From contig NZ_AP025739.1 in NCBI RefSeq assembly GCF_003574315.2, positions 3,410,001 to 3,474,000 on the forward strand: DNA of 64,000 bases, given 5' to 3'. Both the position numbers and the translations under genes were made by a program. Positions 1 to 64,000 of the stretch are shown here, piece by piece. Below the pieces are notes generated by a model, which was not told where the DNA came from, did not search any database, and worked only from the letters and a program-made list of their open reading frames with translations. This stretch comes from Capsulimonas corticalis. Lineage in GTDB: Bacteria; Armatimonadota; Armatimonadia; Armatimonadales; Capsulimonadaceae. The stretch's first letter is position 1; each line of letters begins with the position of its first letter.

Positions 1-1
1 G

Positions 2-403
2 AACGAGGCGGTCGGCGCCTTCTTTGAAAAGTATCCCACGGCGCTCGGCGCGTCAGTCCACACCGACACAGCCGGCTTCGGCTATATCGATCGAGCAAAG
101 TACCACGCCATCTTCTGTGCGGATGTCTCGGATGTCGAAGCGCGCGTGATGGCCGCCGCTCAAAAGCCCATCTTGATGGCGTCCTTCGGCGCTTCCTCCC
201 CCAGCGCGGCGTGGCGAACAATCCCGTCCTGGTACATGGTGGCCCAGGGAGACCTGTCGATCCACCCGGACCTGGAGCGCTTTTACGCCAAGCGCATGGG
301 CGCGCATACGACGGAAATCAAGGCCAGCCACTGCGCCTTCATCTCCCATCCGAAAGAGATCGCGGCGTTTATCGAGCAGGCGGCGGCAGCCGTCACAAAA
401 TGA
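2..403 (+). CDS. alpha/beta hydrolase, C-terminal part (cut by left edge)
   Basis: The frame is open from the left edge and ends in TGA at 401-403, leaving 133 residues. It matches the last part of alpha/beta-hydrolase esterases: PSWYMVAQGD followed by IHPDLER holds the probable acid residue (D in GDLSIHP), and KASHCAFISHP holds the probable catalytic histidine, followed by a closing helix rich in alanine. The nucleophile elbow lies outside the window, so the substrate cannot be judged. It converges with the small gene at 434-766, 30 bases away. Seen: the motifs. Inferred: the family. Confidence 0.75.
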   Translation, partial: NEAVGAFFEKYPTALGASVHTDTAGFGYIDRAKYHAIFCADVSDVEARVMAAAQKPILMASFGASSPSAAWRTIPSWYMVAQGDLSIHPDLERFYAKRMGAHTTEIKASHCAFISHPKEIAAFIEQAAAAVTK

Positions 404-433
404 GTCTGGGGGCGGCTGGCGAGGGATTGGCGT

Positions 434-766
434 TTACTGGGCTTCGTCCGCGAAGTAAAGCTCCCAGGCCTCAATCTCCAGCGTCAGCCGCTCCTGGATG
501 ATCTGCGGCGCGGACATGCCGCGTGTTCGAATCTGGTCATAAACGTCGCCGGCGGAGGGATCGGTTGTGTAGCCATGGCTGCGCATGGCCGTAAACAGAC
601 ATTGCGCGTGGCGTACGCCTTCGCGGCCGCAGCCGGCGACGATGCCCATTTCAAAACCCGTGAGCAAAATGTCGAGACTGGTAATATCGTCGGGGCGCCG
701 GAGGAACATGGCGGGACGGTTTTTGACTTTGGCGAGGACGTCAACGATCCTCTGTAAGCTGCTCAC
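434..766 (-). CDS. small hypothetical protein with RPAMFL motif
   Basis: A 110-residue soluble protein starting at GTG 766, with GGAG about eight bases upstream. The N-terminus (LQRIVDVLAKVKNRPAMFL, then a short loop and SLDILLTGFEMG) resembles small orphan proteins with an RPxMYLG-type motif after an amphipathic helix. No catalytic motif, signal peptide or membrane segment is visible. It converges with the hydrolase fragment. Function unknown; coding status is supported by base composition, ribosome site and lack of a better competing frame. Confidence 0.6.
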   Translation of the reverse strand: MSSLQRIVDVLAKVKNRPAMFLRRPDDITSLDILLTGFEMGIVAGCGREGVRHAQCLFTAMRSHGYTTDPSAGDVYDQIRTRGMSAPQIIQERLTLEIEAWELYFADEAQ

Positions 767-940
767 CCAAAGATCTCCGCAATTGAGATTTTGTCATGGA
801 GACGCCTTCCTGCGTGTAATATCCGTTTGCTTAGCGGATACGAACGCAGACTGATAAACAAGGTCGTCATCTGGGAGTATTATACGGATATGGGTTCGTC
901 GTTGTCAAATAACGCCACTATATTGAGGGGAGGCGGTGTA

Positions 941-1122
941 ATGTCAAAGGCCAAACGACTGTTTTTGGGCGTCTGATCGCCGTACTGCCCGTCGTTTCCT
1001 ACGTTGCGCTGCTGTTTTATTTCAGCGTGGTGAGTGACGCGGGAAGAGCCGTGACATCCTCCATAAAGCTTGGGGATTCGTACCAGCCCCCAAGGCCGGT
1101 GCTTTGTTTTCCCATATGCTGA
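941..1122 (+). pseudogene. remnant of a membrane protein N-terminus, frameshifted and truncated
   Basis: A good ribosome site (AGGGGAGGCGG at about 926-936) precedes ATG 941, which reads MSKAKRLFLGV and then stops. Adding one base to the T-run at about 961-965 would continue in the next frame as GRLIAVLPVVSYVALLFYF, a clear membrane helix, and on to TGA 1120-1122. The restored frame then runs into the 3' end of the glycosyltransferase gene on the other strand (1017-1769), where it no longer looks protein-like. It looks like the start of a gene whose body was removed, or a short membrane protein with an indel. Confidence 0.4.
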
Positions 1123-1769
1123 ACGAGACTGGGCGAAGTCGCGAATAGAGGCAGACCTTCTTGGGTGAGATAATAGCGCAGCAATATATCGTAGGGCGCA
1201 TCATTTCGCGCCAAGCCATGCTTTCTCAAATAGGTTCTAAACCCATGCCGCATCTTGGCGGTGTAGTACATCGCCTGCGTGCCATAAAATTTGTCGTATG
1301 GATACGAAACGAACAGTTCGCCGTGCGCGCATCCCGCCAGCGCAAAACTCTGCGGACAGTATAAAGAAACGGCGAAGTTATCGCCGTAACGGTCTTCCAG
1401 CACGGAGAGAGTGTCCAGTAGCCGGGCTTGCCAGCCGTGAGCGAAACGGATATCGTCCTCCAGCAATAGTGTTCCTCGCTTGCCGCCGATCGGTTCGTTG
1501 AGGCAGCGATAGTAGTTCCACGTCGCCCGATGGCGCACCGCGTTGTTCTTGATCCATGACCAAACTGTAGGCCCCATCTCCACGACCGTGATCCCGGGCA
1601 TTGGGCGAAGGTGGTCGAGGTGTAACGTGACCGGAGAGCCGACCACCAAAGATACTGAACGTTCACGGCTGATGGGGTACTCGCGCGAGAGGCTGCGCAA
1701 GGTCGCGTCCAGGTAATTTTCCTCGCGCCAGATGGTGGAAATCGCGAGATTGATCTTGTCGAATGTCAT
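1017..1769 (-). CDS. glycosyltransferase-like protein (GT-A type)
   Basis: A 250-residue cytoplasmic protein. Near residue 100 it has LLLEDDIRFAHGW, which looks like the metal-binding acidic motif of GT-A glycosyltransferases; the C-terminal PSLVQHMGKQSTGLG resembles the conserved end of MGAT4-like or LPS-type transferases. Start ATG 1769 is 14 bases after the stop of the nucleotidyltransferase gene on the same strand, so the two are probably co-transcribed. Donor and acceptor sugars cannot be read from sequence. Seen: acidic motif and tail. Inferred: transferase activity and a link to the neighbouring nucleotidyltransferase. Confidence 0.65.
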   Translation of the reverse strand: MTFDKINLAISTIWREENYLDATLRSLSREYPISRERSVSLVVGSPVTLHLDHLRPMPGITVVEMGPTVWSWIKNNAVRHRATWNYYRCLNEPIGGKRGTLLLEDDIRFAHGWQARLLDTLSVLEDRYGDNFAVSLYCPQSFALAGCAHGELFVSYPYDKFYGTQAMYYTAKMRHGFRTYLRKHGLARNDAPYDILLRYYLTQEGLPLFATSPSLVQHMGKQSTGLGGWYESPSFMEDVTALPASLTTLK

Positions 1770-1783
1770 CGCTTTAATTACCG

Positions 1784-3412
1784 TCAGTAAGACTTATCGG
1801 GAATTACGTGCAAGGGCAGCATGAGCAGGGCGTCTTCTCGGAAGCAGACATTGCTTTCATGACCGTCTCGGATCTTCATGACCAGCGTCATGATCGGAAC
1901 TTGTCGATCGGGGCGGAAGGCGGCGGGCATCTCGGACCATTCAAATGAGAGATGCGCCGCGCCGGTGTTTATGGCGGGATTCCCGAGGTCGTGCGCGCCA
2001 ATCTCCGTCCATTTGACGTTGCTGTAAGGGATTTCGAAGCCGGCTGGACGCGATCCCTGGAACTTGTATGGATAGTAAAGCAGCACTTGATAGCGATAAC
2101 CGGGCGGAAGCGCCCGGAGGATTTCGATCTCAAAGCGCAGAGCGTCGAGTTCCCAGAACGCGCGCAGCCGAGCGGGAATCTGATCTCGGGCAGGGCTCTG
2201 TACGAGGATCCGGGACAGCATTTGCGTTTCGCCGGATTCCTTTGGATGGCAGGACGCGGCGATATACCAGCTGCCGTCCGCCGCTACGCGATTCGGCTCC
2301 AAGCGATCGAAGACGTCTTTGGGATTGAGGCGCTGTAGCAGCTCGTCCGGCGTTCGCGGCGCCGTCCAGCCAGACCAGTTCGACAGCAGCATTGGAGCGC
2401 TTGTTGTTTCATGAGGCGACTCGTCAGAACTCAGCGCGCCTGCGGGATTCGGAGTTCTGAATGGGACGGCTCCCAAATATTGGCGTGCAAGGCTCTGGAC
2501 AAAGTTAACCGCATCGTGGGCGGAGAAGCGGTTGACAAGCCTATGGAAACGCCTCTCATCGAACTGCGGATGGCGCGCGAGATCGTGGATATCGGCCAGT
2601 TCTCCGAGCCGGACGATTGGAGATTCCAGCGCTTGCCCTTCGACATAATGACGGAAGGCGTGGACGCACAGCAGCAAGGCCGACATCATCGGGTTTGGCG
2701 CGGTCAGATCCTGCGTCCCAGGAGCAACGCCAGGGCAGGACTCGTCTGCGATCTCCTGGTAGTGGATCGACGTCTCTCGAAGATCGGAAAACGGCTGTAT
2801 CCAGAGGCCCGGATGAGCCTCGGGCCGCATATCGGCGCCGGCCAGCCCCGGCGGATAACTCCAGACCGGGAAGCTCCGATGGATCTCCACCTGCACATCC
2901 CCGCGATACATGACCGCGACATGGGAGCCCTTATCTCGCTTTTCTTCGGTCGCATATCCCAGCCTCGTCATCGCTTCCCAGAGGCTCTCCGGGTCTTTGG
3001 AAAAGAGATCAATATCGCCGCTCACCCGGATATTATCATCCCCTCCAGTGAGAGCGTAAATGGATAAGCCTTTGATAGGAATGACCGGTCCCGCGACTGC
3101 GGGGACAGATTTCACGATCTCTCCCAACGACGCGATCTGCTGCTGAATCCTGTGCCGGGCGAATCGATTCAGAGTAAAGGCCCGGATATTTAGCACGCGG
3201 GACGCCCACCGAGGCCGTTCCTTCTGGACTCGCCGGAAAAACCGGGAGTACAGGTTATGCGAGGCGATGAGAAGGAGCAGCGCATCCTCGTCCACGCTCC
3301 GCACAGCGTCAAAATCTCCGGGCGCGCCGGCGGCCCATTTGAGGATTTGCAGAATCGCGGCGTCGCTCGCGCTTTCTTCGTGAACCAATTTCCTAGATGG
3401 CGTTAGTTGCAA
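1784..3412 (-). CDS. NTP_transf_5-type nucleotidyltransferase family protein
   Basis: 542 residues, starting at TTG 3412 with AAGG nine bases upstream. Residues about 110-150 carry PIKGLSIYAL and then VSGDIDLFSKD, the G-x-D-x-D metal-binding signature of the large uncharacterised nucleotidyltransferase family (PF14907-like). The N-terminal helices before the motif fit the family; the C-terminal third (after about residue 350) is an extra beta-rich region with no recognised match. Relatives are often found beside HPr-kinase-like ATPases and PqqD-like proteins in peptide-associated clusters; here an HPr-kinase-like gene lies at 6933-7898. Substrate unknown. Confidence 0.75.
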   Translation of the reverse strand: MQLTPSRKLVHEESASDAAILQILKWAAGAPGDFDAVRSVDEDALLLLIASHNLYSRFFRRVQKERPRWASRVLNIRAFTLNRFARHRIQQQIASLGEIVKSVPAVAGPVIPIKGLSIYALTGGDDNIRVSGDIDLFSKDPESLWEAMTRLGYATEEKRDKGSHVAVMYRGDVQVEIHRSFPVWSYPPGLAGADMRPEAHPGLWIQPFSDLRETSIHYQEIADESCPGVAPGTQDLTAPNPMMSALLLCVHAFRHYVEGQALESPIVRLGELADIHDLARHPQFDERRFHRLVNRFSAHDAVNFVQSLARQYLGAVPFRTPNPAGALSSDESPHETTSAPMLLSNWSGWTAPRTPDELLQRLNPKDVFDRLEPNRVAADGSWYIAASCHPKESGETQMLSRILVQSPARDQIPARLRAFWELDALRFEIEILRALPPGYRYQVLLYYPYKFQGSRPAGFEIPYSNVKWTEIGAHDLGNPAINTGAAHLSFEWSEMPAAFRPDRQVPIMTLVMKIRDGHESNVCFREDALLMLPLHVIPDKSY

Positions 3413-3472
3413 TGACAGAAACCTTCATTCGTCGATTTCCAAACGGAGATATGGCCGATCGCGAAGCGCTGA

Positions 3473-3979
3473 CTAATAAAGAAGACTCTGAATCGGCGGC
3501 GCTGGATATCCCAGATCCGTCAGCGCAGCTTGCGCGGCCAGTCGGGTGGTGTCTTCCGGCGCCTTGAGGAGAGGAACGAGAGAGGGAATCGCTCGCTGAT
3601 AACCCATGGATCCCAGGACAGTGATGACAAGCGGCTTCAGGTCATTGCTGGGGTCGCCTGGATAGGATTTTGCGAGCATGGCGATACAAAGTTCGCTTGC
3701 CTGGCGCTTTTGTGTCAGGGTTAAGTTCTTCGCCGCGACCCATGCGCTCAATCCCGCCAGCGCATCGGACGCGGAAAAATGCTTTGTCTTCAGACCGTGA
3801 TAGATACTCGCAAAATCCTGCGTGCTGAGCTTGTGGGAGCTGGAAACGCCGAGGGAGATCGCCTCCAAGGACTTTGTGACGCCGCGATCCGTCGATGTGG
3901 CGGCGCCAGCGCGCAAACCGCCGGCGAATATCAACCCGGCGCTCACTGATAATATTGCGAGAGAAAGCTGCTTATTCAC
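3473..3979 (-). CDS. secreted helical-repeat (HEAT-like) protein
   Basis: The preferred start is GTG 3979, directly after the strong site AGGAGGGG; a longer frame to 4030 would run through the promoter and is rejected. The 168-residue product begins NKQLSLAILSVSAGLIF and GGLRAGAA, a signal peptide. The C-terminal half (LVITVLGSMGYQRAIPSLV, then LAAQAALTDLGYPAP) reads as HEAT-type helical repeats. It is the first gene of a leftward unit with the nucleotidyltransferase (60 bases on) and glycosyltransferase, driven by a near-consensus promoter at 4002-4030. Probably an exported protein-binding scaffold. Confidence 0.7.
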   Translation of the reverse strand: MNKQLSLAILSVSAGLIFAGGLRAGAATSTDRGVTKSLEAISLGVSSSHKLSTQDFASIYHGLKTKHFSASDALAGLSAWVAAKNLTLTQKRQASELCIAMLAKSYPGDPSNDLKPLVITVLGSMGYQRAIPSLVPLLKAPEDTTRLAAQAALTDLGYPAPPIQSLLY

Positions 3980-4001
3980 GAGATCCCCTCCTATTAAGAT
4001 G

Positions 4002-4030
4002 ATTGTAATAGAGATGGGACCATTTGTCAA
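4002..4030 (-). promoter_or_regulatory. sigma-70-type promoter for leftward HEAT/NTase/GT unit
   Basis: On the minus strand TTGACA (4030-4025), a 17-base spacer and TACAAT (4007-4002) lie just upstream of GTG 3979 and its AGGAGGGG site. Five of six -10 positions and all -35 positions match consensus. The spacer contains AATGGTCCCA (4024-4015), a 10-mer found again beside the opposite promoter. Confidence 0.75.
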
Positions 4031-4205
4031 GTTGTTTGCAAATATTACGGATCCATAATTAAGGTGATCGTGTTCTGGTTAGGATTGCGATACCAAAACC
4101 TCTCTCAAGGTAGTCAGAAACGGTTGCGTTACTCTCGAAAGTGATATTACATATGCTTCACAAGAAAAGTAACTTTTTGATTCATCAAATGCTCTCCAAA
4201 CTGGC
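4031..4205. other. non-coding part of the divergent intergenic region
   Basis: The space between the divergent starts at 3979 and 4378 is 398 bases and AT-rich compared with its surroundings. Apart from the two promoters and the repeated AATGGTCCCA-like motifs, I see no convincing gene here. An open minus-strand frame (4079-4663) is antisense to the TlpA-like gene and does not look coding. Confidence 0.5.
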
Positions 4206-4235
4206 TTGACAAATCGGGTTATGACTGTATATAAT
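4206..4235 (+). promoter_or_regulatory. sigma-70-type promoter for the six-gene rightward operon
   Basis: TTGACA at 4206-4211, 18-base spacer, TATAAT at 4230-4235: both hexamers are perfect. The -10 runs into AATGGTCCCA (4233-4242), the same 10-mer seen in the opposite promoter, and a third near-copy AATGGCTCCA (4268-4277) follows another TATAAT (4265-4270). The arrangement suggests one regulator controlling both directions. Confidence 0.8.
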
Positions 4236-4377
4236 GGTCCCACATCCAAAACGGCGCCGTTGCTATAATGGCTCCATAATCTTAGCAGCGCGAATTCAGA
4301 GCCGTCATGGCGAATGCGACGCCGTGTCATGGCGTGACGTTTTGTTTGTGTTTCCCATATTTCGGAGTGATAGAAAT

Positions 4378-4839
4378 ATGCCGCTTTCCATAGGAACCCC
4401 ACTTCCATCGCTTGCAGGCGCAACCGGTTGGTTAGGTGATTCTTTTGCAACAAATGCAATCCATGGAAGCCCGCTGCTCGTGCAGTTTTGGGCGATCTCC
4501 TGCCCTGTGTGCAGGATGAACGCGCCCCATCTCTTGGGGCTGATCGAAACCTATCGCGACCAGGGGTTGCAGCTGCTTTCCGTGCACATGCCGCGCATGG
4601 AGAGCGATATGGATGTGGCGGATGTCCGCGTGGAGGCGGAATCGCTGGGTTTAACCGGCCCATGCGCCGTGGACAACGAGCACACGATCGGCGATCTTTT
4701 TCAGACCGGAGGGGTCTGGCCGTGCTACTTCCTGTTTGACGCTCAAGGCAAGCTGCGCAGCCGCGCCGCCGGCCAGCTTGGCCTGAAGATGGCGGAGAAT
4801 TCGCTGAAGCGGATGCTGGCCCTAGAGCCGGCGCTTTAG
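4378..4839 (+). CDS. TlpA-like thioredoxin-fold oxidoreductase
   Basis: Start ATG 4378 follows CGGAGTG; the longer frame from 4234 begins inside the promoter and is rejected. The 153-residue product has FWAISCPVCRMNAP, giving a CPVC redox pair at C42/C45, and the cis-Pro strand region GGVWPCYFLFDAQGK near residue 120. No signal peptide, so it is predicted cytoplasmic. A paralogue of identical length lies at 27907-28368. It is the first gene of a + strand operon that includes a 12-cysteine protein two genes on, an obvious candidate substrate for disulfide exchange (inference). Confidence 0.85.
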   Translation: MPLSIGTPLPSLAGATGWLGDSFATNAIHGSPLLVQFWAISCPVCRMNAPHLLGLIETYRDQGLQLLSVHMPRMESDMDVADVRVEAESLGLTGPCAVDNEHTIGDLFQTGGVWPCYFLFDAQGKLRSRAAGQLGLKMAENSLKRMLALEPAL

Positions 4840-4885
4840 CTGTCCTGTACGTTCGGTAGAAAAGGAGGATGGTGGAACAGCAAAT

Positions 4886-5134
4886 ATGCTTATTGATGAT
4901 CGTGAAGAGTACATTGACCTGGTCGCGCAGGCGGTGATTGATCGGATTGAGGAACGCGACCGCCTCGCCGGGCTGGTGGATCTGGTAGTCCGCCGCGTTT
5001 TGGAACTACAGCATCAACAAGCAGAAGTGCAGAATAACGGTCAACAACCGCAATTGGACAACCAAAAGGAGATCGAGGATGCAGGACAAGCAATCGGAAT
5101 CGTTGGAACAGCAGGCGGCTCCCTCTGTCGCTGA
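4886..5134 (+). CDS. 82-aa acidic helical protein of the cysteine-protein operon
   Basis: Begins MLIDDREEYIDLVAQAV and is predicted to be nearly all helix with a polar Gln/Asn-rich tail. A strong AAAGGAGG lies at 4861-4868, an unusually long 17 bases before the ATG; GGTGGA nearer the start could also serve. Its last 56 bases overlap the start of the next gene in another frame, so the two are probably translationally coupled. No family recognised. Position directly before the cysteine-rich protein suggests a carrier, leader or chaperone partner, but that is inference. Confidence 0.55.
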   Translation: MLIDDREEYIDLVAQAVIDRIEERDRLAGLVDLVVRRVLELQHQQAEVQNNGQQPQLDNQKEIEDAGQAIGIVGTAGGSLCR

Positions 5135-5582
5135 AACCGCGGAAATGAAGTTCGAACGAGAGCGGCTGGCGCGTCGTAATGCACTGAAGCGCTTCGGAAT
5201 GACGTCAGCGATGGCGACATTGGCGTTATTTAGCGTCGACGACCTTGCCCGGATGGTGGGGAAAGCGCTGCAACAGCGCGCCGGCGATAACCAGATCGCC
5301 GGTCGCCTCGCCACCGAATTCCAAAGCATGGGCGCCGCCTTCGCCACGGGGATGCCAACTCCCAGCGCTTGCTCCACGCCCAATGCGTGTCAGGGACTTA
5401 GCACTTGCCAGTGTTGCGTTCAATCGAAAATCTGCGATCAGCTGAAATGTCAGGGCGCGCATACGATTAACTTACGCAACGGCATGGATCCCACGCAAGC
5501 CCAGTCCATCTTGGATGCGTGTAATTCCGCAGCCACTGCGAAGGCGTCCACATGCTGCACCACGAATCACTGTAACTGCTAA
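5079..5582 (+). CDS. 12-cysteine small protein with twin-Arg-like N-terminal segment
   Basis: 167 residues; AAAAGGAGATCGAGG precedes ATG 5079. Residues about 1-27 are charged and soluble, then ARRNALKRFGM leads into a hydrophobic stretch (TSAMATLALFS) that resembles a weak Tat-type or precursor leader region. The last 75 residues contain twelve cysteines, including CQCC, STCC and a terminal NHCNC, with no other recognisable fold. It is preceded by an oxidoreductase gene and followed by a membrane protein, a pseudopilin and an HPr-kinase-like gene. It could be an exported disulfide-rich protein or a modified peptide precursor. No homologous family recognised. Confidence 0.7.
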   Translation: MQDKQSESLEQQAAPSVAETAEMKFERERLARRNALKRFGMTSAMATLALFSVDDLARMVGKALQQRAGDNQIAGRLATEFQSMGAAFATGMPTPSACSTPNACQGLSTCQCCVQSKICDQLKCQGAHTINLRNGMDPTQAQSILDACNSAATAKASTCCTTNHCNC

Positions 5583-5610
5583 TAGGCGGGTTAGTCTCGA
5601 TCCTATAAGA

Positions 5611-5648
5611 GCGATCCCGCAAGACCTCTCTGAGCCTTGTGGGATCGC
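5611..5648 (+). other. stable hairpin between the 12-Cys gene and the next gene
   Basis: GCGATCCCGCAAG (5611-5623) pairs with CTTGTGGGATCGC (5636-5648): 13 pairs including one G-U, 12-base loop. No U-run follows, so it is not a standard terminator; it may stabilise the upstream mRNA or lower expression of downstream genes. Confidence 0.6.
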
Positions 5649-5670
5649 CGCGCCAAGGAATACTCCGAGA

Positions 5671-6066
5671 ATGCAGAAGCCTAAGATCCAAATCATTTTC
5701 TCGCTCATCGTTTTGTCTATCGCCGGAATGTTGCTTTGGGGGCAGCTAAAGCCCGTCCCGCGACCTGCCAAGACGCCTTTTCAGATCGAGCAAGAACAGT
5801 TTGTCAAGAAGATGAACAGCGATAACGACTGGTTTAAACAAGCCTACGCGCATGGAGTGTCCCCCAAGGTGCTCGGGGAGAAAGAGGTCGCAGCGACCAA
5901 TGCGACCATTCGAGAAATTCATCTTGTCGGTAAACGACCGGATTGGGGATCTCTTAGTGTCGAAGAGAGAACGCGCATCACGGACGAAGTCAATCGAAAG
6001 AGCGATGCGGCGAGGCAGGTGATGCGAGACTCGTACTACACAAAGCCGTTCAAACCGGATTGGTAA
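5671..6066 (+). CDS. membrane-anchored hypothetical protein
   Basis: 131 residues from ATG 5671 (upstream AAGGAA). Residues about 6-24 (IQIIFSLIVLSIAGMLLWG) form one membrane anchor or uncleaved signal; the rest is polar and helical with no cysteine, so it is not a redox partner. The motif DWFKQAYAHGVSP and a repeated TNATIREI/TDEVNRKS pattern are visible but not recognised. It sits inside the six-gene + strand operon, after the 5611-5648 hairpin and 68 bases before the pseudopilin gene. Likely periplasmic or surface-facing accessory protein; function unknown. Confidence 0.6.
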   Translation: MQKPKIQIIFSLIVLSIAGMLLWGQLKPVPRPAKTPFQIEQEQFVKKMNSDNDWFKQAYAHGVSPKVLGEKEVAATNATIREIHLVGKRPDWGSLSVEERTRITDEVNRKSDAARQVMRDSYYTKPFKPDW

Positions 6067-6133
6067 ACACGCCGTTTGCTTGCATGATTAGCATGGCGTA
6101 GCGTCGTCGTGGAAATGAAAGGAGCGAGGAAGT

Positions 6134-6865
6134 ATGAGCGGAGAGAAAACAAATCGCGGCGTGGCGGCCGGGTTTACGCTGATCGAGCTTCTCGTCGTCA
6201 TCAGCATCATTGCGTTGCTGGTCGCCATTCTGCTGCCGGTTTTCACCTCGGCTCGGCGCAGGGCTCAGCAGGTGACTTGCCTTTCCAATCTGCGCCAGCT
6301 CGGAATCGCGACCTTTCAATACGCGCAGGATTACGACGATCGTTACCCCTATGGCGGTGATCCGGTCGATTTGGATACGGACGAATTCGTCGATACGTGG
6401 CAGACCTGGCAGGGAGGACGATATGGGCAGGCGATTCAGCAGATGAGGGCAAATAAGCAGTTGCTTCCGAACGTGATGTTCGCTTATGTGAAAAATCGCG
6501 AACTCTGGCATTGCCCTTCCGACAATGGATTTACCCTCGCCGGCACTTTTGAGGGGACGCCTCTGGATGCTGGTTCGTCTTGTTTTGATTCCTTTGGCAT
6601 GAGCTACGGGTATACGACTCTGTTGGCGCTGGACGGGCAAACGATCAGCGGGGTTCGGGCGTGGAGCCGCAAGGCGCCCTACAGCGATCACGATCCGGTG
6701 GATGTCCCACTGTTCGCCGATCAGGTCGGACTCTGGCACGGAGGCATGGAGCGGAAGGAGGAGCGACTGAATATGGTGATGCTGGATGGTCACGCGATCA
6801 GCGTGACGCGCGATCGCGCGGACGCGCTGAACAATATTCTGTTTACCGTTCCCTTGCCCGATTAG
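6134..6865 (+). CDS. type II/IV pseudopilin (DUF1559-related)
   Basis: 243 residues; AAAGGAGCGAGG upstream of ATG 6134. The N-terminus has the class III signal [20 protein letters not shown], to be cut before F by a prepilin peptidase with the helix retained in the membrane. [23 protein letters not shown] is the usual continuation in DUF1559-type proteins, and [11 protein letters not shown] near the end is the DGH element. Cysteines at the mid-protein ([14 protein letters not shown]) may form a disulfide. In such genomes these are abundant surface or secretion-associated proteins; here it is in an operon with a cysteine-rich protein and a kinase-like protein. Confidence 0.85.
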
Positions 6866-6932
6866 CTGGAGCGGCGATTGCAGGAATTTCTTCCGGGTTC
6901 CCTTCGATGTGGAGGCAGGAGATGGCTCAAGC

Positions 6933-7898
6933 GTGATTTATCACATCAACGAATTTTCCGTCGACAGCGAATTTGATTTGCCGTGCGAGATGGCTGGCGC
7001 TTCCTCTCGCCTGAACGCCAAGTCCGATATGATCGCGCTGCGGCGGGCGTCTCTCGCGCATATCTCCTGCACGATGAGAAAGATTCGCCCCCAGCTTATC
7101 TATGATGTGGGCGATGGCTTACTATTAGAACCCAATACGACCCGTGGAATGCTGGCTCTTCATATCGACTTCAAAGGGCGAGCGATGACAGTAGATTGCG
7201 CCGACGATTTGTTGGAAATTGCTTCGGCCTGGGCCATTCATGCGGGGCTGGGCGTGGCGACGCTGACGCACGGCGGGATTCCGCTGCATGGGGCGGGCAT
7301 CCAAATGGTTGGTCGCTCTATCGCTTTGATGGCCGATTCCGGAGCGGGGAAATCAACCCTTTCCTGGTTTTTATTACGGCATGGAGCGCGCTTTGCGAAC
7401 GACGATCTGATTCCCGTGCGAATGATGGGGGAGGAGGCTATCGCTTTTCCTTCCGTTTCCCTGTATCCCAAACTGTCTCGGGAAGCGGTGGATCTGCACG
7501 GAATGGAGATTGAAAATCTTATTCCCGCCGATTATGGCGTGGGAGAGGAAGAGTATTACGTTCCTTTGCCCAGCGCACAACGCGTTGCGGAGCCATCCCC
7601 GCTTGCCGCCATCTTTTTGATCCGGCCTCAGCCTCTCCCGAAAGAGAGTTTGCTGAAACCGAAGCATATGCGGACTCTGGTGACTTCGCGCCGGCTTTCC
7701 GACGAGGAAGCAACGAGGACGCTGAGGCGTAATCTGCACGCCGCCTGGCTCATGGAGAGATGGATGGATGGCGGAAAATTGAATGGACTGTGCCATGATC
7801 TTGCCGCGCGAGTTCCAATTTACGAACTCAGCTATCCGCGATTTTTCGCCATTTTGCCCACTCTCGCGCAGTGCGTCGCTCAACTCATCGAGAGTTGA
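6933..7898 (+). CDS. HPr-kinase/phosphorylase-like ATPase (HprK-related)
   Basis: GTG 6933 is preferred, with GGAGGCAGGAG at 6911-6921; a longer frame could begin at GTG 6909. About 321 residues. The P-loop ADSGAGKST lies near residues 134-142 and FANDDLIPV near 154-162, the arrangement of the HPr kinase fold. The protein lacks the usual N-terminal HprK domain, and no HPr/PTS gene is in the window. Such kinase-like proteins recur next to NTP_transf_5 proteins and small peptide genes; one is at 1784-3412. Possible role: phosphorylating the operon's small protein (inference). It ends 15 bases from ssuB, convergently. Confidence 0.75.
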   Translation: MIYHINEFSVDSEFDLPCEMAGASSRLNAKSDMIALRRASLAHISCTMRKIRPQLIYDVGDGLLLEPNTTRGMLALHIDFKGRAMTVDCADDLLEIASAWAIHAGLGVATLTHGGIPLHGAGIQMVGRSIALMADSGAGKSTLSWFLLRHGARFANDDLIPVRMMGEEAIAFPSVSLYPKLSREAVDLHGMEIENLIPADYGVGEEEYYVPLPSAQRVAEPSPLAAIFLIRPQPLPKESLLKPKHMRTLVTSRRLSDEEATRTLRRNLHAAWLMERWMDGGKLNGLCHDLAARVPIYELSYPRFFAILPTLAQCVAQLIES

Positions 7899-7912
7899 GC
7901 GACGCCGCCGCT

Positions 7913-8680
7913 TCACTCGGCGGCTCGCACATGGCGCAGGATCTCTTCGCGCAGGGCGATGAACTCCGCCGAGGCGCGGTCGCGCGGGCGGGGGAGTTGG
8001 ACGGGGATGTCGACGGAGATGACGCCGTTCTGAATCTGGACGACGCGGTCGGCGAGGGCGACGGCTTCTTCGGCGTCGTGCGTGATGAGCAGGGTGGTGA
8101 AGCCGCGCTGCCGCCAGAGGTCTTCGATCAGGCGCTGCATGTCCGGGCGAGTCAGGGCGTCGAGCGCGCCGAGCGGTTCGTCGAGCAGCAGGAAACGAGG
8201 ATGACTGGCGAGGGCGCGCGCGAGGGCGACGCGCTGGCGCTGGCCGCCGCTGAGGATCGACGGCCAATCCTTGCCCCGGTCTCCCAGACCCACATCATCC
8301 AGCGCCGCCTGCGCCTTCGGCTTCCAGTCGCCGGTGAGTCCAAGCCCTGTGTTTTCCAGCACGTGCATCCACGGCATCAAACGCGCGTCCTGGAACATCA
8401 CACGGACATCCGGATGCAGCGTGCGGAGCGGCTGATCGTCGATCGCGACCAGCCCCCGGGTCGCCGGCTCCAGTCCCGCCAGCAGACGCAGCAGCGTGCT
8501 CTTGCCGCACCCGCTGCGCCCAACCACCGCCACGAACTCGCCCGGCGCGATATCTAAGTCCAAATCGACCAGAACTTTGTTCTCGCCAAAGTATTTATGC
8601 GCCCCGCGTACGGTGACGCGCGCGCCCTGGGAATCGCCTTTTAAGCCTTCAAATTGTGGTTTTTGTAGAATTGTCGCCAC
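7913..8680 (-). CDS. ssuB: aliphatic sulfonate ABC transporter ATP-binding protein SsuB-like
   Basis: 255 residues. Walker A GRSGCGKS at 54-61, signature LSGGQRQR from 143, Walker B FLLLDEP from 163, and H-loop His near 201. Strong similarity in layout to SsuB/TauB ATPases ([11 protein letters not shown] is typical). It is the last gene of a leftward operon that also encodes a permease, a lipoprotein substrate-binding protein, a ferredoxin and a flavoprotein. It is separated from the permease by 309 bases holding a large inverted-repeat element (8719-8983), so its expression may be lower or independent. Substrate (sulfonate, taurine or a related organosulfur compound) is inferred. Confidence 0.85.
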
Positions 8681-8718
8681 GATGGAGATCCTTGCTTGGT
8701 TCTAAAAATCGTCTGCAA

Positions 8719-8983
8719 GGATGCCCCCGGCCCCATGGGAGCTTATAAGACTAGGTTTTTTCGACCACGTTGCACCCGAGTATAAAACTCGGGCCTTGGG
8801 AGTCGCTTCGCGACTAAGCGTCCGTGCCGGACGCAAATGCCGGCAATCGATCGCAGTTTCCTCCGTCCGGAACGGACGGTTAGCCGAAGGCTCCCAAGAC
8901 CCGGCTTTTATAGCCGGGGATCGCATACGCTGACGCCTACGAAAACCTCTCCTTATGAACCCAGTGGGGGCCGGGGGGCATCC
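8719..8983. repeat. composite inverted-repeat element with nested hairpins
   Basis: The region between ssuC and ssuB is almost wholly an imperfect inverted duplication. Ends: GGATGCCCCC (8719) and GGGGGCATCC (to 8983). Left unit hairpins: CCCGAGT/ACTCGGG (8775-8793), AGTCGC/GCGACT (8801-8815), GCGTCCG/CGGACGC (8818-8834). Right unit mirrors them: CCGTCCG/CGGACGG (8863-8879), AGCC/GGCT (8882-8892), CCCGGCT/AGCCGGG (8900-8917). CTTGGGAG (8795-8802) pairs with CTCCCAAG (8891-8898). Stem differences between the two units are compensatory. No transposase is encoded. The few bases outside it hold no gene. Confidence 0.8.
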
Positions 8984-8989
8984 TCCTCT

Positions 8990-9853
8990 CTACTTCGCCG
9001 CCCCTCCATACCCCGTGTGCCAGGGTAGGAAGACGCGCTCCAGCAGCCGCGCCGCCAGGTCCGCGCCCTTGCCGAGCAGGGCGTAGAGCAGGATGCCGAA
9101 GACGACGACGTCGGTTTGCATGTATTCGCGGGCGTTGGTGGTCATGTAGCCGATGCCGGAGTCGGCGGCGACGGTTTCGGCGACAATTAGGGTCAGCCAC
9201 ATTGCGCCTAGCGCGAACCGGAGGCCGATCAGGATCGAGGGCAGTGCGGCGGGAAGGATGACTTGCCGAAACAGACGGAAGCCTTTGATCCCGTAGACGC
9301 GGCCGGCTTCCACGAGGGAAGGATCAACGGCGCGCATGCCGTGGAAGGTGTTCAGGTAAATCGGGAAGAAGACGCCGAGCGCAACCAGGACGATCTTGGT
9401 TTCTTCGCCAATGCCGAACCACAGGATCAGCAGCGGGATCAGGGCGAGGTGCGGGATCGTGCGCGCCATCTGGATGGTGCTGTCCAGCGTTTGCTCGCTG
9501 CGTCGAACCAGGCCGTTGATCATGCCGAAGAGGAAGCCCAGGGAGCCGCCGATCGCGAAGCCGGTGAAGGCGCGCTTGGCGCTGATGGCGATGTCCGCCG
9601 CCAGTTCGGTGTGCGCCAGGACGACGCCGGCTTTGACAACTCCCACCGGAGAGGGCAGCACCTGCGGCGCGATCGTCCCGCGCTGGGCCAGCCATTGCCA
9701 GACGGCGAGGATGACCAGCGGGACGGCCCAGGGCAGCACGCGGCCCCAGAGATCGCCGCCGGAGCGGACGGCGGATTTGGGCGCCGCCATGCGGGATTCT
9801 GCTGGCGCGACGGACCCGCGCCAGATCCGTCGGGACGCGATGGGAGTGCTCAT
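8990..9853 (-). CDS. ssuC: sulfonate ABC transporter permease SsuC-like
   Basis: 287 residues with about six membrane segments; the N-terminal ~35 residues are polar and cytoplasmic. VEAGRVYGIKGFRLFRQVILP (shortened: EAGRVYGIKGFRLF) is the EAA loop that contacts the ATPase, near residues 195-215, followed by LRFALGAMWLTLIVAE, typical of SsuC/TauC permeases. It follows the substrate-binding lipoprotein gene by 11 bases on the same strand. The inverted-repeat element begins six bases after its stop. Predicted to import an organic sulfur compound together with SsuA and SsuB. Confidence 0.85.
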   Translation of the reverse strand: MSTPIASRRIWRGSVAPAESRMAAPKSAVRSGGDLWGRVLPWAVPLVILAVWQWLAQRGTIAPQVLPSPVGVVKAGVVLAHTELAADIAISAKRAFTGFAIGGSLGFLFGMINGLVRRSEQTLDSTIQMARTIPHLALIPLLILWFGIGEETKIVLVALGVFFPIYLNTFHGMRAVDPSLVEAGRVYGIKGFRLFRQVILPAALPSILIGLRFALGAMWLTLIVAETVAADSGIGYMTTNAREYMQTDVVVFGILLYALLGKGADLAARLLERVFLPWHTGYGGAAK

Positions 9854-9864
9854 CTTGTGTTCTC

Positions 9865-10905
9865 CTATTTCGGCAGCGCCGCCGATTGCGTGGCGCCTGC
9901 AGGGGAAACAGTCCAGGTCTTCAAGTCAAAGTCCGATTTGGCGAGATGCTGCTGCACGAGGAACGCCTTGGTGCCGCTGAGCAGCGCCAGACCTTTGGGC
10001 GTGAACGGCTCTTTGGAATAGAGCGCGATCGGATAGGACGCCTTGACGATTGGCTCGGGCAGCTTGCTCAGAGCCGTCTGAAATTGGTAGTAATCTTCCG
10101 GGTGCGCCTGCGCGTTGTCGATCGCGTTAGCGCGCGCCTTGTTCCAGATCGCCGGGAACTGCGGATGGGCGGCAAGATAGGTTTCGGAAACGACCGTGAC
10201 GCCGCTGCCGCTGAGGCCTGGGTGCTGGTTCGCCTGATCGATCGCCTTGTAGCCGTGCTGGATCAGCAAAGGACCGGTCCCGCCTGGGGCCGCATAGGCG
10301 GCGATGTCGCCATGCTGGAGCGCGGATTCGGCGGCGTTGGGAAGCAGATGGACGAACTTCACATCCTTGGTCAGATTCTTCTCCGCGAGCAATCCCAGCA
10401 GGTAGCGCGCCATATAGGAGCCTTTGGAGGTGGCGACGGTCTTGCCGCGCAGATCATCCACCGTCTTTGGCCCGTCGGCGCGGACGATCAGCCAGGCGTT
10501 CGTCCCCACGGTGTTCTGATTGATGGCGCGGGTAGGGAGGCCCGCCGATCGTCCGACCAGGGCCGGAGTATCGCCGTATTCGCCGACATCCAGGCCGCCC
10601 GCCGCCATCGCTTCATTCAGGTCTGGTCCATTCGCGAACGGCGTGAACTCGATCTGAGTGATCCCCGCGCTCGCGAGGTCCTTGATCAGCGTCCCTTGCT
10701 TGTAGGCGAGACCTTCGGGACCCGACGGCTGCTTGCCGGTCGTGCTGATGATGCCGACGCGCAGAACTCCCGTTTGGCTGCTCTCATATCCGCCCGGGGA
10801 GTGCGCGCCCTTGGGGCCACAGCCCACAAATAGCAGCGGCAAGGCCAGCGCGCCGGCGGCGATCCATCGGCGTTCGATTCGTTTTCCAGCAACTCTCGTA
10901 CTCAA
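9865..10905 (-). CDS. ssuA: sulfonate/taurine ABC transporter substrate-binding lipoprotein
   Basis: TTG 10905 is the best start (AAGGA seven bases upstream); GTG 10908 is a one-codon alternative, and the frame to 11004 overlaps the ferredoxin gene and is rejected. About 346 residues. The signal ends in LPLLFVGCG, a lipobox with Cys as lipid anchor. The body (VLRVGIISTTG, then NEAMAAGGLDVGEYGDTP) has the NMT1/SsuA-like periplasmic binding fold. It lies between the ferredoxin and ssuC on the same strand. Specificity for sulfonates is inferred from the neighbours. Confidence 0.8.
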   Translation of the reverse strand: MSTRVAGKRIERRWIAAGALALPLLFVGCGPKGAHSPGGYESSQTGVLRVGIISTTGKQPSGPEGLAYKQGTLIKDLASAGITQIEFTPFANGPDLNEAMAAGGLDVGEYGDTPALVGRSAGLPTRAINQNTVGTNAWLIVRADGPKTVDDLRGKTVATSKGSYMARYLLGLLAEKNLTKDVKFVHLLPNAAESALQHGDIAAYAAPGGTGPLLIQHGYKAIDQANQHPGLSGSGVTVVSETYLAAHPQFPAIWNKARANAIDNAQAHPEDYYQFQTALSKLPEPIVKASYPIALYSKEPFTPKGLALLSGTKAFLVQQHLAKSDFDLKTWTVSPAGATQSAALPK

Positions 10906-10957
10906 CACAAATTCCTTCCAACTCTCACGACGCAGACTCGATCCTTCCGATTCTGCG

Positions 10958-11302
10958 CTAATGCAGAACTTTGCGGATCTTCTCCTGCATATAATCCGTC
11001 GCATCGACCTTCGCCGCTCCGGGAGTGCGGCCCGGACCCCAGCCGACCGCCTCGCGGTAGCTGCCGAGCAGTCCCAGGTCGATCAACCGGTCTTCGTCCA
11101 CCGCCACCGACGCCTCCGCTTCGGGGGCGACATACAGCGCATCCGCCGGGCAATAAACTTCGCACATGAAACAGGTCTGGCATGCCGACTGCCGGGCGAT
11201 GACCGGCGCGCCGCCGTCGACCTCGTCGAAGACGTTCGTCGGGCAGACCTTCACGCAAAGGTTGCATTCGATGCAGCGGGATTGGCTGACAAGTTCGATC
11301 AT
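10958..11302 (-). CDS. 2[4Fe-4S] ferredoxin-like protein
   Basis: 114 residues. Two cluster motifs: C10-x2-C13-x2-C16-x3-C20-P and C41-x2-C44-x2-C47-x3-C51-P, as in dicluster ferredoxins and AprB-like subunits. Its start overlaps the stop of the flavoprotein gene by four bases (ATGA), so the two are translationally coupled and probably form an electron-transfer pair. The tail after residue 56 is extra and rich in acidic residues. Likely passes electrons to or from the flavoprotein in organosulfur metabolism. Confidence 0.85.
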   Translation of the reverse strand: MIELVSQSRCIECNLCVKVCPTNVFDEVDGGAPVIARQSACQTCFMCEVYCPADALYVAPEAEASVAVDEDRLIDLGLLGSYREAVGWGPGRTPGAAKVDATDYMQEKIRKVLH

Positions 11303-12933
11303 CGGGACACCGTTTCTTTCGGGGCGGGGGCGGCGACGCTGGTCGGGTCGGGTTTGACCCAGACCGTATCCAGCCCGCCGCTCAGGAGTCGATACTGCTG
11401 CTCCGGCGACTGCGCGGGGTGGTCCACCCGCTTGTGCATGCCGCGCGTCTCGGTGCGGACATGGGCGCTGGCGTACATCCAGCGCGCGGTCGCCACCATC
11501 GCCGCCGCCTGCCGCGCCTGGATCACGCCCTCGGTCGTGGAAGCGGATTCCGGACGGCCCTGCACGGCGCGCCAGAGTCCATTGAGCTCCACCAGCGAAC
11601 TGCGCAGGCCGGCTTCGGTGCGGAACAGATTCTTGTCGTAGGGCGTGACTTCCGACTGCACGCCGCGAACGATCTCGGCGGTGTCGAAGCCCGCTCCGGC
11701 GGGACGCAGCGCGGCGCGGCCCGCGCCGCGCAGACGCCGGTTGTGCGCCTTTTCGCCCAGCGACAGGGCATACGCCGCCGCGCCGCCACCGGCCCAGTAG
11801 CCCGAAGAGATCGCCCAGGCGGCGTTGTGGCTGCCGCCGCCGGTAAAGCCGCCGCAGATCAGCTCGCGCGTCGCGGCGTCGCCCGCCGCGTACAGGCCCG
11901 GCGCCGTGGTGGCGCAGGTCGTGTCGGCGATCCGAATGCCGCCGGTGCCGCGCACGGTGCCTTCCAGGCGCATCGTCACCGGGAACCGGTCCGTGAACGG
12001 GTTGATCCCGGCGCGATCGAACGGCAGGAAGAAATTGGGCTGGCCCTTGCGCATCCAGACCTGCGTTTCGTCATCGGCTTTGTCGAGCTGGCAGAAGACC
12101 GGCTGCGTGAGCAGTGTTTTGGCGATGATCGAGCGCCCGCGCTGCGATCCCGCGCCTTCGATCACGCGGCCGTCTTCGTAGGTGAAGGACGCCCAGCTAT
12201 AGTAGGCGCTCTTGGTGACGGACGAGAACGCCGGCGCCAGCGAATACGCGTTGGAAAACTCCATGCCGCTCATCTCGCCGCCGGCCTCGGCGGCCATCAG
12301 GCCGCCGTCGCCCGTCAAAACGTTCGTTCCCAGCGCCTTGCTCAAAAACGCGCAGCCGCCGGTGGCGATCACCACGGCGCCGGCCTTCACCGACCAGGGC
12401 CGATTTTCCTGACGCTGCACGCCCGCCGCGCCGGCCACAACGCCGTCGAAATCCAGCAGCAGCTCCAGCGCCGGGCTATGATCCAGAATCTTCACACCCG
12501 CCTGTTTCACGACTTTGCGCATGATCTTCATGTATTCCGGACCCTGCATACCGCGCCGTACCTGCTCGCCGCGCTCGTTGGTCGGGAACGGATACCCCCA
12601 CTGCGCGAGATGCGCGACATTCTCATAGGTCTGATCCAGCACGCGGTCCATCCAGCTATGATCGGCCAAAAATCCGCCGAGCGCTTCCCGGCTCGCCTTC
12701 GCCTTCGCGCGCTCTTCCGGATCGGGCTGTACATACCAGACACCCACGCCCGACGGCGCCGTCGCGCCGCTGGCGCCGCAGTACCCCTTGTCCGCCAGCA
12801 CCACGCGCGCGCCCTTCGATGCGGCGCTCCACGCTGCCCACGTCCCGGCGGGACCGCCGCCGATGACCAGGACATCCGCCGTCAATTCGAGCGGTTCGTT
12901 CTGCTGGGTCGAGATCGAAAAAGCGTCACTCAT
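11299..12933 (-). CDS. FAD-dependent oxidoreductase (fumarate-reductase/AprA-like flavoprotein)
   Basis: ATG 12933 gives 544 residues; the frame open to 13053 runs into the leader terminator and is rejected. GGGPAG at 25-30 is the FAD Rossmann motif, followed by ADKGYCGASGATAPSG, and LYAAGDAATRELICGGFTGG near residue 385 is the second FAD-binding region. The architecture is that of succinate dehydrogenase/fumarate reductase and adenylylsulfate reductase A subunits. It begins the operon with a ferredoxin, SsuA, SsuC and SsuB, so a role in oxidising or reducing an imported sulfur compound is likely. It is not a typical SsuD monooxygenase; none is present here. Confidence 0.8.
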   Translation of the reverse strand: MSDAFSISTQQNEPLELTADVLVIGGGPAGTWAAWSAASKGARVVLADKGYCGASGATAPSGVGVWYVQPDPEERAKAKASREALGGFLADHSWMDRVLDQTYENVAHLAQWGYPFPTNERGEQVRRGMQGPEYMKIMRKVVKQAGVKILDHSPALELLLDFDGVVAGAAGVQRQENRPWSVKAGAVVIATGGCAFLSKALGTNVLTGDGGLMAAEAGGEMSGMEFSNAYSLAPAFSSVTKSAYYSWASFTYEDGRVIEGAGSQRGRSIIAKTLLTQPVFCQLDKADDETQVWMRKGQPNFFLPFDRAGINPFTDRFPVTMRLEGTVRGTGGIRIADTTCATTAPGLYAAGDAATRELICGGFTGGGSHNAAWAISSGYWAGGGAAAYALSLGEKAHNRRLRGAGRAALRPAGAGFDTAEIVRGVQSEVTPYDKNLFRTEAGLRSSLVELNGLWRAVQGRPESASTTEGVIQARQAAAMVATARWMYASAHVRTETRGMHKRVDHPAQSPEQQYRLLSGGLDTVWVKPDPTSVAAPAPKETVSR

Positions 12934-12993
12934 TGGGTTTGTATCCTTTACAGGTCGTTCAAAGATCGCGGAAAAGTATGGCAATCCAAATGC

Positions 12994-13026
12994 AAAAAGA
13001 GGCCCAAGCACAGTTGCTTGGGCCTC
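12994..13026 (-). terminator. intrinsic terminator in the leader of the organosulfur operon
   Basis: A perfect 12-bp stem (GAGGCCCAAGCA at 12999-13010 with TGCTTGGGCCTC at 13015-13026, loop CAGT) is followed on the minus strand by five U (12998-12994). It sits about 60 bases after the promoter and 60 bases before ATG 12933, so most transcripts should stop here unless it is overridden: a probable attenuator. Confidence 0.75.
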
Positions 13027-13087
13027 CAGGTGTCTAGTCGGCGATGAAATCACTATTTAGTTACTAGTAAAACTAGCGATATTTCAA

Positions 13088-13116
13088 ATTATACCGAGGG
13101 CGCTGTGGAATGTCAA
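13088..13116 (-). promoter_or_regulatory. consensus sigma-70-type promoter of the organosulfur operon
   Basis: On the minus strand TTGACA (13116-13111), 17-base spacer, TATAAT (13093-13088): both hexamers perfect. The leader that follows contains CTAGT/ACTAG and GAAAT/ATTTC pairings (about 13036-13086) before the terminator hairpin, which could form an alternative structure. Confidence 0.8.
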
Positions 13117-13133
13117 TAGGCGCGGGAAGAAAA

Positions 13134-14009
13134 TTACAGCGTCACAAACGGCGCGATCTTGGCCAGCTTTTTTTCGCCGATGCCTTTGACGTCCATCAAA
13201 TCTTCGATCTTATGGAAGCCGCCGTTCTGCGTGCGATAGTCGATGATATGCGCGGCGGTGGCGGGGCCGACGCCTGGCAGGCGCTCCAAATCCGTCGCCG
13301 AAGCGGTGTTGATGTTGATGCGCTCGCCGGACGCGGCGGTAATTTTGTCGGGATGGGAGGCGTGCGCGTGGGTCGGAGCGCCTTCTTCCGATGATGCGGC
13401 AGGCTCCGAGCCGGCGGCTTGGTCGCCTGCGGAGGCAGAAGGACTGGGGGCGACGGCGCTGGCGTCAATCGGCAGCGGGACGGCTTTTCCGAAGGCGGGC
13501 AGCGGGGAGGCGGCCGGCAAGCGCGGAGCGCGCGCAACGTGGATCGTCGTGTGGCCGATGCTGTTGCCGGGCGTATAATGCTGGATCCTGGCGGGATCTT
13601 CGTGGCGTTCGGGGACGTAAATCTTTTCACCGTCCGCGATCGGCTCCGCGAGGTTCAAGGCGTCGAGATCGGCTTTGGAAGTCCCGCCACCCGCCGCATG
13701 GATGGCGTTGGCGACACGGTTGGGGAGGGGAAGATGATAGAGGCCCGGATTTCGGACCGCTCCGGCGACGTGCACGTAGCAAATCAAATCGGAGGGCAGA
13801 ATAGAGGTGGTCGATCCAACCGCCGTCAGGGTTTTCGTGGGCGCCGCGCTCAGAACATCCGGCGCGCCGCCCGGCGCGGCGCTGGGAGCATCGGTAATTG
13901 TGATCGGCGCTGGGGGCGTGTGACGCTTTGCGTAAAGGTTCGCGCCTCCGGCGCACGCGATCACGCCAATGACGGCGACGAGCGCCCAGCGAATCCGAGG
14001 GTCCTGCAT
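13134..14009 (-). CDS. comEA: ComEA-like protein with SLBB and helix-hairpin-helix domains
   Basis: 291 residues, ATG 14009. One N-terminal membrane anchor (ALVAVIGVIACAGGANL), then a proline/alanine-rich spacer. An SLBB domain (CYVHVAGAVRNPGLYHL, near residues 77-130) is followed by a long Ala/Ser/Pro linker and a C-terminal double helix-hairpin-helix (LERLPGVGPATAAHI and MDVKGIGEKKLAKIAPF). This is the domain order of ComEA, the surface DNA receptor for competence, although the linker is longer than usual. No comEC is visible in the window. It is preceded by the 14032-14220 repeat element. Confidence 0.85.
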   Translation of the reverse strand: MQDPRIRWALVAVIGVIACAGGANLYAKRHTPPAPITITDAPSAAPGGAPDVLSAAPTKTLTAVGSTTSILPSDLICYVHVAGAVRNPGLYHLPLPNRVANAIHAAGGGTSKADLDALNLAEPIADGEKIYVPERHEDPARIQHYTPGNSIGHTTIHVARAPRLPAASPLPAFGKAVPLPIDASAVAPSPSASAGDQAAGSEPAASSEEGAPTHAHASHPDKITAASGERININTASATDLERLPGVGPATAAHIIDYRTQNGGFHKIEDLMDVKGIGEKKLAKIAPFVTL

Positions 14010-14031
14010 TTGATCCTCACGAGAGAAAGAT

Positions 14032-14220
14032 GAGCCCTCACCCTCGGTCCCTCTCCCGGAGGAGAGGGACCGAGGGTGAACCGAACGTAGCTTCGCGCCT
14101 AAGGCTTGAAATACTATTTTTAGTCCAAGAATTCGTGAACCTTGTTTTGGCTCCGACCTTTGGACACCCCTCTCCCGCGCTTTAGCGCTCTATCGGGAGA
14201 GGGGAAGGGGGTGAGGGCTC
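14032..14220. repeat. inverted-repeat pair between comEA-like gene and leuS
   Basis: GAGCCCTCACCC (14032-14043) is mirrored by GGGTGAGGGCTC (14209-14220). Inside the left arm is a perfect 18-bp hairpin with CGGA loop (about 14039-14078: CACCCTCGGTCCCTCTCC and its complement). The right arm has CCCCTCTCCCG/CGGGAGAGGGG around a CGCGCTTTAGCGCT core. The element fills the gap between the leuS stop and the comEA-like start. No U-run follows, so it is not a plain terminator. Confidence 0.7.
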
Positions 14221-14222
14221 TG

Positions 14223-16841
14223 CTACCCCACCACAATATTCACCAGTTTCCCCGGCACCACGATCACGTTGCGGATCGTCTTGCCGTGGGTGTGCTCCTG
14301 AACGCGCTCGCTTTCCAGCGCGATGGCTTTGAGCGATTCGTTGTCCAGGCCGGCGGGCGCGGTGATCTTGTCGCGGACCTTTCCGTTGACCTGGACGACG
14401 AGGGTGATCTCGTCGGCTTTGGCGACTTCAGGATCGGATTCGGGCCAGGCGTGCTTGTACAGGAAGCCCGATTGTCCAAGGCCGACCTGCCAGAGCTCGT
14501 CGGCCAGATGCGGGGCGAAGGGCGCGAGGATCAGGATCAGGTTTTCGATGGCTTCGTCAAGAGCCGCCGAGCGCTCGCCGGCGGGCAGGGCGTTGACGAC
14601 TTCGTACATCGCGTTCACCCACTCCATCAGGCCCGCGACGGAGGTGTTGAACCGGAAGTTCTCCAGGTCGTCGGCGATCTTGACGATCGTCTGGTGCGTC
14701 TTGCGGCGCAGGGCCTTTTCCTTGGCGTCCGTGAGGTCGCCGACGCGCGCGCGCCAATCGGGCGTCCAGCCTTCGGACTGCTGGGCGACCAATCGGTAGA
14801 CACGCGCCAGGAACTTGAACGATCCCCGGATGCCGTCCTCGCTCCACTGCACCGTTTCTTCAAACGGAGCGATGAACATCTCGTAGACACGCGTGGAGTC
14901 CGCGCCGTACTTGGCGGCGGTCTCATCGGGCGTCACGACATTGCCGGCGCTCTTGGACATCTTCGCCCAGCGATAGACGATCTCTTCGGGTTTGTACTTA
15001 GGCAGATCTTCGGGCTTGATCGCGACCCAGTCTTCGATCGGTTCGTCGGAGCTATCTTCCGACGTTCGCTCATCCAGCTCCGGCTTGCGGCCGGGCGTGT
15101 AGGCGAGCATCATGCCTTGATTGCGCAGGCGCGTGAACGGCTCGTCGAACTCCAGCTTGCCGGCGTCGTATAACACCTTCGTCCAGAACCGGGCATAGAG
15201 CAGGTGCATGACGGCGTGCTCGGCGCCGCCGACATAGGTGTCCACGGGCAGCCAGTACTTCGCGGCCTCGGACGAGAACGGCGCGGAGCCGTTGTGCGGG
15301 TCGGCGAACCTCAGGAAGTACCAGGACGAGCAGGCGAAGCCGGCCATCGTGTCCGTTTCGCGCCGCGCCGCGCCGCCGCAGATCGGGCAGACGGTGTTGA
15401 CGAACTCGGGGATCGTCGCCAGCGGCGACTCGCCCGTGCCCGACGGCTGGTAATTCTCGACCGGAGGCAGCAAAACGGGCAATTGATCCTCAGGGACCGG
15501 GACCGCGCCGTGCTCCGGGCAATGGATGATCGGGATCGGAACGCCCCAGTACCGCTGGCGGGAGAGCAGCCAGTCTCGGAACCGGTAGTTGACGACCGGC
15601 TTGCCCTTGCCCTGCTGCTCCAGCCACGCCGAAACTTGCCGCACGGTGGCCTTGCTATACGCCAGGCCGTTGAACGCGCCTGAATTGGTCAGGACACCCT
15701 GATCTGTCGTCGCCTGCGTCATGGATTCGCCGGTGATCGCCTCGCCGGGCTGCTGATAGACCGGAATGATCGGCAGATCGAACTTGCGGGCGAAGTCAAA
15801 GTCGCGCTGGTCGTGCGCGGGCACGGCCATGATCGCGCCGGTTCCGTAGCCCGTCAGGACATAGTCGGCGATCCAGATCGGGACCTGCTCGCCGTTTACG
15901 GGGTTGGACGCATAAGAGCCGGTGAAGACGCCGGTTTTCTCGCGGCCTTCGGCCTGGCGGTCGATATCGGCCAGTCGTCCGGCGCGGGCGACATACGCCG
16001 CGATATCGTCCGTGTGCTCCGGCGTCGTCAATGTCTCGACGAGCGGATGCTCGGGCGCCAGGACCATAAAGGTCGCGCCCCAGAGCGTGTCCGGACGGGT
16101 CGTGAAGACGGTGATCGTGTGCTCGCCCGCCTGGAAATCCACCTCAGCGCCTTCGCTGCGGCCGATCCAGTTGCGCTGCTGCATCTTGATGCCTTCGGGC
16201 CAGTCCACGGTATCCAGACCGGAGAGCAGCCGCTCGGCGTACTCGGTGATCTTCAGATACCACTGCGGCATCGCCTTTTTCTCAACCGGGGTTCCGCAGC
16301 GCTGACAGCGGCCGTTGACGACTTCTTCGTTCGCCAGGGCCGTTTTGTCGAATGGGCACCAGTTGATATTGGCGTTCTTGCGTTCGGCCAAACCGCGCTG
16401 GTTCAGCATCAGGAAGATCCACTGCGTCCAATGATAGTAGGCGGGATCGCTGGAGTTGATCTCCCGGTCCCAGTCGTAACCCATGCCGATCAGGTTTAAC
16501 TGGCGCTTGTAGTTCGCCGCGTACTCTCTGACCATCGTGCTCGGCTGCCGTTTTTTGTTGATCGCTTCATTTTCGGCGGGCATTCCGAAGGCGTCCCAGC
16601 CCATCGGATGCAGCACATTGAAACCGCGCATCGACTTGTAGCGCAAAAACGCGTCATTGGGAGCATAGTTCTTGAAGTGTCCGACGCTCAGACCCGCGCC
16701 GGAGGGGTAGGGAAAGAATTCCAGCCCGTAATATTTCGGCTTACTGGGGTCGATCTCCACATGATAGAGGTTCGCTTCCGCCCAGCGATCCTGCCACTTC
16801 TTCTCAATCTCGTTAAAGTTGTAACGTTCGTCCAACGCCAT
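14223..16841 (-). CDS. leuS: leucyl-tRNA synthetase
   Basis: ATG 16841 (MALDERYNFNEIEKKWQ) gives 872 residues, normal for bacterial LeuRS; the frame continues upstream to 17525 but that part is antisense to the epimerase gene and is rejected. Class I motifs: FPYPSGAGLSVGH (HIGH equivalent) near residue 40 and AKMSKSAGN near 620. The editing domain insertion (TTRPDTLWGATFMV) and a zinc-ribbon CPFDKTALANEEVVNGRCQRCG are present. The enzyme charges tRNA-Leu in the cytoplasm. It stands alone, divergent from the epimerase gene and ended by the repeat element. Confidence 0.97.
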   Translation of the reverse strand: MALDERYNFNEIEKKWQDRWAEANLYHVEIDPSKPKYYGLEFFPYPSGAGLSVGHFKNYAPNDAFLRYKSMRGFNVLHPMGWDAFGMPAENEAINKKRQPSTMVREYAANYKRQLNLIGMGYDWDREINSSDPAYYHWTQWIFLMLNQRGLAERKNANINWCPFDKTALANEEVVNGRCQRCGTPVEKKAMPQWYLKITEYAERLLSGLDTVDWPEGIKMQQRNWIGRSEGAEVDFQAGEHTITVFTTRPDTLWGATFMVLAPEHPLVETLTTPEHTDDIAAYVARAGRLADIDRQAEGREKTGVFTGSYASNPVNGEQVPIWIADYVLTGYGTGAIMAVPAHDQRDFDFARKFDLPIIPVYQQPGEAITGESMTQATTDQGVLTNSGAFNGLAYSKATVRQVSAWLEQQGKGKPVVNYRFRDWLLSRQRYWGVPIPIIHCPEHGAVPVPEDQLPVLLPPVENYQPSGTGESPLATIPEFVNTVCPICGGAARRETDTMAGFACSSWYFLRFADPHNGSAPFSSEAAKYWLPVDTYVGGAEHAVMHLLYARFWTKVLYDAGKLEFDEPFTRLRNQGMMLAYTPGRKPELDERTSEDSSDEPIEDWVAIKPEDLPKYKPEEIVYRWAKMSKSAGNVVTPDETAAKYGADSTRVYEMFIAPFEETVQWSEDGIRGSFKFLARVYRLVAQQSEGWTPDWRARVGDLTDAKEKALRRKTHQTIVKIADDLENFRFNTSVAGLMEWVNAMYEVVNALPAGERSAALDEAIENLILILAPFAPHLADELWQVGLGQSGFLYKHAWPESDPEVAKADEITLVVQVNGKVRDKITAPAGLDNESLKAIALESERVQEHTHGKTIRNVIVVPGKLVNIVVG

Positions 16842-16970
16842 TGTCTTTCTCGCCTCATCCCTCTCGATGTCGTCATTATACCTGCTGGGCTGGGATTCGG
16901 CGAATAGAGGGACTGATGGGCTCAATGGCGAACATCTGTATGACGGAATTTTGTTGGATGGAGCGGTGAG

Positions 16971-17720
16971 ATGACGCAAGAATCGAAGCGGCGGGTGCTG
17001 GTGACGGGGGCGGCGGGATATATTGGATCCTACTTTGCGGAGCATTCGTCCGAGAAGTACGATTTGCGTCTGATGGTGCGCGAGCAAGATTGGGCGATCG
17101 ACCGGATCCGCCCCTTCGGCGAAGTCGTGTACGCCGATCTGAGCAGCATCGAACGCCTCCAGGAGCTGTTCGAGGGCGTGGACGCCATCGTCCACCTGGC
17201 CGCGAACCCGCGCCCCGACGCGCTTTGGAACGATTTGCTCGAACCCAATATCATCGGAACCTACAACGTCTTCACGGCGGCCGTCGCCGCCAAAGTCCGG
17301 CGCGTCATCTACGCCTCCTCGGTGCACGCCGTCGCGGGATATCCGGACGACGTTCAGGTTAAGACCGGCGATCCGGTCAATCCTCCCGATTTGTACGGCG
17401 TGGCGAAGTGCTTTGGCGAGGCGCTGGCCCGGTACATGTCGTCGCAGCAGGGCCTCAGCGCCATCGTCGTGCGGATCGGCGCCTACAAAACCGTGGAGCG
17501 TGGCCGCATGGATAAAGGCCCGCATCTGCGAAACTCATTCGTCTCCAAGCGCGATCTGAATCAGCTGCTCCACCGGTGCATCGACGTCGAGGATTTGCCC
17601 TTCGCAATTCTTCACGGCGTCAGCGACAACCAATTCAAGCGTCTTGATATCTCCACCACGCGCGATCTGGTCGGTTACGATCCACAGGACGACGTACTGC
17701 GCGACGAGCCTCTTCCCTAG
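16971..17720 (+). CDS. NAD-dependent epimerase/dehydratase (uronate-dehydrogenase-like)
   Basis: 249 residues, ATG 16971. GAAGYIGSYF near residue 13 is the extended-SDR NAD(P) motif, IYASSVHAV holds the catalytic Ser region, and DLYGVAKCFGE the Tyr-x3-Lys pair. The short length and the SSVHAVAGYP segment resemble uronate dehydrogenase-type epimerases, which oxidise hexuronates to lactones. It is followed after 63 bases by a disordered small protein on the same strand. Substrate not determined by sequence. Confidence 0.8.
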   Translation: MTQESKRRVLVTGAAGYIGSYFAEHSSEKYDLRLMVREQDWAIDRIRPFGEVVYADLSSIERLQELFEGVDAIVHLAANPRPDALWNDLLEPNIIGTYNVFTAAVAAKVRRVIYASSVHAVAGYPDDVQVKTGDPVNPPDLYGVAKCFGEALARYMSSQQGLSAIVVRIGAYKTVERGRMDKGPHLRNSFVSKRDLNQLLHRCIDVEDLPFAILHGVSDNQFKRLDISTTRDLVGYDPQDDVLRDEPLP

Positions 17721-17783
17721 CCGTCTGTTTGCTCACCGCGCGGCGCGGGTAAGAACCAATCAAAGCATGATGGAGGATGAGCA

Positions 17784-18125
17784 GTGGCATTCCAAAACGA
17801 TACCGGCGTCGCCGACGCACACCGGACAGACGATCAGCAGAAATTTGGCGACGGCAGCAGCACCGCCCCGGGCGGCGCGGACGCGCCCACGCAGAACCAG
17901 AACGAGATGACTCAGGGACAAGACGCTTACCCCGGCGGCCGCACCGGCGGCGAAACCGATAAGGGCCAGGACGCCACCCAGGCCGGCGACGAAACCGGCC
18001 TCAACGCCGACACCCCCGCCGCCGGCGACGTGGACCCCAGCAGCACCCAGTCCTCCGAGGAAACCGGACAAGACGGCGACCCCAAGTCGCCCGGCAAAAA
18101 TACCGGCAACCCCTGGAACGGATAA
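17784..18125 (+). CDS. intrinsically disordered acidic small protein
   Basis: 113 residues from GTG 17784, with GGAGG eight bases upstream. The whole chain is made of Gly, Asp, Gln, Thr, Asn, Pro and Ser with no hydrophobic core (for example TGQDGDPKSPGKNTGNPW at the end), typical of hydrophilin- or desiccation-type disordered proteins. No signal or membrane segment. It ends at the strong hairpin 18156-18181. Function unknown; a stress or hydration role is a guess from composition. Confidence 0.6.
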   Translation: MAFQNDTGVADAHRTDDQQKFGDGSSTAPGGADAPTQNQNEMTQGQDAYPGGRTGGETDKGQDATQAGDETGLNADTPAAGDVDPSSTQSSEETGQDGDPKSPGKNTGNPWNG

Positions 18126-18155
18126 AAGAACCTCGCGAATCAGAGAAACGATGAA

Positions 18156-18181
18156 GGCCGGGGCGCGATTGCGCCCCGGCC
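18156..18181. terminator. GC-rich hairpin between convergent genes
   Basis: GGCCGGGGCGC (18156-18166), loop GATT, GCGCCCCGGCC (18171-18181): 11 perfect pairs, followed on + by a weak T-rich CATTGTTATT. It lies between the disordered-protein stop and the end of the leftward gene at 18187 and probably ends both. Confidence 0.65.
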
Positions 18182-18186
18182 CATTG

Positions 18187-19398
18187 TTATTGGTTAACTC
18201 CAGCGACAATATCGCCGAGGGAGGCGCGGGACACTCGATTCCGCATGCTCGCTCGCCACGCATTTGGGGCGGAGATTGCTTTGCCTCCATCGTCGCGCCC
18301 ATCCGGCCCGACACTATAAAGGAGATATCGAGCGCCCATTTGACGATATTTGAATGGTGCGTCGCTGAAAGGATCGTCGGGTGCGGCCGTCAAAATCGCG
18401 GGCGTGAGCTGCGTGAGATCGTTTGGGTAGATGTGACGCTGTGCATGATAAGTCTGCAAAGCGAGCGCGGTGAGGAGCAGCGAGTGCTGCGTGCGGGATA
18501 GCGTGTCGTTGAAAATGACGGGCGCAACTGCGATCGCGAACATTGCGATCGCGGGAGAACAGGGAATATTCTGCCGGATCGCAGTATTGTAAGGACGGTG
18601 CGTGGCGGCCTTCACACTGTCCATATAGCGGATATATTCAGAAGTCAGCTTTGCGGGCGTCAATCCTTGAAGCTGACTCACTGGCACTGTATTTTCCATT
18701 ATCTGCGCGAGTTGCTTCCGCCAATTGGGCTGGCGGAATAGGAGCTTCATCTCCGTCAGCTCCTCGCGCTTTTCCTGATCGATCACCTCCGCATATGGAG
18801 CATGCAACTTTTCGATCTTCTGCATACGCATCACCGCTTGGCGCGCCTGTAGACCATTGAGATGATCGATTCGCTCCCAAAGATCCATATGTCCGATCGC
18901 CTGCACCGCCACCCCCAACAGCGCAGCGATCATCGTGCCTCCGCGCACGCACATCTCTCCCATCTGGATTGAGTCCATATCCGAATCGGCGGCTCCTGCC
19001 CAGTCGCCATGAGCCGCTCGGACCTGCGCCTCCAGCTTGAACAGGCGCGCCAGCACTCTCAGTTTAAACTCGCCGCCCAGTACCGGAACACCAGCTTTGT
19101 TGGCGCTTCGTCGGGGCGTGTAAGGGTACGCCAAACCCTGCCGGATTAGATGAAGCGCCTTGGCGTTTTGACGCACCAGCGTCTCCTGCTCCGGCAGCGA
19201 AGCTTTGGACGACGGCAAGGCGTCTCCCACTCCCAGCGCCTGACTGATTGTCTCATCCGTGCTCGAAACCGCCTTTCCCGCCGCCATAAAATAATCGTAT
19301 GCGTTATGTGATTTTGGCGTTTGAGCAGCGGCTTGCATGAGGGGAAAAATGGCGAATATCGCGACGATTGCCATAGAGTTTCGTGTTATGTTTCTCAT
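18187..19398 (-). CDS. secreted orphan protein with pseudopilin-like C-terminal motif (paralogue 1)
   Basis: 403 residues, ATG 19398, with an N-terminal signal peptide (SMAIVAIFAIFPLMQAAAQ). After a helical body starting NAYDYFMAAGKAV, the C-terminal part reads LLLTALALQTYHAQRHIYP, then PDDPFSD and LLYSVGPDGRDDGG, the pattern of the calcium-site end of GspG-type major pseudopilins. There is no prepilin leader, so it borrows only that C-terminal motif. It is 35-40% like in appearance (by eye) to the next gene and both end in GDIVAGVN. Role unknown, predicted outside the cytoplasmic membrane. Confidence 0.65.
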   Translation of the reverse strand: MRNITRNSMAIVAIFAIFPLMQAAAQTPKSHNAYDYFMAAGKAVSSTDETISQALGVGDALPSSKASLPEQETLVRQNAKALHLIRQGLAYPYTPRRSANKAGVPVLGGEFKLRVLARLFKLEAQVRAAHGDWAGAADSDMDSIQMGEMCVRGGTMIAALLGVAVQAIGHMDLWERIDHLNGLQARQAVMRMQKIEKLHAPYAEVIDQEKREELTEMKLLFRQPNWRKQLAQIMENTVPVSQLQGLTPAKLTSEYIRYMDSVKAATHRPYNTAIRQNIPCSPAIAMFAIAVAPVIFNDTLSRTQHSLLLTALALQTYHAQRHIYPNDLTQLTPAILTAAPDDPFSDAPFKYRQMGARYLLYSVGPDGRDDGGKAISAPNAWRASMRNRVSRASLGDIVAGVNQ

Positions 19399-19500
19399 CG
19401 TACGGACCTACTCTATGATGACGATGTATCTTAGAACAAAATGGTAGCCGCCAAGTTGTTCCGTGTAGGCGAGGGGAAATCCTGCACAGAGAGAATCTGC

Positions 19501-20784
19501 CTACTTATTGACGCCGGCGACAATATCCCCCACGCTGTCCGATTTCACAAAATATTTCTGTGCGCCCGTGACTGGTCGATGATTGACCGAGATAGTTATG
19601 ATCGCCGCTCCGCCATTGTCCTTGGCGTCGGGGCCGACGCTGTAGAGTAAATATGTCTCGCCACGCTGTTTGTACTGAAGCGGAGAACTGCTGGGGCTGA
19701 ACGGATCGCGTGGGACAGAAGACAAGTAGCGCGGCGTGAGCTGGGATAACGACGCCGGATACGTTCCCGTCGCGCCGTGATATGCGTTCAAAGCCAATGC
19801 TGTGAGAAGCAATCGCCGATTCGCCGCTGTGTGATAATATTGGAAGCCATTATTATCGATCGGCTCCAACATCTGCGCCAGGGAATATATGGGATTTAAT
19901 CCTGCTGGTGCGGTCTTGATGGCGGGCGACCATGGACGGCGGGATGCCTGAATCAGCAGATCCATCTCGTCCGCAAAATGGCGCTCATTGCTTCGCTGAA
20001 ACGCACGGAAAAAAGGGTCTTGTCTTCGGTTCGGCGGGACCGCAAGCTGCTGGATCGCTGTCAGGCCCGCCCACTTTTCCTCAGCTCGCATTGCTTCGAG
20101 CGGCGCGGTCGCGCGGTCGATATTTTCCAGCCGAAGCGCTGCATGCGCGGCGCTTTGCGAATTCAAATCGCGCATCTCATCCCAGCCGCGCGTAAAACTT
20201 ACCCTTTGGAAACGCAGCCCACGGCTGACGTCTACGGAGGTATGATCGCCAATCAAGACGGCGCCATATTGTGCTCGATCAAGACAGCTGTCCATCGCCG
20301 CAGGATAATCGCCTTTTGCGCTTTGGACCTGTGTTTCGAGAGTGAGGAGACGATCCAGGCTGTGAAATGGCTGTAATTTACTGAAGCCGAAGTCGGATGT
20401 CCGAGACAGCGGGTTCACACACTCGTGCGTCAATCCGAGTCGCAACCGCGCGAGCGCTCGCTGATTGTCTTGAAGTAACGCAGTCTTTTCGCCAAGTGTG
20501 TAAGGGTGATCGATAGGGCGGCCGCTAAAATGCCTTGACATCACAGCGTAGTCGATCTTATCACCATCCTTCATCAGATTGCCGGCGGCGATAAAGTCGT
20601 CATAAGCATTCGGCGACGGAGTGATCGCGGCTGGAACCGGAATAGGAGGCTGGAAAGCGCAGTAGCAGATGACGCCAACCGCGACAACAAAACTGATAAT
20701 CAACATGAAGCGCAGGATCATGGGAATGATCGGAGTTGCTGACTGATCTTCACCGAAACGTCGTGGCGGTGGTTTGTCTTTCAT
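19501..20784 (-). CDS. membrane-anchored orphan protein, paralogue 2 of the 18187 gene
   Basis: 427 residues, ATG 20784. It starts with a polar segment and one membrane anchor (RFMLIISFVVAVGVICYCAF). The body repeats the plan of the preceding protein: NAYDDFIAAGNLM, a region of arginine-rich helices, then LLLTALALNAYHGATGTYP, PRDPFSP and YLLYSVGPDAKDNGG, ending DSVGDIVAGVNK. The two genes are tandem, 102 bases apart, and probably arose by duplication; a fragment of a third C-terminus lies upstream (20806-20866). No enzyme motif. Function unknown. Confidence 0.65.
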   Translation of the reverse strand: MKDKPPPRRFGEDQSATPIIPMILRFMLIISFVVAVGVICYCAFQPPIPVPAAITPSPNAYDDFIAAGNLMKDGDKIDYAVMSRHFSGRPIDHPYTLGEKTALLQDNQRALARLRLGLTHECVNPLSRTSDFGFSKLQPFHSLDRLLTLETQVQSAKGDYPAAMDSCLDRAQYGAVLIGDHTSVDVSRGLRFQRVSFTRGWDEMRDLNSQSAAHAALRLENIDRATAPLEAMRAEEKWAGLTAIQQLAVPPNRRQDPFFRAFQRSNERHFADEMDLLIQASRRPWSPAIKTAPAGLNPIYSLAQMLEPIDNNGFQYYHTAANRRLLLTALALNAYHGATGTYPASLSQLTPRYLSSVPRDPFSPSSSPLQYKQRGETYLLYSVGPDAKDNGGAAIITISVNHRPVTGAQKYFVKSDSVGDIVAGVNK

Positions 20785-20805
20785 TGCTTTGCTTCCGCCA
20801 ATCTC

Positions 20806-20866
20806 TCATGAGCGTGTGCCGACGCTGGCGACAAGATCGCCGATGCTGATTGTCGGCGTTACAGAG
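20806..20866 (-). pseudogene. C-terminal remnant of a third paralogue
   Basis: Minus-strand translation just before the stop at 20806-20808 reads PTISIGDLVASVGTRS, aligned with the GDIVAGVN end of both downstream paralogues. A stop codon lies about 20 codons upstream in the same frame, so only the tail survives. Suggests an array that once had three members. Confidence 0.45.
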
Positions 20867-20917
20867 GTTTAGACACGAAGGCGCAAAATTAGTTGCCGAG
20901 GATTTATTCAGAGTGGA

Positions 20918-20949
20918 GCAAAGCGGCGTTTTCGAAAACGCCGCTTTGC
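20918..20949. terminator. perfect 32-base palindrome, terminator of the 20967 gene
   Basis: GCAAAGCGGCGTTTTC is followed immediately by its exact complement, so all 32 bases form a palindrome; as RNA it makes a stem of about 14 bp. It begins 18 bases after the stop of the leftward gene at 20967-21569. The T-run is inside the stem, so termination would be partly structural. Confidence 0.6.
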
Positions 20950-20966
20950 ACTTAATCTATTTTGTC

Positions 20967-21569
20967 TTATTGAGGACGATACCGATTGAGGGAAATCTTG
21001 CCGGTTTCTGTTCGGTCGTCAGTTTCTGAATAGCCAAAGCGTTTATAAATCAGAGATGACCCATCGGGAGCCATATGGAGGATCGAAAATCCTTCTCCCT
21101 CTTCGAATTTCGCTTTACGCAGAAAATGCGTGTGTCCTTTACCGGTCCATAGCGCAATAAAGCCTGTCCCATAATCAGCGCCTCCCGCCGCAACGACCAG
21201 AGAATGAGGGCGTCCGGGTACCCAAGCACAATTGTCAATGTTCACAAATTCACGACTCACTCTATATCTCCGGGAAAATGGGTGAGAACCAGCCAAGTAT
21301 CTATACACAATGGCCGATCCAACTTCCGCATCGCCGACCGCAATGCGCGCAATATATTTCCCGTCCGGAGAAAAGCGCCCGTAATCACATGTAAAATGGT
21401 CGGCGGCAATCGGAGATAATTTGTGTCCCGCAAAAGTTTTGTCGAACACGATCGATTTTTTGCTGTGGCTGTGGCTGTGGTGAGAATTGTGACGCACCGC
21501 GGCCGGTGCTACACACGAAGATAGGATCAGCAATGTGGTGGTGAGCGCCTTCGCGCACGAGGAAACCAT
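20967..21569 (-). CDS. secreted hypothetical protein with His-rich linker and propeller-like repeats
   Basis: 200 residues, ATG 21569, with signal peptide (TTTLLILSSCVAPAAV) that may be a lipoprotein type. A histidine/serine stretch HNSHHSHSHSKK follows and may bind metal. The body (RFSPDGKYIARIAVGD, then MAPDGSSLIYKRFGYSE) resembles two blades of a PD40/TolB-like beta-propeller, too few to close a propeller alone. Not in an obvious operon. Function unknown. Confidence 0.6.
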   Translation of the reverse strand: MVSSCAKALTTTLLILSSCVAPAAVRHNSHHSHSHSKKSIVFDKTFAGHKLSPIAADHFTCDYGRFSPDGKYIARIAVGDAEVGSAIVYRYLAGSHPFSRRYRVSREFVNIDNCAWVPGRPHSLVVAAGGADYGTGFIALWTGKGHTHFLRKAKFEEGEGFSILHMAPDGSSLIYKRFGYSETDDRTETGKISLNRYRPQ

Positions 21570-21667
21570 GAAATCAACTCTTTCTCAGCACCAGTCTGAT
21601 GTGTTGTCTTTCATTGAGTCGTTAGGAACGGCGCGCGAGCGCGCCGTTCCTAACTCCGGGGTGTCTT

Positions 21668-22018
21668 TTAGTAGTAGAAGATCTCATTGACGATCTTGTC
21701 GTCTTTGACGGTGTACAGTCCCGCTTCCTTCATCGTCTCCCGCTTGCCGCTGGGACGATTCGTGGCGTCGAGCTCGAATCCAACGATGAACTGGTCTCCG
21801 TTCACGAAGGGGCCAGTGACGACCACGCCGTGGACTTCGAAATTCGTAACCCACCATTCGCCCTTCGCCTTCACGGCGGCGATTCCGGTCGAGACGGGAT
21901 TTTCGCCCATCGGCTCGGTGCTGACGATGTCATCAGAATAATACTGACTCATCGCTTCTTCGAACTTGCCTTCTTTGCAAAGGTCAACCAGACCCTGCGC
22001 GACTTCTTTGACGGACAT
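21668..22018 (-). CDS. SnoaL-like (NTF2 fold) protein, paralogue 1
   Basis: ATG 22018, after CAGGAGAAAACG, gives 116 residues; longer starts are less likely. MSQYYSDDIVSTEPMG and EWWVTNFEVHGVVVTGPF match the nuclear-transport-factor-2/SnoaL fold, which in bacteria includes small isomerases, hydrolases and ligand-binding proteins. The next gene upstream encodes a clear relative of the same length. No signal peptide; cytoplasmic. Substrate unknown. Confidence 0.75.
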   Translation of the reverse strand: MSVKEVAQGLVDLCKEGKFEEAMSQYYSDDIVSTEPMGENPVSTGIAAVKAKGEWWVTNFEVHGVVVTGPFVNGDQFIVGFELDATNRPSGKRETMKEAGLYTVKDDKIVNEIFYY

Positions 22019-22134
22019 CGTTTTCTCCTGGGGTGTTGTTCGAACGACTTGCCGCCTAGGGTTCGACACGCAAACGCCAAATTACTGCACGCGGGGCAAA
22101 CATTTTTTCGCCCCCTCGGAGCGCTGCAAAAAAC

Positions 22135-22485
22135 TCAGCAGTAGAACCGTTCTTCGACGATTTTTCCGTCTCGGACCACGTAGCGCGCGGCCTCTTCAAA
22201 AAGAATCGTTTCGCCGCCATTGCGGGGCGTCATCTGGATTTTGAGGCCGATGATAAATTCGTCTCCGTGGACGAAAGGCCCTGTCGCCGTCACCTGATGG
22301 ACGTCATAGTCATCGAACCACGCCTGCACTTTGGCGGCGACGGCGGCGCGTCCGCGCGCCTCGGCGGGTACGCCTTCGGGCTCGACGCTCACGATGTCGT
22401 CCGCGTAAAACCGGGCGATCTCATCGCCGAACTTTCCCTGCCGCGCGAGATCGGCCACTGCGAGCGCGATTTGCGCGGTTGTCAT
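22135..22485 (-). CDS. SnoaL-like (NTF2 fold) protein, paralogue 2
   Basis: ATG 22485 gives 116 residues, the same length as its paralogue at 21668; the longer frame to 22581 adds an unconserved tail. Conserved lines: EIARFYADDIVSVEPEGVP, FDDYDVHQVTATGPFVHGDE, and DGKIVEERFYC against DDKIVNEIFYY in the other copy. The two lie 116 bases apart and in the same direction, a tandem duplication. Function unknown. Confidence 0.75.
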   Translation of the reverse strand: MTTAQIALAVADLARQGKFGDEIARFYADDIVSVEPEGVPAEARGRAAVAAKVQAWFDDYDVHQVTATGPFVHGDEFIIGLKIQMTPRNGGETILFEEAARYVVRDGKIVEERFYC

Positions 22486-22632
22486 TGTCGCTTCGTCTGA
22501 ATGCTCAAAAATTGCTTGCAAGAATTGGTTCTCCATTCGCCGGCCGATCTGTCGCCTGGACTTCATTATCGGCTCTCTCAACGCAATATATCAGAGAGGA
22601 GACGTCAAAGTCCAGTCAGAGGGAGGGCAAGG

Positions 22633-22644
22633 TATAATAGAGCC
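22633..22644 (+). promoter_or_regulatory. -10 box placed for a leaderless queE transcript
   Basis: TATAAT at 22633-22638 is followed by only six bases (AGAGCC) before ATG 22645, so transcription should begin at or next to the A of the start codon. The same spacing and nearly the same bases occur before serS. Confidence 0.55.
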
Positions 22645-23343
22645 ATGTCCAGCACGCTTGTACTTCAGCCTCATAACGGACGGCCTTATCTTGGCGCGAC
22701 GCCTGATCCCGCCGCCGCGACTCGCGACGCGATGGCGGCGGCGAAGTCGGGGGCGCTGCCGCTGGTGGAGATCTTTTATTCTTTGCAGGGCGAGGGGCTG
22801 CGCACCGGGCAGGCGACGGTGTTTGTCCGTTTCGCGGGCTGCAATCTGGCGTGCGAGTTTTGCGATACGGATTTTCGGGTTCAGCGACTGGGGACGCCGG
22901 AGGAGATTGCGGACGAAATCGCAAGTCTGGCGCCGGACTGCCGCTGGGTCTGCTTCACGGGCGGGGAGCCGACGATCCAGGATTTGCAGGCGCTGTCCGA
23001 TCTTTTGCATGCGCGTGGCTACCATCTGCAAATGGAGACAAACGGTACGCGGCCGCAGCCGGGGTGGGGGATCGACCACGTCACCGTCTCGCCCAAGCAG
23101 CCGCAGGGCGGCCGATTGGATTCCTGGTATGAAGCGAACGCAGCAGAGTTCAAATATGTAGTGGACGACGACGCGGATCTGGCGCGCGCTCTCGACGGCG
23201 CGCGCGGTCATGGACGCATGACGTTCCTCCAGCCCAACGCCTTAAACAAAGACGCCGTCGCGCTTTGCATCGAGGCTGTGAAGGCGCATCCGGCGCTGTT
23301 TCGGCTGTCCTTGCAGACGCATAAATTTCTCGATATCCGCTGA
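22645..23343 (+). CDS. queE: 7-carboxy-7-deazaguanine synthase QueE (radical SAM)
   Basis: ATG 22645, 232 residues. FYSLQGEG near residue 44 and RFAGCNLACEFCDTDF give the radical-SAM cysteines C66-x3-C70-x2-C73. CFTGGEPTIQ is the SAM-binding GGE motif. QueE converts 6-carboxytetrahydropterin to 7-carboxy-7-deazaguanine in queuosine and deazapurine synthesis. No queC/queD neighbours are visible, so it is separate from the rest of the pathway. The extra N-terminal ~35 residues before PLVEIFYS are longer than in many family members. Confidence 0.92.
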   Translation: MSSTLVLQPHNGRPYLGATPDPAAATRDAMAAAKSGALPLVEIFYSLQGEGLRTGQATVFVRFAGCNLACEFCDTDFRVQRLGTPEEIADEIASLAPDCRWVCFTGGEPTIQDLQALSDLLHARGYHLQMETNGTRPQPGWGIDHVTVSPKQPQGGRLDSWYEANAAEFKYVVDDDADLARALDGARGHGRMTFLQPNALNKDAVALCIEAVKAHPALFRLSLQTHKFLDIR

Positions 23344-23420
23344 TGCTCGCGCCCTGCGCGAAACGGGCGGCCGGTTTATTGTCTCTCGCTCCATGGGTAT
23401 ATTTCTGATGGAGGACGGAC

Positions 23421-23693
23421 ATGAACGTGAAGAAAATTTTGTTCTGGGCGGCCGCCGTCGCGGTGGCGGTCCCGGTGGCGCGGGTTGTCTGGCTGAGGCG
23501 GCAGGAGAGCTCCGATACGGATGCGCGGCGCAGCGCGAAGTTTGATGGGAAATCGCCGTACCGGGAGATCGTTGCGGATACGCTTCACGAACACAAGGGC
23601 GAGGAATCGCCGATGGTGCGCGCCTTTGAGGAGGCGCTGGAGCAGGAGACCCATGCCGAGCGACAGCTCGCACAGGATATCGGATTGCGTTAA
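23421..23693 (+). CDS. small single-pass membrane protein
   Basis: 90 residues from ATG 23421 with GATGGAGGACGG upstream. Residues about 6-24 (ILFWAAAVAVAVPVARVVW) are a membrane helix, followed by a charged tail with acidic and basic stretches (EEALEQETHAERQLAQD). No recognised family. It stands alone between queE and the sigma factor gene, ended by a strong bidirectional terminator. Confidence 0.65.
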   Translation: MNVKKILFWAAAVAVAVPVARVVWLRRQESSDTDARRSAKFDGKSPYREIVADTLHEHKGEESPMVRAFEEALEQETHAERQLAQDIGLR

Positions 23694-23727
23694 GCTTGCC
23701 GCCGTCTTCAAAACTTGAAAACAAGAT

Positions 23728-23763
23728 ACAGCCCCGCCGGCAAAACCGGCGGGGCTGTTTTTA
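23728..23763. terminator. strong terminator between convergent genes
   Basis: ACAGCCCCGCCGG (23728-23740), loop CAAAA, CCGGCGGGGCTGT (23746-23758), then TTTT. Thirteen perfect pairs. It ends the small membrane protein gene on + and, read the other way, may end the sigma factor gene. Confidence 0.85.
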
Positions 23764-23788
23764 TGGAATGGAGATAATGTCGGCGCGC

Positions 23789-24715
23789 TCAGGCCTGGAG
23801 ATAGTCGCGCAGCCGCTTTTTGCGGGCGGCGGAGCGGAGTTTGCGCAGCGCCTGGGCTTCGATCTGGCGGACGCGCTCGCGGGAGATGTGGAGTTCGTCG
23901 CCGATCTGCTGAAGGACAAGCTTGTCGTCTTCGTCGAACCCAAAACGTTTACGCATGACGATCTGCTCACGATCGTCGAGCGTATTGAGAATGGCCTCGA
24001 TCTCGCCGCGCATCTCGCTGGCGATCAGCTCATCCTGCGGATTGGGAGCGCTCTTATCGAGAACGAGGTTGCCGAGCGACGTGCTGTCGTCATCCCCGAC
24101 CGTCATGTCCAAAGAGACTGGCTCCTGCGTGGTCTGGAGCAGGCTGTTCATCTTCTTCAAGGACAGGCCGGTGTGGGCGGAAAGCTGCTCGACGGTCGGT
24201 TCCTCGCCAAGCTCGCGGCGCAGCTCGGAGCGTGACCGGTCGATCTTGCGCAGTGACTCGGAGATATGCGCCGGCAGACGGATCGACTTGGATTTGTTGT
24301 CGATCGCCCGGCCGATGCTTTGCCGTATCCACTGCGTGGCGTACGTGCTGAACCGATACCCCATGCTCGGGTTGAATCGCTCCGTCGCCGTCATCAGACC
24401 GATCGCGCCTTCCTGGATCAGATCCTCCAGAGGAATTCCGCTGGCGAGATAGTTCTTGGCGATGGAGACGACGAGGCGCATATTCGCCTCGATCAGGCGT
24501 TCTTTCGCGGCGGAGTCGCCAAAGAGCGCGCGCCTCGAGAGAACCTTTTCCTCGCTGGCGGTGAGCAGCTTGGTGCGTGTGAGCCTATTGATATAGGACG
24601 CGAGGTCATCCGAATTGCCCGTGTCCGTGGTCGTTTCCGGGAATATCGTTCCGATCGCGTCCTGGCGTCCGCGATTCGATTGTGCATTGAAAGACTGGTC
24701 GGCTGTCGTGGCCAT
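23789..24715 (-). CDS. RNA polymerase sigma factor, SigA/RpoD family (group 2 size)
   Basis: ATG 24715 (MATTADQS) gives 308 residues. Region 1.2 ([21 protein letters not shown]), region 2 ([45 protein letters not shown]), region 3 ([14 protein letters not shown]) and region 4 ([26 protein letters not shown]) are all present. Region 1.1 is missing and the length is short for a housekeeping factor, fitting an alternative group 2 member. It binds core RNA polymerase and should read -35/-10 promoters much like the consensus ones seen in this window. Confidence 0.92.
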
Positions 24716-24899
24716 AGGTGTAACTTGCCTCGCCTGACGATACGATAACCTCATCTTCGAGTGAACGATGCTAGCAATTCGCTAATTCACCGCTCGCACG
24801 CCAATATCCTTCGTCGGCGCGGACAGATTTTTTGGCTTCGGTTTTCTTGTACCCGGTCAGGCCGTAGTTTATGCCTGAGTTTCTTACGAGGAAATTTGC

Positions 24900-24905
24900 T
24901 ATAAT
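24900..24905 (+). promoter_or_regulatory. extended -10 promoter for ABC ATPase gene
   Basis: TGC precedes TATAAT (24900-24905), an extended -10, with no clear -35. CAGGAAGTAATTGTG then gives the ribosome site for ATG 24925. Confidence 0.5.
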
Positions 24906-24924
24906 CGATCAGGAAGTAATTGTG

Positions 24925-26244
24925 ATGCGTCTGGCGGCGGAAAAAATCGATCTTGACTATGGCGGCGCGGAGCCGGTTCTGCGGGGTTTTTCCCTGGATC
25001 TGCGCGGCGGCGAGCTGGTGGGCGTCGTCGGTCCTAACGGCTCCGGGAAGTCCACGCTCATCCGCGCGCTCTCCCGCACGCTGCGCCCCCGACGCGGCGC
25101 CGTAATGCTGGCGGAGCACGATCTGTTCAAGGGCCGCACGGCGCGGCAGGCCGCGCAGTCCATCGGAACGGTGCCGCAAAGCACGGAAGTGGCGTTTGAG
25201 TTTACGGCGCGCGAAGTCGTGCAGATGGGGCGATCGCCGCATCTGCCGCGCCACCCGTTCGCGGGAGCGACGGCGCGTGATGGGGAGATCGTGGACCGGG
25301 CGATGGCGCAGGCGGGCGTCGCGCATCTGGGCGATCGCATCGCCTCCACCCTGTCCGGCGGCGAGCGGCAGCGCGTGCTGCTGGCGCGGGCGCTCGCGCA
25401 GGAGCCGGGCGTCATTTTGCTCGACGAGCCGACTGCGCATCTAGACATCCACCATCAGGCGCAGCTGTTATCGCTGGTCCATTCGCTGGCGCATGAGGAT
25501 GGCGTCGCCGTTCTCGCCGTCCTGCACGATTTGAACCTCGCCGCCGAGTATTGCGACCGGCTGGCGCTGCTGCACGGAGGCCAGGTCGTCGCGCTGGGCT
25601 CGCCCGCCGAAGTGCTGACCGCCGAGCACGTCCGCGCCGCCTACGGCGCGCGCGTCTGGGTGCGGCGCCATCCGACGAATGGGCGTCCGTTGATTCTCTC
25701 CATTCCCGAGGATCCTGATATCTCCGATGGGATCGATCCTATTCCTGCATTGGGAGACGTTCTCGTCGTCTGCGGCGGCGGCACGGGCGCCGGACTGATG
25801 CTGCGCATGCGCCAGGCCGGGTGGGGGATCCGCGCCGCCGGCCTGAACATTGGCGACACCGATTTGGAGGCCGCCGAAATGCTGGGCGCGCCGTGCGTCC
25901 TTGAGGCGCCGTTCACGGCGCTTTCCGAAGACGCCGTGCGCCAGATCGAAGCATCGGTCCAAACGGCGGCGGCCGTCGTCGTCACCGACGTCCCGTTCGG
26001 CCGGGCTAACCTCGCCAACCTGCGGGCGGCTTTGCACGCCGCCCAGGCCGACAAGCCCGTAGTCTGCCTTCAGTCCTCGGACGCGAAGTTCTCCGACCGC
26101 GACTTTACCGGCGGCGAGGCCGCCGCGCTCTGGGACGAACTCCTCGCCGCCGGCGCGATCCTAGTGACCGACGGCGACGGCGTACTGGAGGCGCTGGAGC
26201 CTCGCCAGTCACCTCAGCCTTCACGTGGGGATGACGTTTTTTAA
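24925..26244 (+). CDS. FhuC/BtuD-type ABC transporter ATPase with unusual C-terminal domain
   Basis: ATG 24925 gives 439 residues. Residues 1-250 are a typical iron-siderophore/cobalamin ATPase: GPNGSGKST, LSGGERQRVLLARAL, VILLDEPTAHLD. About 190 further residues contain LVVCGGGTGAGLMLRMRQAG, LNIGDTDLEAAEMLGAP and VVVTDVPFGRANL, a Rossmann-like domain not found on usual FhuC proteins but resembling C-terminal additions of some cobalamin-import ATPases. No permease or binding protein lies nearby. Its stop overlaps the beta-lactamase stop by four bases. Possible role: cobalamin or corrinoid import with sensing domain (inference). Confidence 0.8.
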   Translation: MRLAAEKIDLDYGGAEPVLRGFSLDLRGGELVGVVGPNGSGKSTLIRALSRTLRPRRGAVMLAEHDLFKGRTARQAAQSIGTVPQSTEVAFEFTAREVVQMGRSPHLPRHPFAGATARDGEIVDRAMAQAGVAHLGDRIASTLSGGERQRVLLARALAQEPGVILLDEPTAHLDIHHQAQLLSLVHSLAHEDGVAVLAVLHDLNLAAEYCDRLALLHGGQVVALGSPAEVLTAEHVRAAYGARVWVRRHPTNGRPLILSIPEDPDISDGIDPIPALGDVLVVCGGGTGAGLMLRMRQAGWGIRAAGLNIGDTDLEAAEMLGAPCVLEAPFTALSEDAVRQIEASVQTAAAVVVTDVPFGRANLANLRAALHAAQADKPVVCLQSSDAKFSDRDFTGGEAAALWDELLAAGAILVTDGDGVLEALEPRQSPQPSRGDDVF

Positions 26245-27131
26245 ATGATGGCGCCGGCGACAATGCGGGCCGCTGAGGCGATTACGTCTTCGCGCGCCTT
26301 GGCGTTCTTCTCGTGCTGCGTGGTGTAGATCGCGAGGAGAATGGGCGCGTGGCGGGGAGGCCAGAGTATGGCGACATCGTTGGCGGATCCGTAGTCGCCT
26401 GTCCCCGTTTTATCCCCCACAAGCCAATTGGCGGGAACGCCGGCGGCGATGCGTTTCTTGCCCGTGGTGTTGCCGCGCATCCACTCCTGCAATTGCCGGC
26501 GCTGATGCGGCGGCAGCGCGTCACCCAGCGCCAAACGCTTCAGGCTGCGCCCCATCGCTCTGGGAGTCGATGTATCGCGCAAATCTCCCGGAATTGCGGT
26601 ATTGAGTTCCGTCTCCCAGCGGTCCAGATGAAAGACGCGGTCCCCGATCAAACGTGAAAACGCGGTGACGGCCGCAGGGCCACCAAGGATTTTCATCAGT
26701 TGATTCGCGGCGGTGTTGTCGCTGTACTGGAGCGCCGCCGCGCACAGCTCGGCAATCGTCATACCGTCGCCCACATGCTTCTCGGTGATTGGGGAATACG
26801 TCACGAGATCTTGCGCCGTATATCGGATGCGCCGGCCGAGCAGTTCCGGGGTCCGCGCGCTTCGATGCAGGATCGCGGACGCCAGCATAATCTTGAACGT
26901 GCTGCACAGCGGAAAGCGCTCATCGGCGCGGTAGCTCATCTGTGAGCCGTCAGCCGTGTTCAGCGCATAAACGCCCAGGCGGCCGTTCAGCGATTTTTCG
27001 AGGCTCGCGAATTGCGCCTGCGCCGATGCGGCGTCACATTCTTCGGCTCCCGTCAATAAGGCGGTCGCGGTCGTCAGCGAAAAAGCGGCCGCCGAGAGCA
27101 GAAACGCCCGGCGGCTTTCCGAGTAACTCAT
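26241..27131 (-). CDS. class A beta-lactamase (or beta-lactamase-like serine hydrolase)
   Basis: 296 residues, ATG 27131. A signal peptide with twin arginine (ESRRAFLLSAAAFSL) suggests export. All class A motifs are present in order: STFK with nucleophile S77, SDN at 137-139, WETELN (counterpart of the Glu166 loop) at 172-177 and KTG at 241-243. Such enzymes open the beta-lactam ring in the periplasm. It is chromosomal, without mobile elements or a regulator (no ampR/blaR) around it. Substrate range cannot be read from sequence. Confidence 0.9.
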   Translation of the reverse strand: MSYSESRRAFLLSAAAFSLTTATALLTGAEECDAASAQAQFASLEKSLNGRLGVYALNTADGSQMSYRADERFPLCSTFKIMLASAILHRSARTPELLGRRIRYTAQDLVTYSPITEKHVGDGMTIAELCAAALQYSDNTAANQLMKILGGPAAVTAFSRLIGDRVFHLDRWETELNTAIPGDLRDTSTPRAMGRSLKRLALGDALPPHQRRQLQEWMRGNTTGKKRIAAGVPANWLVGDKTGTGDYGSANDVAILWPPRHAPILLAIYTTQHEKNAKAREDVIASAARIVAGAII

Positions 27132-27232
27132 CTTTATTACCTGTCCTGATGATATGTAATCGAAGTGTACCCCGCGTCAAGGATCCTGAGGTAAGCTTCG
27201 TACTCAGAGTCAAATTTCCGCCTCCTCGTAGG

Positions 27233-27238
27233 TATAAT
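27233..27238 (+). promoter_or_regulatory. candidate -10 box upstream of the peroxiredoxin gene
   Basis: TATAAT at 27233-27238 with no clear -35, about 90 bases before ATG 27328. The implied 80-base leader contains a small hairpin (CGGGAACTGTCCCG). Confidence 0.4.
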
Positions 27239-27327
27239 AAAGGCGCTTACGGGAACTGTCCCGCGAAGTTCCGTTGTTAACCAAACGATCACCCAGTTGT
27301 AACTATAGATGGAGGCTTTTCATTACG

Positions 27328-27879
27328 ATGGCTATCGCCAAAGTGGGGCAGCTCGCGCCCCAGTTCACCGCACCTGTTTTCGATCCCGCCGACGGCTCAC
27401 GCCTGGGACATAATGTTAGCCTCTCCGACTATAAGGGAAAGTGGCTCGTCTTCTTCTGGTACCCGCTCGATTTCACCCACGTGTGCCCGACCGAGATCAC
27501 CGCGCTTTCCGACCGTTATGAAGAGTTCCAGGAACTCGGGACTGAGATCCTGGGCGCCAGCACGGACAGCGTCTACAGCCATAAGGCGTGGGCGTCGACT
27601 CCGCGTTCGGCCAACGGCATCGAAGGTCTTGCCTACCCGATCATCTCGGACATGACTCATCATGTCGCGGAAGATTACGGCGTGCTGATCACCGACAAGG
27701 GAATCGCCCTTCGCGGTCTGTTCATCATCGATCCGGAAGGCGTCCTTCAGTACGCCACGATCAACAACCTGAACCTGGGCCGCAGCGTCGATGAGACGCT
27801 CCGCGTGCTTCAGGGCCTCCAGACCGGCGGCCTCTGCCCCTCGGACTGGAAGCCCGGCCAGAAGACCCTGAAGGGTTAA
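27328..27879 (+). CDS. typical 2-Cys peroxiredoxin (AhpC/Prx family)
   Basis: ATG 27328 after GGAGG, 183 residues. The peroxidatic site is FTHVCPTE (C53) and the resolving cysteine is GGLCPSDW (C170), the arrangement of typical 2-Cys peroxiredoxins. The enzyme reduces H2O2 and organic peroxides in the cytoplasm using thioredoxin-type donors. It is followed after 27 bases by a TlpA-like protein, which could be its reducing partner (inference). ahpF is absent. Confidence 0.93.
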
Positions 27880-27906
27880 GACGCAAACGACAGAAAGGGA
27901 AGCGTC

Positions 27907-28368
27907 ATGCCGTTAAAAAGCGGAACTCCCATGCCGAGCCTGGACGGCGCCACGGAGTGGTACAACGGGGAAGTCACCGGCGAGTCGCTCGCGGGAAAGC
28001 CGACCCTGGTCTACTTCTGGGCGGTCTCCTGCTACATCTGCAAAAACAATATGCCGACGATCGGTGAATGGAAAAAGCAGTTTGCCGGTCAGGTGAACTT
28101 CGTCTCCGTCCACATGCCGCGTCAAGAGTCGGATACGGACCTGGACGCCGTGAAGAAGATCATGGCGGAGTTCAGTATCGACGAACCGGTCGCGGTGGAC
28201 GGCTACCATGAGATCGGCGAGCGGTTCCAAACCCAGGGCTACTGGCCGTACTACTTCCTGTTCGACGCCGACGGCAACCTCAAGAGCCGCGCCGCGGGCG
28301 ATGTGGGTCTGAAATCAATCGAGGGCACCCTGAATCGATTGATCAACCCGGAACCCGTCGCCGCGTAA
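27907..28368 (+). CDS. TlpA-like thioredoxin-fold protein, paralogue of the 4378 gene
   Basis: 153 residues from ATG 27907, AAAGGGAAGC upstream. FWAVSCYICKNNMP places a CYIC redox pair at C42/C45, exactly where the paralogue has CPVC, and YWPYYFLFDADGN is the cis-Pro region. No signal peptide, so cytoplasmic. Gene order peroxiredoxin-then-TlpA-like suggests electron supply to the peroxiredoxin. Ile in place of Pro within the CxxC should make the pair a different redox potential from the other copy. Confidence 0.85.
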   Translation: MPLKSGTPMPSLDGATEWYNGEVTGESLAGKPTLVYFWAVSCYICKNNMPTIGEWKKQFAGQVNFVSVHMPRQESDTDLDAVKKIMAEFSIDEPVAVDGYHEIGERFQTQGYWPYYFLFDADGNLKSRAAGDVGLKSIEGTLNRLINPEPVAA

Positions 28369-28405
28369 GGCGGATTCGCCTGGGAGTTACCTAATCCTTG
28401 GTTTC

Positions 28406-28576
28406 GGCCCCAGGCAAACCCACCCCCGGCCTTCGGCCGACCCCTCCCGCCGACGGGAAGGGTAATGAAAAACAAGAGCCCCATCGCCTACATGGTAAGC
28501 GATGGGGCTTTTTCTTCAACCCTTCCCGGTGACGGGAGGGGTGGCGCGAAGCGCCGGGGTGGGTTTGCCTGGGGCC
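28406..28576. repeat. inverted-repeat pair flanking a terminator
   Basis: Left arm 28406-28463 and right arm 28519-28576 are inverted copies of one 58-base sequence, starting GGCCCCAGGCAAACCCACCC and holding a CCTCCCG/CGGGA hairpin near the inner end (CCCTCCCG..ACGGGAAGGG). The middle of the arms differs: CGGCCTTCGGCCG on the left versus a GGCGCTTCGCGCC-type stem on the right, again a change that keeps pairing. A terminator sits between them (28477-28514). Near-identical C-rich repeats are frequent in such genomes. Confidence 0.75.
28477..28514 (+). terminator. terminator after the TlpA-like gene
   Basis: AGCCCCATCGC (28477-28487) pairs with GCGATGGGGCT (28499-28509), followed by a run of T to 28513. 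Eleven perfect pairs. It ends the peroxiredoxin/TlpA unit; lying between the two inverted arms, it may also be bypassed by a longer arm-arm stem. Confidence 0.85.
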
Positions 28577-28598
28577 GATGCGAGGCCGGGGTAGGTCA

Positions 28599-30647
28599 CT
28601 ACCGCACTTCGGCGCCGGCGCCGACTTCGGATTCGGGGGTCAGCAGGATCGCGCGGCCGTTTTCGTCGGTGGCGGCGAGGAGCATGCCCTGGGAGTAGAC
28701 GCCGCGCATTTTGCGCGGGGCGAGGTTGGCGATGACGACGATCTTTTTGCCGGGCAGGTCTTCGGGTGCGTAGCTTTCGGCGATGCCGGCGATGAGGTTG
28801 CGCGGCGCTTCTTCGCCGACGTCGATTGTCAGGTGCAGGAGCTTGTCCGCGCCTTTGATGCGCTCGGCGGTTTTGATCTCAGCGACCTTCAGCTTCAGTT
28901 TGATGACGTCGTCAATGGTGATCGTGTCGTCGATCACTTCGGCGGGCGCGGCGGCTTCCGTGGCGGGCGCGGTTTCTGTGACGGGCGTCGTGGCGGCGGC
29001 TGCGGTCGCTTCCGGCGTCGGGGTGGTCTCACTCACGATTTTTTTTTCCTTCGATGGTTTTGAGCTCGCTTCTTTGGCGTTCAGCTCTTTCAAATTGATG
29101 CGCGGGAAGATCGGCTGCGCTTCCAGCGTTTGCGTTCCCGTGGCGAGGAGGCCCCACTGCGACGCGGTTTCCCAAGCGGGCGTGACGCTCGGATCCAGGC
29201 CCAGCTGCTCGCGGATTCGCGCGGAGGCGTAGGGCATGAACGGCGCGATCAGGACGCTGGCGATGCGGTTGGCTTCCAGCACTTCGTAGAGGGCTTCGAT
29301 GACGCCTTGCTTGTCGCCTTCTTTGTGACGTTTCCAGGGCGCGGAGGTGTCGATGGCCTTGTTGGCGGCGGCGATCAGCTTCCAGGTCGCGACCAGCGCC
29401 GCGCCGGGGTTTAAGCTCTCCAGCGCGTCGGTGGCTTCGCGGTAAACTTCCTGCGCGAGCGTCGCGACCGAGCTTTCGGCGGTCGCGGCGGCGGCTTCGG
29501 TAATGACGCTGTCTTCGTACTGCTTGAGCATGTTCAGCGTGCGGTTCAGCAGGTTGCCCAGGTCATTGGCGAGCTGGAAATTGAAGTGCTCGACCAGGGT
29601 CGAAAGCGAGAACTCGGCGTCGCCGGTGAATGAGATGTCGCGAATCAGATAATAACGCAGCGCGTCAATCGCCGCGCCCTGCGTCGCGCCGCTCGCGGCG
29701 ACAAGGTAATCCACGGCCTCTTGCGGGGTCGGGATATTGCCCTTGGACTTCGCGCCCTTCTCGCCGCCGACCAGCCACCAGCCATGTCCGAGGACGTGCG
29801 CGGGCAGCGGCAGGTCCAGGCCCATCAGCATGGCCGGCCAGAGCGTGGCGTGGAACCGGACGTAGATCTCCTTACCGACCAGATGGACGTCGGCGGGCCA
29901 CAGGGTATCCCAGTTGGTATCGCCGGGCCAGCCCGTGGCGGCCAGATAGTTGATCAGGGCGTCGAACCAGACATAAACGACCTGCGACGGATCGTCCGGC
30001 GTTTCGATCCCCCAGCCGGTGTTGCGGCGGGACACGGCGACATCGCGCAGACCTTCGTCGATAAAGGCCAGCACTTCGTTGCGGCGCGTATCAGGCTGCA
30101 GGAAACTGGGATTGGCGTGGATATATTCGCGCAGGCGCTCGCCATAGGCCGAGAGCTTGAAATAGTAGACGTCTTCCGTCACGCGCTCGACTTTGGCGCC
30201 GCTTTCGATGGCGACGCCGTCCTTGACCTCGGAGTCGCGGAAGAACGTCTCATCGGAGACCGAGTACCAGCCCTCGTACTTGCCGGCGTAGATATCGCCG
30301 CGATCGCGCAGGCGTCGGAAGACCTCGGCGACGACCTCTTTATGGCGCGGCTCAGTGGTGCGGATGAAGTCGTCGTAGGAGATGTCCAGGAACTTCCAGG
30401 TCTCGACAAATCGATTGGAAATCCGGTCGACGAACGCCTGAGTCTCCTCGCCCAGCTTCGCGGCGGCGTCGGAGACTTTCTGCGCGTTTTCATCGGTGCC
30501 CGTCAGGAAGAACACCTCTTCCCCGCGCTGCCGATGGTAACGCGCCAGCGCGTCCGCAACCAGCGTTGTCGTCGCGGAGCCGACGTGCGGCACGCCGTTG
30601 ACATAGTAGATGGGGGTCGTGAGATAAAATTTCTTCGAGTCTGCCAC
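28599..30647 (-). CDS. metG: methionyl-tRNA synthetase with C-terminal tRNA-binding domain
   Basis: GTG 30647 after AAAGGTG, 682 residues. YYVNGVPHVGS is the HIGH equivalent and GAKSKGN replaces the usual KMSKS. Residues about 520-580 are an Ala/Thr/Pro/Glu-rich linker (TPVTETAPATEAAAPAEV) that joins a C-terminal EMAPII/Trbp111-type domain (IDDVIKLKLKVAEIKTAER to GARKMRGV), typical of bacterial MetRS. It charges tRNA-Met in the cytoplasm. The start region diverges from serS, 208 bases away. Confidence 0.95.
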   Translation of the reverse strand: MADSKKFYLTTPIYYVNGVPHVGSATTTLVADALARYHRQRGEEVFFLTGTDENAQKVSDAAAKLGEETQAFVDRISNRFVETWKFLDISYDDFIRTTEPRHKEVVAEVFRRLRDRGDIYAGKYEGWYSVSDETFFRDSEVKDGVAIESGAKVERVTEDVYYFKLSAYGERLREYIHANPSFLQPDTRRNEVLAFIDEGLRDVAVSRRNTGWGIETPDDPSQVVYVWFDALINYLAATGWPGDTNWDTLWPADVHLVGKEIYVRFHATLWPAMLMGLDLPLPAHVLGHGWWLVGGEKGAKSKGNIPTPQEAVDYLVAASGATQGAAIDALRYYLIRDISFTGDAEFSLSTLVEHFNFQLANDLGNLLNRTLNMLKQYEDSVITEAAAATAESSVATLAQEVYREATDALESLNPGAALVATWKLIAAANKAIDTSAPWKRHKEGDKQGVIEALYEVLEANRIASVLIAPFMPYASARIREQLGLDPSVTPAWETASQWGLLATGTQTLEAQPIFPRINLKELNAKEASSKPSKEKKIVSETTPTPEATAAAATTPVTETAPATEAAAPAEVIDDTITIDDVIKLKLKVAEIKTAERIKGADKLLHLTIDVGEEAPRNLIAGIAESYAPEDLPGKKIVVIANLAPRKMRGVYSQGMLLAATDENGRAILLTPESEVGAGAEVR

Positions 30648-30704
30648 GGTGCACCTTTGCCGGGAATCGCGCTTTTGGCGAAAAATTTAGGATGGTTAAG
30701 CCCA

Positions 30705-30710
30705 ATTGTA
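30705..30710 (-). promoter_or_regulatory. candidate -10 box upstream of metG
   Basis: Minus-strand TACAAT (30710-30705) preceded by GGG; it would give a leader of about 55 bases before GTG 30647. No clear -35 is visible. The divergent serS -10 is on the other side of the same gap. Confidence 0.35.
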
Positions 30711-30843
30711 CCCGAGGATGGGGGCATTTGTCAGTCCGCCGCTATCAAATCGACGACGCCTTGTCCCTTGCAGGGAGCGTTTTGGAACGAAACCGGGAGT
30801 GATTTGCGTATGATATTGCTTTTCTTACGTCGGTTTCCTATGG

Positions 30844-30855
30844 TACAATAGCGCC
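30844..30855 (+). promoter_or_regulatory. -10 box placed for a leaderless serS transcript
   Basis: TACAAT (30844-30849) with a six-base AGCGCC before ATG 30856. The spacing and bases GGTAYAATAG-GCCATG match those before queE. Confidence 0.5.
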
Positions 30856-32139
30856 ATGCTGGACATTAAACTCTTACGTAACGACCCGGAAGGCGTGAAG
30901 ACGCGCCTGCAAGCCCGCAACGCCGATCCGTCGGCTGTGGATGTTGTTTTGGATCTCGACTCGCAGCTTCGCGCGAATAAGTCCGAGGGCGAGCAGCTTC
31001 AGGCGGATTTGAACTCGTCCAGTAAGAGCATTGGCGCGCTGATGAAGGATAAGAAGCTTGAGGAAGCCGAAGCGGCGAAGGCGCGCACGCGGGAGATGGG
31101 CGATCAGATCGCGCTTCTCGCCGAGCGCCGCCGTAGCCTGGAAGAAGAACTGGACGCCAAGCTCTTTCTGATTCCCAACCTGCCGCATGAGACGACGCCG
31201 CCGGGAGACGAAGAGAACTTCCAGATCGTCAAGGAAGGCGCCGCGACCCGCAAGTTCAACTTTGCGCCGAAGGCGCACTGGGACCTGGCGACGGATTTGG
31301 GGATCATCGATTTCGCGCGCGGGACCAAACTCTCGGGCAGCGGGTTCGTGCTGTACAAAGGGATTGGCGCGCGCCTGGAGCGCGGCCTGGTCCAGTTCAT
31401 GCTCGATCTGCATCAGGACAAGCATGGCTACACCGAGTGGGCGACGCCGTTCTTTCTCTCCCGCGAGAGCATGAAGGCGAGCTGCCATCTGGCGAAGTTC
31501 ACGCCGGAGATGTACCACGACGCCGAGGATGACCTGTTCGCGCTGCCGACTGCCGAGCCGGCGCTGATCAACATCCATCGCGATGAGATTTTGGATGGCC
31601 GCGACCTGCCGCTGAAATATGTGGCGTATTCGCCCTGCTGGCGCCGCGAGGCCGGCGCCGCGGGCAAGGACACCCGGGGACTGCTGCGCGTCCACCAGTT
31701 CGACAAGGTCGAGATGGTGAAGTACACGCTGCCCGAGACGTCCTACGACGAGATGGAGAGCCTGCTCACCGACGCCACCGACGTGCTGGACGCGCTCGGC
31801 CTGCCGTACCGGATCAAGCTGCTCGCGGGCGGGGATATCTCCTTCGCCGCATCGAAGTGTTACGATGTCGAGGCGTACGCGCCCGGCGTCGATAGCTGGC
31901 TCGAAGTGTCGTCCTGCTCCAACTGCGAGGACTTCCAGAGCCGGCAGGGCAATATCCGGTTCCGCCGAGAACCGGGAGCGAAGCCCGAGTTCCCGCACTT
32001 GCTTAACTGCAGCGGCACCGCGCTGCCCAGAGTGCTCGCCGCCTTGCTGGAGACCTACCAGGAAGCCGACGGCTCCGTGCGGATCCCGGACGTCTTGCAG
32101 CCCTATTTAGGCGGCCTTTCCGTATTGACCAAAGGATAG
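30856..32139 (+). CDS. serS: seryl-tRNA synthetase
   Basis: 427 residues from ATG 30856, a normal length. The N-terminal coiled-coil arm (VKTRLQARNADPSAVDVVLDLDSQL and following) is the tRNA-binding helical hairpin; the class II core has AYSPCWRREAGAAGKDTRG (motif 2) and FPHLLNCSGTALPRVLAAL (motif 3). It charges tRNA-Ser in the cytoplasm. The only start without ribosome site in view is explained by a leaderless transcript. A small orphan protein gene follows after 7 bases. Confidence 0.96.
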   Translation: MLDIKLLRNDPEGVKTRLQARNADPSAVDVVLDLDSQLRANKSEGEQLQADLNSSSKSIGALMKDKKLEEAEAAKARTREMGDQIALLAERRRSLEEELDAKLFLIPNLPHETTPPGDEENFQIVKEGAATRKFNFAPKAHWDLATDLGIIDFARGTKLSGSGFVLYKGIGARLERGLVQFMLDLHQDKHGYTEWATPFFLSRESMKASCHLAKFTPEMYHDAEDDLFALPTAEPALINIHRDEILDGRDLPLKYVAYSPCWRREAGAAGKDTRGLLRVHQFDKVEMVKYTLPETSYDEMESLLTDATDVLDALGLPYRIKLLAGGDISFAASKCYDVEAYAPGVDSWLEVSSCSNCEDFQSRQGNIRFRREPGAKPEFPHLLNCSGTALPRVLAALLETYQEADGSVRIPDVLQPYLGGLSVLTKG

Positions 32140-32146
32140 GATTTCC

Positions 32147-32605
32147 GTGCAATTCACTCACGAATATACGATGACCCTTGACGCGACGCCCGAAGCGGTG
32201 TACGCCGATTGGACCGACGCCGGCATCCTGCCCTCGCGTCTCACGCACGTCCGCGCCATCGCGCGCGGCGACCACGAAGACCTGGCCCGTCTGATCATCA
32301 TGATCGCCGGCCGCCACATCGAATTCCCCGCCCAGCGCACCATGTGCGCCGCCAACACCATCTGCTGGCAGAGCCTGGGCGAAGAGTTTCTCTATGTGCT
32401 CACCGTCGAAGTCCAGCGCGAGAAAAAAGGCGGCGGCTCCCACGTCACCGTCACCGTCGCCTACGACCCGCCGGGCTTCCTGATCGACCTGATCGAACTC
32501 GGCACCCAGCGCGTGTTCAAACAGCAGTTCGAAGCCGACATCAAGCACTACGCCTCGTCCGTGGACACGCCCGATCTGCTCGGGGCGCTGGGGATGACGG
32601 GGTAG
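32147..32605 (+). CDS. SRPBCC-like small protein (possibly DUF2505 family)
   Basis: GTG 32147 after AAAGGATAGGATT, 152 residues, 7 bases after the serS stop, so probably co-transcribed. The pattern MTLDATPEAVYADWTD, then RRHIEFPAQRT and a predicted long C-terminal helix (IDLIELGTQRVFKQQFEAD) match START/SRPBCC-fold proteins, which hold hydrophobic ligands. No catalytic motif. Ligand unknown. Confidence 0.65.
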   Translation: MQFTHEYTMTLDATPEAVYADWTDAGILPSRLTHVRAIARGDHEDLARLIIMIAGRHIEFPAQRTMCAANTICWQSLGEEFLYVLTVEVQREKKGGGSHVTVTVAYDPPGFLIDLIELGTQRVFKQQFEADIKHYASSVDTPDLLGALGMTG

Positions 32606-32672
32606 GGGTTTCCCGGTTGCGTGGCGCTTGAGGATAAACTCTGGCGCAAATATCAGCTTTGATTGCCTGTTC

Positions 32673-32720
32673 TTGACACTGTACGCATATTGCGTAATAA
32701 TATACGCAATATGCGTACAG
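32673..32720 (+). promoter_or_regulatory. promoter and palindromic operator over the start of the NTase gene
   Basis: TTGACA at 32673-32678, and TAATAAT near 32695-32701 as -10 (about 17 spacer). Overlapping both, CTGTACGCATATTGCGTA (32679-32696) is an exact inverted repeat of 32703-32720 around the 6-base centre ATAATA. The right half contains ATG 32711, so protein bound to the operator would block the promoter and start codon: autorepression by the encoded HTH protein is the simplest reading. Confidence 0.8.
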
Positions 32721-33340
32721 GGAATCTATTAGACGCGTTTTTCTCCAAAACCCGCCAGGCGGTGCTTGCGGCGGTGCTGTTGCAGCCCGAACGCCGGTGG
32801 TATTTGCGCGACCTCGCTGGGTTTCTCGAACTCTCTCCGTCCAGTTTGCAACGGGAGATGGCGCAGCTGACCGAGGTCGGTCTGTTGCGGCGTGAAGCCG
32901 ACGGCAATCGTGTCTACTACCAAGCAGATCCTGCGTTTCCAATCCTGAATGAATTGCAAAGCATTTTTGTGAAGACATCGGGAATCGCGAATACGATACG
33001 GACTTCGCTCGAACCGTTTACTTCCCAAATCGATGTGGCGTTTATCTTCGGTTCCGTCGCTCGCGGAGAGCGAACGGCGCAAAGCGATGTGGATGTCATG
33101 ATCGTCGGCGCTGTGCGAATGGTTGACCTCGCATTGCCGCTGCGCGAGCTGGAGCGCAATCTTGGCGCGCCCGTGAACATTTCCCTCTACTCACTTTCGG
33201 AGTTCATGGAAAAGTTGCGTCTTGCGAATCATTTTTTAACGACCGTCATGCAGCAGAAGAAGATCTTTTTGAAGGGAGACGACAATGAGCTGGCAAACCT
33301 TGTCCGCGCAGCAGCTCATACGCCCGCACGTCACGAGTAA
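32711..33340 (+). CDS. winged-helix regulator fused to a MNT-type nucleotidyltransferase (antitoxin-like)
   Basis: 209 residues from ATG 32711 (the longer frame from TTG 32663 lies upstream of the promoter). Residues 1-75 are a winged helix (VLLQPERRWYLRDLAG and LSPSSLQREMAQLTEVGLLRR, then GNRVYYQAD beta-wing). Residues 105-165 carry IFGSVARGERTAQSDVDVMI, the GS-x2-RG-E-x4-SD-x-D core of minimal nucleotidyltransferases. It overlaps the HEPN gene by 56 bases. MNT-HEPN pairs are toxin-antitoxin or phage-defence modules in which NTase neutralises HEPN; here HTH is added, presumably binding the palindrome at 32679-32720. Confidence 0.8.
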   Translation: MRTGNLLDAFFSKTRQAVLAAVLLQPERRWYLRDLAGFLELSPSSLQREMAQLTEVGLLRREADGNRVYYQADPAFPILNELQSIFVKTSGIANTIRTSLEPFTSQIDVAFIFGSVARGERTAQSDVDVMIVGAVRMVDLALPLRELERNLGAPVNISLYSLSEFMEKLRLANHFLTTVMQQKKIFLKGDDNELANLVRAAAHTPARHE

Positions 33341-33683
33341 AAGGGAACTTGACGAACTGCGCGGAGTGGTCGCGCGCGATCTTGCGGACGCTGCTTTAGT
33401 TGGCCTTTCCGCAGATAGGCGCTTCGCCACGGCATATAACGCCGCGCTTCAGACAGCGAAGATGGCGATCGCCTGCGCCGGCTACCGTGTGGCGGGGCTT
33501 GGCCACCATCAGACATCCTTCGAGGCGGCGGAGATTGCGCTCGGCGCGCAAAGCGCATCCTTTACCGCCTATTTCGACGCGTGCCGCCGCAAGCGTAATA
33601 CCGTCGATTACGATCGCGCGTATGTGGCGTCGGAGACGGAAGCCGATCAGGTTCTGGACGAAGCGAAAAAGTTTTGGCGCTGA
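33285..33683 (+). CDS. HEPN-domain protein (toxin-like partner)
   Basis: 132 residues, ATG 33285 with AGGGAGACGAC upstream and translation coupled to the preceding gene (56-base overlap). The chain is all helical: YNAALQTAKMAIACAGYRVAGLGHHQTSFEA and then RKRNTVDYDRA, in which Arg-Asn-x3-Asp-Tyr matches the catalytic-end R-x4-6 region of SAV_6107-type HEPN proteins rather than the exact R-x4-6-H of HEPN RNases. Whether it is an active RNase is not settled by sequence. Paired gene order NTase then HEPN is the classical MNT-HEPN order. Confidence 0.75.
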   Translation: MSWQTLSAQQLIRPHVTSKRELDELRGVVARDLADAALVGLSADRRFATAYNAALQTAKMAIACAGYRVAGLGHHQTSFEAAEIALGAQSASFTAYFDACRRKRNTVDYDRAYVASETEADQVLDEAKKFWR

Positions 33684-33780
33684 CGGAAGCATGGATCGCG
33701 CAGTTCTATCCCCAATTCCTGTGATCCCCAGACCGCCGTTGGGATATTGCGCTTTACGTTCCGGGATGGCGCGCAATTCG

Positions 33781-36700
33781 TTACGCCTTGAGACGCACCC
33801 GCAGTGTTCGTATCTCATAGGGCTTCACATCGAACGCCAGTCGCGCTCCATCCACCGTCACATGCCGCGCCCGGCTTTCCTCTGTCTCCACTTCCAATAA
33901 ATTCACTTCCGCCGCCGATTCTATGTTCTGTCCAAACGTCAGAGCTGCTGGGCCGCGCTGACCGTACGCTTCGTACAATCGCACGATCACGCTTTCGTCG
34001 TCTTCCGCTTTCTTCACCGTCTCAACAATCACATTGGGTTTATCCACGCTGACGAGCGACATGCTTGCGGGCAGGTCGCCATGGCCGTGGACGGCGGCGA
34101 ATTGGGCGGGGACATTGAATTCGTAGGCGCGCTGGACGGTTTTGGCGGCGCGCCAATCGCCGGCGTGGGGCAGGAGGGCGTAGGTGAAGCGCTGGCGGCC
34201 GAGGTCGGCTTCGGGGTCGGGGCTTGTCGCGCCTTTGAGCAGGGTGAGACGCATGACGTTGTCCTTGATGTCCCAGCCGTACTTGCTTTCGGAAAGCAGC
34301 GAGACGCCGTAGTCGCCTTCGCTCAGGTCCGCCCATTTGTGGGCGCAGACTTCGAAGCGCGCCCAGTCCCAGCTGGTGTTCCAGTGCGTGGGGCGTTCGA
34401 CGTTGCCGAACTGAATATCGTAAGTGGCGCGCGGGCTGCGCACGGTGACCGGGAAGGCGACTTTGAGCAGCGTATGGCGCTCTCGCCAATCGACTTCCGT
34501 GTCGAAGTCGATCCGGGCGATGTCCCGGTAGAGACTGATACGCTGATGGAGGCTGCTGCCGCGTCCGAAGGTCCGCGTAATTTCAATGCTCGCGCGGATG
34601 GGGCCATGTTCGGCGACTTCGAGACGGGTGAGCGATTGCGCGGGAGTCATTTTGTCCAGGTAGAAGATATCGATGTCCCAGGCGTCGTAGTTCAGGGGTT
34701 TATCTTCGAAGGTGAGGAAGGCGTTGCCTTTGCAGTACGCGCCGGCGTCGATCACTTCGCGCTGGGTCCGTTTGTCCCACAGGGAGGAGATTTCGCCGTT
34801 CTCATCCAGCGTGAGCGTGAAGAATTGATTCTCCAGAGTGCGCTCGGTGACGTGGAGTGTCGGCTCGTCGTGCGTGTTGTCGAAAAGCGGCAGCGCTTCG
34901 GCGCGCAGCGTGTCGTAGCCGAGGGCGGGGACATCGCTCAGGTGGACGAGTGTTTTCTCCTGGCCGTCCAGATCGACGACGTGCTGGCCGGGCAGATTCA
35001 AATTGCGCGGGGCTTCGGCGACATCCGAACGCGGCCACGAGAGCGGGTTGTAGACGACGACATCGCCCGCGCCTTCGGCGATCTGATCGGCGATGGCGCC
35101 GAGCGCTCCCTGCACGGTGTCGGAGGCGATGCCGAGGATCGTCTGGTAGTCGCGCTCGCTGTCTTCATAGACCTCGCGGATCGACGATCCCGGGATGATA
35201 TCGTGGAACTGGTTGAGCAGGGTTAATTCCCACGCTTTCGCCAGCGTCGGGCGCGGGTAGGGGCGCGCTGTTGTGAGATTGGCGAGGCAGCAAATCTGTT
35301 CGGCGGTTTGCAGCAGCAGTTCGGATTGCCGGTTGAGCTTCTTGCTGCGCGCCTGCGATGTATACGTGCCGCGATGGTACTCCAGATAAAGCTCGCCGAC
35401 CCAGCGCGGCAGGTTCGGCTTGCCTTCGACCTGCCGCGCGAGATCCTCAAAAAACGCCTCACTGTCCGAGAGCTTGACTTTGGGCATGCCGGGGAAGTCT
35501 TGCAGGCGCGCCGCTGTCTCCAGCATCGCGCGGGTGGGGCCGCCGCCGCCGTCGCCGTAGCCGTAGATATAAAGATCCGAGTCCGTGAGATGCTTCTGCT
35601 GGTAGGCGTTCCAGTTCTGGCGAAGCTGCGCGGGCGTCATCACGGCGTTGTAATCGCCGAGCGGGGAGTAGTGCGTGAGCACGGAGGTTCCGTCGATTCC
35701 CTCCCATTCGAACGTTTGATAGGGCGGCTTGTTGAACTGGCTCCAATAGATCTTGATCGTCATGAAATACTTCATGCCGGCCTTTTTGATGATCTGCGGA
35801 AACGCCGCCGCGTAACCGAAGACGTCCGGGAGCCAGACGACATCCGTGTGCGTCCCAAACTCCTGCTGGAAGAAACGCAGACCGTACAAAAACTGCCGGA
35901 CCAGGCTCTCGCCGCCGACCACGTTGCAGTCCGATTCGACCCACATCCCTCCGACCGCTTCCCATTGTCCCCGTTGAATGGCCGCCTGGATACGCGCGTA
36001 AACCTCGGGATAGTCTTGTTTGAGATAGGCGTACTGCTGGGGCTGCGAACAGGTGAACTTGTATTCGGGATACTGCTCCATCAGCGTCAGCGCCGTGGTG
36101 AAGGTGCGGCCGATCTTTTGACGCGTGTGCGCAAGCCGCCACAGCCACGCCGTATCGATATGCGCGTGGCCCGTCGCCCAGATTGTCGGCGCGAAGTTTG
36201 GATCGGCGTGATACTTCTGGTAAAGATTGGCCTGGAGATATTCTCCGGCCCGCGCGGCTGAGGCGTAAAACACATCATCGCTCACGCCGCGCGAGAAGTC
36301 CAGAATATTCGTCGCCTCGTCCAGCGCTTCCAGGATGACGGCGTACTCGCGTCCATTCCCATCCATCGTTTTCGCCGACTCGAGCGCGACGCTCATGTCA
36401 TAGTAGAGCGCCTCCGTCGGCGTGTCGATCCATTGCAGCTCGGCGATCTTAATTTCGACGGTTTTTGGTGTGAACACGCGGGCAAAGCGCTGGTCGCCGA
36501 GGCCCGTATAGCACTCCAGCGCCAGTGTGTACGTGCGTCCGCCGTCGGCGCTGTCCGTCAGCAGCAGATCGTGATGGAATAGGTCGATGGCCTGCGTCGC
36601 GACCCCGTCAACCCACACCAGCGTTTCGGCCTCGGCGAGCTCCAGTCCGAGAAACACGCGCTGTCCTGTCCACGCCTCCGGGACGGTCACGGCGGAGCGC

Positions 36701-36906
36701 AGCCAGATCGTCTGCTCCCGCGCTTCGTACGAACCGAGCGCGGGGAATGTGTCCCAGCCCGTGTCGTCGAAATCGGAGGCGCTCGCGCCGTCGATAGGGC
36801 CAAGGGCCTTGCGCCAATCGCCTAAGGGAACCGAAGCGCGCACCCGCGCGCGCTTCAGCTCCGCAACCCGCTTCTCGATCTTTTCGACGGTGTAACGCCA
36901 GCTCAC
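33781..36906 (-). CDS. alpha-mannosidase, glycoside hydrolase family 38
   Basis: GTG 36906 after AAGGAG gives 1041 residues; the frame to 36987 is longer but without a site. GHAHIDTAWLWRLAHT (zinc and acid region), WVESDCNVVGGESLVRQF with catalytic nucleophile Asp in ESDCNVV, and LPDVFGYAAAFPQIIKKAG match GH38 enzymes. C-terminal mid-domain and galactose-mutarotase-like beta domain follow (LTLDENGEISSLWDKRTQREVI). No signal peptide, so it should act in the cytoplasm on imported mannosides. No sugar transporter is adjacent. Confidence 0.93.
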   Translation of the reverse strand: MSWRYTVEKIEKRVAELKRARVRASVPLGDWRKALGPIDGASASDFDDTGWDTFPALGSYEAREQTIWLRSAVTVPEAWTGQRVFLGLELAEAETLVWVDGVATQAIDLFHHDLLLTDSADGGRTYTLALECYTGLGDQRFARVFTPKTVEIKIAELQWIDTPTEALYYDMSVALESAKTMDGNGREYAVILEALDEATNILDFSRGVSDDVFYASAARAGEYLQANLYQKYHADPNFAPTIWATGHAHIDTAWLWRLAHTRQKIGRTFTTALTLMEQYPEYKFTCSQPQQYAYLKQDYPEVYARIQAAIQRGQWEAVGGMWVESDCNVVGGESLVRQFLYGLRFFQQEFGTHTDVVWLPDVFGYAAAFPQIIKKAGMKYFMTIKIYWSQFNKPPYQTFEWEGIDGTSVLTHYSPLGDYNAVMTPAQLRQNWNAYQQKHLTDSDLYIYGYGDGGGGPTRAMLETAARLQDFPGMPKVKLSDSEAFFEDLARQVEGKPNLPRWVGELYLEYHRGTYTSQARSKKLNRQSELLLQTAEQICCLANLTTARPYPRPTLAKAWELTLLNQFHDIIPGSSIREVYEDSERDYQTILGIASDTVQGALGAIADQIAEGAGDVVVYNPLSWPRSDVAEAPRNLNLPGQHVVDLDGQEKTLVHLSDVPALGYDTLRAEALPLFDNTHDEPTLHVTERTLENQFFTLTLDENGEISSLWDKRTQREVIDAGAYCKGNAFLTFEDKPLNYDAWDIDIFYLDKMTPAQSLTRLEVAEHGPIRASIEITRTFGRGSSLHQRISLYRDIARIDFDTEVDWRERHTLLKVAFPVTVRSPRATYDIQFGNVERPTHWNTSWDWARFEVCAHKWADLSEGDYGVSLLSESKYGWDIKDNVMRLTLLKGATSPDPEADLGRQRFTYALLPHAGDWRAAKTVQRAYEFNVPAQFAAVHGHGDLPASMSLVSVDKPNVIVETVKKAEDDESVIVRLYEAYGQRGPAALTFGQNIESAAEVNLLEVETEESRARHVTVDGARLAFDVKPYEIRTLRVRLKA

Positions 36907-37001
36907 GATTTTTCTCCTTGGGACGCCGCGCGTCTCGTCGTGGAAATTCGTGGGTGTGTTCGGCGTGAGGAGAGGGGATACCTGCATCGGCGGCGAGAAG
37001 A

Positions 37002-37036
37002 CGAGATTTCCCGGGACGCAGTCCCGGGAAATCTCG
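37002..37036. terminator. perfect terminator hairpin
   Basis: CGAGATTTCCCGGGAC (37002-37017), loop GCA, complementary arm 37021-37036: sixteen perfect pairs. It follows the peroxidase gene stop (37045) in the leftward direction. No U-run is seen, so efficiency is uncertain. Confidence 0.65.
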
Positions 37037-37044
37037 AAACGATC

Positions 37045-38418
37045 TTAAAGCGAGTCCAGAAATGCTTTCAGGTCGGCCCGTTCGTTCGGGTTCAAATTCA
37101 TGTTGAACCGGCCGTTGTAAAAGTCCACCACGTCACGCGTGGATGCGGCGGAGCCGTTGTGGAAGTACGGAGCTCGCGCGGGGAGGCCGCGCAGGGTGGG
37201 GATTTTGAACTTACCGATGTCCGCCCATTTGCCGGTGACGAGCGCGCGTCCGGGATCGGTCGTCAGACGCACGGCGCCCGTGGATGAATTGCGCAGCGTG
37301 TAGAGCGGCATGTCGGACGTGCGCCGCGCGGCGTCCGTCAGTCCCAGGTCCATGAACGCCGCCGACGAGTGGTTTCCCACTTCGGGCGTGTTATGGCACC
37401 CCGAACAAGTCGTGCGCGCCAGCGAAAGATGGACGACATCGTTGAAGCCCGCGACCCCCGTCACTGCAATCGGACGCGTATTGAAGATGGCTTCTCCGCG
37501 AGCAATGGAGGCGCGCGCGCGTGACTGCGCATCGGGGGCGGTGATTCCCTGCCATCTGCCGAAGATCGTGAAGACATTGGGATTGAAACTCGCCGATGTG
37601 GGATCGTTTTCACCCAGCGTGAACGGGAGCGTGGTGAGGTAGCGCGGGCCGCCGTTGGCTCCGAAGGCGCCGAGCGGCCCCGCCGCGTTGTCGAGGGACT
37701 GCGCGGTGTAGAGGCCGCGCTCAAAGGTGACGAGCTGGTTGAGGACGGCGGCGCTCGGAGCCGCCGACGCCTGTTCGTGCGTCAAGACCGCCGTCGCGGC
37801 CTGATGGGCCAGATCGGCGGCGATATTCGTGCTGGAAATCGTCTCTCGCCCGTCCCACATCACCGTGCTGGTAAACGCAAGGTTTGTGGGAGGAAGCGGA
37901 CGCCGGAACAGGGAGAGCTGCGCGGGCGACGCAAAACCGTAAGGATCGTTCGCCGCCGTCAGCGTGAACTCGGCGCCCGACGGGACCGGCAGGCCGATCC
38001 GGATATCCCCGCGCGTCAGCAGCATGCTGTACGCGGCTTGCCTCGCGGCGACGGTGGACACGTTCGCGTTCGGCGAGTTCGCTCCATCCACCGTTCGGAA
38101 GATCGGGGCCAGGCCGTTCGTCTCTTGAAATCGCGCCTGGACGCTTGCGGGCGTGATGCTCCAGCCTTCCTCGGGATGATGGCAATTGTAGCATGTTCTT
38201 CCGTTGCTTCCCAGGCTGGTAAAGAATGGATGAGTTGCGAGGGCCGGCCCGGTGGCGCTGATCGTCGCCGATTGCCCGGTGGCGTCTGGGAATTCCGCTC
38301 CCGCCGGCGGCGGATTGGGAGGCGGGGGCGGGGGCGGCGTGGACGCCGCCTGCGCGAGTGTGGTGAACAGTCCGGCGGTGGATGCCGCCAATAACCAGGA
38401 AATCCGACGTTTCGCCAT
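37045..38418 (-). CDS. di-haem cytochrome c peroxidase / MauG-family protein
   Basis: 457 residues, ATG 38418 after AAGGAGA. Signal peptide (SWLLAASTAGLFTTLAQA) and a Pro-rich stretch (PPPPPPPNPPP) precede the enzyme. Two CxxCH haem motifs: CYNCHH near residue 77 and CSGCHN near 338, and FKIPTLRGLPARAPYFHNGS near residue 398 is the usual CCP/MauG signature. It should be periplasmic, reducing H2O2 or performing MauG-type oxidation. It diverges from a pseudopilin gene; promoter repeats lie at 38476-38504. Confidence 0.9.
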   Translation of the reverse strand: MAKRRISWLLAASTAGLFTTLAQAASTPPPPPPPNPPPAGAEFPDATGQSATISATGPALATHPFFTSLGSNGRTCYNCHHPEEGWSITPASVQARFQETNGLAPIFRTVDGANSPNANVSTVAARQAAYSMLLTRGDIRIGLPVPSGAEFTLTAANDPYGFASPAQLSLFRRPLPPTNLAFTSTVMWDGRETISSTNIAADLAHQAATAVLTHEQASAAPSAAVLNQLVTFERGLYTAQSLDNAAGPLGAFGANGGPRYLTTLPFTLGENDPTSASFNPNVFTIFGRWQGITAPDAQSRARASIARGEAIFNTRPIAVTGVAGFNDVVHLSLARTTCSGCHNTPEVGNHSSAAFMDLGLTDAARRTSDMPLYTLRNSSTGAVRLTTDPGRALVTGKWADIGKFKIPTLRGLPARAPYFHNGSAASTRDVVDFYNGRFNMNLNPNERADLKAFLDSL

Positions 38419-38459
38419 GTGTGTGTCTCCTTGCCATTGGACGCTGATGTTACTATTCC

Positions 38460-38504
38460 ATAGTAGCGTTCAATCATGAAGAGAACATGAAGAAACCATG
38501 AAGA
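38460..38504 (-). promoter_or_regulatory. three 11-bp-spaced direct repeats upstream of the peroxidase gene
   Basis: Minus-strand TCTTCAT occurs three times (positions 38504-38498, 38493-38487, 38482-38476), spaced exactly 11 bases, ending about 10 bases upstream of a possible -10 TACTAT (38465-38460). One helix turn per repeat is the layout of sites for OmpR/PhoB-type or SARP activators. The regulator is not identified. Confidence 0.55.
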
Positions 38505-38605
38505 TTTCCGTCTGGGAGAAACTCTGAGTCCCCTACGGATTTTTGTGTTTGGCGCCGACAATTGGGCTAAAGCTTTTGCAAAGATATCAATCAAGGAATT
38601 ACACT

Positions 38606-39355
38606 ATGAAGCGTACCGGTTTTACATTGATCGAGCTGCTCGTTGTCATCGCCATCATTGCGGTGCTCGCAGCCATCCTCTTCCCGGCGTTCGCCAAGGT
38701 TCGCGAGAAGGCGCGCCAGACGTCGTGCCTGAGCAACCAGAAGCAGCTGGGCCTGGCCGTCATGCAGTACAATCAGGACAACGACGACCACTTTCCCGGC
38801 GTCCAGGCTTATGGCCAGGGCTGGGCGGGCGCGATCTATCCCTATGTCAAGAGCACCGGTGTGTACATCTGCCCGGATGACGCGGGAACGACGGCGACCA
38901 AGGTTTCTTATGGATTGAACATCAACCTGACCGTGACAAACTGGTCGCAGGCGACAACCACGTCCGCGCTCGCGGCTCCGACAAAAACGGTCCTGCTGTT
39001 TGAAGTCAGCGGCAACAACGCGGATCCGAGCAACCTCAACGAAATCGCAAGCGCGACCGGCTGGGGAATGGACGCGGGCGGCGACGGTTACTGGCACGGC
39101 GTCGGCTACTACGCCACCGGCGATCTGGGCCAGCCTTCGCACAACTCCAACGACGGCGGCAACAAGAGCGGCCGCCACACCGACGGCTCCAACTTCCTGC
39201 TCAGCGACGGCCACGTCAAATGGCTCCGCCCCGCCAATGTCTCCGCCGGCAGCACGCAGGACACCGCCGATCTCGATCAGGGCGCGGGCAGCACCACGCA
39301 CAATGCGGCGGGAACAAACATCACGAAGTTCGCCGCCACGTTCAGCCCGACATAA
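38606..39355 (+). CDS. DUF1559-type pseudopilin
   Basis: ATG 38606 after AAGGAA, 249 residues; the frame begun at 38543 adds an unlikely leader. [20 protein letters not shown] is a class III prepilin signal; [28 protein letters not shown] and the tail with [16 protein letters not shown] are the DUF1559 features of planctomycete/armatimonad pseudopilins. It ends at a strong terminator and is probably monocistronic. Membrane-anchored and surface-exposed; exact role unknown. Confidence 0.92.
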
Positions 39356-39370
39356 ACCTCTCTCCTCTCA

Positions 39371-39410
39371 AGCCAACGGCCGCGTCGCAATAGCGACGCG
39401 GCCGTTGGCT
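39371..39410. terminator. 18-bp terminator between convergent genes
   Basis: AGCCAACGGCCGCGTCGC (39371-39388), loop AATA, complement 39393-39410: eighteen perfect pairs, followed on + by TGTCTT. It separates the pseudopilin gene from the convergent sigma-fusion gene that stops at 39424 and may end both. Confidence 0.8.
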
Positions 39411-39423
39411 TGTCTTGGCTCTC

Positions 39424-40920
39424 TCAAGAATTTGGCGGCGTGAACTCGAATGTGTTCGCGGGAATCTTCGAATTGACTCGAATGTCCGAATAGTCGATCG
39501 TGAAGTTCAGTTCCGGGAAACGCCCGGATGTGTCCTGACTGACGACTCGGTAAAGTAAGTGGTCGGCGCGGCCTATGGAAAATGTCGTGGCGCCATGGTC
39601 GTCTTTGTTGTCCGGGCGGGGCGGTGTAAAGAGTGTATCGGTGAGTACCCCGCCGATGACGGCGGGCGCTCCGAGGACGAACATTTTCTTAGCCTTGGGG
39701 TCTTGCGCGACGACTTTATCGATATCCGCCCTGGTATCGTCGAGCATCATCTCGGGAAATGGCTCTTTGACATCGGCCGCGCCGATAAGGCAATCCATCA
39801 GCGGTGTGTAATTTTTCATCAGAGGCTGGCCCGACGCCTGGTTGGGAGCTTCTTCGGGAACTGTCCACACCTTTTCATTCGCGTACAGCACACGCTTGGA
39901 GGAGGCGTCGCGTGTCACGACGATATTGAATTTCCCCGGACGCTGAAACGCGTAATTTATTTGATATGGCATCCCCATGGCGCCGCTTCCCGCCGCTGTC
40001 TCGGTAAACGTGCAGGATTTCAAATCCGCATACGTCCGGAGCATTTTGAGATAACAATTGAACGCCGCCACATGAGTGTCCGCAATAGCGGGATTTGCGA
40101 TCGGCTCCTTTCCCGTGCGTGGCGAATGCGGAGCTTTGGCTGCGGCAAGGTAAACCCCGCCTCCGGCAAGAATGAGACCTCCGGTAATGGCGGCGATGGT
40201 TTTTACTTTCGCGAGTGTCATGGCTGTTTGCGCTCCTTGGGCGATTAGCGGGATAGGCGCGCCTGCAAGGGGCGCCGAGGCGTACGTTTGTACGATCTCC
40301 GAGATCTTTGCTTCGAGGTTCGCAGGCATGGCGTGGGCGTGATGGACCTGCACCAATTCGGCGGCGGCGGCGACCGTCAGCGGCGCGCCGGCGCGTGTCA
40401 GCGTCGTGCGGAGCTTCGCCAGCGCGCGATTGACGCGCTTGCGCGCCGCTTCTTCGGAGATTCCGATCGCAGCCCCCGTCTCCGCCAGGGTGTAGTCGCA
40501 GATGAATCGAAGGAGTACGACGTTTCGATCTATCGGCGCCAGCTTGTCCAGGGCTTCTCCAACGCACAAATCCGAAACGCGATCGGCTGCTTCTGATGCG
40601 GTATGACTGACTTCACGCGCCATCAATTGCTCGCGCATTTGGCGTCGCCTTTCTCCTCGCAGCGCATTTCTCGACGCATACTTGCAGGCGTCAAATAGCC
40701 AGGATGGAAGGACGATGCTGGAGCGAAAGGTCGGAGCCTTGCGCGCAAGCAGCAGGAAAACCGCCTGTGTCACATCCTCCGCCTGTGTCCGGTCGCCGAC
40801 TTCGCGCAGGCATGTCGCATAGACCAGCCGCAAATAGCGCTTCGTCAGCTCCGCAAACGCGGCCTGCGAGTTCGTCTCGACAAAGGCGCGCAGCAATTCC
40901 CAATCCCGTCGTTCGTGCAT
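39424..40920 (-). CDS. ECF sigma factor fused to a membrane segment and a secreted domain
   Basis: ATG 40920 gives 498 residues. Region 2 (LTKRYLRLVYATCLREVGD, EDVTQAVFLLLARKAP) lies at 20-65, region 4 (GEALDKLAPIDRNVVLLRF, EEAARKRVNRALAKLR) at 120-175. A membrane helix follows at about 241-261 (TIAAITGGLILAGGGVYLAA) and then about 235 extracytoplasmic residues (LGAPAVIGGVLTDTLF, FSIGRADHLLYRVVSQD) of the DUF2092/LolA-like type. So one polypeptide carries sigma factor and a sensor outside the membrane, with no separate anti-sigma gene nearby. A signal might release or activate the sigma part (inference). Confidence 0.82.
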   Translation of the reverse strand: MHERRDWELLRAFVETNSQAAFAELTKRYLRLVYATCLREVGDRTQAEDVTQAVFLLLARKAPTFRSSIVLPSWLFDACKYASRNALRGERRRQMREQLMAREVSHTASEAADRVSDLCVGEALDKLAPIDRNVVLLRFICDYTLAETGAAIGISEEAARKRVNRALAKLRTTLTRAGAPLTVAAAAELVQVHHAHAMPANLEAKISEIVQTYASAPLAGAPIPLIAQGAQTAMTLAKVKTIAAITGGLILAGGGVYLAAAKAPHSPRTGKEPIANPAIADTHVAAFNCYLKMLRTYADLKSCTFTETAAGSGAMGMPYQINYAFQRPGKFNIVVTRDASSKRVLYANEKVWTVPEEAPNQASGQPLMKNYTPLMDCLIGAADVKEPFPEMMLDDTRADIDKVVAQDPKAKKMFVLGAPAVIGGVLTDTLFTPPRPDNKDDHGATTFSIGRADHLLYRVVSQDTSGRFPELNFTIDYSDIRVNSKIPANTFEFTPPNS

Positions 40921-41095
40921 CGTGACATTCTCTCCGTGGCTATTTGATGGGTAATTGTCCGGTGGAGGAGGTAAAGCGGACATCGGCGCAAAAGAATTTT
41001 ATTGTACCGCCTGAGGGTACCCTGTAAGGTAGCGTCGCCTGCGGCGTAACTTTGGAAAACGGGGCCGCCAATCAGCGGCGGCGGGAGATGATCGA

Positions 41096-41881
41096 ATGAG
41101 CGTGACGAATTCTGCATTGACGCTGGATCTGAGCGGCAAGGTGTGCGTGGTGACGGGCGCGACCGGGGATCTGGGCCGCGTGATGGCGCGGACGCTGGCG
41201 CGGTGCGGCGCGGATGTCGCGATCAATTATCTGCGTAACGCCGAGATGGCGCAGACGCTGGCGGCGGAGGTGCGGGAATTGGGCGGCCGCGCGCTGGTCG
41301 TGCAGGCGGATGTGACTCAGAAAGAGAGTGTGGACGCGATGCGCGATCTCGTTCATGCGGAGCTGGGCGTCGCCGATGTCCTGGTGAACAACGCGGTCAT
41401 TCAGTATGATTGGACGTCGGTATTGGAGCAGTCCGTGGCAGACTATGAGAGCCAGTTCCGTTCGTGCGTTCTCCACAACGTGCTGATGGCGCAGGCGTTC
41501 GCCCCGGCGATGATCGCGCGCGGCGCCGGCGGCCGGGTCATCGGGATCAATACGGAGTGCGCCATGCAGAACTTCACCAGCCAATCGGCCTATGTGGCCG
41601 GCAAGCGCGGTATGGACGGCGTGCTGCGCATCCTGGCGAAGGAGATCGGGGAGCACCAGATTACCGTCAATCAAGTCGCGCCCGGCTGGACGATCAGCGA
41701 CCGCGACCGCGCAAGCGGGACGGAGCACAATGAAGGCTACGAAAAGAATGTCCCGATGAAGCGACGCGGGACCGATCAGGAAATCGCCAACGTCGTCGCG
41801 TTCCTGGCGTCGGACCTGTCGAGCTATATCACGGGCGCGTATATTCCTGTCTGCGGCGGGAATGTGATGCCGGCGATTTAG
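41096..41881 (+). CDS. SDR-family oxidoreductase
   Basis: 261 residues from ATG 41096 (site GGGAGATG). TGATGDLGRVMAR is the NAD(P) motif, NNAVIQYDW the NNAG variant, and SAYVAGKRGMDG holds Tyr-x3-Lys (Y, K) of classical short-chain dehydrogenases; TGAYIPVCGGNVM is the usual end. In the cytoplasm it oxidises or reduces a polyol, sugar or its lactone. It opens a presumed sugar cluster with the AraC regulator, aldolase and isomerase downstream. Confidence 0.88.
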   Translation: MSVTNSALTLDLSGKVCVVTGATGDLGRVMARTLARCGADVAINYLRNAEMAQTLAAEVRELGGRALVVQADVTQKESVDAMRDLVHAELGVADVLVNNAVIQYDWTSVLEQSVADYESQFRSCVLHNVLMAQAFAPAMIARGAGGRVIGINTECAMQNFTSQSAYVAGKRGMDGVLRILAKEIGEHQITVNQVAPGWTISDRDRASGTEHNEGYEKNVPMKRRGTDQEIANVVAFLASDLSSYITGAYIPVCGGNVMPAI

Positions 41882-41948
41882 GTGGGTTTGCACGGGAGGG
41901 GCCGGTCATCAGAGGGCGCCAGGGTAGGCTTGCAACCCTCACTTATGC

Positions 41949-41962
41949 TATCATAACGCAAA
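41949..41962 (+). promoter_or_regulatory. extended -10 close to the AraC-type start
   Basis: TGC then TATCAT (41949-41954), eight bases before ATG 41963. No ribosome site precedes the ATG, so a leaderless or nearly leaderless transcript is plausible. Confidence 0.4.
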
Positions 41963-42823
41963 ATGCCGCTACTCGATTCCGATCAGCTCTTTAACCAAAA
42001 ATCCCAGCTTCCTGGGATGCTCGACGACATCGAAATCCGGCCGCTCTGGGCGGCGCGGTTTGATCTTCAGGTCGGCAGCTGGAATCTGCCCAAGCTCGTC
42101 AACGACTTCTGGCGTATCTATCAAAACGACGCGCGGGGCGGGCGGCTGATTGCGGCGACCGGGACGATCGATCTGGAGCCGCATTCGGTTTATATTATTC
42201 CTGCGGGATTGGAGCTTTCGAGCCGTAACGAAGAGCCGATCACGCAATTCTTCATACACTTCGAGTTCCGGGGGATTCCGCCGATTGCGTTCGAGGACAT
42301 CTTCCCCGGGCCGGTGCGGATTCCCGAAGATCCGCTGTTTTCGCAAATCGTGTCTCGGCTTGGCGATCGGGTGGCGCGCGAGGGCTGCGACGATGTGTCC
42401 GTCCAGTGCATGATCAAAGGGATCATCTATGAGGCGCTGGGGCATTATCTGGGCGCGCTGACACCCGAAACGCTGGAGCGGTGCTGGACGCGCGTGTCGC
42501 TGATCAAGCCGCTGCTGCCGGCGCTGCAATGGATTCAGGACAATCTCGATCAGCGGATGACCAACGCGGAGATCGCATCGCTCTGCCATATGAGCGAAGG
42601 GCATTTTATCCGCCGCTTTCGGGAGGCGACCAGCCTTTCGCCGGTTCAGTATATTTTGAAGCGCCGGGTCGCCTGCGCCGCCCAGCAGCTCTTGTTTACC
42701 AACGACAGCATCGACCAGATCGCCGAGCAGAATGGCTTCGCCGACCGGTTCTATTTCTCGCGCATCTTCCTGCGTGAAACCGGACGCCCGCCCGCCGCGT
42801 ACCGGCGCGGGCATCACGGATAA
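41963..42823 (+). CDS. AraC-family transcriptional regulator
   Basis: 286 residues. The N-terminal half is an AraC-type cupin sensing domain (GTIDLEPHSVYIIPAGLEL). Two HTH motifs follow near 200-285: MTNAEIASLCHMSEGHFIRRF and DSIDQIAEQNGFADRFYFSRIF, the second with the family signature. It lies between the SDR gene and the aldolase gene in the same direction and is the likely sugar-responsive activator for the cluster (inference). Ligand unknown. Confidence 0.92.
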   Translation: MPLLDSDQLFNQKSQLPGMLDDIEIRPLWAARFDLQVGSWNLPKLVNDFWRIYQNDARGGRLIAATGTIDLEPHSVYIIPAGLELSSRNEEPITQFFIHFEFRGIPPIAFEDIFPGPVRIPEDPLFSQIVSRLGDRVAREGCDDVSVQCMIKGIIYEALGHYLGALTPETLERCWTRVSLIKPLLPALQWIQDNLDQRMTNAEIASLCHMSEGHFIRRFREATSLSPVQYILKRRVACAAQQLLFTNDSIDQIAEQNGFADRFYFSRIFLRETGRPPAAYRRGHHG

Positions 42824-42892
42824 TCGCCGCCGTTTTCCCCTCGCGCACGCTCTGCCGTGCAGGATCCTCCATATTTTTGTTTCGATCGTCTA

Positions 42893-42948
42893 TTGGCCTC
42901 CCGGTCGGTCCGTGATAAAATAACACTCGTGGGATTTTGTCCCGCGAG
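42893..42948 (+). promoter_or_regulatory. promoter with start-site hairpin for the aldolase/isomerase genes
   Basis: TTGGCC (42893-42898), 17-base spacer, TAAAAT (42916-42921). The predicted transcript begins with CTCGTGGGA pairing TCCCGCGAG (42926-42948, one wobble pair), a hairpin ending 46 bases before ATG 42995. Could stabilise the 5' end or hold a control site. Confidence 0.5.
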
Positions 42949-42994
42949 CCAAGACTTTTCGGTCAAGAATTTTATCAGTCAACGAGGACACGCC

Positions 42995-43768
42995 ATGACG
43001 GATACGGACGGAATACTGCCGCAATTGCTGACCCTCTCGCACGATCTGGGCGATGCGGGGCGTCAGTGGGCGATCCTGGGGGAAGGCAACACCTCCGCGC
43101 GTCTCAGCGAGGCGACGTTTTTGGTGAAGGCCAGCGGCTCGCAGCTGCGGACGCTCACGAGCGACCAACTGGTTGAAGTCTCGTTCGCGCCGCTTTTGGA
43201 CGCGCTGCGAAGCAGCGAGTTCTGGCCCGATGAGCGCACGCGCGACCTGCTCCGTTCCTGCTGCGTCCATGAAGGCAGCCGCACGCCGAGCGTCGAGACG
43301 CTGTTCCACGCGGGGCTGCTCAGTCTGCCCGGGGTGAACTTTATCGGTCATACCCATGTCACCAGCATCAATAGCCTGACCTGCTCGCGCGGCGGCTGGG
43401 ATCTGATGCTGCAAGGGCGGCGCTTGTTTCCCGATGAGATCGTCGTCTGCGGCGTCGCTCCCTGCTGCGTTCCCTATGTCGACCCCGGCCTGCCGCTCGC
43501 GCGGACGATATTAGAGCGTGTCCAGCAGTTCATCCAGAAGCATGGCGCAGTCCCCAAGACGATCTACCTTCAGAACCACGGCTTCATCGCGCTGGGCGCC
43601 AGCGCCTCCGAAGTGCTCAGCATCACGCAGATGGCCGACAAGGCCGCGCACATCCTGATCGGCGCGATCGCCTGCGGCGAGCCGATGTTTATGAGCCACG
43701 CCGACGTTTCCCGCATCGCGACGCGTCCCGACGAGCATCTGCGCCAGCGAGCGCTGGGCCTGAAATAA
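42995..43768 (+). CDS. class II aldolase/adducin-family protein
   Basis: ATG 42995 (site GAGGACACGCC) gives 257 residues. AILGEGNTSARLSEATFLVKASG is the usual N-terminal phosphate-binding region; FIGHTHVTSINSL carries the HxH zinc ligands and LQNHGFIALGAS the third His. This is the fuculose-1-phosphate/rhamnulose-1-phosphate aldolase family, which split ketose-1-phosphates into DHAP and an aldehyde; some act as epimerases or lactonases. It is followed after 30 bases by the isomerase gene. Substrate inferred as a 6-deoxy sugar or pentulose. Confidence 0.87.
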   Translation: MTDTDGILPQLLTLSHDLGDAGRQWAILGEGNTSARLSEATFLVKASGSQLRTLTSDQLVEVSFAPLLDALRSSEFWPDERTRDLLRSCCVHEGSRTPSVETLFHAGLLSLPGVNFIGHTHVTSINSLTCSRGGWDLMLQGRRLFPDEIVVCGVAPCCVPYVDPGLPLARTILERVQQFIQKHGAVPKTIYLQNHGFIALGASASEVLSITQMADKAAHILIGAIACGEPMFMSHADVSRIATRPDEHLRQRALGLK

Positions 43769-43798
43769 GAACTCTCGAAGACATAGAGGAATCTACTC

Positions 43799-45400
43799 AT
43801 GACAAAGCAAGTGATTTTGATCGCCAGCGGCGATCTGCGGATCGCGGCGAACCAGACCTGCGAGGCGGCGCAGGCCGCCATGGAGGCGCAGATTGTCGCG
43901 GCCTTAGAGCGCGAGGGCGTTACCGTCAAGCGCGGGCATCCCTTCGATCCGAAGAAGGGCCATGGCTTTATCGACAGCCAGAAGTACGGCATGGAAGTCT
44001 TCCGGGGGATCGATCCCGAGGCGCCGCTGATCGTCGCCGAGGCCGTCTGGCAGTACAGCCACCATGTGCTGCATGGTCTGGTCACTCACAAAGGGCCGAT
44101 CCTGACGATCGCCAACTGGAGCGGCACGTGGCCCGGCCTGGTCGGCATGCTCAACTTGAACGGCAGCCTGACCAAGGCGGGCGTGAAGTACAGCACGCTT
44201 TGGAGCGAGGAGTTCACCGACGAGTACTTCCGGAAGGGGCTGCGCCAGTGGCTGTCCGAAGGGACCGTCACGCACGACACCAGCCACGCCAAGGCGTTTG
44301 AGGCGAGCGCGGCGCCGGCGGACGCCGTGGCGCTGGGCGCGGAGTTCGGACGCGAGCTCAAGACCCGCAAGGCGATCATGGGGATCTTCGACGAAGGCTG
44401 TATGGGCATGTTCAACGCCATCCTGCCCGACGATCTGCTGCACGCCACAGGCGTGTTCAAGGAGCGTCTGAGCCAGTCCGCGCTGTACGCCAAGACTCTG
44501 ACCGTGGGCGATGACGAAGCGCAGGCCGTCTACCAGTGGCTGCTGGACAAGGGCATGACCTTCCACTACGGCCCGGATGAGGCCACGGATCTCACCGAGG
44601 CGCAAGTCCTGCTCCAGTGCAAGATGTACATCGCCGCCCTGCGCATCGCCGATGAGTTCGGCTGCGACACGATCGGCATCCAGTACCAGCAGGGCCTGAA
44701 GGATCTCGCCCCGGCGTCCGATCTGGTCGAAGGACTGCTAAACAACGTCAGCCGCCCCCCCGTCCAGCACGAAACGACCGGCGAAGAGCTTTACGCCGGC
44801 GAGGCTCTCCCGCACTTCAACGAAGTCGACGAAGCCGCCGGCCTCGACGCCCTCGTTACATACCGTCTGTGGCGCAAGCTCGGCTACGCGCCCGAGACCA
44901 CCCTGCACGATCTGCGCTGGGGCCGTCAGTACACCGGCGGCGGGATCGACGAATATGTCTGGGTCTTCCTGATCTCCGGCGCCGCGCCGCCCGAGCACTT
45001 CATTGGCGGCTACGCCGGAACGTCGAGCGAGCGCCAGCCCCCCATGTACTTCCGCCTCGGAGGCGGCACGGTCAAGGGAATCAGCAAGCCCGGCGAGATC
45101 GTCTGGAGCCGCATCTACGTCGCCGACAATGCGCTCAAGTGCGACATGGGCCTTGGCGGCGTCGTCGAGCTTCCGAAGGAAGAAACCGACGAGCGCTGGA
45201 ATCTGACCACTCCGCAGTGGCCGATCATGCACGCCGTCCTCTACGGCGTCACCCGCGACCAGATGATGGCGCAGCACAAAGCCAACCACATCCAGGTCGC
45301 CTACGCCCCCGACGCCCAGGCTGCCCAGCGCGCCCTCTACGCCAAAGCCGCCGCCCTGCAAGAACTCGGCGTCACCGTCAACCTCTGCGGCGTTGCGTAG
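43799..45400 (+). CDS. L-fucose isomerase-family protein
   Basis: 533 residues from ATG 43799 with GAGGAATC upstream. [34 protein letters not shown] (catalytic Glu region) and [11 protein letters not shown] fit the FucI/AraA-like isomerase fold of the L-fucose isomerase family, though the N-terminal layout differs from E. coli FucI. It should interconvert an aldose and ketose to feed the neighbouring aldolase. No kinase gene is seen nearby to phosphorylate the ketose, so the route may use one encoded elsewhere. Exact sugar uncertain. Confidence 0.82.
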
Positions 45401-45418
45401 GTATATTATTACAGTATA

Positions 45419-45452
45419 CAGGGGTTTAGTATTAAATTACATTAGACCCCTG
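45419..45452. other. inverted repeat at the edge of the AT-rich island
   Basis: CAGGGGT (45419-45425) and ACCCCTG (45446-45452) flank an AT-rich 20-base loop, beside a GTATA/TATAC pair (45401-45418). It marks the switch from GC-rich to AT-rich sequence. Might be a terminator or recombination scar; no matching copy was seen at the other edge. Confidence 0.35.
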
Positions 45453-45507
45453 CAATCTGAACTCTGACGTTCAAGTCGAGCGTTGAAATTTCGCTAAGTC
45501 ATGTTGA

Positions 45508-47583
45508 TCAAATTTTCGCACGATTTAATTTAGCGTTAGTGTTGATTCGTTCTGGTTTTATTGGTTGTAGAATAAAATTTAAAGGCCATTTTGTATTCTT
45601 GTTGTAATATACATGAATTAATTTCGCTCCTGTCCAGTTTACATGGCTTAAATCCGCATCACTCAAATCAGCATTCTCAAGATTAGCATTAGTCAGATTT
45701 GCTGTTTGGAGTTTTGCTCCATGCAATCTTGCACCTGTGAGGTTTGCATTGGTGAAATTTGAATTGAAGAGTGAAGTATTCTCGAAATTTATTTGAGTGA
45801 GATCTGCTCCTGAAAAGTTGGTATCCATTAGTTGAGTGTTTCTCAAATCGGCGTTTAATGTTATTGCGTTCGAGAAATCAGCGCGGAATAAGACCGAGTT
45901 CTTCAGATTCGATACAAAAAGATAAGCTTTACGAAAATTTGTTCCTTTGAGATTTGTGTTTCTTAAATCGCTGTATGATAAATCGGAATTGCTCATGTTG
46001 GCGAAGCTTAAGTCTGCGTGGCTCAAAAGTGAACTTGATAAATCTGTATATTGAGCACTCACATCTATCATGTGCGCTCCACGAAGATCGCTATGACTAA
46101 TATCTGCATGATCTAATATGGATTTGTTCAGGTCAGCTCTTACTAAGAATGCGTTTTGTGCGTTGGCATATCGCAAATCACTTCTCGTCAAGAATGCAGG
46201 TTTAACGTGTGCGATTTGCACATAATCTTTTTCCAATGACTGGTTTGTACGGTAATCAAATTCGATGTTTTGAAATGGTGAAGGCGTATGTAGCGCGTCT
46301 CTATCTATCCATTCAGTTGGTTTTGTAGAAACCTCTGTGTCGCTAATATTCGCAAATGGGCTTACATTCAGTTCTTCTAAGATGCGCGGTACCCATCGGC
46401 GCAAGTTAAATGTGCCCAATTTTGGTCTTGGCATGTTATTTTGATATAGTTTTCGTGGAACACCATTAAATGCGGATGTCGAAAGCCAAAAGAATATACA
46501 GCCAATTGCTAGTGATAAAGCTGCATTGTTCATTTTGGCCTTACCCAATTGAAATGCTTTAGGTGTAGTCCAATCGTTGATGCTTTTGCTTTTGTGTCTA
46601 AGCGTGATATTGGTAAGATGGTGAAAAGTAACAGCTGTCCACATAAATAGAAATATTAAAATTACATGCGTTCCTGTTATTGTCCAATCTCTACGAGGCA
46701 GAGCTCTTGCCCAAAATGGGAGACACATTAGAGGTACGAACCAGTATCCGAGAAACGAAAACAGTAGACTTTGAATTGTGGATAGAGGTTTTCTTTGCGA
46801 TTTTAATTGTGGAAAATAGTCTCGAACTAAATCACTTAATAACCAGGGATGTGTCTTTTGATCTATCGTTGCACCATCAGGGAAAACTGCCGGGAGAATA
46901 GACAGCGATTCCCATAGTCGCTGTAAGTATAAATGGAAGGCGACGTAGAGAAAGAATAATACTGTAGGCGCTAGCCAGAAGAACATCCGGACAGCTATGT
47001 CTACATCGAGAATAGGTAATTTCGCAGTGCCTGAATCCGTAATTAACTGAACGTCTAGCGTCTTTTGAATGGTTAAGAGCATAAAGGCCGAAGACAACAA
47101 CATTGACAAAAATAATTTGCCTGCATTTTTAGATAACTCTTCAACATTCTTTAGACTTTCAAAATCTTTAATTTCCGCAGGCAGTTTTGCGCGTCGTAAA
47201 TTTGCACCACCAAGCTGTTCGCTAATTAAGCCGTTGACTTCCGTCAGGTCAGAGCCTTCTAGATCGGTGTCAATAAAGACAGTGTTGATAACATTAGCAT
47301 CTTTAAAATCAATTTCTTTTAGTTTTGCTCCTTGTAAATCAATATTGCTTAAATTAGCTCCCGCAAAGTCTGCTGTTTTAAGATCATACTTTTGAACGTC
47401 AAGTTTTTGCCCTTCGATGCCTTTGGTAGATATCCATAAATCATGTGCTGTTATTGCCTCGGAAAATGGATCCACCTTTGGTTTCAGTAGATCTTCGTGT
47501 GCCGTAGTTACCGAAGATATTGTTTCTTTATTGACGCTAAATGCAGGTATTTTTCTTTTGGATATAAAATTGAATGGCTTCAT
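45508..47583 (-). CDS. pentapeptide-repeat membrane protein, AT-rich, probably acquired
   Basis: 691 residues, ATG 47583. The N-terminal 60-130 region (ADFAGANLSNIDLQGAKL) and the C-terminal 450-650 region (many ALRYAN, ADLSHADLSF-type units) are pentapeptide repeats that form right-handed beta helices. Between them are about five membrane helices, including LFLSMLLSSAFMLL and VILIFLFMWTAVTFH. No enzyme motif. Codon third positions are rich in A and T, unlike every neighbour, pointing to transfer. Possible roles: membrane sensor or defence effector; not determined. Confidence 0.8.
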   Translation of the reverse strand: MKPFNFISKRKIPAFSVNKETISSVTTAHEDLLKPKVDPFSEAITAHDLWISTKGIEGQKLDVQKYDLKTADFAGANLSNIDLQGAKLKEIDFKDANVINTVFIDTDLEGSDLTEVNGLISEQLGGANLRRAKLPAEIKDFESLKNVEELSKNAGKLFLSMLLSSAFMLLTIQKTLDVQLITDSGTAKLPILDVDIAVRMFFWLAPTVLFFLYVAFHLYLQRLWESLSILPAVFPDGATIDQKTHPWLLSDLVRDYFPQLKSQRKPLSTIQSLLFSFLGYWFVPLMCLPFWARALPRRDWTITGTHVILIFLFMWTAVTFHHLTNITLRHKSKSINDWTTPKAFQLGKAKMNNAALSLAIGCIFFWLSTSAFNGVPRKLYQNNMPRPKLGTFNLRRWVPRILEELNVSPFANISDTEVSTKPTEWIDRDALHTPSPFQNIEFDYRTNQSLEKDYVQIAHVKPAFLTRSDLRYANAQNAFLVRADLNKSILDHADISHSDLRGAHMIDVSAQYTDLSSSLLSHADLSFANMSNSDLSYSDLRNTNLKGTNFRKAYLFVSNLKNSVLFRADFSNAITLNADLRNTQLMDTNFSGADLTQINFENTSLFNSNFTNANLTGARLHGAKLQTANLTNANLENADLSDADLSHVNWTGAKLIHVYYNKNTKWPLNFILQPIKPERINTNAKLNRAKI

Positions 47584-47791
47584 AATTTAATAGACACTAA
47601 TACGAGTAAAAAGTTGCATAGGTGCAATCTAATTATTAGAGATAGATGGATATAAACAAAGGGGGTGGGTAGAATACTTTACTTTGAGGAATGATGTCTT
47701 ATAAGGCGATGTCGCCGTTTACCGTTGCGGTACTATATATCCCGAAGTTATTAAGGAGTAATGGCGGCAACTCTTACGGTTAGCATTGCCA

Positions 47792-48616
47792 TCAATCCCA
47801 CCACAGAAATAGCGTTTTCGTTCGTTGGATCTCATACGCCAGCAGCTTCGTTCCGTCTTCGCGGCTGAGACCAGGGGTGCGCGCCGCTTCGGACGCCTCA
47901 CGCAGAAGCATTGCCTTGACTTCGGGAGGGTAGGACGCTTCGCGGATCGTGGCTTGAAACTGCGCGTGGAAGTCGCCCGCGAGCGCCCTGGCCGATTGTC
48001 CGCTTTGCGTGGTGAACTTGAGACGAGCGCCGGGGCAGAGGGCGCGCGCGGCGGCGAGGGCCCGGGAGTCTTCCTGGTATGTGATGGCGACGCCCTGTTC
48101 GACGGCGTCGGGGCAGAACCGATAAGCATCCTCGGCGAAGACGCAGAGATTTTCCGGCAGCGTATCGAAGCGCAGAGCGACCCAATCACACGCTGCGCCG
48201 ACGACATTCAGGCGGCATTGCGTCGACCAGTAGGCGATACGGTCGATGACATCGGCGGTGGAGACGCCGTGGTTTACTCCATTCGAGCGGCGGAGCCGTA
48301 CGATCGCCATCATATCGGTTGTTGGCAGGAGAATGAGCTCATCGCTGTCCCGCAGACCGCTGGGGAGCCTCCGCTCGCTCCAGAAGGCCCGGCAGCCTTT
48401 CAGTAGCAGCGCCGCCTGATGCGTTTCGATAAACTGCTCGATGCGCGTTTTGGAGAGTGAGACGGACAATCCTGCGGGGGCCTGGGCGCTTTGCCCGTCC
48501 TCTTCGGCGGCGGCGTGCTCCAGTGCGCCGCTCGTTGCTTGTTTGACAAATATTGCGACATCGTGCGGAAATCCAATCGTCTCGATCATCCGCATTTCTT
48601 CGGGCGTGAGTTCCAT
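47792..48616 (-). CDS. DUF4253-family protein, paralogue 1
   Basis: ATG 48616 (MELTPEEMRM) gives 274 residues. NVVGAACDWVALRFDTLPEN, FCPDAVEQG and the last residues LFLWWD are the DUF4253 hallmarks, known from actinobacterial orphan proteins. An N-terminal region of about 100 residues before it (SVSLSKTRIEQFIETHQA) is shared with the next gene. Five bases separate it from its tandem paralogue (48622-49458). No catalytic residues known. Function unknown. Confidence 0.75.
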   Translation of the reverse strand: MELTPEEMRMIETIGFPHDVAIFVKQATSGALEHAAAEEDGQSAQAPAGLSVSLSKTRIEQFIETHQAALLLKGCRAFWSERRLPSGLRDSDELILLPTTDMMAIVRLRRSNGVNHGVSTADVIDRIAYWSTQCRLNVVGAACDWVALRFDTLPENLCVFAEDAYRFCPDAVEQGVAITYQEDSRALAAARALCPGARLKFTTQSGQSARALAGDFHAQFQATIREASYPPEVKAMLLREASEAARTPGLSREDGTKLLAYEIQRTKTLFLWWD

Positions 48617-48621
48617 TGTGA

Positions 48622-49458
48622 TTAATCCCACCAGAGAAAAAGATAGCCGGAGCGGCGGATCTCGTACGCGAGCAGGCGGACGCCGTCTTCTTCGCTGGGC
48701 TCGGAATGGTTTCCAACAATCTCCAGCATCGCTTTCATCCGTGGACTGTTCATCGTCTGGCTGAGCTTTTCGCGGAGCTGATCGACCATTTCCGGAGGAA
48801 ACCCTTTCGTCATGCGTTCGAGCTGCCCTTCCGCCGTGGTCGCGGTGATACAGATGTCCGGGCATAGCGTCCGGGCGGCTTCCAGCGCTTCTTCGTCCTC
48901 TTCATATTGCAGCGCCACGCCCTGATGCACGGAGTCGGGGCAAAGCTCGAAGACGTCTTCGGCGAACTGGCAGATGTTTTCCGGCAGCGTATGGAACCGT
49001 AGGGCGACCCAGTCGTGGGCGGCGCCGACGACCTGTACGTCGCAGAGAGTTCGCCAGCGGCTGATCCGGTCGATGATGTCTTCCATGGAGACGCCGTAGT
49101 TGCCGCCGTTCGAGTGGCTCCAGCGGATGGCCTCCATCATATCCGTCGTCGGGAGGACTACCAGCTCATCGCCGGATTGCAGGCCGTTCGCCTGCCGGCG
49201 TGTGCTCCAAAATGCGCGGCAGCCCAGCGCCTCCATGGCGGTCTGCTGGGTCTCCACGAAGGATTCCACGGCGGCGTTCGGCAGCAGGACGGAGACGCCT
49301 CGTATGGGACCGGACTCTTCATCATCGTCCCGGTAATCCCACTCATCCGACTTGGCTTCCTCTAGAACGCCGCCCGTTTCCTGGTGGATCCGCTCCGCGG
49401 CGGCGAGCGGGAATTTCAGCGATTCGATCAGTTGCAGTTCTTGAGCGGTCAGAGCCAT
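48622..49458 (-). CDS. DUF4253-family protein, paralogue 2
   Basis: 278 residues, ATG 49458 with CAGGAGATTTCC upstream. Same plan as the following gene: VVLPTTDMMEAIRWSHSNG, QVVGAAHDWVALRFHTLPEN, LCPDSVHQGVALQYEEDEE and final YLFLWWD. It has an acidic stretch (EEAKSDEWDYRDDDEES) near residue 35 not seen in the other copy. The pair lies next to the AT-rich pentapeptide gene but is GC-rich, so it does not share its origin. Function unknown. Confidence 0.75.
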   Translation of the reverse strand: MALTAQELQLIESLKFPLAAAERIHQETGGVLEEAKSDEWDYRDDDEESGPIRGVSVLLPNAAVESFVETQQTAMEALGCRAFWSTRRQANGLQSGDELVVLPTTDMMEAIRWSHSNGGNYGVSMEDIIDRISRWRTLCDVQVVGAAHDWVALRFHTLPENICQFAEDVFELCPDSVHQGVALQYEEDEEALEAARTLCPDICITATTAEGQLERMTKGFPPEMVDQLREKLSQTMNSPRMKAMLEIVGNHSEPSEEDGVRLLAYEIRRSGYLFLWWD

Positions 49459-49537
49459 TGGAAATCTCCTGCGGGAAAGAATGTTGCGATTTCGGTAAGC
49501 AGGAATAGTTTACCTGCCGCCGCGCGTTCGCTGACCT

Positions 49538-50872
49538 GTGATTTGGGTAGAACGAGAGCAGGCGAGCGCGCGAGTTCGGATCCGCGTACGCCGGGAGGAT
49601 CGATCCATCAGAAACTTATTGTCTCATCTTGGCGCTGCCTGCGCCGTCCTCTGCCTCGTTTCTTTCTGCGCCATTGCGCGCGCGCAAACGCCGTCGGTCA
49701 CGCCGGCGCCGGATGACGCCGCGTTTTTCGATTACGATTCTCAGGCGCCGTTCGCAGTGACGGAGACGCCGATGGGGATGCAGGGCGGCGCGAGCGTCAC
49801 CCGTATCACATATCCCAGCCCGGTCGTGACGCCGTATCCCGAAGATAACACCGTCACGGCGTACCTCTTTCTGCCTTCGGGAACGGGACCGTATCCGGCC
49901 ATGGTGGTGCTGCACGAGTGGAACCCCAGTTCGACGCGGGCGGGGTTTGGGTTGGCGAGCGCGGCGGCGCGCGCCAATGTGTCGGCGCTGGTGGTGGTGG
50001 AGCCCTACAGCCTGAACCGGCGTGCGAAAAACCCGAAGGGAACGGCCCCGGCGATCCTCAGCGGAAACCTGCCGGAGATGGTGGGCGCGCTTCGTCAGGC
50101 GGTGCTGGACGCGCGGCGGGGGCTGGATTATCTGTCGCGCCGGCCGGATATCGATCCGCAGCGGCTGGGCGTCGGCGGAATCAGTCTGGGGGGCGTGCTG
50201 AGCGGGCTGGTGACGAAGGTGGACCCGCGTGTCCAGGCGACGGTGACGCTGGTCGGCGGCGCGGACTTTGCCCGGGGATTTTGGGTGGGGCTGCTCACGC
50301 GCAAATATCGGAAGCAGATTTTACGGGACGGGTATACCTACGACGAGTTTCTGCGCGCCATGGCGCCGATCGAAGCCAATCATTGGCCTCGCCCGATCGA
50401 TCCCGCGAACGTGCTGATGATCGATGGGCGGTACGACCTCGTGATCCTGCCCCGGGGAGCGAAAGCGCTTTCCCAGGCGCTCGGCGATACCAGGATCGTC
50501 TGGCTCAATTCGGGACATTACGGGGCGAGCCTGAGCGCGAAGCCCGCCGCCGCCCTCACCGAGCAGTTTCTGCGCGCGCGGTTTTATGGGGATCGGGCCG
50601 CGTACCATCCGCCGGATACCCTGCCTTCCAAGACGATCAAGCTTGGCTTCTTGATCGGTGGACACGAAGGTCTCAGTCCCGCGATTGCGTATCAGGTGAT
50701 CGATTTCGATCGCGCCGGACGATACTCGCTCGACGGCCAGCTCACTTTGCACGGCCTTTCGGCCGGGCTGTCGGCCCGACTGACTCCAACGCTCGCGCTG
50801 GGTCTGGAGTTTCCGTTATTCCATGGAGATGTCAAGCCGAAGCCCTATCTTCTTGCGCATATCGTGCTGTAG
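49538..50872 (+). CDS. secreted dienelactone-hydrolase-like enzyme with extra C-terminal domain
   Basis: GTG 49538 is used; no good ribosome site is seen, so the start is uncertain. Signal peptide near residues 25-48 (HLGAACAVLCLVSFCAIARA). The alpha/beta-hydrolase core has VVLHEWNPSSTRAGF near residue 122, the nucleophile GISLGGVL near 213 (S), and catalytic Asp/His in DGRYDLVI and SGHYGASL. The last 90 residues (LGFLIGGHEGLSPAIAYQV, FDRAGRYSLDGQLTLHGLS) look like a beta-rich addition. Predicted extracytoplasmic esterase or lactonase. Confidence 0.72.
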   Translation: MIWVEREQASARVRIRVRREDRSIRNLLSHLGAACAVLCLVSFCAIARAQTPSVTPAPDDAAFFDYDSQAPFAVTETPMGMQGGASVTRITYPSPVVTPYPEDNTVTAYLFLPSGTGPYPAMVVLHEWNPSSTRAGFGLASAAARANVSALVVVEPYSLNRRAKNPKGTAPAILSGNLPEMVGALRQAVLDARRGLDYLSRRPDIDPQRLGVGGISLGGVLSGLVTKVDPRVQATVTLVGGADFARGFWVGLLTRKYRKQILRDGYTYDEFLRAMAPIEANHWPRPIDPANVLMIDGRYDLVILPRGAKALSQALGDTRIVWLNSGHYGASLSAKPAAALTEQFLRARFYGDRAAYHPPDTLPSKTIKLGFLIGGHEGLSPAIAYQVIDFDRAGRYSLDGQLTLHGLSAGLSARLTPTLALGLEFPLFHGDVKPKPYLLAHIVL

Positions 50873-50874
50873 CG

Positions 50875-53800
50875 CTACGCCGCTTGATCCTGCTCTTGAA
50901 AGCTAGTGTCGAACATGTGGCTGAGCTGGTTGCGTCCCAGCTTCTTCGAGCGGTAGAGCGCCGCGTCGGCCGCCTCGATCAAGGATTCCGGAGAGGCGAC
51001 ACTGTCGCAGACGGTCGCGGCGCCAATGCTGACGGTGATGGCGCGTCTCGGCCACTCCGCGCTGGCGATTGCGTGCCGGAAGCGCTCGCCGACGATGCGC
51101 GCCCCTTCGGCGTCGGTGTTGCGCAGGATAATGACGAACTCCTCGCCTCCGTAACGCGCCACGGTGTCGGTGTCCCGCGCGTTGCTATACAGGAGCGCGG
51201 CGACCTGGATCAGCACGGCGTCGCCCGCCGGGTGGCCATAGGTGTCGTTAAACGCCTTGAAGTGATCGACATCGATCAGCAGCATGGACAGCGGGGGATT
51301 CTCGCGGTGGAAGCGCCGCCATTCTCCGTGCAGCGTTTCCTGGAACATCCGGTGGTTGGTGATGCCGGTCAGGCCGTCGGTGGTCGCCAGCGTGCGCAGA
51401 CGCGAGTTTGCCGCCTCCAGCGCCTGCTGGCTCTCCATCAGCTCCTGCTGGCCGGCGATCAGCTCCTCATTCTGCGCCTCCAGCATCTGCTGGCTGTTCA
51501 AGAGCTCGTTCTGGCTCAGCGTCAGTTCGTCGTTCTGCCCCGCCAAACGCTCCTGCATCCGGTGGAGCTGGGAGTTGCGCCGCCGCAGGATGGGGACGAA
51601 GACGAGGGCCGCCAACATCGCAATGCCTGCAAGCGCGCACAAACCTTTGAACCACCATGTCTGATAGTAATGCGGCCGTAAGTACAGGCCGATCGAGGTG
51701 CTCACCGTCCACTGACTGTCCGTATTGGCGCAGCGCACGTGGAACCGATAGCGCCCTGGCGGCAGGTTGGTATAAGTGGCCGTGCGCGTTCCGTCGGTCT
51801 CCCGCCAGTGTTTGTCGAACCCTTCCAATTGGAAACGAAAGTGGAGATGGCTGGGATTGCGATAGTCCAGCGCCGTAAAGCGGAACTGTGCGTTTCCGTC
51901 CCCAGGCGGCGCATGGATTTGCGACTTACCGGAGTAAAGGTCGCCGTCGATGGCGATCTGCTCAATCAGAACGGGCGATGGGGTCGACTCCATGTTGCCG
52001 GAATCGATATGCACCACGCCCTGCATTCCGGAGAACCAGAGGTCCGCGTAGCGCATACGGCATGCGGAGGACGCTCGGCCCGTATAGGCCTGTCCTCCGG
52101 ACGCGCCGTCCAGCGGACCGAAGGGGTAACACCGGATGGAGCTTCCGCCTTTGTCGATCCGCTGGTTAAGATCGTCCAGACTGACTCGGAAGACGCCGCG
52201 CGAGCTGCCGATCCAGAGGTTATGGCGGTCGTCCTCCAAAATTTGGTAGACGCCGTCGGAGTAGAGTCCGTCCCGCATCGTGATGCTTCGGAACGCGCCG
52301 TTTTTGTAACGCGTGAGTCCGCCGCCTTTGTGACCGAACCAGAGCGCGCCGTCCGAATCGGCGTACATCGCGACGATCGGGATATTCGGCACGCCTTCGG
52401 TGCTGCTGAAGGTTTGGACGCGGTCGTTTTCGACGCAGTAAAGATTGTTCTTGCCGCTCGCCCAGAGACGGCCCGCGTGGTCGACGATGGCGGCAAAGAT
52501 CGGGTTACCCGCCGTGGAGACCGGCACGACGACGCTATGGCCGCCGCGGGTGCGCACGAACTCATGGTCGCCCATCAGCCAGACATCGCCGTCGTCGCTG
52601 ACCGCGATAGCGCCGGCGTCGCCGACCAGCGCGTTGCCGTATTTGGCGCCGACATCCACCGTTCGAGAGCCGATCAGCTGCTGGGCGCGTCCTTTCCACA
52701 GCCCTAAGATCTCGCCATAGGAGGTTTGGCACAGAGCCGTGATGCGCGTGTCCGGTCCGCCGATGCGCTGGAACCGTCCCAGGATCTCGCCCGTGTTTCG
52801 GTAAAGGCCGTCGGCTCCGGCGGAGGCCCAGAGGTGGTTCGCGGCGTCGGTAAAGAGGCATTGGATCGGCGTGTCCGGCAGGCCCTGCCGCTCCGTGAAC
52901 GTGTGGCAGTTGCCGTCGCGCAGGCAATCCAGACCGTTGTCCGTGCCGACCCAGACGCCGCCCTGCGTATCGCGGATCGTGCAGGTGGGGACGCCCGCCA
53001 GGCCGTCCGATCTCCGGATACAGACAAACGTCTTGCTGATCTTAAGGCCGATGCCGTCATAGGGGTGCTCGCGGTCCCGCGTGTCGCCGTAGCGGCAGAT
53101 CAGGTCGCCTCCCGAGTTGATATCGATGCCGCCGACGGAGATTCCCTGCCAATCGGGGGTCGGCAGAAAACGGCCGCAGTGGAATTGACAGAGCGTTCCG
53201 CCGATCAGTCCCCAAACATCGCCTGCATGGTCGATGCGAATGGTGGCGGCGGCGCGCTTCGCGCTCTGGCCTGGGACCGGCGTGAGGACCGCGTTGCGGA
53301 TCGTGTAAGCGCCGAGTTCCGTTCCAACCCAGACGACGCCATTGCCGTCACATTGAATCGACCGGATGGAGTTCAGATGCTTCTCCGCGCCCGGAACGGC
53401 GATGTGGATCATCTTCCCGGCGTGGACTTCCAGTAAGCCGCCGTCATCCTGCTCGACCCAGAGGAGGCCGTTTGGTCCCACGGCCCAGTGCTTGACAATG
53501 ATCTGCCCGGCGTATTCCGCGACGCTGAACTGCTCCTTCAGCCGTCCGTTGACGCTTTGGTAGAAGCCTCCGCTTTTTTCCGCCCACAGCGTTCCCGTCG
53601 GATCGAGCTGGCAGGTGACTCGTACTTCGCTTTCGATATCCGTCACCGGCGTCAAGTTCACGGCGACGCCGTTCTGAATGCGGGAGATCCCTCCGGCGCC
53701 GGCGGCCCACAGCGCGCCGGTGGAATCCTGCATCAGCTGTTCGATTCCGTTAGTGGCGAGGCCCGGGGTGTTTTCCGTGTCAAGGATCGTAAACCGGTCG

Positions 53801-54042
53801 CCGTCAAAGCGGGCGAGGCCGTCCTGAGTGGCGAGCCAGAGATACCCGTCCCGGCTTTGCAGGATCGCGTTGACCCGGTCCTGCGGCATGCCGTCCGGCG
53901 TCCGCCAGATCGTGTTGACGCTCGATTTGAGGGAAAACGGAGACGCCTGAACGCGGGCGGCGTAACACAGGATTAGCAGCAGCGTCACAGCCAGAGCTCG
54001 CAGCCCACAAATTATCCGCCGGTCCAGCATGAGGAAACTCAC
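50875..54042 (-). CDS. sensor diguanylate cyclase (two-component propeller + GGDEF)
   Basis: 1055 residues from GTG 54042 (AAGAAGAC); ATG 54030 is an alternative. Signal/anchor at 10-34, then about 700 residues of Reg_prop repeats (SRDGYLWLATQDGLARFDG, DTQGGVWVGTDNGLDCL, DSDGALWFGHKGGGL), a Y_Y_Y beta-sandwich ending TYTNLPPGRYRFHVRC, a membrane helix (LCALAGIAMLAALVFVPIL), a coiled-coil, and GGDEF (YGGEEF at about 965). RDTD, five residues before it, is an intact RxxD inhibitory site. It makes cyclic di-GMP on an outside signal. Confidence 0.92.
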   Translation of the reverse strand: MSFLMLDRRIICGLRALAVTLLLILCYAARVQASPFSLKSSVNTIWRTPDGMPQDRVNAILQSRDGYLWLATQDGLARFDGDRFTILDTENTPGLATNGIEQLMQDSTGALWAAGAGGISRIQNGVAVNLTPVTDIESEVRVTCQLDPTGTLWAEKSGGFYQSVNGRLKEQFSVAEYAGQIIVKHWAVGPNGLLWVEQDDGGLLEVHAGKMIHIAVPGAEKHLNSIRSIQCDGNGVVWVGTELGAYTIRNAVLTPVPGQSAKRAAATIRIDHAGDVWGLIGGTLCQFHCGRFLPTPDWQGISVGGIDINSGGDLICRYGDTRDREHPYDGIGLKISKTFVCIRRSDGLAGVPTCTIRDTQGGVWVGTDNGLDCLRDGNCHTFTERQGLPDTPIQCLFTDAANHLWASAGADGLYRNTGEILGRFQRIGGPDTRITALCQTSYGEILGLWKGRAQQLIGSRTVDVGAKYGNALVGDAGAIAVSDDGDVWLMGDHEFVRTRGGHSVVVPVSTAGNPIFAAIVDHAGRLWASGKNNLYCVENDRVQTFSSTEGVPNIPIVAMYADSDGALWFGHKGGGLTRYKNGAFRSITMRDGLYSDGVYQILEDDRHNLWIGSSRGVFRVSLDDLNQRIDKGGSSIRCYPFGPLDGASGGQAYTGRASSACRMRYADLWFSGMQGVVHIDSGNMESTPSPVLIEQIAIDGDLYSGKSQIHAPPGDGNAQFRFTALDYRNPSHLHFRFQLEGFDKHWRETDGTRTATYTNLPPGRYRFHVRCANTDSQWTVSTSIGLYLRPHYYQTWWFKGLCALAGIAMLAALVFVPILRRRNSQLHRMQERLAGQNDELTLSQNELLNSQQMLEAQNEELIAGQQELMESQQALEAANSRLRTLATTDGLTGITNHRMFQETLHGEWRRFHRENPPLSMLLIDVDHFKAFNDTYGHPAGDAVLIQVAALLYSNARDTDTVARYGGEEFVIILRNTDAEGARIVGERFRHAIASAEWPRRAITVSIGAATVCDSVASPESLIEAADAALYRSKKLGRNQLSHMFDTSFQEQDQAA

Positions 54043-54222
54043 GTCTTCTTACTTGAAACTTTGCATGATTATCGGTTTAATTCACAGTGATCATTACTGC
54101 CGGCCATCGGCGGACGCCCGTCTTTCGCTTAATCCCAGGGAAAATACCAGGGCTCAGAAAGCATCGTGGAAATACAGGGGCGGAATATCCGGGAGGCAGA
54201 CAAGCTATTTGTTCCACACTTG

Positions 54223-54237
54223 ATGACAATTTGTCAT
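54223..54237. promoter_or_regulatory. palindrome in the divergent intergenic region
   Basis: ATGACAA-T-TTGTCAT (54223-54237) is a 7-bp inverted repeat between the cyclase gene and the DUF6714-like gene, about 100 bases before ATG 54334. A dimeric regulator site is possible. The remaining bases between 54043 and 54333 hold no gene that I can support. Confidence 0.35.
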
Positions 54238-54321
54238 AATTGCCACTCAATTTCCTCGAAATCGATGGACGCCTCGTTGGGACTTAGGCGATTTTAATGT
54301 AAAATAAGAATAGAAAGATAT

Positions 54322-54333
54322 TATAAAACGCTT
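54322..54333 (+). promoter_or_regulatory. -10 box placed for a leaderless DUF6714-like transcript
   Basis: TATAAA (54322-54327) followed by the six bases ACGCTT and ATG 54334, the same spacing as queE and serS. No -35 or ribosome site is visible. Confidence 0.4.
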
Positions 54334-55455
54334 ATGACCGACATCGCCTCCGTCCGAAGTCAAATACTAACCGCGTTTGCAGGAACATCGCCTCCGCCTG
54401 CGGATCGACTCGTGACGGAGCAAGGCAAACGCGATGCTCCTGGCGCAGAGCGGATCCATGCGATGCTCGCCGGTGAGCGCTGGGAAGAATTGTCGTTTGA
54501 TTTTCTTAAGGAGTGGTGGTCGTCATTTTGTTATTTGACGCCGGAAGCGACGCGTTATTATCTTCCAGCCCTTCTCATCACTGCTCTCGACCATTGGGGA
54601 GAGGAAGTAGACTTTTCCCATACCGTCGTTTACAGCCGACTTATGCCGAGTGCCTACGCTATTTACTATCACGGTTCTGATTCCCATTTCGAGGGACTAG
54701 CTGGCTTACTCACCAAAGAGCAATTTCGCGCGGTCGCCGCGTTTCTGGCATTGTTTCTGCCTCATTCGAATCCGGGCAATACGTTGCTGTTGCGCGGTGC
54801 GGAGCCATCACATATGATGTTCCTGGCGTCGCGCGCCATGCGGTTGTTTTGGGAACGGGCGGGTGGGCCGCATGCGGAGGCGTTTGCCGCATTCGATTGG
54901 CAGATGCGTCATTACGAATATCCGGCCCCTGAGGATCCTGCCGCCGCTGCCTTGGTCGAGGAAATTCGCTCGGCTTTTGCGGATGCTCCCTATCCGGGAG
55001 ACAATAATTTGAGCGGATCAAGGCAGGGGGATGAGGCTGCGGAAATTGCTCTGGATCTGCGTGGCGTCCATTGGCGGACGATCGCTCCGTGGCTACTGGC
55101 AGACAATAGCACTGCTACGTCATTTCTCACGCACGAAGGTCTACGCTATTATTTGCCGGCGTTCTTGATCGCCGATCTGATGGAGTTTGGCGGAGGGCGT
55201 TGCGTTTTTACACTGACGCATGGGTTTACAGAGTCAAATTTTAGTCTTTATCCTGATACCGATTGGTTTGCGTATGGCGTAGAAAGAATGGCGGGGTTTA
55301 CCTTGCCGGAGCGGCTGGCGATTATTCGCTATCTTGAATATACGGCTGAACAGGAAGACTATGAGGCGGCGAATATCCACGAAGCGCTGGAGAGATACTG
55401 GCGCCCGAGCCTTGGTAATAAAGGTGATGTGGAAGTGGCAGGGGATAAAACATGA
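54334..55455 (+). CDS. tandem DUF6714-like protein
   Basis: 373 residues. The chain repeats one unit: residues 1-150 with FCYLTPEATRYYLPALLITALDHWGEE, and about 205-365 with FLTHEGLRYYLPAFLIADLMEFGGG, each with a preceding region (VTEQGKRDAPGAE or LSGSRQGDEAAE). This is the DUF6714 plan, duplicated. No signal or catalytic motif. The last four bases overlap the start of the next gene, so both are co-expressed. Function unknown; it may modulate the BTAD regulator. Confidence 0.7.
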   Translation: MTDIASVRSQILTAFAGTSPPPADRLVTEQGKRDAPGAERIHAMLAGERWEELSFDFLKEWWSSFCYLTPEATRYYLPALLITALDHWGEEVDFSHTVVYSRLMPSAYAIYYHGSDSHFEGLAGLLTKEQFRAVAAFLALFLPHSNPGNTLLLRGAEPSHMMFLASRAMRLFWERAGGPHAEAFAAFDWQMRHYEYPAPEDPAAAALVEEIRSAFADAPYPGDNNLSGSRQGDEAAEIALDLRGVHWRTIAPWLLADNSTATSFLTHEGLRYYLPAFLIADLMEFGGGRCVFTLTHGFTESNFSLYPDTDWFAYGVERMAGFTLPERLAIIRYLEYTAEQEDYEAANIHEALERYWRPSLGNKGDVEVAGDKT

Positions 55456-58400
55456 CCGGCGCTTGGACGGTGACCTTGTTTGGCGGGCTTCGCGCGACGC
55501 GCGGGACGGAGGTGGTGGAGCGGTTCCGATCGCATAACATCGCGGCGCTGATGGCGTATCTCTGTTTGTTCCCACGCCTCCATTCGCGTGAGGAGCTTGC
55601 CGACCTGCTGTGGCCGGACTCTGATCTGGAGGCGGGCCGGACCAACCTGCGCACCGCCATCGCCTCGCTGCGCCGGCAGCTGGAGCTGCCGGGCGACCTC
55701 GCGGGGAGCATCTTGGTCACGCAGGGCCGCACGATGGTGGGACTCAATCCCGAAGCGATCTCGACCGATGTCGCCCACTTTGAAAGTTTACTGAAAGGCT
55801 CCGCGCATCCTGAGAATAGCATTGTCGAAAAGATCGCGATGCTTGCGGAAGCCACCGGATTATACGCGCAGCCGCTGCTTTCCGGGTTTTATGAGACGTG
55901 GGCGCTGACCGAACGGGACCGGCTGGCCGAGGTCCAATGGGGGGCGCTGCGCGATCAGGCCGGCCTTTATGAACGGACCGGGCGTTACGACATGGCGCTC
56001 GAATGCGTTCGGCGCGCGGTGTCCGCCGATTCGCTGCGCGAGGAAGCGCACGCCGAGGTCATTCGCCTGCTCATGGCCTCCGGACAGGTCGCCGCCGCGC
56101 GCCGGCAGTTCGCCGATCTAGAGCAGCTTTTGGAGAGTGAGCTGGGCATCGAGCCCACGCCGGAAACACGGGCGCTTTTGAACGCCGCGCCCGCGCCGGA
56201 AACACGGGCGCTATCGGACGCCTCGCCGGCCGAAGCGACTCTGGTCTTTGCGCCGCCACCCGCTTCCGCCGCCCCTTCGAACGCTGGAGACGGCCCTGTG
56301 ACCAAGCCGGTCCTGGTGCGGAAACCGTCCCGCCTTCCCCTGACGCTGACGCAGTTTTTCGGACGCTCCAAGGAGCGTGCGTCGCTCGCGGATCTGCTGG
56401 GCGAGGGCACGCGTCTGGTGACGCTGACCGGTCCCGGCGGCTCGGGCAAGACGCGGCTGGCGATCGAAGTCGCGCGGGACCTTCATGAAACGTTTCCTGG
56501 AGGATCCTGGTTTATCCCGCTGGCCGATGTGCGGGAGGCGAGCCGGATTTCCGACGCGCTTGCGGAAGCCCTTCCCGTCACCCGGTCCCGCGCCGTGATG
56601 CCGTTCGATCAGGTCGTCGAGGCGCTGACGCGCCTGGGGCGCGTCGTTCTGGTGCTGGATAACTTCGAACAGCTCGCGGAGACGGGGGCGAATGTCGTGC
56701 AGCAGCTTTTGAGCGCCGTGCCCGAGCTGTGCTGTCTGGTGACCTCCCGCCAGCGCCTGCTTCTGGACGGCGAACGCGAGTTTCCGCTGGCGCCGCTTCC
56801 CACACCGCCGACTCCCGGCTCCCCGGAGCGCCTGCTGGAGTTTCCCAGCATCCAGTTGTTCGTCAACCGGGCGCAGGCGGCGCGGCCGGATTTCCAGCTC
56901 TCCGCGCGCAACGCCGCCGCTGTCGCGCTGCTCTGCGACAAGCTGGAGGGGATCCCGCTGGCCGTGGAGCTGGCCGCCGCCTGGGCGCAGACCTTGAGCC
57001 CGGCGCAGACCCTGGAGCGACTGGACCATCGTTTCGATCTGCTGGTGTCCCGCCGCCGCGATACCCCGGGCCGCCATCAAACGCTGCGGGCGACGGTGGA
57101 ATCCAGTTATCAGCTTTTGCCCCCGGCGACCCAGCGTTTCTTCACGCAGCTCGGTCAGTTTCGCGGCGGGTGGACCCTGGAGGCGGCCGAGGCGGTCAGC
57201 GGCGACCGGGACGCCATCTACCATCTGACGACGCTGCGCGAGCACTCGCTCGTGCTCGCCTCGGAAGAGTCGCAGGTCGATGGAACCGCCGAAACCGGGA
57301 TGCGCTACCGGATGCTGGAGACGCTGCGCGAGTTCGCCGACGAGCTGGTGTCGGATGAGGACAAGCGCCGCGCGCTCTGCGAACGGCATTACGGGCACTA
57401 TTTGGAGCTGGCGCAGGACGCGGAGCCGGGCCTGCACGGGCACGAGCAGGCCGGCTGGATCAAGCGGCTCGATTCCGAGCGCCACAATATGCGCGGCGCG
57501 CTGGCGTGGGCGACGGAGTACGACCCGGACGCGGGGCTTCGGCTCGCCTCGGCGCTGACCCGGTTCTGGGAGTCGCGCGCCTATGTCCGCGAGGGCAGCC
57601 TTTGCATGGAGCAGCTATTGGCGGTGAGCGGCGGCGAGACGTCGCTGCGCGCGGATATCCTGTTCAAGTCGGGCCGCTTCGCCTGGTATCTGCGTAACTG
57701 GGACCTCGCTCGCAAGCGCTTCTCGGAAAGCATCACCATGTATCGCGCGCTGAACGACATTTCGGGGATCGCTCTGCCGCTCGCCGCCTGGGCCGGTCTG
57801 CTGCTGATGAACGACGGCGACGGCCTTGGCGCGCACATGGCGCTGGAGGAGGCGTGGCGCGCCACGGAGATCAGCGGAGATCTGCGGCCGCGTCTGGAGA
57901 TCTACGAGTGGCGCACCGCCATGGCCTGCGGGATGGAGAATTACGCGGAAGGGGAGCGCCATACACAGGATTGGCTGGCGCTGGCGCGCCAGCTTGGCGA
58001 TCACACCATTGAAGTCGCGGCCCTGTTCTGGATGGGATTGCTCACCGCGAACAGTATGGACTCCCAGCGCGCGCGCGTGTATTTCGAACAGGCGATCGCG
58101 GTCTCCAAAACCGTCGGCGAGACCTTCTGGGGCTCCGGAGCGTGGTTCGGCATGGCGCTGGTCGAAGTGATGGACGGGGACCCGGAGCGCGGGCGCCAGT
58201 GCGTGCAGCGCTCCTACGACCTTCTGGGCGATATGGGCTATCAGTTCGTACACCATTATCTGCTTCAAGCGCTGGCGTTTGTCTGTTCGGCGCAGGGGGA
58301 CGCGTCGCGCGCCGCGCGTCTGCTGGGCGCGGTGGAGCACCTTCGGCGGACCGACCAGACATTGACGGCGTCCATCATCGGCCGGGGCTTCGATACCTAT

Positions 58401-58508
58401 GTCGAGAGCGCCAAAGCCGCCCTTGGACCTGAGGGGTTCGCGGCGGAGCAAGCGATCGGCGCGGGAATGACGCTGGACGAGGCGCTGGCGTACGGCCTGC
58501 TGCCCTGA
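55452..58508 (+). CDS. SARP/AfsR-like regulator: BTAD + NTPase + TPR
   Basis: 1018 residues. Residues 1-100 form an OmpR-type winged helix (FRSHNIAALMAYLCLF, AGRTNLRTAIASLRRQL) and 100-250 the BTAD helical domain. A linker with a repeated PETRAL unit (237-260) leads to an AAA/NB-ARC ATPase with P-loop GPGGSGKT at 327-334 and VLVLDNFEQL as Walker B. The last 350 residues are TPR-type helical repeats. Such proteins bind direct-repeat DNA beside -10 boxes. The cupin promoter just downstream contains such repeats (58607-58636). Overlaps the upstream gene by four bases. Confidence 0.9.
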   Translation: MTGAWTVTLFGGLRATRGTEVVERFRSHNIAALMAYLCLFPRLHSREELADLLWPDSDLEAGRTNLRTAIASLRRQLELPGDLAGSILVTQGRTMVGLNPEAISTDVAHFESLLKGSAHPENSIVEKIAMLAEATGLYAQPLLSGFYETWALTERDRLAEVQWGALRDQAGLYERTGRYDMALECVRRAVSADSLREEAHAEVIRLLMASGQVAAARRQFADLEQLLESELGIEPTPETRALLNAAPAPETRALSDASPAEATLVFAPPPASAAPSNAGDGPVTKPVLVRKPSRLPLTLTQFFGRSKERASLADLLGEGTRLVTLTGPGGSGKTRLAIEVARDLHETFPGGSWFIPLADVREASRISDALAEALPVTRSRAVMPFDQVVEALTRLGRVVLVLDNFEQLAETGANVVQQLLSAVPELCCLVTSRQRLLLDGEREFPLAPLPTPPTPGSPERLLEFPSIQLFVNRAQAARPDFQLSARNAAAVALLCDKLEGIPLAVELAAAWAQTLSPAQTLERLDHRFDLLVSRRRDTPGRHQTLRATVESSYQLLPPATQRFFTQLGQFRGGWTLEAAEAVSGDRDAIYHLTTLREHSLVLASEESQVDGTAETGMRYRMLETLREFADELVSDEDKRRALCERHYGHYLELAQDAEPGLHGHEQAGWIKRLDSERHNMRGALAWATEYDPDAGLRLASALTRFWESRAYVREGSLCMEQLLAVSGGETSLRADILFKSGRFAWYLRNWDLARKRFSESITMYRALNDISGIALPLAAWAGLLLMNDGDGLGAHMALEEAWRATEISGDLRPRLEIYEWRTAMACGMENYAEGERHTQDWLALARQLGDHTIEVAALFWMGLLTANSMDSQRARVYFEQAIAVSKTVGETFWGSGAWFGMALVEVMDGDPERGRQCVQRSYDLLGDMGYQFVHHYLLQALAFVCSAQGDASRAARLLGAVEHLRRTDQTLTASIIGRGFDTYVESAKAALGPEGFAAEQAIGAGMTLDEALAYGLLP

Positions 58509-58560
58509 TTGCCGGAAGTTACCCTCAATTCCCACCCATCGGATCTCACGGCGCATTCCA

Positions 58561-58594
58561 AGCGGAAGAATTCAAAAATTCTTCCGCTTTTTTT
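58561..58594 (+). terminator. terminator after the SARP-like gene
   Basis: AGCGGAAGAATT (58561-58572), loop CAAA, AATTCTTCCGCT (58577-58588), then T-run to 58594. Twelve perfect pairs and eight T: a strong intrinsic terminator that isolates the cupin promoter downstream. Confidence 0.9.
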
Positions 58595-58606
58595 ACGTTT
58601 GACCGC

Positions 58607-58652
58607 TGTACACGGTTTTGTACACGCTGTGTACACGGCGCCCTTGTATGAT
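58607..58652 (+). promoter_or_regulatory. SARP-type direct repeats and -10 box of the cupin promoter
   Basis: TGTACAC occurs three times, at 58607, 58619 and 58630, that is 12 and 11 bases apart, and is followed ten bases after the last repeat by TATGAT (58647-58652). Heptamer direct repeats at 11-base spacing near -10 are the known binding pattern of SARP activators, and a SARP-like gene ends 100 bases upstream. There is no -35 box, as expected for an activator-dependent promoter. Confidence 0.7.
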
Positions 58653-58752
58653 GCATCTGTCAGCGGCTCGGAGCAAAGTTCGCGGCGCTCCCAAAGCCGC
58701 GATCCGCCGGAGAACGATCCTGGCGTAAAGATCAACAATAAGGACGTATCAC

Positions 58753-59268
58753 ATGAATAACATTGTCGACCATATGATTGAAACCGACACTTCGCTGGGC
58801 GCTTATCTTATCCCGGGCGGCATGGGGCAGTTCTTCGACTTTGGAGACCATCGGGGGCGTGTGAAGGTCAGCGCGCAGGCGACGGCCGGAGCGTTTCTTT
58901 TTTGTGAAGTGGAAGTCGATCGCGGCGGCGGCGTTCCTCCGCACATTCATAGCCGCGAAGATGAGACGTTTTATATCCTCGAAGGTCGGTTCGCGTTTCA
59001 GATCGGGAACGAAACCGTGATCGCCAACCCGGGCGACACCGTCTTCGCGCCGCGCCGCGTCGCGCACGCCTGGTATTGCGTGAGCGAAGGCGGCGGCCGC
59101 GCGACGCTGCTGATTACGCCGGGAGCGAACTTTGAAGAGTTTGCCGGAGCGCTCGCGGACCTGAACATCGTGCCGAAGAAGGCGATGATGGGAGAGGAAG
59201 CGTCGCAGTTTATCCGTCTGTCCGCGCGTTACGGAATCGAGATGCTGCCGCATCTCCTAGGAGATTAA
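58753..59268 (+). CDS. cupin-domain protein
   Basis: 171 residues from ATG 58753 with AAGGACG upstream. Motif 1 PPHIHSREDETFYILEG and motif 2 PGDTVFAPRRVAHAWY give the metal-binding His/Glu/His set of a single-domain RmlC-like cupin. No signal peptide. Activity (isomerase, dioxygenase, decarboxylase or simple binding) cannot be told. Its promoter carries SARP-type repeats, so it may be a target of the regulator upstream. A secreted protein gene follows after two bases. Confidence 0.85.
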   Translation: MNNIVDHMIETDTSLGAYLIPGGMGQFFDFGDHRGRVKVSAQATAGAFLFCEVEVDRGGGVPPHIHSREDETFYILEGRFAFQIGNETVIANPGDTVFAPRRVAHAWYCVSEGGGRATLLITPGANFEEFAGALADLNIVPKKAMMGEEASQFIRLSARYGIEMLPHLLGD

Positions 59269-59270
59269 TT

Positions 59271-59963
59271 ATGAGAAGAATGCATGCAGTGCTGCTTGTA
59301 TTACTGCTGGTCGGAGGTTTGACGCGTGACGTCCCTTTGACGTCGGCGCGCGCCGAAATGGCTCAGAGCGCGGACATGGCGCCGGCGCGAACGTCGCTGC
59401 TGGCCCAAATCCAGCTTCCGGACGGCGCGCGCCGCTCCACGGATCGAAACAACCAGGCCGCCTTCGAAGCCGCGCTTCGGAAGGCGTCGGAAACCAGCCG
59501 GTCAAAATCCGGCGCCGTCGAATCCAAATCCGACAAAGTTGAATCCCGGTTCAACAAGGTCGAAGTGCTGGCTTGGCCGGCGGATGCGACGCCCATGCAG
59601 GACCTGCCGTCGAAGCTAAAGGATGCCGGATATGCCTATTCCGCCCGCCCCTCGTACGACGCCGTTCCCGGCCGCATCACGCCGTTCATCGCCGCCCGCG
59701 CCGGTCAAAACGATACAATCCAGGGCATGTGGATCGAGACCGATACGAAAAACGTTCTCCTCGCCTGGGCTTCTTGCCGCTCGAACAGCGCGAGCGGTCA
59801 AGGCGAGCAGAACACATTCGAACTGCTCCCCGCCGAGCGCCCAGAAACGGACGGAGCGTTCCGCTCCGCATCCGGCGCCCGCCCCGCGAACATCTCCCCC
59901 GCGCCGGCCGCGCTAGGCGTGCGGGTACACTCCGCGACCGTGTCTCACGCGTCCGCGCATTGA
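59271..59963 (+). CDS. secreted alanine/serine-rich hypothetical protein
   Basis: 230 residues, ATG 59271 only two bases after the cupin stop, with GGAGATTAATT upstream, so co-expressed with it. Signal peptide (MHAVLLVLLLVGGLT). The middle (SRSKSGAVESKSDKVESRFNK) is low-complexity and polar; the rest has EVLAWPADATP and FIAARAGQND but no known domain. Ends at a strong hairpin (59970-60017). Function unknown, probably outside the membrane. Confidence 0.6.
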   Translation: MRRMHAVLLVLLLVGGLTRDVPLTSARAEMAQSADMAPARTSLLAQIQLPDGARRSTDRNNQAAFEAALRKASETSRSKSGAVESKSDKVESRFNKVEVLAWPADATPMQDLPSKLKDAGYAYSARPSYDAVPGRITPFIAARAGQNDTIQGMWIETDTKNVLLAWASCRSNSASGQGEQNTFELLPAERPETDGAFRSASGARPANISPAPAALGVRVHSATVSHASAH

Positions 59964-59969
59964 CGCCGA

Positions 59970-60017
59970 CAGCCCCTGCCTGAACATTTGGATGTACGAA
60001 TGTTCAGGCAGAGGCTG
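59970..60017. terminator. long hairpin after the secreted-protein gene
   Basis: CAGCCCCTGCCTGAACATT (59970-59988) pairs with AATGTTCAGGCAGAGGCTG (59999-60017) with one mismatch, 10-base loop, followed on + by TTG. Probably the terminator of the cupin operon. Confidence 0.7.
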
Positions 60018-60036
60018 TTGTCACGCCGCCGTGGTT

Positions 60037-60168
60037 TCACGCCGGTTTTTTGCGGCGGGAGCGTATGGGCATGGCCGCCAGCTTCTGAAGATTCGCGAGC
60101 AGCGATTCTTGTTGAAGCCTCACACGGTATTGCTGCAACGGATGGCCGGGCGAAATCTCCTCCACCAT
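60037..60168 (-). CDS. small 43-aa basic protein
   Basis: Minus-strand ATG 60168 to TGA 60037-60039 encodes 43 residues, MVEEISPGHPLQQYRVRL followed by QQESLLANLQKLAAMPI and a basic SRRKKPA tail: an amphipathic helix then positive tail. The start is 19 bases after the histidine phosphatase stop on the same strand, so it may be expressed from its transcript. No clear ribosome site is seen. Could be a real small protein or chance frame; codon use looks coding. Confidence 0.4.
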   Translation of the reverse strand: MVEEISPGHPLQQYRVRLQQESLLANLQKLAAMPIRSRRKKPA

Positions 60169-60187
60169 ATGGGTTATTGCGGGCGGG

Positions 60188-60784
60188 TTATTCTTGTGTG
60201 TGACGGTCGTCGTTCCAAAGCCGGATCGCCGGCTCGCTGAGGTTGTGTTCGTAGCCTAAGATACTCAGCGACGCGGTGGTCAGCACGAAGTATTGGGCGC
60301 TTTCCGGCGGCAGTCCCAGCCAGCGCGCGGCGAGAAATCTCAGAAAGTGGCCGTGGCTGAACAGGAGCGTGTCGCCTTCGATGGCGCGGAGCCGTTCGAC
60401 CACGCGGTCGGCGCGGGCGCCGATCTCCGCGACGGATTCGCCGCCGGGAAATCCGTCGCGGAACGAGCGCCAATCGGGGCGCTCCTTACGGATATCCACC
60501 GTGCGTCGTCCTTCATACTCGCCATAGTTCCACTCGACGAGGTCCGGATCGACCTGTGCGGCGCCGCCGAACTCGGCGAGATCGCAGGTTTGCCGAGCGC
60601 GCAGCAGGGGACTGGTAAAGACGGCGGCGAAGGTCAGGCCCGCCAGTCGTTTGCCCAGACTCTGGGCGTTGCGCTCGCCGCGATCGGTGAGGGGAAGATC
60701 CGTCATTCCCGTATGCTGCCCGGTGATCGTCCACTCGGTTTCCCCATGACGGGCCAAATAAATACGGGGCGGGGTGTCGCTCAA
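60188..60784 (-). CDS. histidine phosphatase family protein
   Basis: 198 residues. LARHGETEWT near residue 10 is the RHG motif with nucleophile His; the second His sits in LFSHGHFLRF near 153. DLPLTDRGERNAQSLGKRL and SPLLRARQTC are typical of phosphoglycerate-mutase-like phosphatases such as CobC/GpmB types. It acts in the cytoplasm on a small phosphorylated compound. It follows the aldolase gene (60857-61888) on the same strand by 72 bases. Substrate unknown. Confidence 0.88.
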   Translation of the reverse strand: MSDTPPRIYLARHGETEWTITGQHTGMTDLPLTDRGERNAQSLGKRLAGLTFAAVFTSPLLRARQTCDLAEFGGAAQVDPDLVEWNYGEYEGRRTVDIRKERPDWRSFRDGFPGGESVAEIGARADRVVERLRAIEGDTLLFSHGHFLRFLAARWLGLPPESAQYFVLTTASLSILGYEHNLSEPAIRLWNDDRHTQE

Positions 60785-60856
60785 CGCTGTTCTCCTGGAG
60801 GGAATGATGAATTCGGGAATGATGAATTGATGTTACGCACATTGCGCCCGGCGATT

Positions 60857-61888
60857 TCAGTCGCCGGTCATCGCCTCTGTCTCACCATTATACTCGCCCC
60901 GGCGCGCGGCGCTGTTGCATTTGGCGCGGTGCAGGAGCGCCTTTTGCGCCGCCTCCACGTTTTTGTCGTCGCCGCGCCACAGCTCCAGCGCCGGCTGCTG
61001 AATGGCGCGGGAGAAGGAGAACGTCAGCGCCCACGGCATGCGGCCCCGGAAACGAACGTTCATGGCGTTCAATCGCGCCGACGCCAGCTCGCTTTCCTGA
61101 CCCCCCGAAAGAAAGGCGATGCCGGGAACGGCGGCGGGAACGGTTCGGAGGAAGCATGTCACGGTGGCGCCGGCGACTTCCTCCACGCTGTTCTGCACGG
61201 GGCATTGCAGGCCGGGAAGCAGCATGTTCGGCTTCAGGATCATGCCCTCCAGCGCCACGCGCTGGCGTTTGAGGGTTTCGAACACGACGTTCAGGACGCG
61301 CTCCGTCATCTCGGCGCAGCGCTCCAGCGTGTGATCGCCGTCCATCAGCACTTCGGGCTCGACAATCGGGACGAGGCCGCTTTCCTGGCAGAGCGCGGCG
61401 TAGCGGGCCAGTGCATCGGCGTTCGCCGCAATACATCCGTCGCTGGGGATTCCGTCACCGATGGTAATGACCGCGCGCCACTTCGCGAAGCGCAGACCGA
61501 GGCCGGCGTATTCGGTCAAACGCTCGCGCAGGCCATCGAGACCTTCCGTGATCTTCTCGCCCGGATGCGCCGCCATGTCCTTGGCGCCGGCGTCGACTTT
61601 GACGCCAGGGACGATACCCGCCTGGATCAGGGCGTCCACAAACGGCCGGCCATCCCGCGTTTTCTGGCGCACGGTCTCATCGTAGAGGATCGCGCCGCTG
61701 ATGGAGTTTCCCAGACCCGGCGCCGTGACGATCAAGTCGCGGTAGGCGCGCCGCATCTCCTCGGTTTGCGCGATTCCCAGCGGGGCGAACCGTTTATTGG
61801 CGGTGCCGGTGCTCTCATCCATCGCGAGCAGTCCCTTGCCGTCGGCGAGCAGCGCCCGCGCCGTTTCTTTCAGCTTTTCGATTTCCAT
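60857..61888 (-). CDS. fructose-bisphosphate aldolase, class I
   Basis: ATG 61888 (AAAGGGACCCC upstream) gives 343 residues; the longer frame to 62101 is antisense and rejected. GLLAMDESTGTANKRF near residue 20, FAKWRAVITIG near 130 and EGMILKPNMLLPG near 215, the last with the Schiff-base lysine, match class I aldolases of the eukaryote-like (FbaB-like long) type. It splits fructose-1,6-bisphosphate to DHAP and GAP in glycolysis, or the reverse. Only carbon-metabolism gene here besides the histidine phosphatase. Confidence 0.93.
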   Translation of the reverse strand: MEIEKLKETARALLADGKGLLAMDESTGTANKRFAPLGIAQTEEMRRAYRDLIVTAPGLGNSISGAILYDETVRQKTRDGRPFVDALIQAGIVPGVKVDAGAKDMAAHPGEKITEGLDGLRERLTEYAGLGLRFAKWRAVITIGDGIPSDGCIAANADALARYAALCQESGLVPIVEPEVLMDGDHTLERCAEMTERVLNVVFETLKRQRVALEGMILKPNMLLPGLQCPVQNSVEEVAGATVTCFLRTVPAAVPGIAFLSGGQESELASARLNAMNVRFRGRMPWALTFSFSRAIQQPALELWRGDDKNVEAAQKALLHRAKCNSAARRGEYNGETEAMTGD

Positions 61889-61982
61889 GGGGTCCCTTTG
61901 TGCGTTTGTTTGCGTTTTGCAATAAAAATAGTTGTACCCATGTCGTGAGACGCATAACGGCGTTTCGACCGAAATGACAAAG

Positions 61983-62012
61983 ACAGCCGGCGGTGAAAAC
62001 CGCCGGCTGTCC
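61983..62012. terminator. terminator after the 62055 hydrolase gene
   Basis: GACAGCCGGCGGT (61983-61995), loop GAAA, ACCGCCGGCTGTC (62000-62012): thirteen perfect pairs. On the minus strand it is followed by TTTGTCATTT. It ends the hydrolase gene that stops at 62055. Confidence 0.8.
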
Positions 62013-62054
62013 TGGGGATCTGAAGATGCGCCGTCTAAGAGAGACACGGCGCTC

Positions 62055-62933
62055 TCAGACGTAACGCTTGATGAAGTCCAGGGACGTTTGGGCGACTTCA
62101 CGCCAGCCGCTGTCGACGGTCAGGGCGTGGCCCCGGCCGGGGATCTGAACGACCTCGGTGACGCCGGGGTTGTCTCGCTGGCGCTCGTACGACGCTTTTG
62201 TGATCGCCCAGGGAACCGTATTGTCTTTCTCACCGGAGATGAGCAGCAGCGGTCCGCGATCCGAATTCTCGGTATCGACCTTCGCTTCCGTCCAGGGATC
62301 GAGGTTGGCGGTGGCGGCCTGGAAGAGCGGCGCGCCCGCAGCCGGCACGGCGAAGGTCTTGTAGAGCTCCATGGCCTCCGTTTCGCTGACGGCGTTGGCG
62401 AAGCCGAAACGGAACTGATCGTAGGTGAGCGGGATCGCGCGGTTACGATTGGCGGGATTGCCCAGGACCGGCCAGGCGGATTTCAGGGCCGAGAAGGGCA
62501 GTGGGAGCACGCCGCGAAAGGGCGCCGCGTCGATGGCGACGGTCGCCGACGCCAGGCCGCGTCCGGCGAGGATCTGCGCGAGCAGGCCGCCAAATGAATG
62601 GCCGACGATGGCGGGCTTTATGTCCAGCGCCCGAATAATCTCCGCAAAGTGATCGGCGACCTGGCCGACCGTCTTGTGCGCCATGACTTCCGGGTGCGCG
62701 TTCGCCTCGGCGACGGTCTCGGGATCGTCCGGCCAGCCGGGCGTAAGCGCGGTGTATCCGGCCTCCTCGAACATCGCCGCCCAGCGGTCCCAGCTGCTCG
62801 GCAGCAGCCAGAGGCCGTGGACGAATACGACCGGCGGGAGCGCCGTCGCATTCGCGCGTGCGACCTGCTGCATTTCATGCTCGGTGATTGTGACCGCCTC
62901 AGTGTGAGGAGCCACAGATGTTTCCGTTGTCAT
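62055..62933 (-). CDS. alpha/beta hydrolase
   Basis: 292 residues, ATG 62933 with GGAGAGGAAATCC upstream. VVFVHGLWLLPSSWDRW near residue 36 is the oxyanion region, VGHSFGGLL the nucleophile elbow (S), and GRGHALTVDSGW the catalytic His near residue 268. Resembles non-haem haloperoxidase/arylesterase types. No signal peptide, cytoplasmic. Stands alone with terminator downstream and a hairpin cluster upstream. Substrate unknown. Confidence 0.87.
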   Translation of the reverse strand: MTTETSVAPHTEAVTITEHEMQQVARANATALPPVVFVHGLWLLPSSWDRWAAMFEEAGYTALTPGWPDDPETVAEANAHPEVMAHKTVGQVADHFAEIIRALDIKPAIVGHSFGGLLAQILAGRGLASATVAIDAAPFRGVLPLPFSALKSAWPVLGNPANRNRAIPLTYDQFRFGFANAVSETEAMELYKTFAVPAAGAPLFQAATANLDPWTEAKVDTENSDRGPLLLISGEKDNTVPWAITKASYERQRDNPGVTEVVQIPGRGHALTVDSGWREVAQTSLDFIKRYV

Positions 62934-62970
62934 ATCGGATTTCCTCTCCTTGGGTCTTTTTGCCTAACTC

Positions 62971-63075
62971 TGGATGGAAGCGAAGCCCCGGTAAGGCGCA
63001 GCGCCGCTCCGGGATTCGTGGTCTTGTCTTCAAAGACAACACCATTATTGCAGGCGAACGTTGCTGATAACGTTC
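62971..63075. repeat. cluster of hairpins between hydrolase and HAF-repeat genes
   Basis: Three adjacent hairpins lie in the 207-base gap: CGAA and CCCCGG pairing CCGGG and TTCG around GGCGCAGCGCC (about 62981-63018); TTGTCTT/AAGACAA with flanking TGGT/ACCA (63019-63044); and GAACGTT/AACGTTC (63056-63075). Resembles the composite elements elsewhere in the window, but the arms are not clear inverted copies of each other. No gene here. Confidence 0.5.
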
Positions 63076-63140
63076 CCGAATGTCAGGGAAAAGCGTTCCG
63101 CGTTCATTTGTCGTGTGAAAGTTCGATGCGCCGAAGAAAT

Positions 63141-64000
63141 TTAGCGCCGCGCAGAGACCGGAGATATGGGAGAAACTGCGGTTTGCGGCGTCAGCACGAA
63201 GGCGTGGGTGACGCCGCCGACGAGACCTTTGCCGACGATTTGGCCGGCGTTGTTGACGCCGTCGGCGCACTGGAGCGTCCACTGCGGCGCGTTCGTCACG
63301 GCGCCGTTCAGGTCCACCACACGCCCGTCGGACCAGAGGACGGCGCGGGGCGGGGTGACGTCCGCGTTCACGCCGGACTGGCCGACGGCGACGCCCAGAT
63401 CGTTGACCGCGCGCGCTTCGCTGTTGTCGTGTCCGGGCAGCGTCCCCAGATCGATCGCCTGCCCGTTATCCCAGAAGCAGGCGTGGACCGTGCCGTCGTC
63501 GGTCGAAGAGTAGCCGACCGCCTGTCCGCGCTGATTGACCGCGCAGGCGAGGCTGTTGTCGCCGCCCAGCGTCCCCAAATCCTGCATCACGCCGTTCTGC
63601 CAGAGAAAAGCGTGCGTGGGGCGGGTAAATCCATGCGCCGTTCGCTCCAGGTAGGTGCGCGCGAGGTCCGCCTTGCCCACGACCTGGCCGCTGTCGTTCA
63701 CGCCGTACGCCATGCTGTGATCCCCGCCGAGCGTGCCGAGGATCTGCGTCTGACCGTTGGCGCAGAGAAACGCCTGCGTCATCAGGCCGCCCTGTGCGTC
63801 GTGCCCGCCCGCGCGGATACTGCCGACCACCCAGCCAAGATCGTTGACGCCGTGGGGCTCGTTATAGCGATATCGGGCGGGCAGCGCGGGCGACTTCTCC
63901 CCATCCTGCCAGAGCAGCGTGTGTGGGTAGTTGTCGTAATTGTAATAGGTGGCGGCGACGGCGCCCGCGTTGTTGATCGCGAGCGCCGCGCCGTAATGGT
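63141..64000 (-). CDS. HAF-repeat (extracellular) protein, cut by right edge
   Basis: The minus-strand frame is open from the right edge to the stop near 63141; 286 residues are seen. It is built of HAF-type repeats such as DLGTLGGDNSLACAVN, GQAVGYSSTDDGTVHACFW and DLGTLPGHDNSEARAVND, each about 50 residues, each forming a beta-propeller-like blade. These are found in secreted or surface proteins. The start and any signal peptide lie beyond the window. Role unknown. Confidence 0.8.
   Translation of the reverse strand, partial: HYGAALAINNAGAVAATYYNYDNYPHTLLWQDGEKSPALPARYRYNEPHGVNDLGWVVGSIRAGGHDAQGGLMTQAFLCANGQTQILGTLGGDHSMAYGVNDSGQVVGKADLARTYLERTAHGFTRPTHAFLWQNGVMQDLGTLGGDNSLACAVNQRGQAVGYSSTDDGTVHACFWDNGQAIDLGTLPGHDNSEARAVNDLGVAVGQSGVNADVTPPRAVLWSDGRVVDLNGAVTNAPQWTLQCADGVNNAGQIVGKGLVGGVTHAFVLTPQTAVSPISPVSARR

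Follow-up and report, generated by a model that had tools for sequence, protein, structure and literature searches.

A twin-arginine leader protein and its conserved small partner in Armatimonadota: a candidate system for maturation and export of cysteine-rich proteins

The window (the whole 64-kb stretch of Capsulimonas corticalis DNA analyzed here) encodes a 12-cysteine protein and an 82-residue protein whose genes form a conserved pair. In the best reading of the locus, to which we give roughly even odds (about 0.5), the first is a precursor-like, cysteine-rich protein that would be matured in the cytoplasm and then exported by the Tat (twin-arginine) system, with a putative chemistry and role. 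A preliminary description, made from the sequence alone, had proposed a nine-gene system that makes, oxidizes, and exports a cysteine-rich product, and had staked this on conservation of the neighborhood in relatives. A conserved core was indeed found and such a locus does recur in relatives, but the nine genes are not supported as one unit: the HEAT-like and GT-A-like proteins lack homologs in the 28 other loci read.

All nine open reading frames were present (Table 1), and both divergent promoters lay where they had been placed. A scan for sigma-70-type sites retrieved six in total; the remaining four reach 9/12 consensus positions, and shuffled sequence yields a mean of 3.8 sites at this 9-of-12 threshold. 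The mechanical call for the redoxin start (ATG 4234) falls within the -10 box and was therefore rejected in favor of ATG 4378 (MPLSIG...). The HEAT-like protein starts at GTG 3979, preceded by AGGAGG, while the 12-cysteine gene starts at ATG 5079 with AAGGAG upstream and overlaps the 82-residue gene by 56 bp. The HprK-like gene probably starts at GTG 6933. An Rfam search of positions 800-9000 gave no match, and Pfam returned nothing meaningful for the GT-A-like, 82-residue, 12-cysteine, and membrane proteins.

Table 1. Features of the locus, with window positions
Feature	Position	Strand	Basis
Probable GT-A glycosyltransferase	1017..1769	-	paralog among glycosyltransferase-like ORFs (by eye)
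NTP_transf_5 nucleotidyltransferase with C-terminal extension	1784..3412	-	PF14907, G053 homolog
HEAT-like protein, signal-like N terminus (by eye)	3473..3979	-	HEAT_2 just below cutoff
Leftward promoter, sigma-70-type, TTGACA-17-TACAAT	4002..4030 (reads 4030-4002)	-	11/12 consensus positions
Rightward promoter, sigma-70-type, TTGACA-18-TATAAT	4206..4235	+	12/12 consensus positions
YkuV-like redoxin, CPVC motif, probably cytosolic	4378..4839	+	Pfam, PDB 2b5x, relatives' loci
82-residue small partner protein; conserved part is the first ~45 residues	4886..5134	+	family profile
12-Cys precursor-like protein; twin-arginine leader ~24-90, variable Cys-rich end	5079..5582	+	homologs, leader homology
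Small membrane-anchored protein	5671..6066	+	slot conserved in relatives
DUF1559-type pseudopilin	6134..6865	+	Pfam/NCBIfam
HprK-like kinase	6933..7898	+	1ko7, HprK_rel_B, G053 homolog

The small-protein family has 26 occurrences, spread over 15 of 291 Armatimonadota genomes (profile search, E < 1e-10; weaker matches were dropped). In a scan of 84,980 species, all 17 small-protein loci fell within Armatimonadota; the scan used one query alignment, and absence outside the phylum is valid for that query only. We read 25 of the loci, leaving out G004:C629, a strong match at a contig end. A gene with the same leader is adjacent in 16 of the 25 (15 of these 16 Cys-rich) and stands 1.6-6 kb away in 3 more (1 Cys-rich); 4 loci are cut by a contig end, and 2 lack a leader gene. 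The idea of a cysteine-rich partner everywhere was rejected on recount, with 16/19 leader genes Cys-rich and 3/19 not (L085, 2 cysteines; L089, 1; L162, 6; whole frame). Cysteines are thus not essential to the leader family. The 82-residue protein of the window is 75% identical to its G053 counterpart and 54% identical to that of G009 over 46 residues. In the small-protein tree, where 1/17 branches is well supported, one 100/99 branch sets apart six sequences, namely those of four redoxin-type loci and two G009 loci of unknown type. The redoxin label was not more clustered than in 100/500 shuffles, with the unlabeled G009 rows lying inside.

The product of 5079..5582 does contain the 12 cysteines originally counted. 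Of 61 greedily called ORFs in the 64 kb, two with ≤300 residues reach 5% Cys, and it is the richer of these two. Homologs were found in G053, G024 (where the usual start codon is not in frame), and G009 (twice); weaker matches in other genomes (E 0.002-0.009), most with internal stop codons, were dropped. No convincing paralog was retrieved from the window genome, the next best match having an E value of 0.057. The leaders share ~60 residues around the twin-arginine motif, and hhalign of redoxin-type against other leaders gave 96.1% over 61 columns. As a control, nine unrelated Tat-type signals gave 5.8% over 13 columns and 70% over 17 columns (RR part only). The RR pair is present in 4/4 redoxin-type leaders and 11/11 other leaders aligned; G053, out of frame at the RR point, was left out. 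With an N-terminal RR, a hydrophobic stretch, and a genome-encoded Tat translocase (TatC was present in 8/8 genomes tested), the 12-cysteine protein has the features of a Tat substrate and is predicted to be exported. The Tat-target family TIGR02811 touches the G055 protein (E 0.0024, below its cutoff). Inspection of the window leader by eye revealed no obvious AxA cleavage site. The preliminary description contained neither the twin-arginine leader nor a likely cytosolic oxidoreductase.

Behind the leader, the protein end is hypervariable and mostly Cys-rich across relatives. Together with the conserved leader and possible modifying enzymes at the locus, this hypervariable core would place the protein among RiPPs in the wide sense, judged at the gene level. 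The structure model of the window protein (mean pLDDT, 57) predicts a helical hairpin at residues 111-160, in blocks averaging 75-88. Csp1, which stores Cu(I) in a four-helix bundle, likewise joins a Tat leader to a helical, Cys-rich part (excerpts of PMC7558416; the helices here are predicted). The 12-cysteine protein could accordingly be a Tat-exported binder of copper or another metal, its thiols kept reduced by the redoxin before export and never covalently matured. We consider this rather unlikely: Pfam gave no copper-storage match for the window protein (E ≤ 1) or four homologs (E ≤ 0.1), five redoxin-type Cys proteins in total, and no copper genes were noticed by eye at the locus. Furthermore, the excess of i,i+4 Cys spacings is not significant (12 versus 8.6, reached in 246/2000 shuffles). 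In contrast to Csp1, the window leader is homologous to those of maturase-linked proteins, with maturase genes carried by same-leader relatives.

The enzymes at the 25 small-protein loci fall into two types: seven loci contain a radical SAM gene, four (the window included) a YkuV-like redoxin, and none both; 14 have neither within the sequence read. The window redoxin matches AhpC-TSA in Pfam (E 2.4e-10, above the cutoff), and its nearest solved structure is YkuV (PDB 2b5x, E 1.1e-26). Read from ATG 4378, it shows no signal peptide on inspection by eye and is therefore expected to be cytosolic. Homologs stand at the loci of G024, G053, and G009, in a family that is common (92/291 genomes) and has a paralog in the window at 27907-28368. 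As the preliminary description had held, the usual PqqD and radical SAM genes are missing: PqqD was not found among the nine proteins, nor a radical SAM gene in window bases 1-14000. A PapB-like radical SAM query from G055 likewise found no match in the window genome (G000, E ≤ 1e-3), G024, or G053. Of seven radical SAM proteins run against NCBIfam, five have PapB (NF047865) as best family (E 1e-66 to 1e-78), all scoring under its cutoff of 340 bits; the remaining two lie nearest the quinohemoprotein amine dehydrogenase and nif11 maturases. Cysteine layout goes with the enzyme type at the locus: an aromatic residue or His stands two before Cys in 86/123 cases in seven radical SAM-type proteins (20 expected) versus 3/58 in five redoxin-type proteins (3.8 expected). 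It appears that the radical SAM enzyme of relatives is replaced in the window by a disulfide-handling enzyme, a kinase, and a nucleotidyltransferase.

The family assignments of the latter two enzymes stood up. NTP_transf_5 matches PF14907 above the cutoff (E 6.6e-18), and the HprK-like protein aligns with the solved HPr kinase/phosphatase 1ko7 (E 3.6e-4) across the His, Walker A, and Asp-Asp region. An HprK catalytic core is thus predicted in a protein whose family scores lie under the curated cutoffs (Pfam Hpr_kinase_C, 24.3 bits versus 33.3; NCBIfam HprK_rel_B, E 2.6e-7, below cutoff). A PDB search with NTP_transf_5 gave no match, and its structure model was discarded (mean pLDDT, 36); by eye alone, its C-terminal part looked carbohydrate-binding, and no such function is claimed. 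The proposed set of 12-Cys, HprK-like, and NTP_transf_5 genes does recur in G053, where the HprK-like homolog is 43% identical, but in these two genomes only and with damaged copies in G053: NTP_transf_5 is frameshifted, HprK-like has an early stop, and the RR region is out of frame. This damage is either decay or assembly error.

The window-type HprK-like and NTP_transf_5 genes were not found in G009 and G024, which have AbiEii-like nucleotidyltransferases instead; the two are therefore accessory at best. Possibly they and the GT-A-like gene make up an independent module for glycan or peptide tagging that happens to lie beside the Cys-rich operon, as the promoter of the leftward genes and a GT-A-like paralog (46%) flanked by ORFs resembling glycosyltransferases (by eye) would also suggest. 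That account is unlikely, since the HprK-like gene is the last of the rightward row, and both genes recur in G053, a member of a different family, again at the Cys locus, and nowhere else in 291 genomes (NTP_transf_5, E ≤ 1e-6; strong HprK-like matches, E < 1e-7).

Evidence for the remaining genes is uneven. The HEAT-like protein scores 26.7 bits against the HEAT_2 cutoff of 27.7. The GT-A-like protein has matches in 0/60 relatives, a search in which the query recovers itself and one paralog, and in 0/12 further genomes with the system, a search that had no positive genome. These two genes are at most candidate members. No sequence homolog of the membrane protein was found in the 28 other loci, although its slot between the Cys gene and the redoxin is conserved (L039, L040, and L042), filled in relatives by a TPR, PsbP-like, or lipoprotein-like gene. 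The pseudopilin was verified by matches above the cutoffs (N_methyl, E 1.5e-6; SBP_bac_10/DUF1559, 4e-5), and a related pilin lies close by in 9/25 small-protein loci, with both enzyme types represented. The locus might on this basis build a surface appendage, with the Cys protein as a structural or accessory pseudopilus part and the redoxin as its assembly factor. We regard this as improbable: G053 is one of the loci where no pseudopilin was found, inspection by eye picked out no secretin, ATPase, or prepilin peptidase at the loci, and the adjacency is weakened because the window genome has at least 150 pseudopilin-type starts.

Under the preferred reading of cytoplasmic maturation and Tat export, the rightward operon would make the precursor-like protein together with enzymes for its maturation and export. 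By likeness to chaperones of other Tat substrates, the small partner may bind or guard the leader. Since Tat transports folded proteins, the redoxin would set the cysteine pairing of the core ahead of export; the Cys-rich protein would then leave via Tat, and the membrane protein and pseudopilin might hold it or pass it on at the surface. Excerpts of PMC6708511 indicate that Tat takes folded cargo and that some cargo needs dedicated chaperones; a title in its reference list indicates that disulfide formation beforehand is not always needed. The redoxin could alternatively keep cysteines reduced rather than oxidized. More speculatively, the HprK-like kinase might phosphorylate the product, and NTP_transf_5, possibly acting with the GT-A-like enzyme, might add a sugar or nucleotide cap to the phosphate, by likeness to the kinase and nucleotidyltransferase acting on the lasso peptide pseudomycoidin.

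Pseudomycoidin/paeninodin-type lasso peptides also pair an HPr-kinase homolog with a nucleotidyltransferase (excerpts of PMC8498205), a comparison between nucleotidyltransferases as such and not by family. The window product differs in being Cys-rich and much larger, and no lasso cyclase or B protein was matched by Pfam/NCBIfam among the nine proteins. PqqD-linked HPr-rel-A systems are likewise distinct (HprK_rel_A, 24.3 bits versus 200). Bufferins, which are made by MNIO enzymes, and other RiPPs use an export signal as the leader of a Cys-rich modified product. The window protein shares such an export-type leader, but no MNIO match was found among the nine proteins. Neither "Tat" nor "twin-arginine" occurs in the main text of the bufferin paper PMC12452194. 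Ranthipeptides of the PapB/SCIFF type resemble the Armatimonadota relatives in placing radical SAM-SPASM proteins beside Cys-rich proteins with conserved leaders. However, the Armatimonadota leaders are long and Tat-like, with the small partner and often a pseudopilin alongside, and in the window type the locus lacks a radical SAM-SPASM maturase (bases 1-14000).

Tentatively, the loci could represent a phylum-restricted, export-coupled platform in which one Tat leader and one small adaptor serve exchangeable chemistry. In some families, radical SAM enzymes would cross-link cysteines that are regularly spaced and flanked by aromatic residues; in the window family, a helical Cys core would have its disulfides set and be tagged with phosphate/sugar. 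The adaptor would then be a new leader-recognition protein replacing PqqD/RRE. Our literature searches, covering sources in part, found no description of such an Armatimonadota Tat-leader Cys-rich system. If true, the system would join Tat export to the enzymatic maturation of Cys-rich products and show that two distinct chemistries can serve a single leader/partner pair, so that the basis of modularity in maturation systems could be tested. It would also offer a first handle on an Armatimonadota group of Cys-rich, probably exported proteins.

The nine genes at 1017-7898 (bases 3,410,001 to 3,474,000 of a 7.65-Mb single-contig genome make up the window) fall into two divergent groups, and the two promoters proposed for them in the preliminary description are both present as consensus matches (see the table). 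Family searches assigned NTP_transf_5, redoxin, DUF1559 pseudopilin, HEAT-like, and HprK-like proteins; the 82-residue (small), 12-Cys, membrane, and GT-A-like proteins received no meaningful score. Third-codon-position GC is lower in the locus than in two comparison genes (n = 2) and may hint at a foreign origin. The genes that follow, as judged by eye, perhaps serve the uptake of a sulfur compound.

Features of the window and of one related locus
Feature	Position	Strand	Remarks
Nine-gene locus	1017-7898		third-position GC, 0.53-0.71
Promoter, leftward group	4030-4002		11/12 consensus positions
Promoter, rightward group	4206-4235		12/12 consensus positions
Redoxin	4378-4839	+	
Small protein	4886-5134	+	
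Cys gene	5079-5582	+	12 Cys; twin-arginine leader
Comparison gene	7913-8680		third-position GC, 0.79
Adjoining genes (by eye)	7913-13053	-	ABC ATPase, permease, binding protein, then ferredoxin-like and AprA-like flavoprotein
Peroxiredoxin-like gene (by eye)	27274-27879	+	
Redoxin paralog	27907-28368	+	third-position GC, 0.82
Tat-leader protein, genome G274	L087:903-2690		60 Cys in a 596-residue open frame; CxxPFxC-like repeats; small partner gene adjoining

Homologs of the 12-Cys protein (E < 1e-12) occur at four places in 3/290 other Armatimonadota genomes (G053, G024, and twice in G009). At all four, a relative of the 82-residue protein (VAQAV.D..EE) is encoded ahead of the Cys gene, and this pairing bears out the conserved neighborhood. 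In G053, the pair is followed by a TPR membrane protein, redoxin, HprK, and NTP_transf_5; in G024, by a membrane protein, redoxin, pseudopilin, and the contig end; and on G009 contig C49, by a lipoprotein-like protein, redoxin, pseudopilin, and an AbiEii-like nucleotidyltransferase. G009 contig C168 is cut beyond the Cys gene. Two other G024 contigs (C44 and C75) carry membrane proteins, redoxin, and pseudopilin, with the Cys gene absent from the available sequence; C75 encodes a relative of the G009 nucleotidyltransferase (33% over 184 residues) and, by eye, a peroxiredoxin. The four small-protein copies in G009 (C43, C49, C113, and C168) are either cut by contig ends (n = 2) or lie <1 kb from one (n = 2), which suggests that repeated loci broke the assembly.

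The larger gene set, 12-Cys with HprK-like and NTP_transf_5 proteins, recurs in G053 as damaged copies and in none of the other genomes searched. Among the genomes searched, only G053 has a strong HprK homolog (E = 6e-70), with weak matches in 17 others (best E values, 3e-7 to 1e-3), and NTP_transf_5 proteins at E ≤ 1e-6 are confined to G053 and the window genome; in both, the two genes lie at the Cys locus. The G053 locus carries a frameshift that breaks up NTP_transf_5 and an early stop in HprK, and its Cys gene has the RR region in the wrong frame. The G024 Cys gene lacks a usual in-frame start; the defects at these two loci reflect either decay or assembly error. Searches with the GT-A-like protein in 60 relatives and in 12 small-protein-bearing genomes returned nothing, and the 28 other loci contain no homolog of this protein, the HEAT protein, or the membrane protein. 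Membership of the HEAT and GT-A-like genes in the conserved unit is not supported.

Acting together, a kinase and a nucleotidyltransferase phosphorylate the lasso peptide pseudomycoidin and add hexoses to the phosphate (PMC8498205). Our locus resembles that system in its kinase-nucleotidyltransferase pair, which on this model would modify the Cys product; this is the weaker half of the explanation.

A profile of five redoxin-type small proteins retrieved more distant members in other families (best E value, 6e-7). With a 17-row profile, whose own rows match by construction, 26 places in 15/291 genomes were found (E < 1e-10). A scan of 84,980 species gave 17 loci, in metagenome-assembled genomes named Armatimonadetes, Abditibacteriales, Chthonomonadales, Chthonomonadaceae, or plain "bacterium", the last equated with G055, G031, and G242 (Armatimonadota); this outcome suggests the same phylum for the window genome. 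We read 25 of the 26 places. A gene for a homologous Tat-like leader was adjacent to the small protein in 16 and 1.6 to 6 kb away in 3; that side was cut by a contig end in 4, and 2 had no leader gene, one of these having a radical SAM fragment directly after the small protein at the contig end. Most leader genes (16/19, including 15 of the 16 adjacent ones) are Cys-rich (5 to 10% Cys; 10 to 60 Cys), with hypervariable Cys-rich ends. The other three (L085, L089, and L162) have neither radical SAM nor redoxin in the available sequence; an ORF with a CGCSxGQxGG motif also occurs in L085 and L162. The G274 protein is a possible radical SAM target.

Leaders of redoxin-type loci (4 rows) aligned with other leaders (11 rows, three from radical-SAM-free stretches and non- or little Cys-rich or undecided) over 61 columns at 96.1% probability. 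In contrast, nine unrelated Tat-type control signals matched around the RR only (13 columns at 5.8% and 17 columns at 70%, respectively), which argues that the leaders share an ancestry beyond the general Tat signal, their RR part being Tat-signal-like. TatC was found in 8/8 genomes tested.

Radical SAM genes occur in 7/25 loci (G055 C32, G032 C76, G033, G242, G259 twice, and G007 C375; one a fragment at a contig end) and redoxin in 4/25 (window, G053, G024 C81, and G009 C49), never together (0/25). The available sequence of the remaining 14 has neither, and contig ends explain several of these. The closest NCBIfam for 5/7 radical SAM proteins is the PapB ranthipeptide maturase, yet scores fall below its cutoff; the best matches of the remaining two, the second G055 enzyme and a G032 ORF, are the quinohemoprotein amine dehydrogenase and nif11 maturases, respectively. 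A G055 radical SAM query matched nothing in the window genome, G024, or G053 and had a single weak hit in G009 (E = 2.3e-8). Cysteine layout was compared between seven proteins of the radical SAM type (two of them long; 123 core Cys in all) and five of the redoxin type. The former have 2 Cys pairs at a distance of 1 to 4 (about 58 expected) and an aromatic residue or His two before Cys in 86/123 cases (20 expected), whereas redoxin-type cores contain close pairs and show that placement in 3/58 (3.8 expected). Core design therefore goes with enzyme type. The 20-member small-protein tree has only one well-supported branch among 17 (100/99), which separates the four redoxin-type rows plus two from G009 (type not assigned) from the rest; the redoxin label is not clustered (100/500 label shuffles as low).

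The locus redoxin, whose closest solved structure is YkuV, is 47% identical to its paralog in the window. With relatives (E ≤ 1e-10) in 92/291 genomes, the copy at the locus was apparently recruited by duplication of a common protein and is no marker alone. The paralog lies directly behind the peroxiredoxin-like gene, an arrangement likewise present in G015 and G018.

No account of such a system appeared in the literature searched, with most subscription journals outside coverage, or in the parts of PMC8692599 consulted. The product may be oxidized, exported, phosphorylated, or glycosylated. The locus is a conserved predicted maturation and export unit for a Tat-leader, Cys-rich protein and a redoxin-type branch of a larger family, so far from one phylum.

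Follow-up and report, generated by a model that had tools for sequence, protein, structure and literature searches.

The window analysed here is a 64,000-nucleotide stretch of the Capsulimonas corticalis genome (contig NZ_AP025739.1, positions 3,410,001 to 3,474,000), and the locus of interest within it consists of a large regulator gene containing a BTAD, its terminator, an array of three heptameric direct repeats with a −10 element, and two genes predicted to form an operon (Table 1). The start of the BTAD gene is overlapped by 4 bases by a gene encoding a DUF6714 protein, making co-transcription of the two probable, and a gene similar to the latter also precedes the orthologue in the other species of the genus (G001). 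The original prediction had placed the repeats behind a strong terminator and close downstream of the BTAD gene, and both hold: the terminator lies about 50 bases past the end of the gene, which itself ends 98 bases before the first repeat. A terminator-like stem followed by a T run likewise stands at the matching locus of G001. The secreted protein predicted as the second product of the operon has no Pfam match.

Table 1. Coordinates within the window of the features at the regulator locus.
Feature	Coordinates	Strand	Basis
DUF6714 protein gene	54334..55455	+	Pfam PF20461, 80.8 bits
Large SARP-like regulator, 1018 aa (winged helix, BTAD, NB-ARC/NACHT-type ATPase, TPR)	55452..58508	+	Pfam, AfsR match, model
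Recognition helix codons, residues 59-77, LEAGRTNLRTAIASLRRQL	55626..55682	+	Helix in model; ungapped AfsR alignment
Intrinsic terminator of regulator gene, 13 bp stem then T run	58560..58589	+	
Repeat 1 (distal), GTACACG	58608..58614	+	Sequence; kept in G001
Repeat 2, GTACACG, 12 bases past repeat 1	58620..58626	+	Sequence; kept in G001
Repeat 3, GTACACG, 11 bases past repeat 2, 9 before −10	58631..58637	+	Sequence; kept in G001
−10 element, TATGAT	58647..58652	+	Identical in G001; no −35 pair
Cupin gene, 171 aa, predicted target	58753..59268	+	Pfam Cupin_2, 57.5 bits
Predicted secreted protein, 230 aa, second gene of predicted operon	59271..59963	+	

The regulator combines a putative DNA-binding domain with a BTAD behind it (PF03704, 68.2 bits, residues 105-243) and a C-terminal part in which AAA_16, NACHT, NB-ARC and TPR_12 score above the Pfam cut-offs. 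An N-terminal OmpR-type winged-helix domain is identified by the structural model and Foldseek; Pfam Trans_reg_C is only weakly matched in this protein (20.6 bits versus a cut-off of 26.2) and is matched in 43 of 50 aligned family members (E up to 0.01). A PDB sequence search gave a full-domain match to AfsR only, and the SARP part (first 250 residues), modelled with a pLDDT of 96.5, had AfsR and EmbR as its best Foldseek matches (AfsR E 1.9e-12, TM 0.76-0.78). The score against the NCBIfam AfsR equivalog NF053617 (60.5 bits) falls below the cut-off of 1430, so the protein is a relative of AfsR and not AfsR itself. The alignment of the two proteins is ungapped over the recognition helix, where the counterparts of R67 and T68 in AfsR are R87 and T88. 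No receiver domain was found in the regulator by Pfam, which does not exclude the action of an unlinked PhoB/OmpR-type regulator.

The repeats had been described as three copies of TGTACAC at 12- and 11-base spacing; these are present on the positive strand (58607, 58619 and 58630), but the conserved unit is GTACACG, shifted by one base. Ten bases separate the end of the third TGTACAC copy (58636) from TATGAT, and no sigma-70 −35/−10 pair was found in a promoter search of this region, in agreement with the original prediction on both points. Counted from the GTACACG unit, the gap to the −10 element is nine bases (GCGCCCTTG), or 8 when an 8-base unit is assumed. TGTACAC occurs 6 times in the window against 1.54 expected, a number reached in 0 of 100 shuffles, one of the 6 matches being the palindromic shadow of the third copy. 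Shuffling the intergenic region 20,000 times never produced an exact 7-mer triplet at 11/12 steps, and a search of 464 kb of the genome gave just two besides the array at 58608. If transcription starts near 58659, as inferred here, the proximal copy would span roughly −28 to −22 and the middle copy roughly −39 to −33, near the −40 to −19 box of AfsR at afsS (PMC10936776). Large SARPs bind direct repeats spaced by 11 or 22 bp, the 3′ repeat being 8 bp from the −10 element (PMC10936776); the array fits this description, binding by the protein being inferred only.

The AfsR/EmbR-like fold, the SARP repeat geometry, conservation in the sister species and an enrichment found only beside BTAD genes, the last two described below, support the reading of the original prediction. 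It is therefore considered likely that the three GTACACG repeats and TATGAT form an activator-dependent promoter of the cupin and secreted-protein operon, the activator most likely being the adjacent SARP-like protein; binding and activation are inferred, as no binding or expression data are available.

Geometry alone is no proof of a SARP, since PhoB/OmpR-type activators use a similar one: OmpR/PhoB-type winged helices bind direct repeats at about 11 bp that replace the −35 element. The array could instead belong to a different regulator of the OmpR/PhoB type, such as a PhoB-like response regulator, with the adjacency of the BTAD gene a coincidence. This explanation is unlikely but is the best placed of the alternatives. 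In its favour, the genome also contains triplets without a BTAD neighbour (CTTCATG at 38475 and CTTAACAC in L230), and the GTACACG heptamer is similar to the GTTCACC units in PhoP boxes of Streptomyces. The Pho boxes of PhoB and PhoP share with this site the OmpR-type winged helix of their reader and the 11-bp direct repeats in place of −35, whereas the regulator in the window has a BTAD and NB-ARC and no receiver domain.

What speaks against an unrelated OmpR/PhoB-type regulator is the distribution of such promoters across Armatimonadota. The flanks of BTAD genes (400 bases upstream, 500 downstream, both strands) were scanned for two identical 7-mers followed nine bases on by a −10-like hexamer, degenerate arrays not being counted, with control genes drawn from 400 kb of stretches of the Capsulimonas corticalis genome. 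The first set comprised 72 genes, and examples from it had guided the choice of gap and steps. In this set 19 genes matched, 13 at step 11, 6 at step 12 and none at any step of 7-10 or 13-15, compared to 5 of 271 other genes of the genome (p = 3e-10); decoy steps were not enriched (p = 0.42), the gap profile peaked at 9, and block-shuffled flanks gave a mean of 0.29 matches. Predictions were recorded before the second set of 80 genes was obtained and the pipeline was left unchanged; 19 of these genes matched (14 at step 11, 5 at step 12; p = 1.6e-9), with lone genes at steps 10 and 22. Pooled, 38 of 152 Armatimonadota BTAD genes match. Perfect doublets with the nine-base gap are more than ten times commoner beside BTAD genes than beside controls in both gene sets, and they are absent beside genes for NB-ARC proteins without a SARP part (0 of 40). 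The heptamer, moreover, tracks the recognition helix of the adjoining regulator. Related genes make these counts non-independent; after clustering at 50% identity, 31 of 99 clusters match. A perfect doublet is missing from the flanks of three quarters of the BTAD genes, and among BTAD loci outside Armatimonadota the strict test was met by 2 of 32, both apparently from Chloroflexota.

Of the 38 promoters, 22 face the next gene downstream, 13 an upstream gene in divergent orientation and 3 the regulator's own gene; the genes behind them are mostly exported or pilin-like by eye, with some enzymes and transporters. All but one of the 11 matches at step 12 come from low-scoring (class II) BTADs. 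Two candidate arrays were discounted, the repeats after L058 overlapping a terminator stem and a 22-bp repeat at L048 lying within a terminator-like stem. There are 16 clear BTAD genes in the Capsulimonas corticalis genome alone. These comparisons, made on sequence only, suggest that SARP-like activators of Armatimonadota often own a private DNA word before a neighbouring gene.

The heptamer differs from regulator to regulator, and its sixth base follows residue 67, at the start of the recognition helix. Among the matches, regulators with R or K at this position have C or T as base 6 in 20 cases and A or G in 2, and those with S or N have C or T in none and A or G in 15, placing this pair first among 126 helix-by-base pairs (z 9.4, p = 1.5e-8; p = 1.4e-6 when clustered at 50% identity). 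Validation genes alone gave ratios of C/T to A/G of 10:2 for R/K and 0:7 for S/N. The rule was noted from the discovery set as heptamer endings before the second set, its base-6 form being fixed at testing, and the statistics are not fully independent of phylogeny. The window regulator, with R67 and GTACACG, fits it. How residue 67 would choose base 6 is unexplained, as AfsR R87 makes a backbone contact in the structure (PMC10936776). An apparent exception is found in another genome (G017), where a cupin gene with ACG repeats stands beside an S67 regulator, a pairing that the rule would not make; this regulator's own promoter has TGAGAGA repeats, and the cupin repeats are more likely to be read by an R67 relative of the window protein in that genome (L055, helix TNLRTA). 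On balance, a picture is favoured, with moderate confidence, in which Armatimonadota possess many parallel SARP-like activators, many with a private heptamer, that switch an adjacent, mostly exported or pilin-like gene, and in which specificity is set by a residue-to-base rule pairing R/K67 with heptamers ending in CG and S/N67 with those ending in GA or GG.

A BTAD regulator of G017 (G017:C74, L047:3090-6683) has an apparent nucleotide-cyclase domain behind the BTAD, and its own promoter carries TGAGAGA twice, then nine bases and TAGGAT. Its ATG lies 12 bases past the start of the −10 element, so the mRNA may be leaderless and autoregulated.

Conservation of the window array was assessed in G001, where the BTAD gene end is followed by the terminator, three GTACACG repeats (steps 12 and 11), the nine-base gap, TATGAT and a cupin gene 77% identical to that of the window, with a homologue 59% identical to the secreted protein behind it. 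All 21 repeat bases, all 6 bases of the −10 element, both steps and the gap are identical between the two species; matches fall to 13 of 18 in the array spacers, 13 of 20 in the 20 bases before and 26 of 40 in the 40 bases after. Repeats at 11/12 steps are also found upstream of cupin homologues of three other genera, with GTTCACG/GCTTACG/GCACACG in G017 (L047; steps 12, 11), TGTCACG/GTATACG/GTTTACG in L018 (steps 12, 11) and TGTTACG/TGTCACG/GTTCACG in L053 (steps 11, 11), all with a gap of 9. A cupin paralogue at 4.93 Mb of the same genome has GTTCACG three times (steps 11, 12), GTATACA 11 bases further, then nine bases and TAATAT. Across the cupin arrays, the inner positions and the palindrome vary, and the ACG ends, steps and gap are kept. 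In another genus, a close relative of the regulator (G014:C46, L186:2097-5026; 56% identity over residues 3-230, helix NNLRTA) is followed about 100 bases on by TGTCACG-12-GTACACG-11-GTTCACG, nine bases, TAAGAT and a secreted-protein gene. This regulator gene appears to be frameshifted in the assembly; its repeats and target gene are intact.

These comparisons bear on whether TGTACA, which is self-complementary, could be an operator to which a repressor dimer binds, for instance a TacA-type ribbon-helix-helix antitoxin. Elsewhere in the genome, a TGTACA-N5-TGTACA pair (L009:1480-1520, genome position 1325301) lies over the promoter of a DUF1778/GNAT-like toxin-antitoxin pair and is probably the antitoxin's operator. 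At the array, however, the palindrome is not kept, repeat 1 of G001 reading AGTACACG and the cupin paralogue GTTCACG, and other genera lack it while the direct unit, steps and nine-base gap persist; a dimeric repressor is thus very improbable, and the repeat unit is a direct GTNNACG and not the TGTACA palindrome. Slippage can create short repeats, but a functionless chance or decaying simple repeat is the least credible reading of all, given the shuffling result above, the change of spacers but not of repeat bases between the two species, and the equivalent arrays before homologous cupin genes in several genera.

For activation by the adjacent SARP-like protein, a mechanism can be proposed by analogy with AfsR. 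At afsS of Streptomyces coelicolor, AfsR recognises repeat units at 11-bp steps over the −35 region, the 3′ unit lying 8 bp before the −10 element (PDB 8hvr, 8k60, 8jke; PMC10936776). Protomers of the winged-helix/BTAD part would occupy adjacent repeats, each binding one, across the missing −35, where they would hold sigma region 4; the third repeat may admit a further protomer and so strengthen binding. The NB-ARC and TPR parts may restrain activity until ATP, together with an unidentified signal, lifts the restraint; this function of the ATPase is inferred. The window regulator shares with AfsR the winged-helix/BTAD fold and the order of ATPase and TPR parts, and its gap of 8 or 9 bases, depending on unit width, compares to 8 bp at the afs box. 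It differs in being only about 26% identical in the SARP part, in having three repeats with a distal step of 12 bp, in S72 at the position of the base-reading R92 of AfsR (PMC10936776), and in its predicted targets, a cupin and a secreted protein instead of AfsS, in the phylum Armatimonadota. Three heptameric direct repeats, usually over the −35 region, are also typical of the small SARPs DnrI and ActII-ORF4 and the SARP-LAL PimR, the PimR heptamers having 4-base spacers and hence 11-bp steps (PMC10972967). Those regulators belong to actinomycete antibiotic clusters. The heptamer here is GTACACG, with one 5-base spacer.

A 2024 review describes SARPs as exclusive to actinobacteria and presents their role as the control of secondary metabolism (PMC10972967). 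The present genome, from Armatimonadota, does not conform to that distribution, and places the architecture outside Actinobacteria as predicted. Nothing relevant on BTAD/SARP promoters outside actinobacteria was found in the literature, most subscription journals not being covered. The SARP fold and promoter geometry are thus found jointly in a different phylum, in numerous copies whose DNA words differ, apparently for exported proteins. With regulator and operator adjoining, each genome supplies natural protein-DNA pairs, making the sequence choice of SARPs testable by single-residue swap and the Armatimonadota regulators a set of candidate orthogonal activators.

The proposal of a SARP-type site would have been undermined had its repeats proved frequent in the genome and unrelated to SARP genes, but the search did not bear this out. 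A scan of 7.6 Mb for the doublet GTWCACG-N4/5-GTWCACG gave 4 loci, against none for the reversed pattern used as control. Besides the window site, these are the cupin paralogue (4.93 Mb), a gene for a secreted protein (2.13 Mb) and one intragenic site. The G001 orthologue of the 2.13 Mb site has the full triplet GTTCACG/GTACACG/GTACACG (steps 12, 11), nine bases and TAAAAC. The same regulator probably also drives the second cupin gene and the 2.13 Mb secreted-protein gene, this target set being inferred. The intragenic site, a GTTCACG pair at 1410139, was rejected as a chance match. Exact TGTACAC pairs are found at two other places in the genome, of which L009 was set aside as a target in favour of the probable TacA-type operator described above and L010 is plausible as a second target.

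Several further arrays were observed. The exact CTTCATG triplet of the window (38475-38504, negative strand; 11-bp steps, nine bases, TACTAT), with no BTAD gene adjacent, lies upstream of a di-haem cytochrome-c-peroxidase-like gene (37045-38418), and a CTTCATG doublet with a nine-base gap has one further occurrence in the genome (2819236). The CTTAACAC triplet (L230:13167-13196; 11-bp steps), upstream of TATAAT, resembles a Pho box. Four class II (FGPM-type) BTAD genes of the Capsulimonas corticalis genome (L054, L083, L090 and L091) have an apparent common upstream divergent motif like CGGAACGATTTTCCTCC / CGGAACGATTTTCCTCCTGAACGGAC. In the orthologous loci L082 and L178 of the two species of the genus, a small ORF is preceded by a TCACG triplet with 11-bp steps, which lies on the strand opposite to the BTAD gene and is convergent with it; the triplet is conserved between both species.
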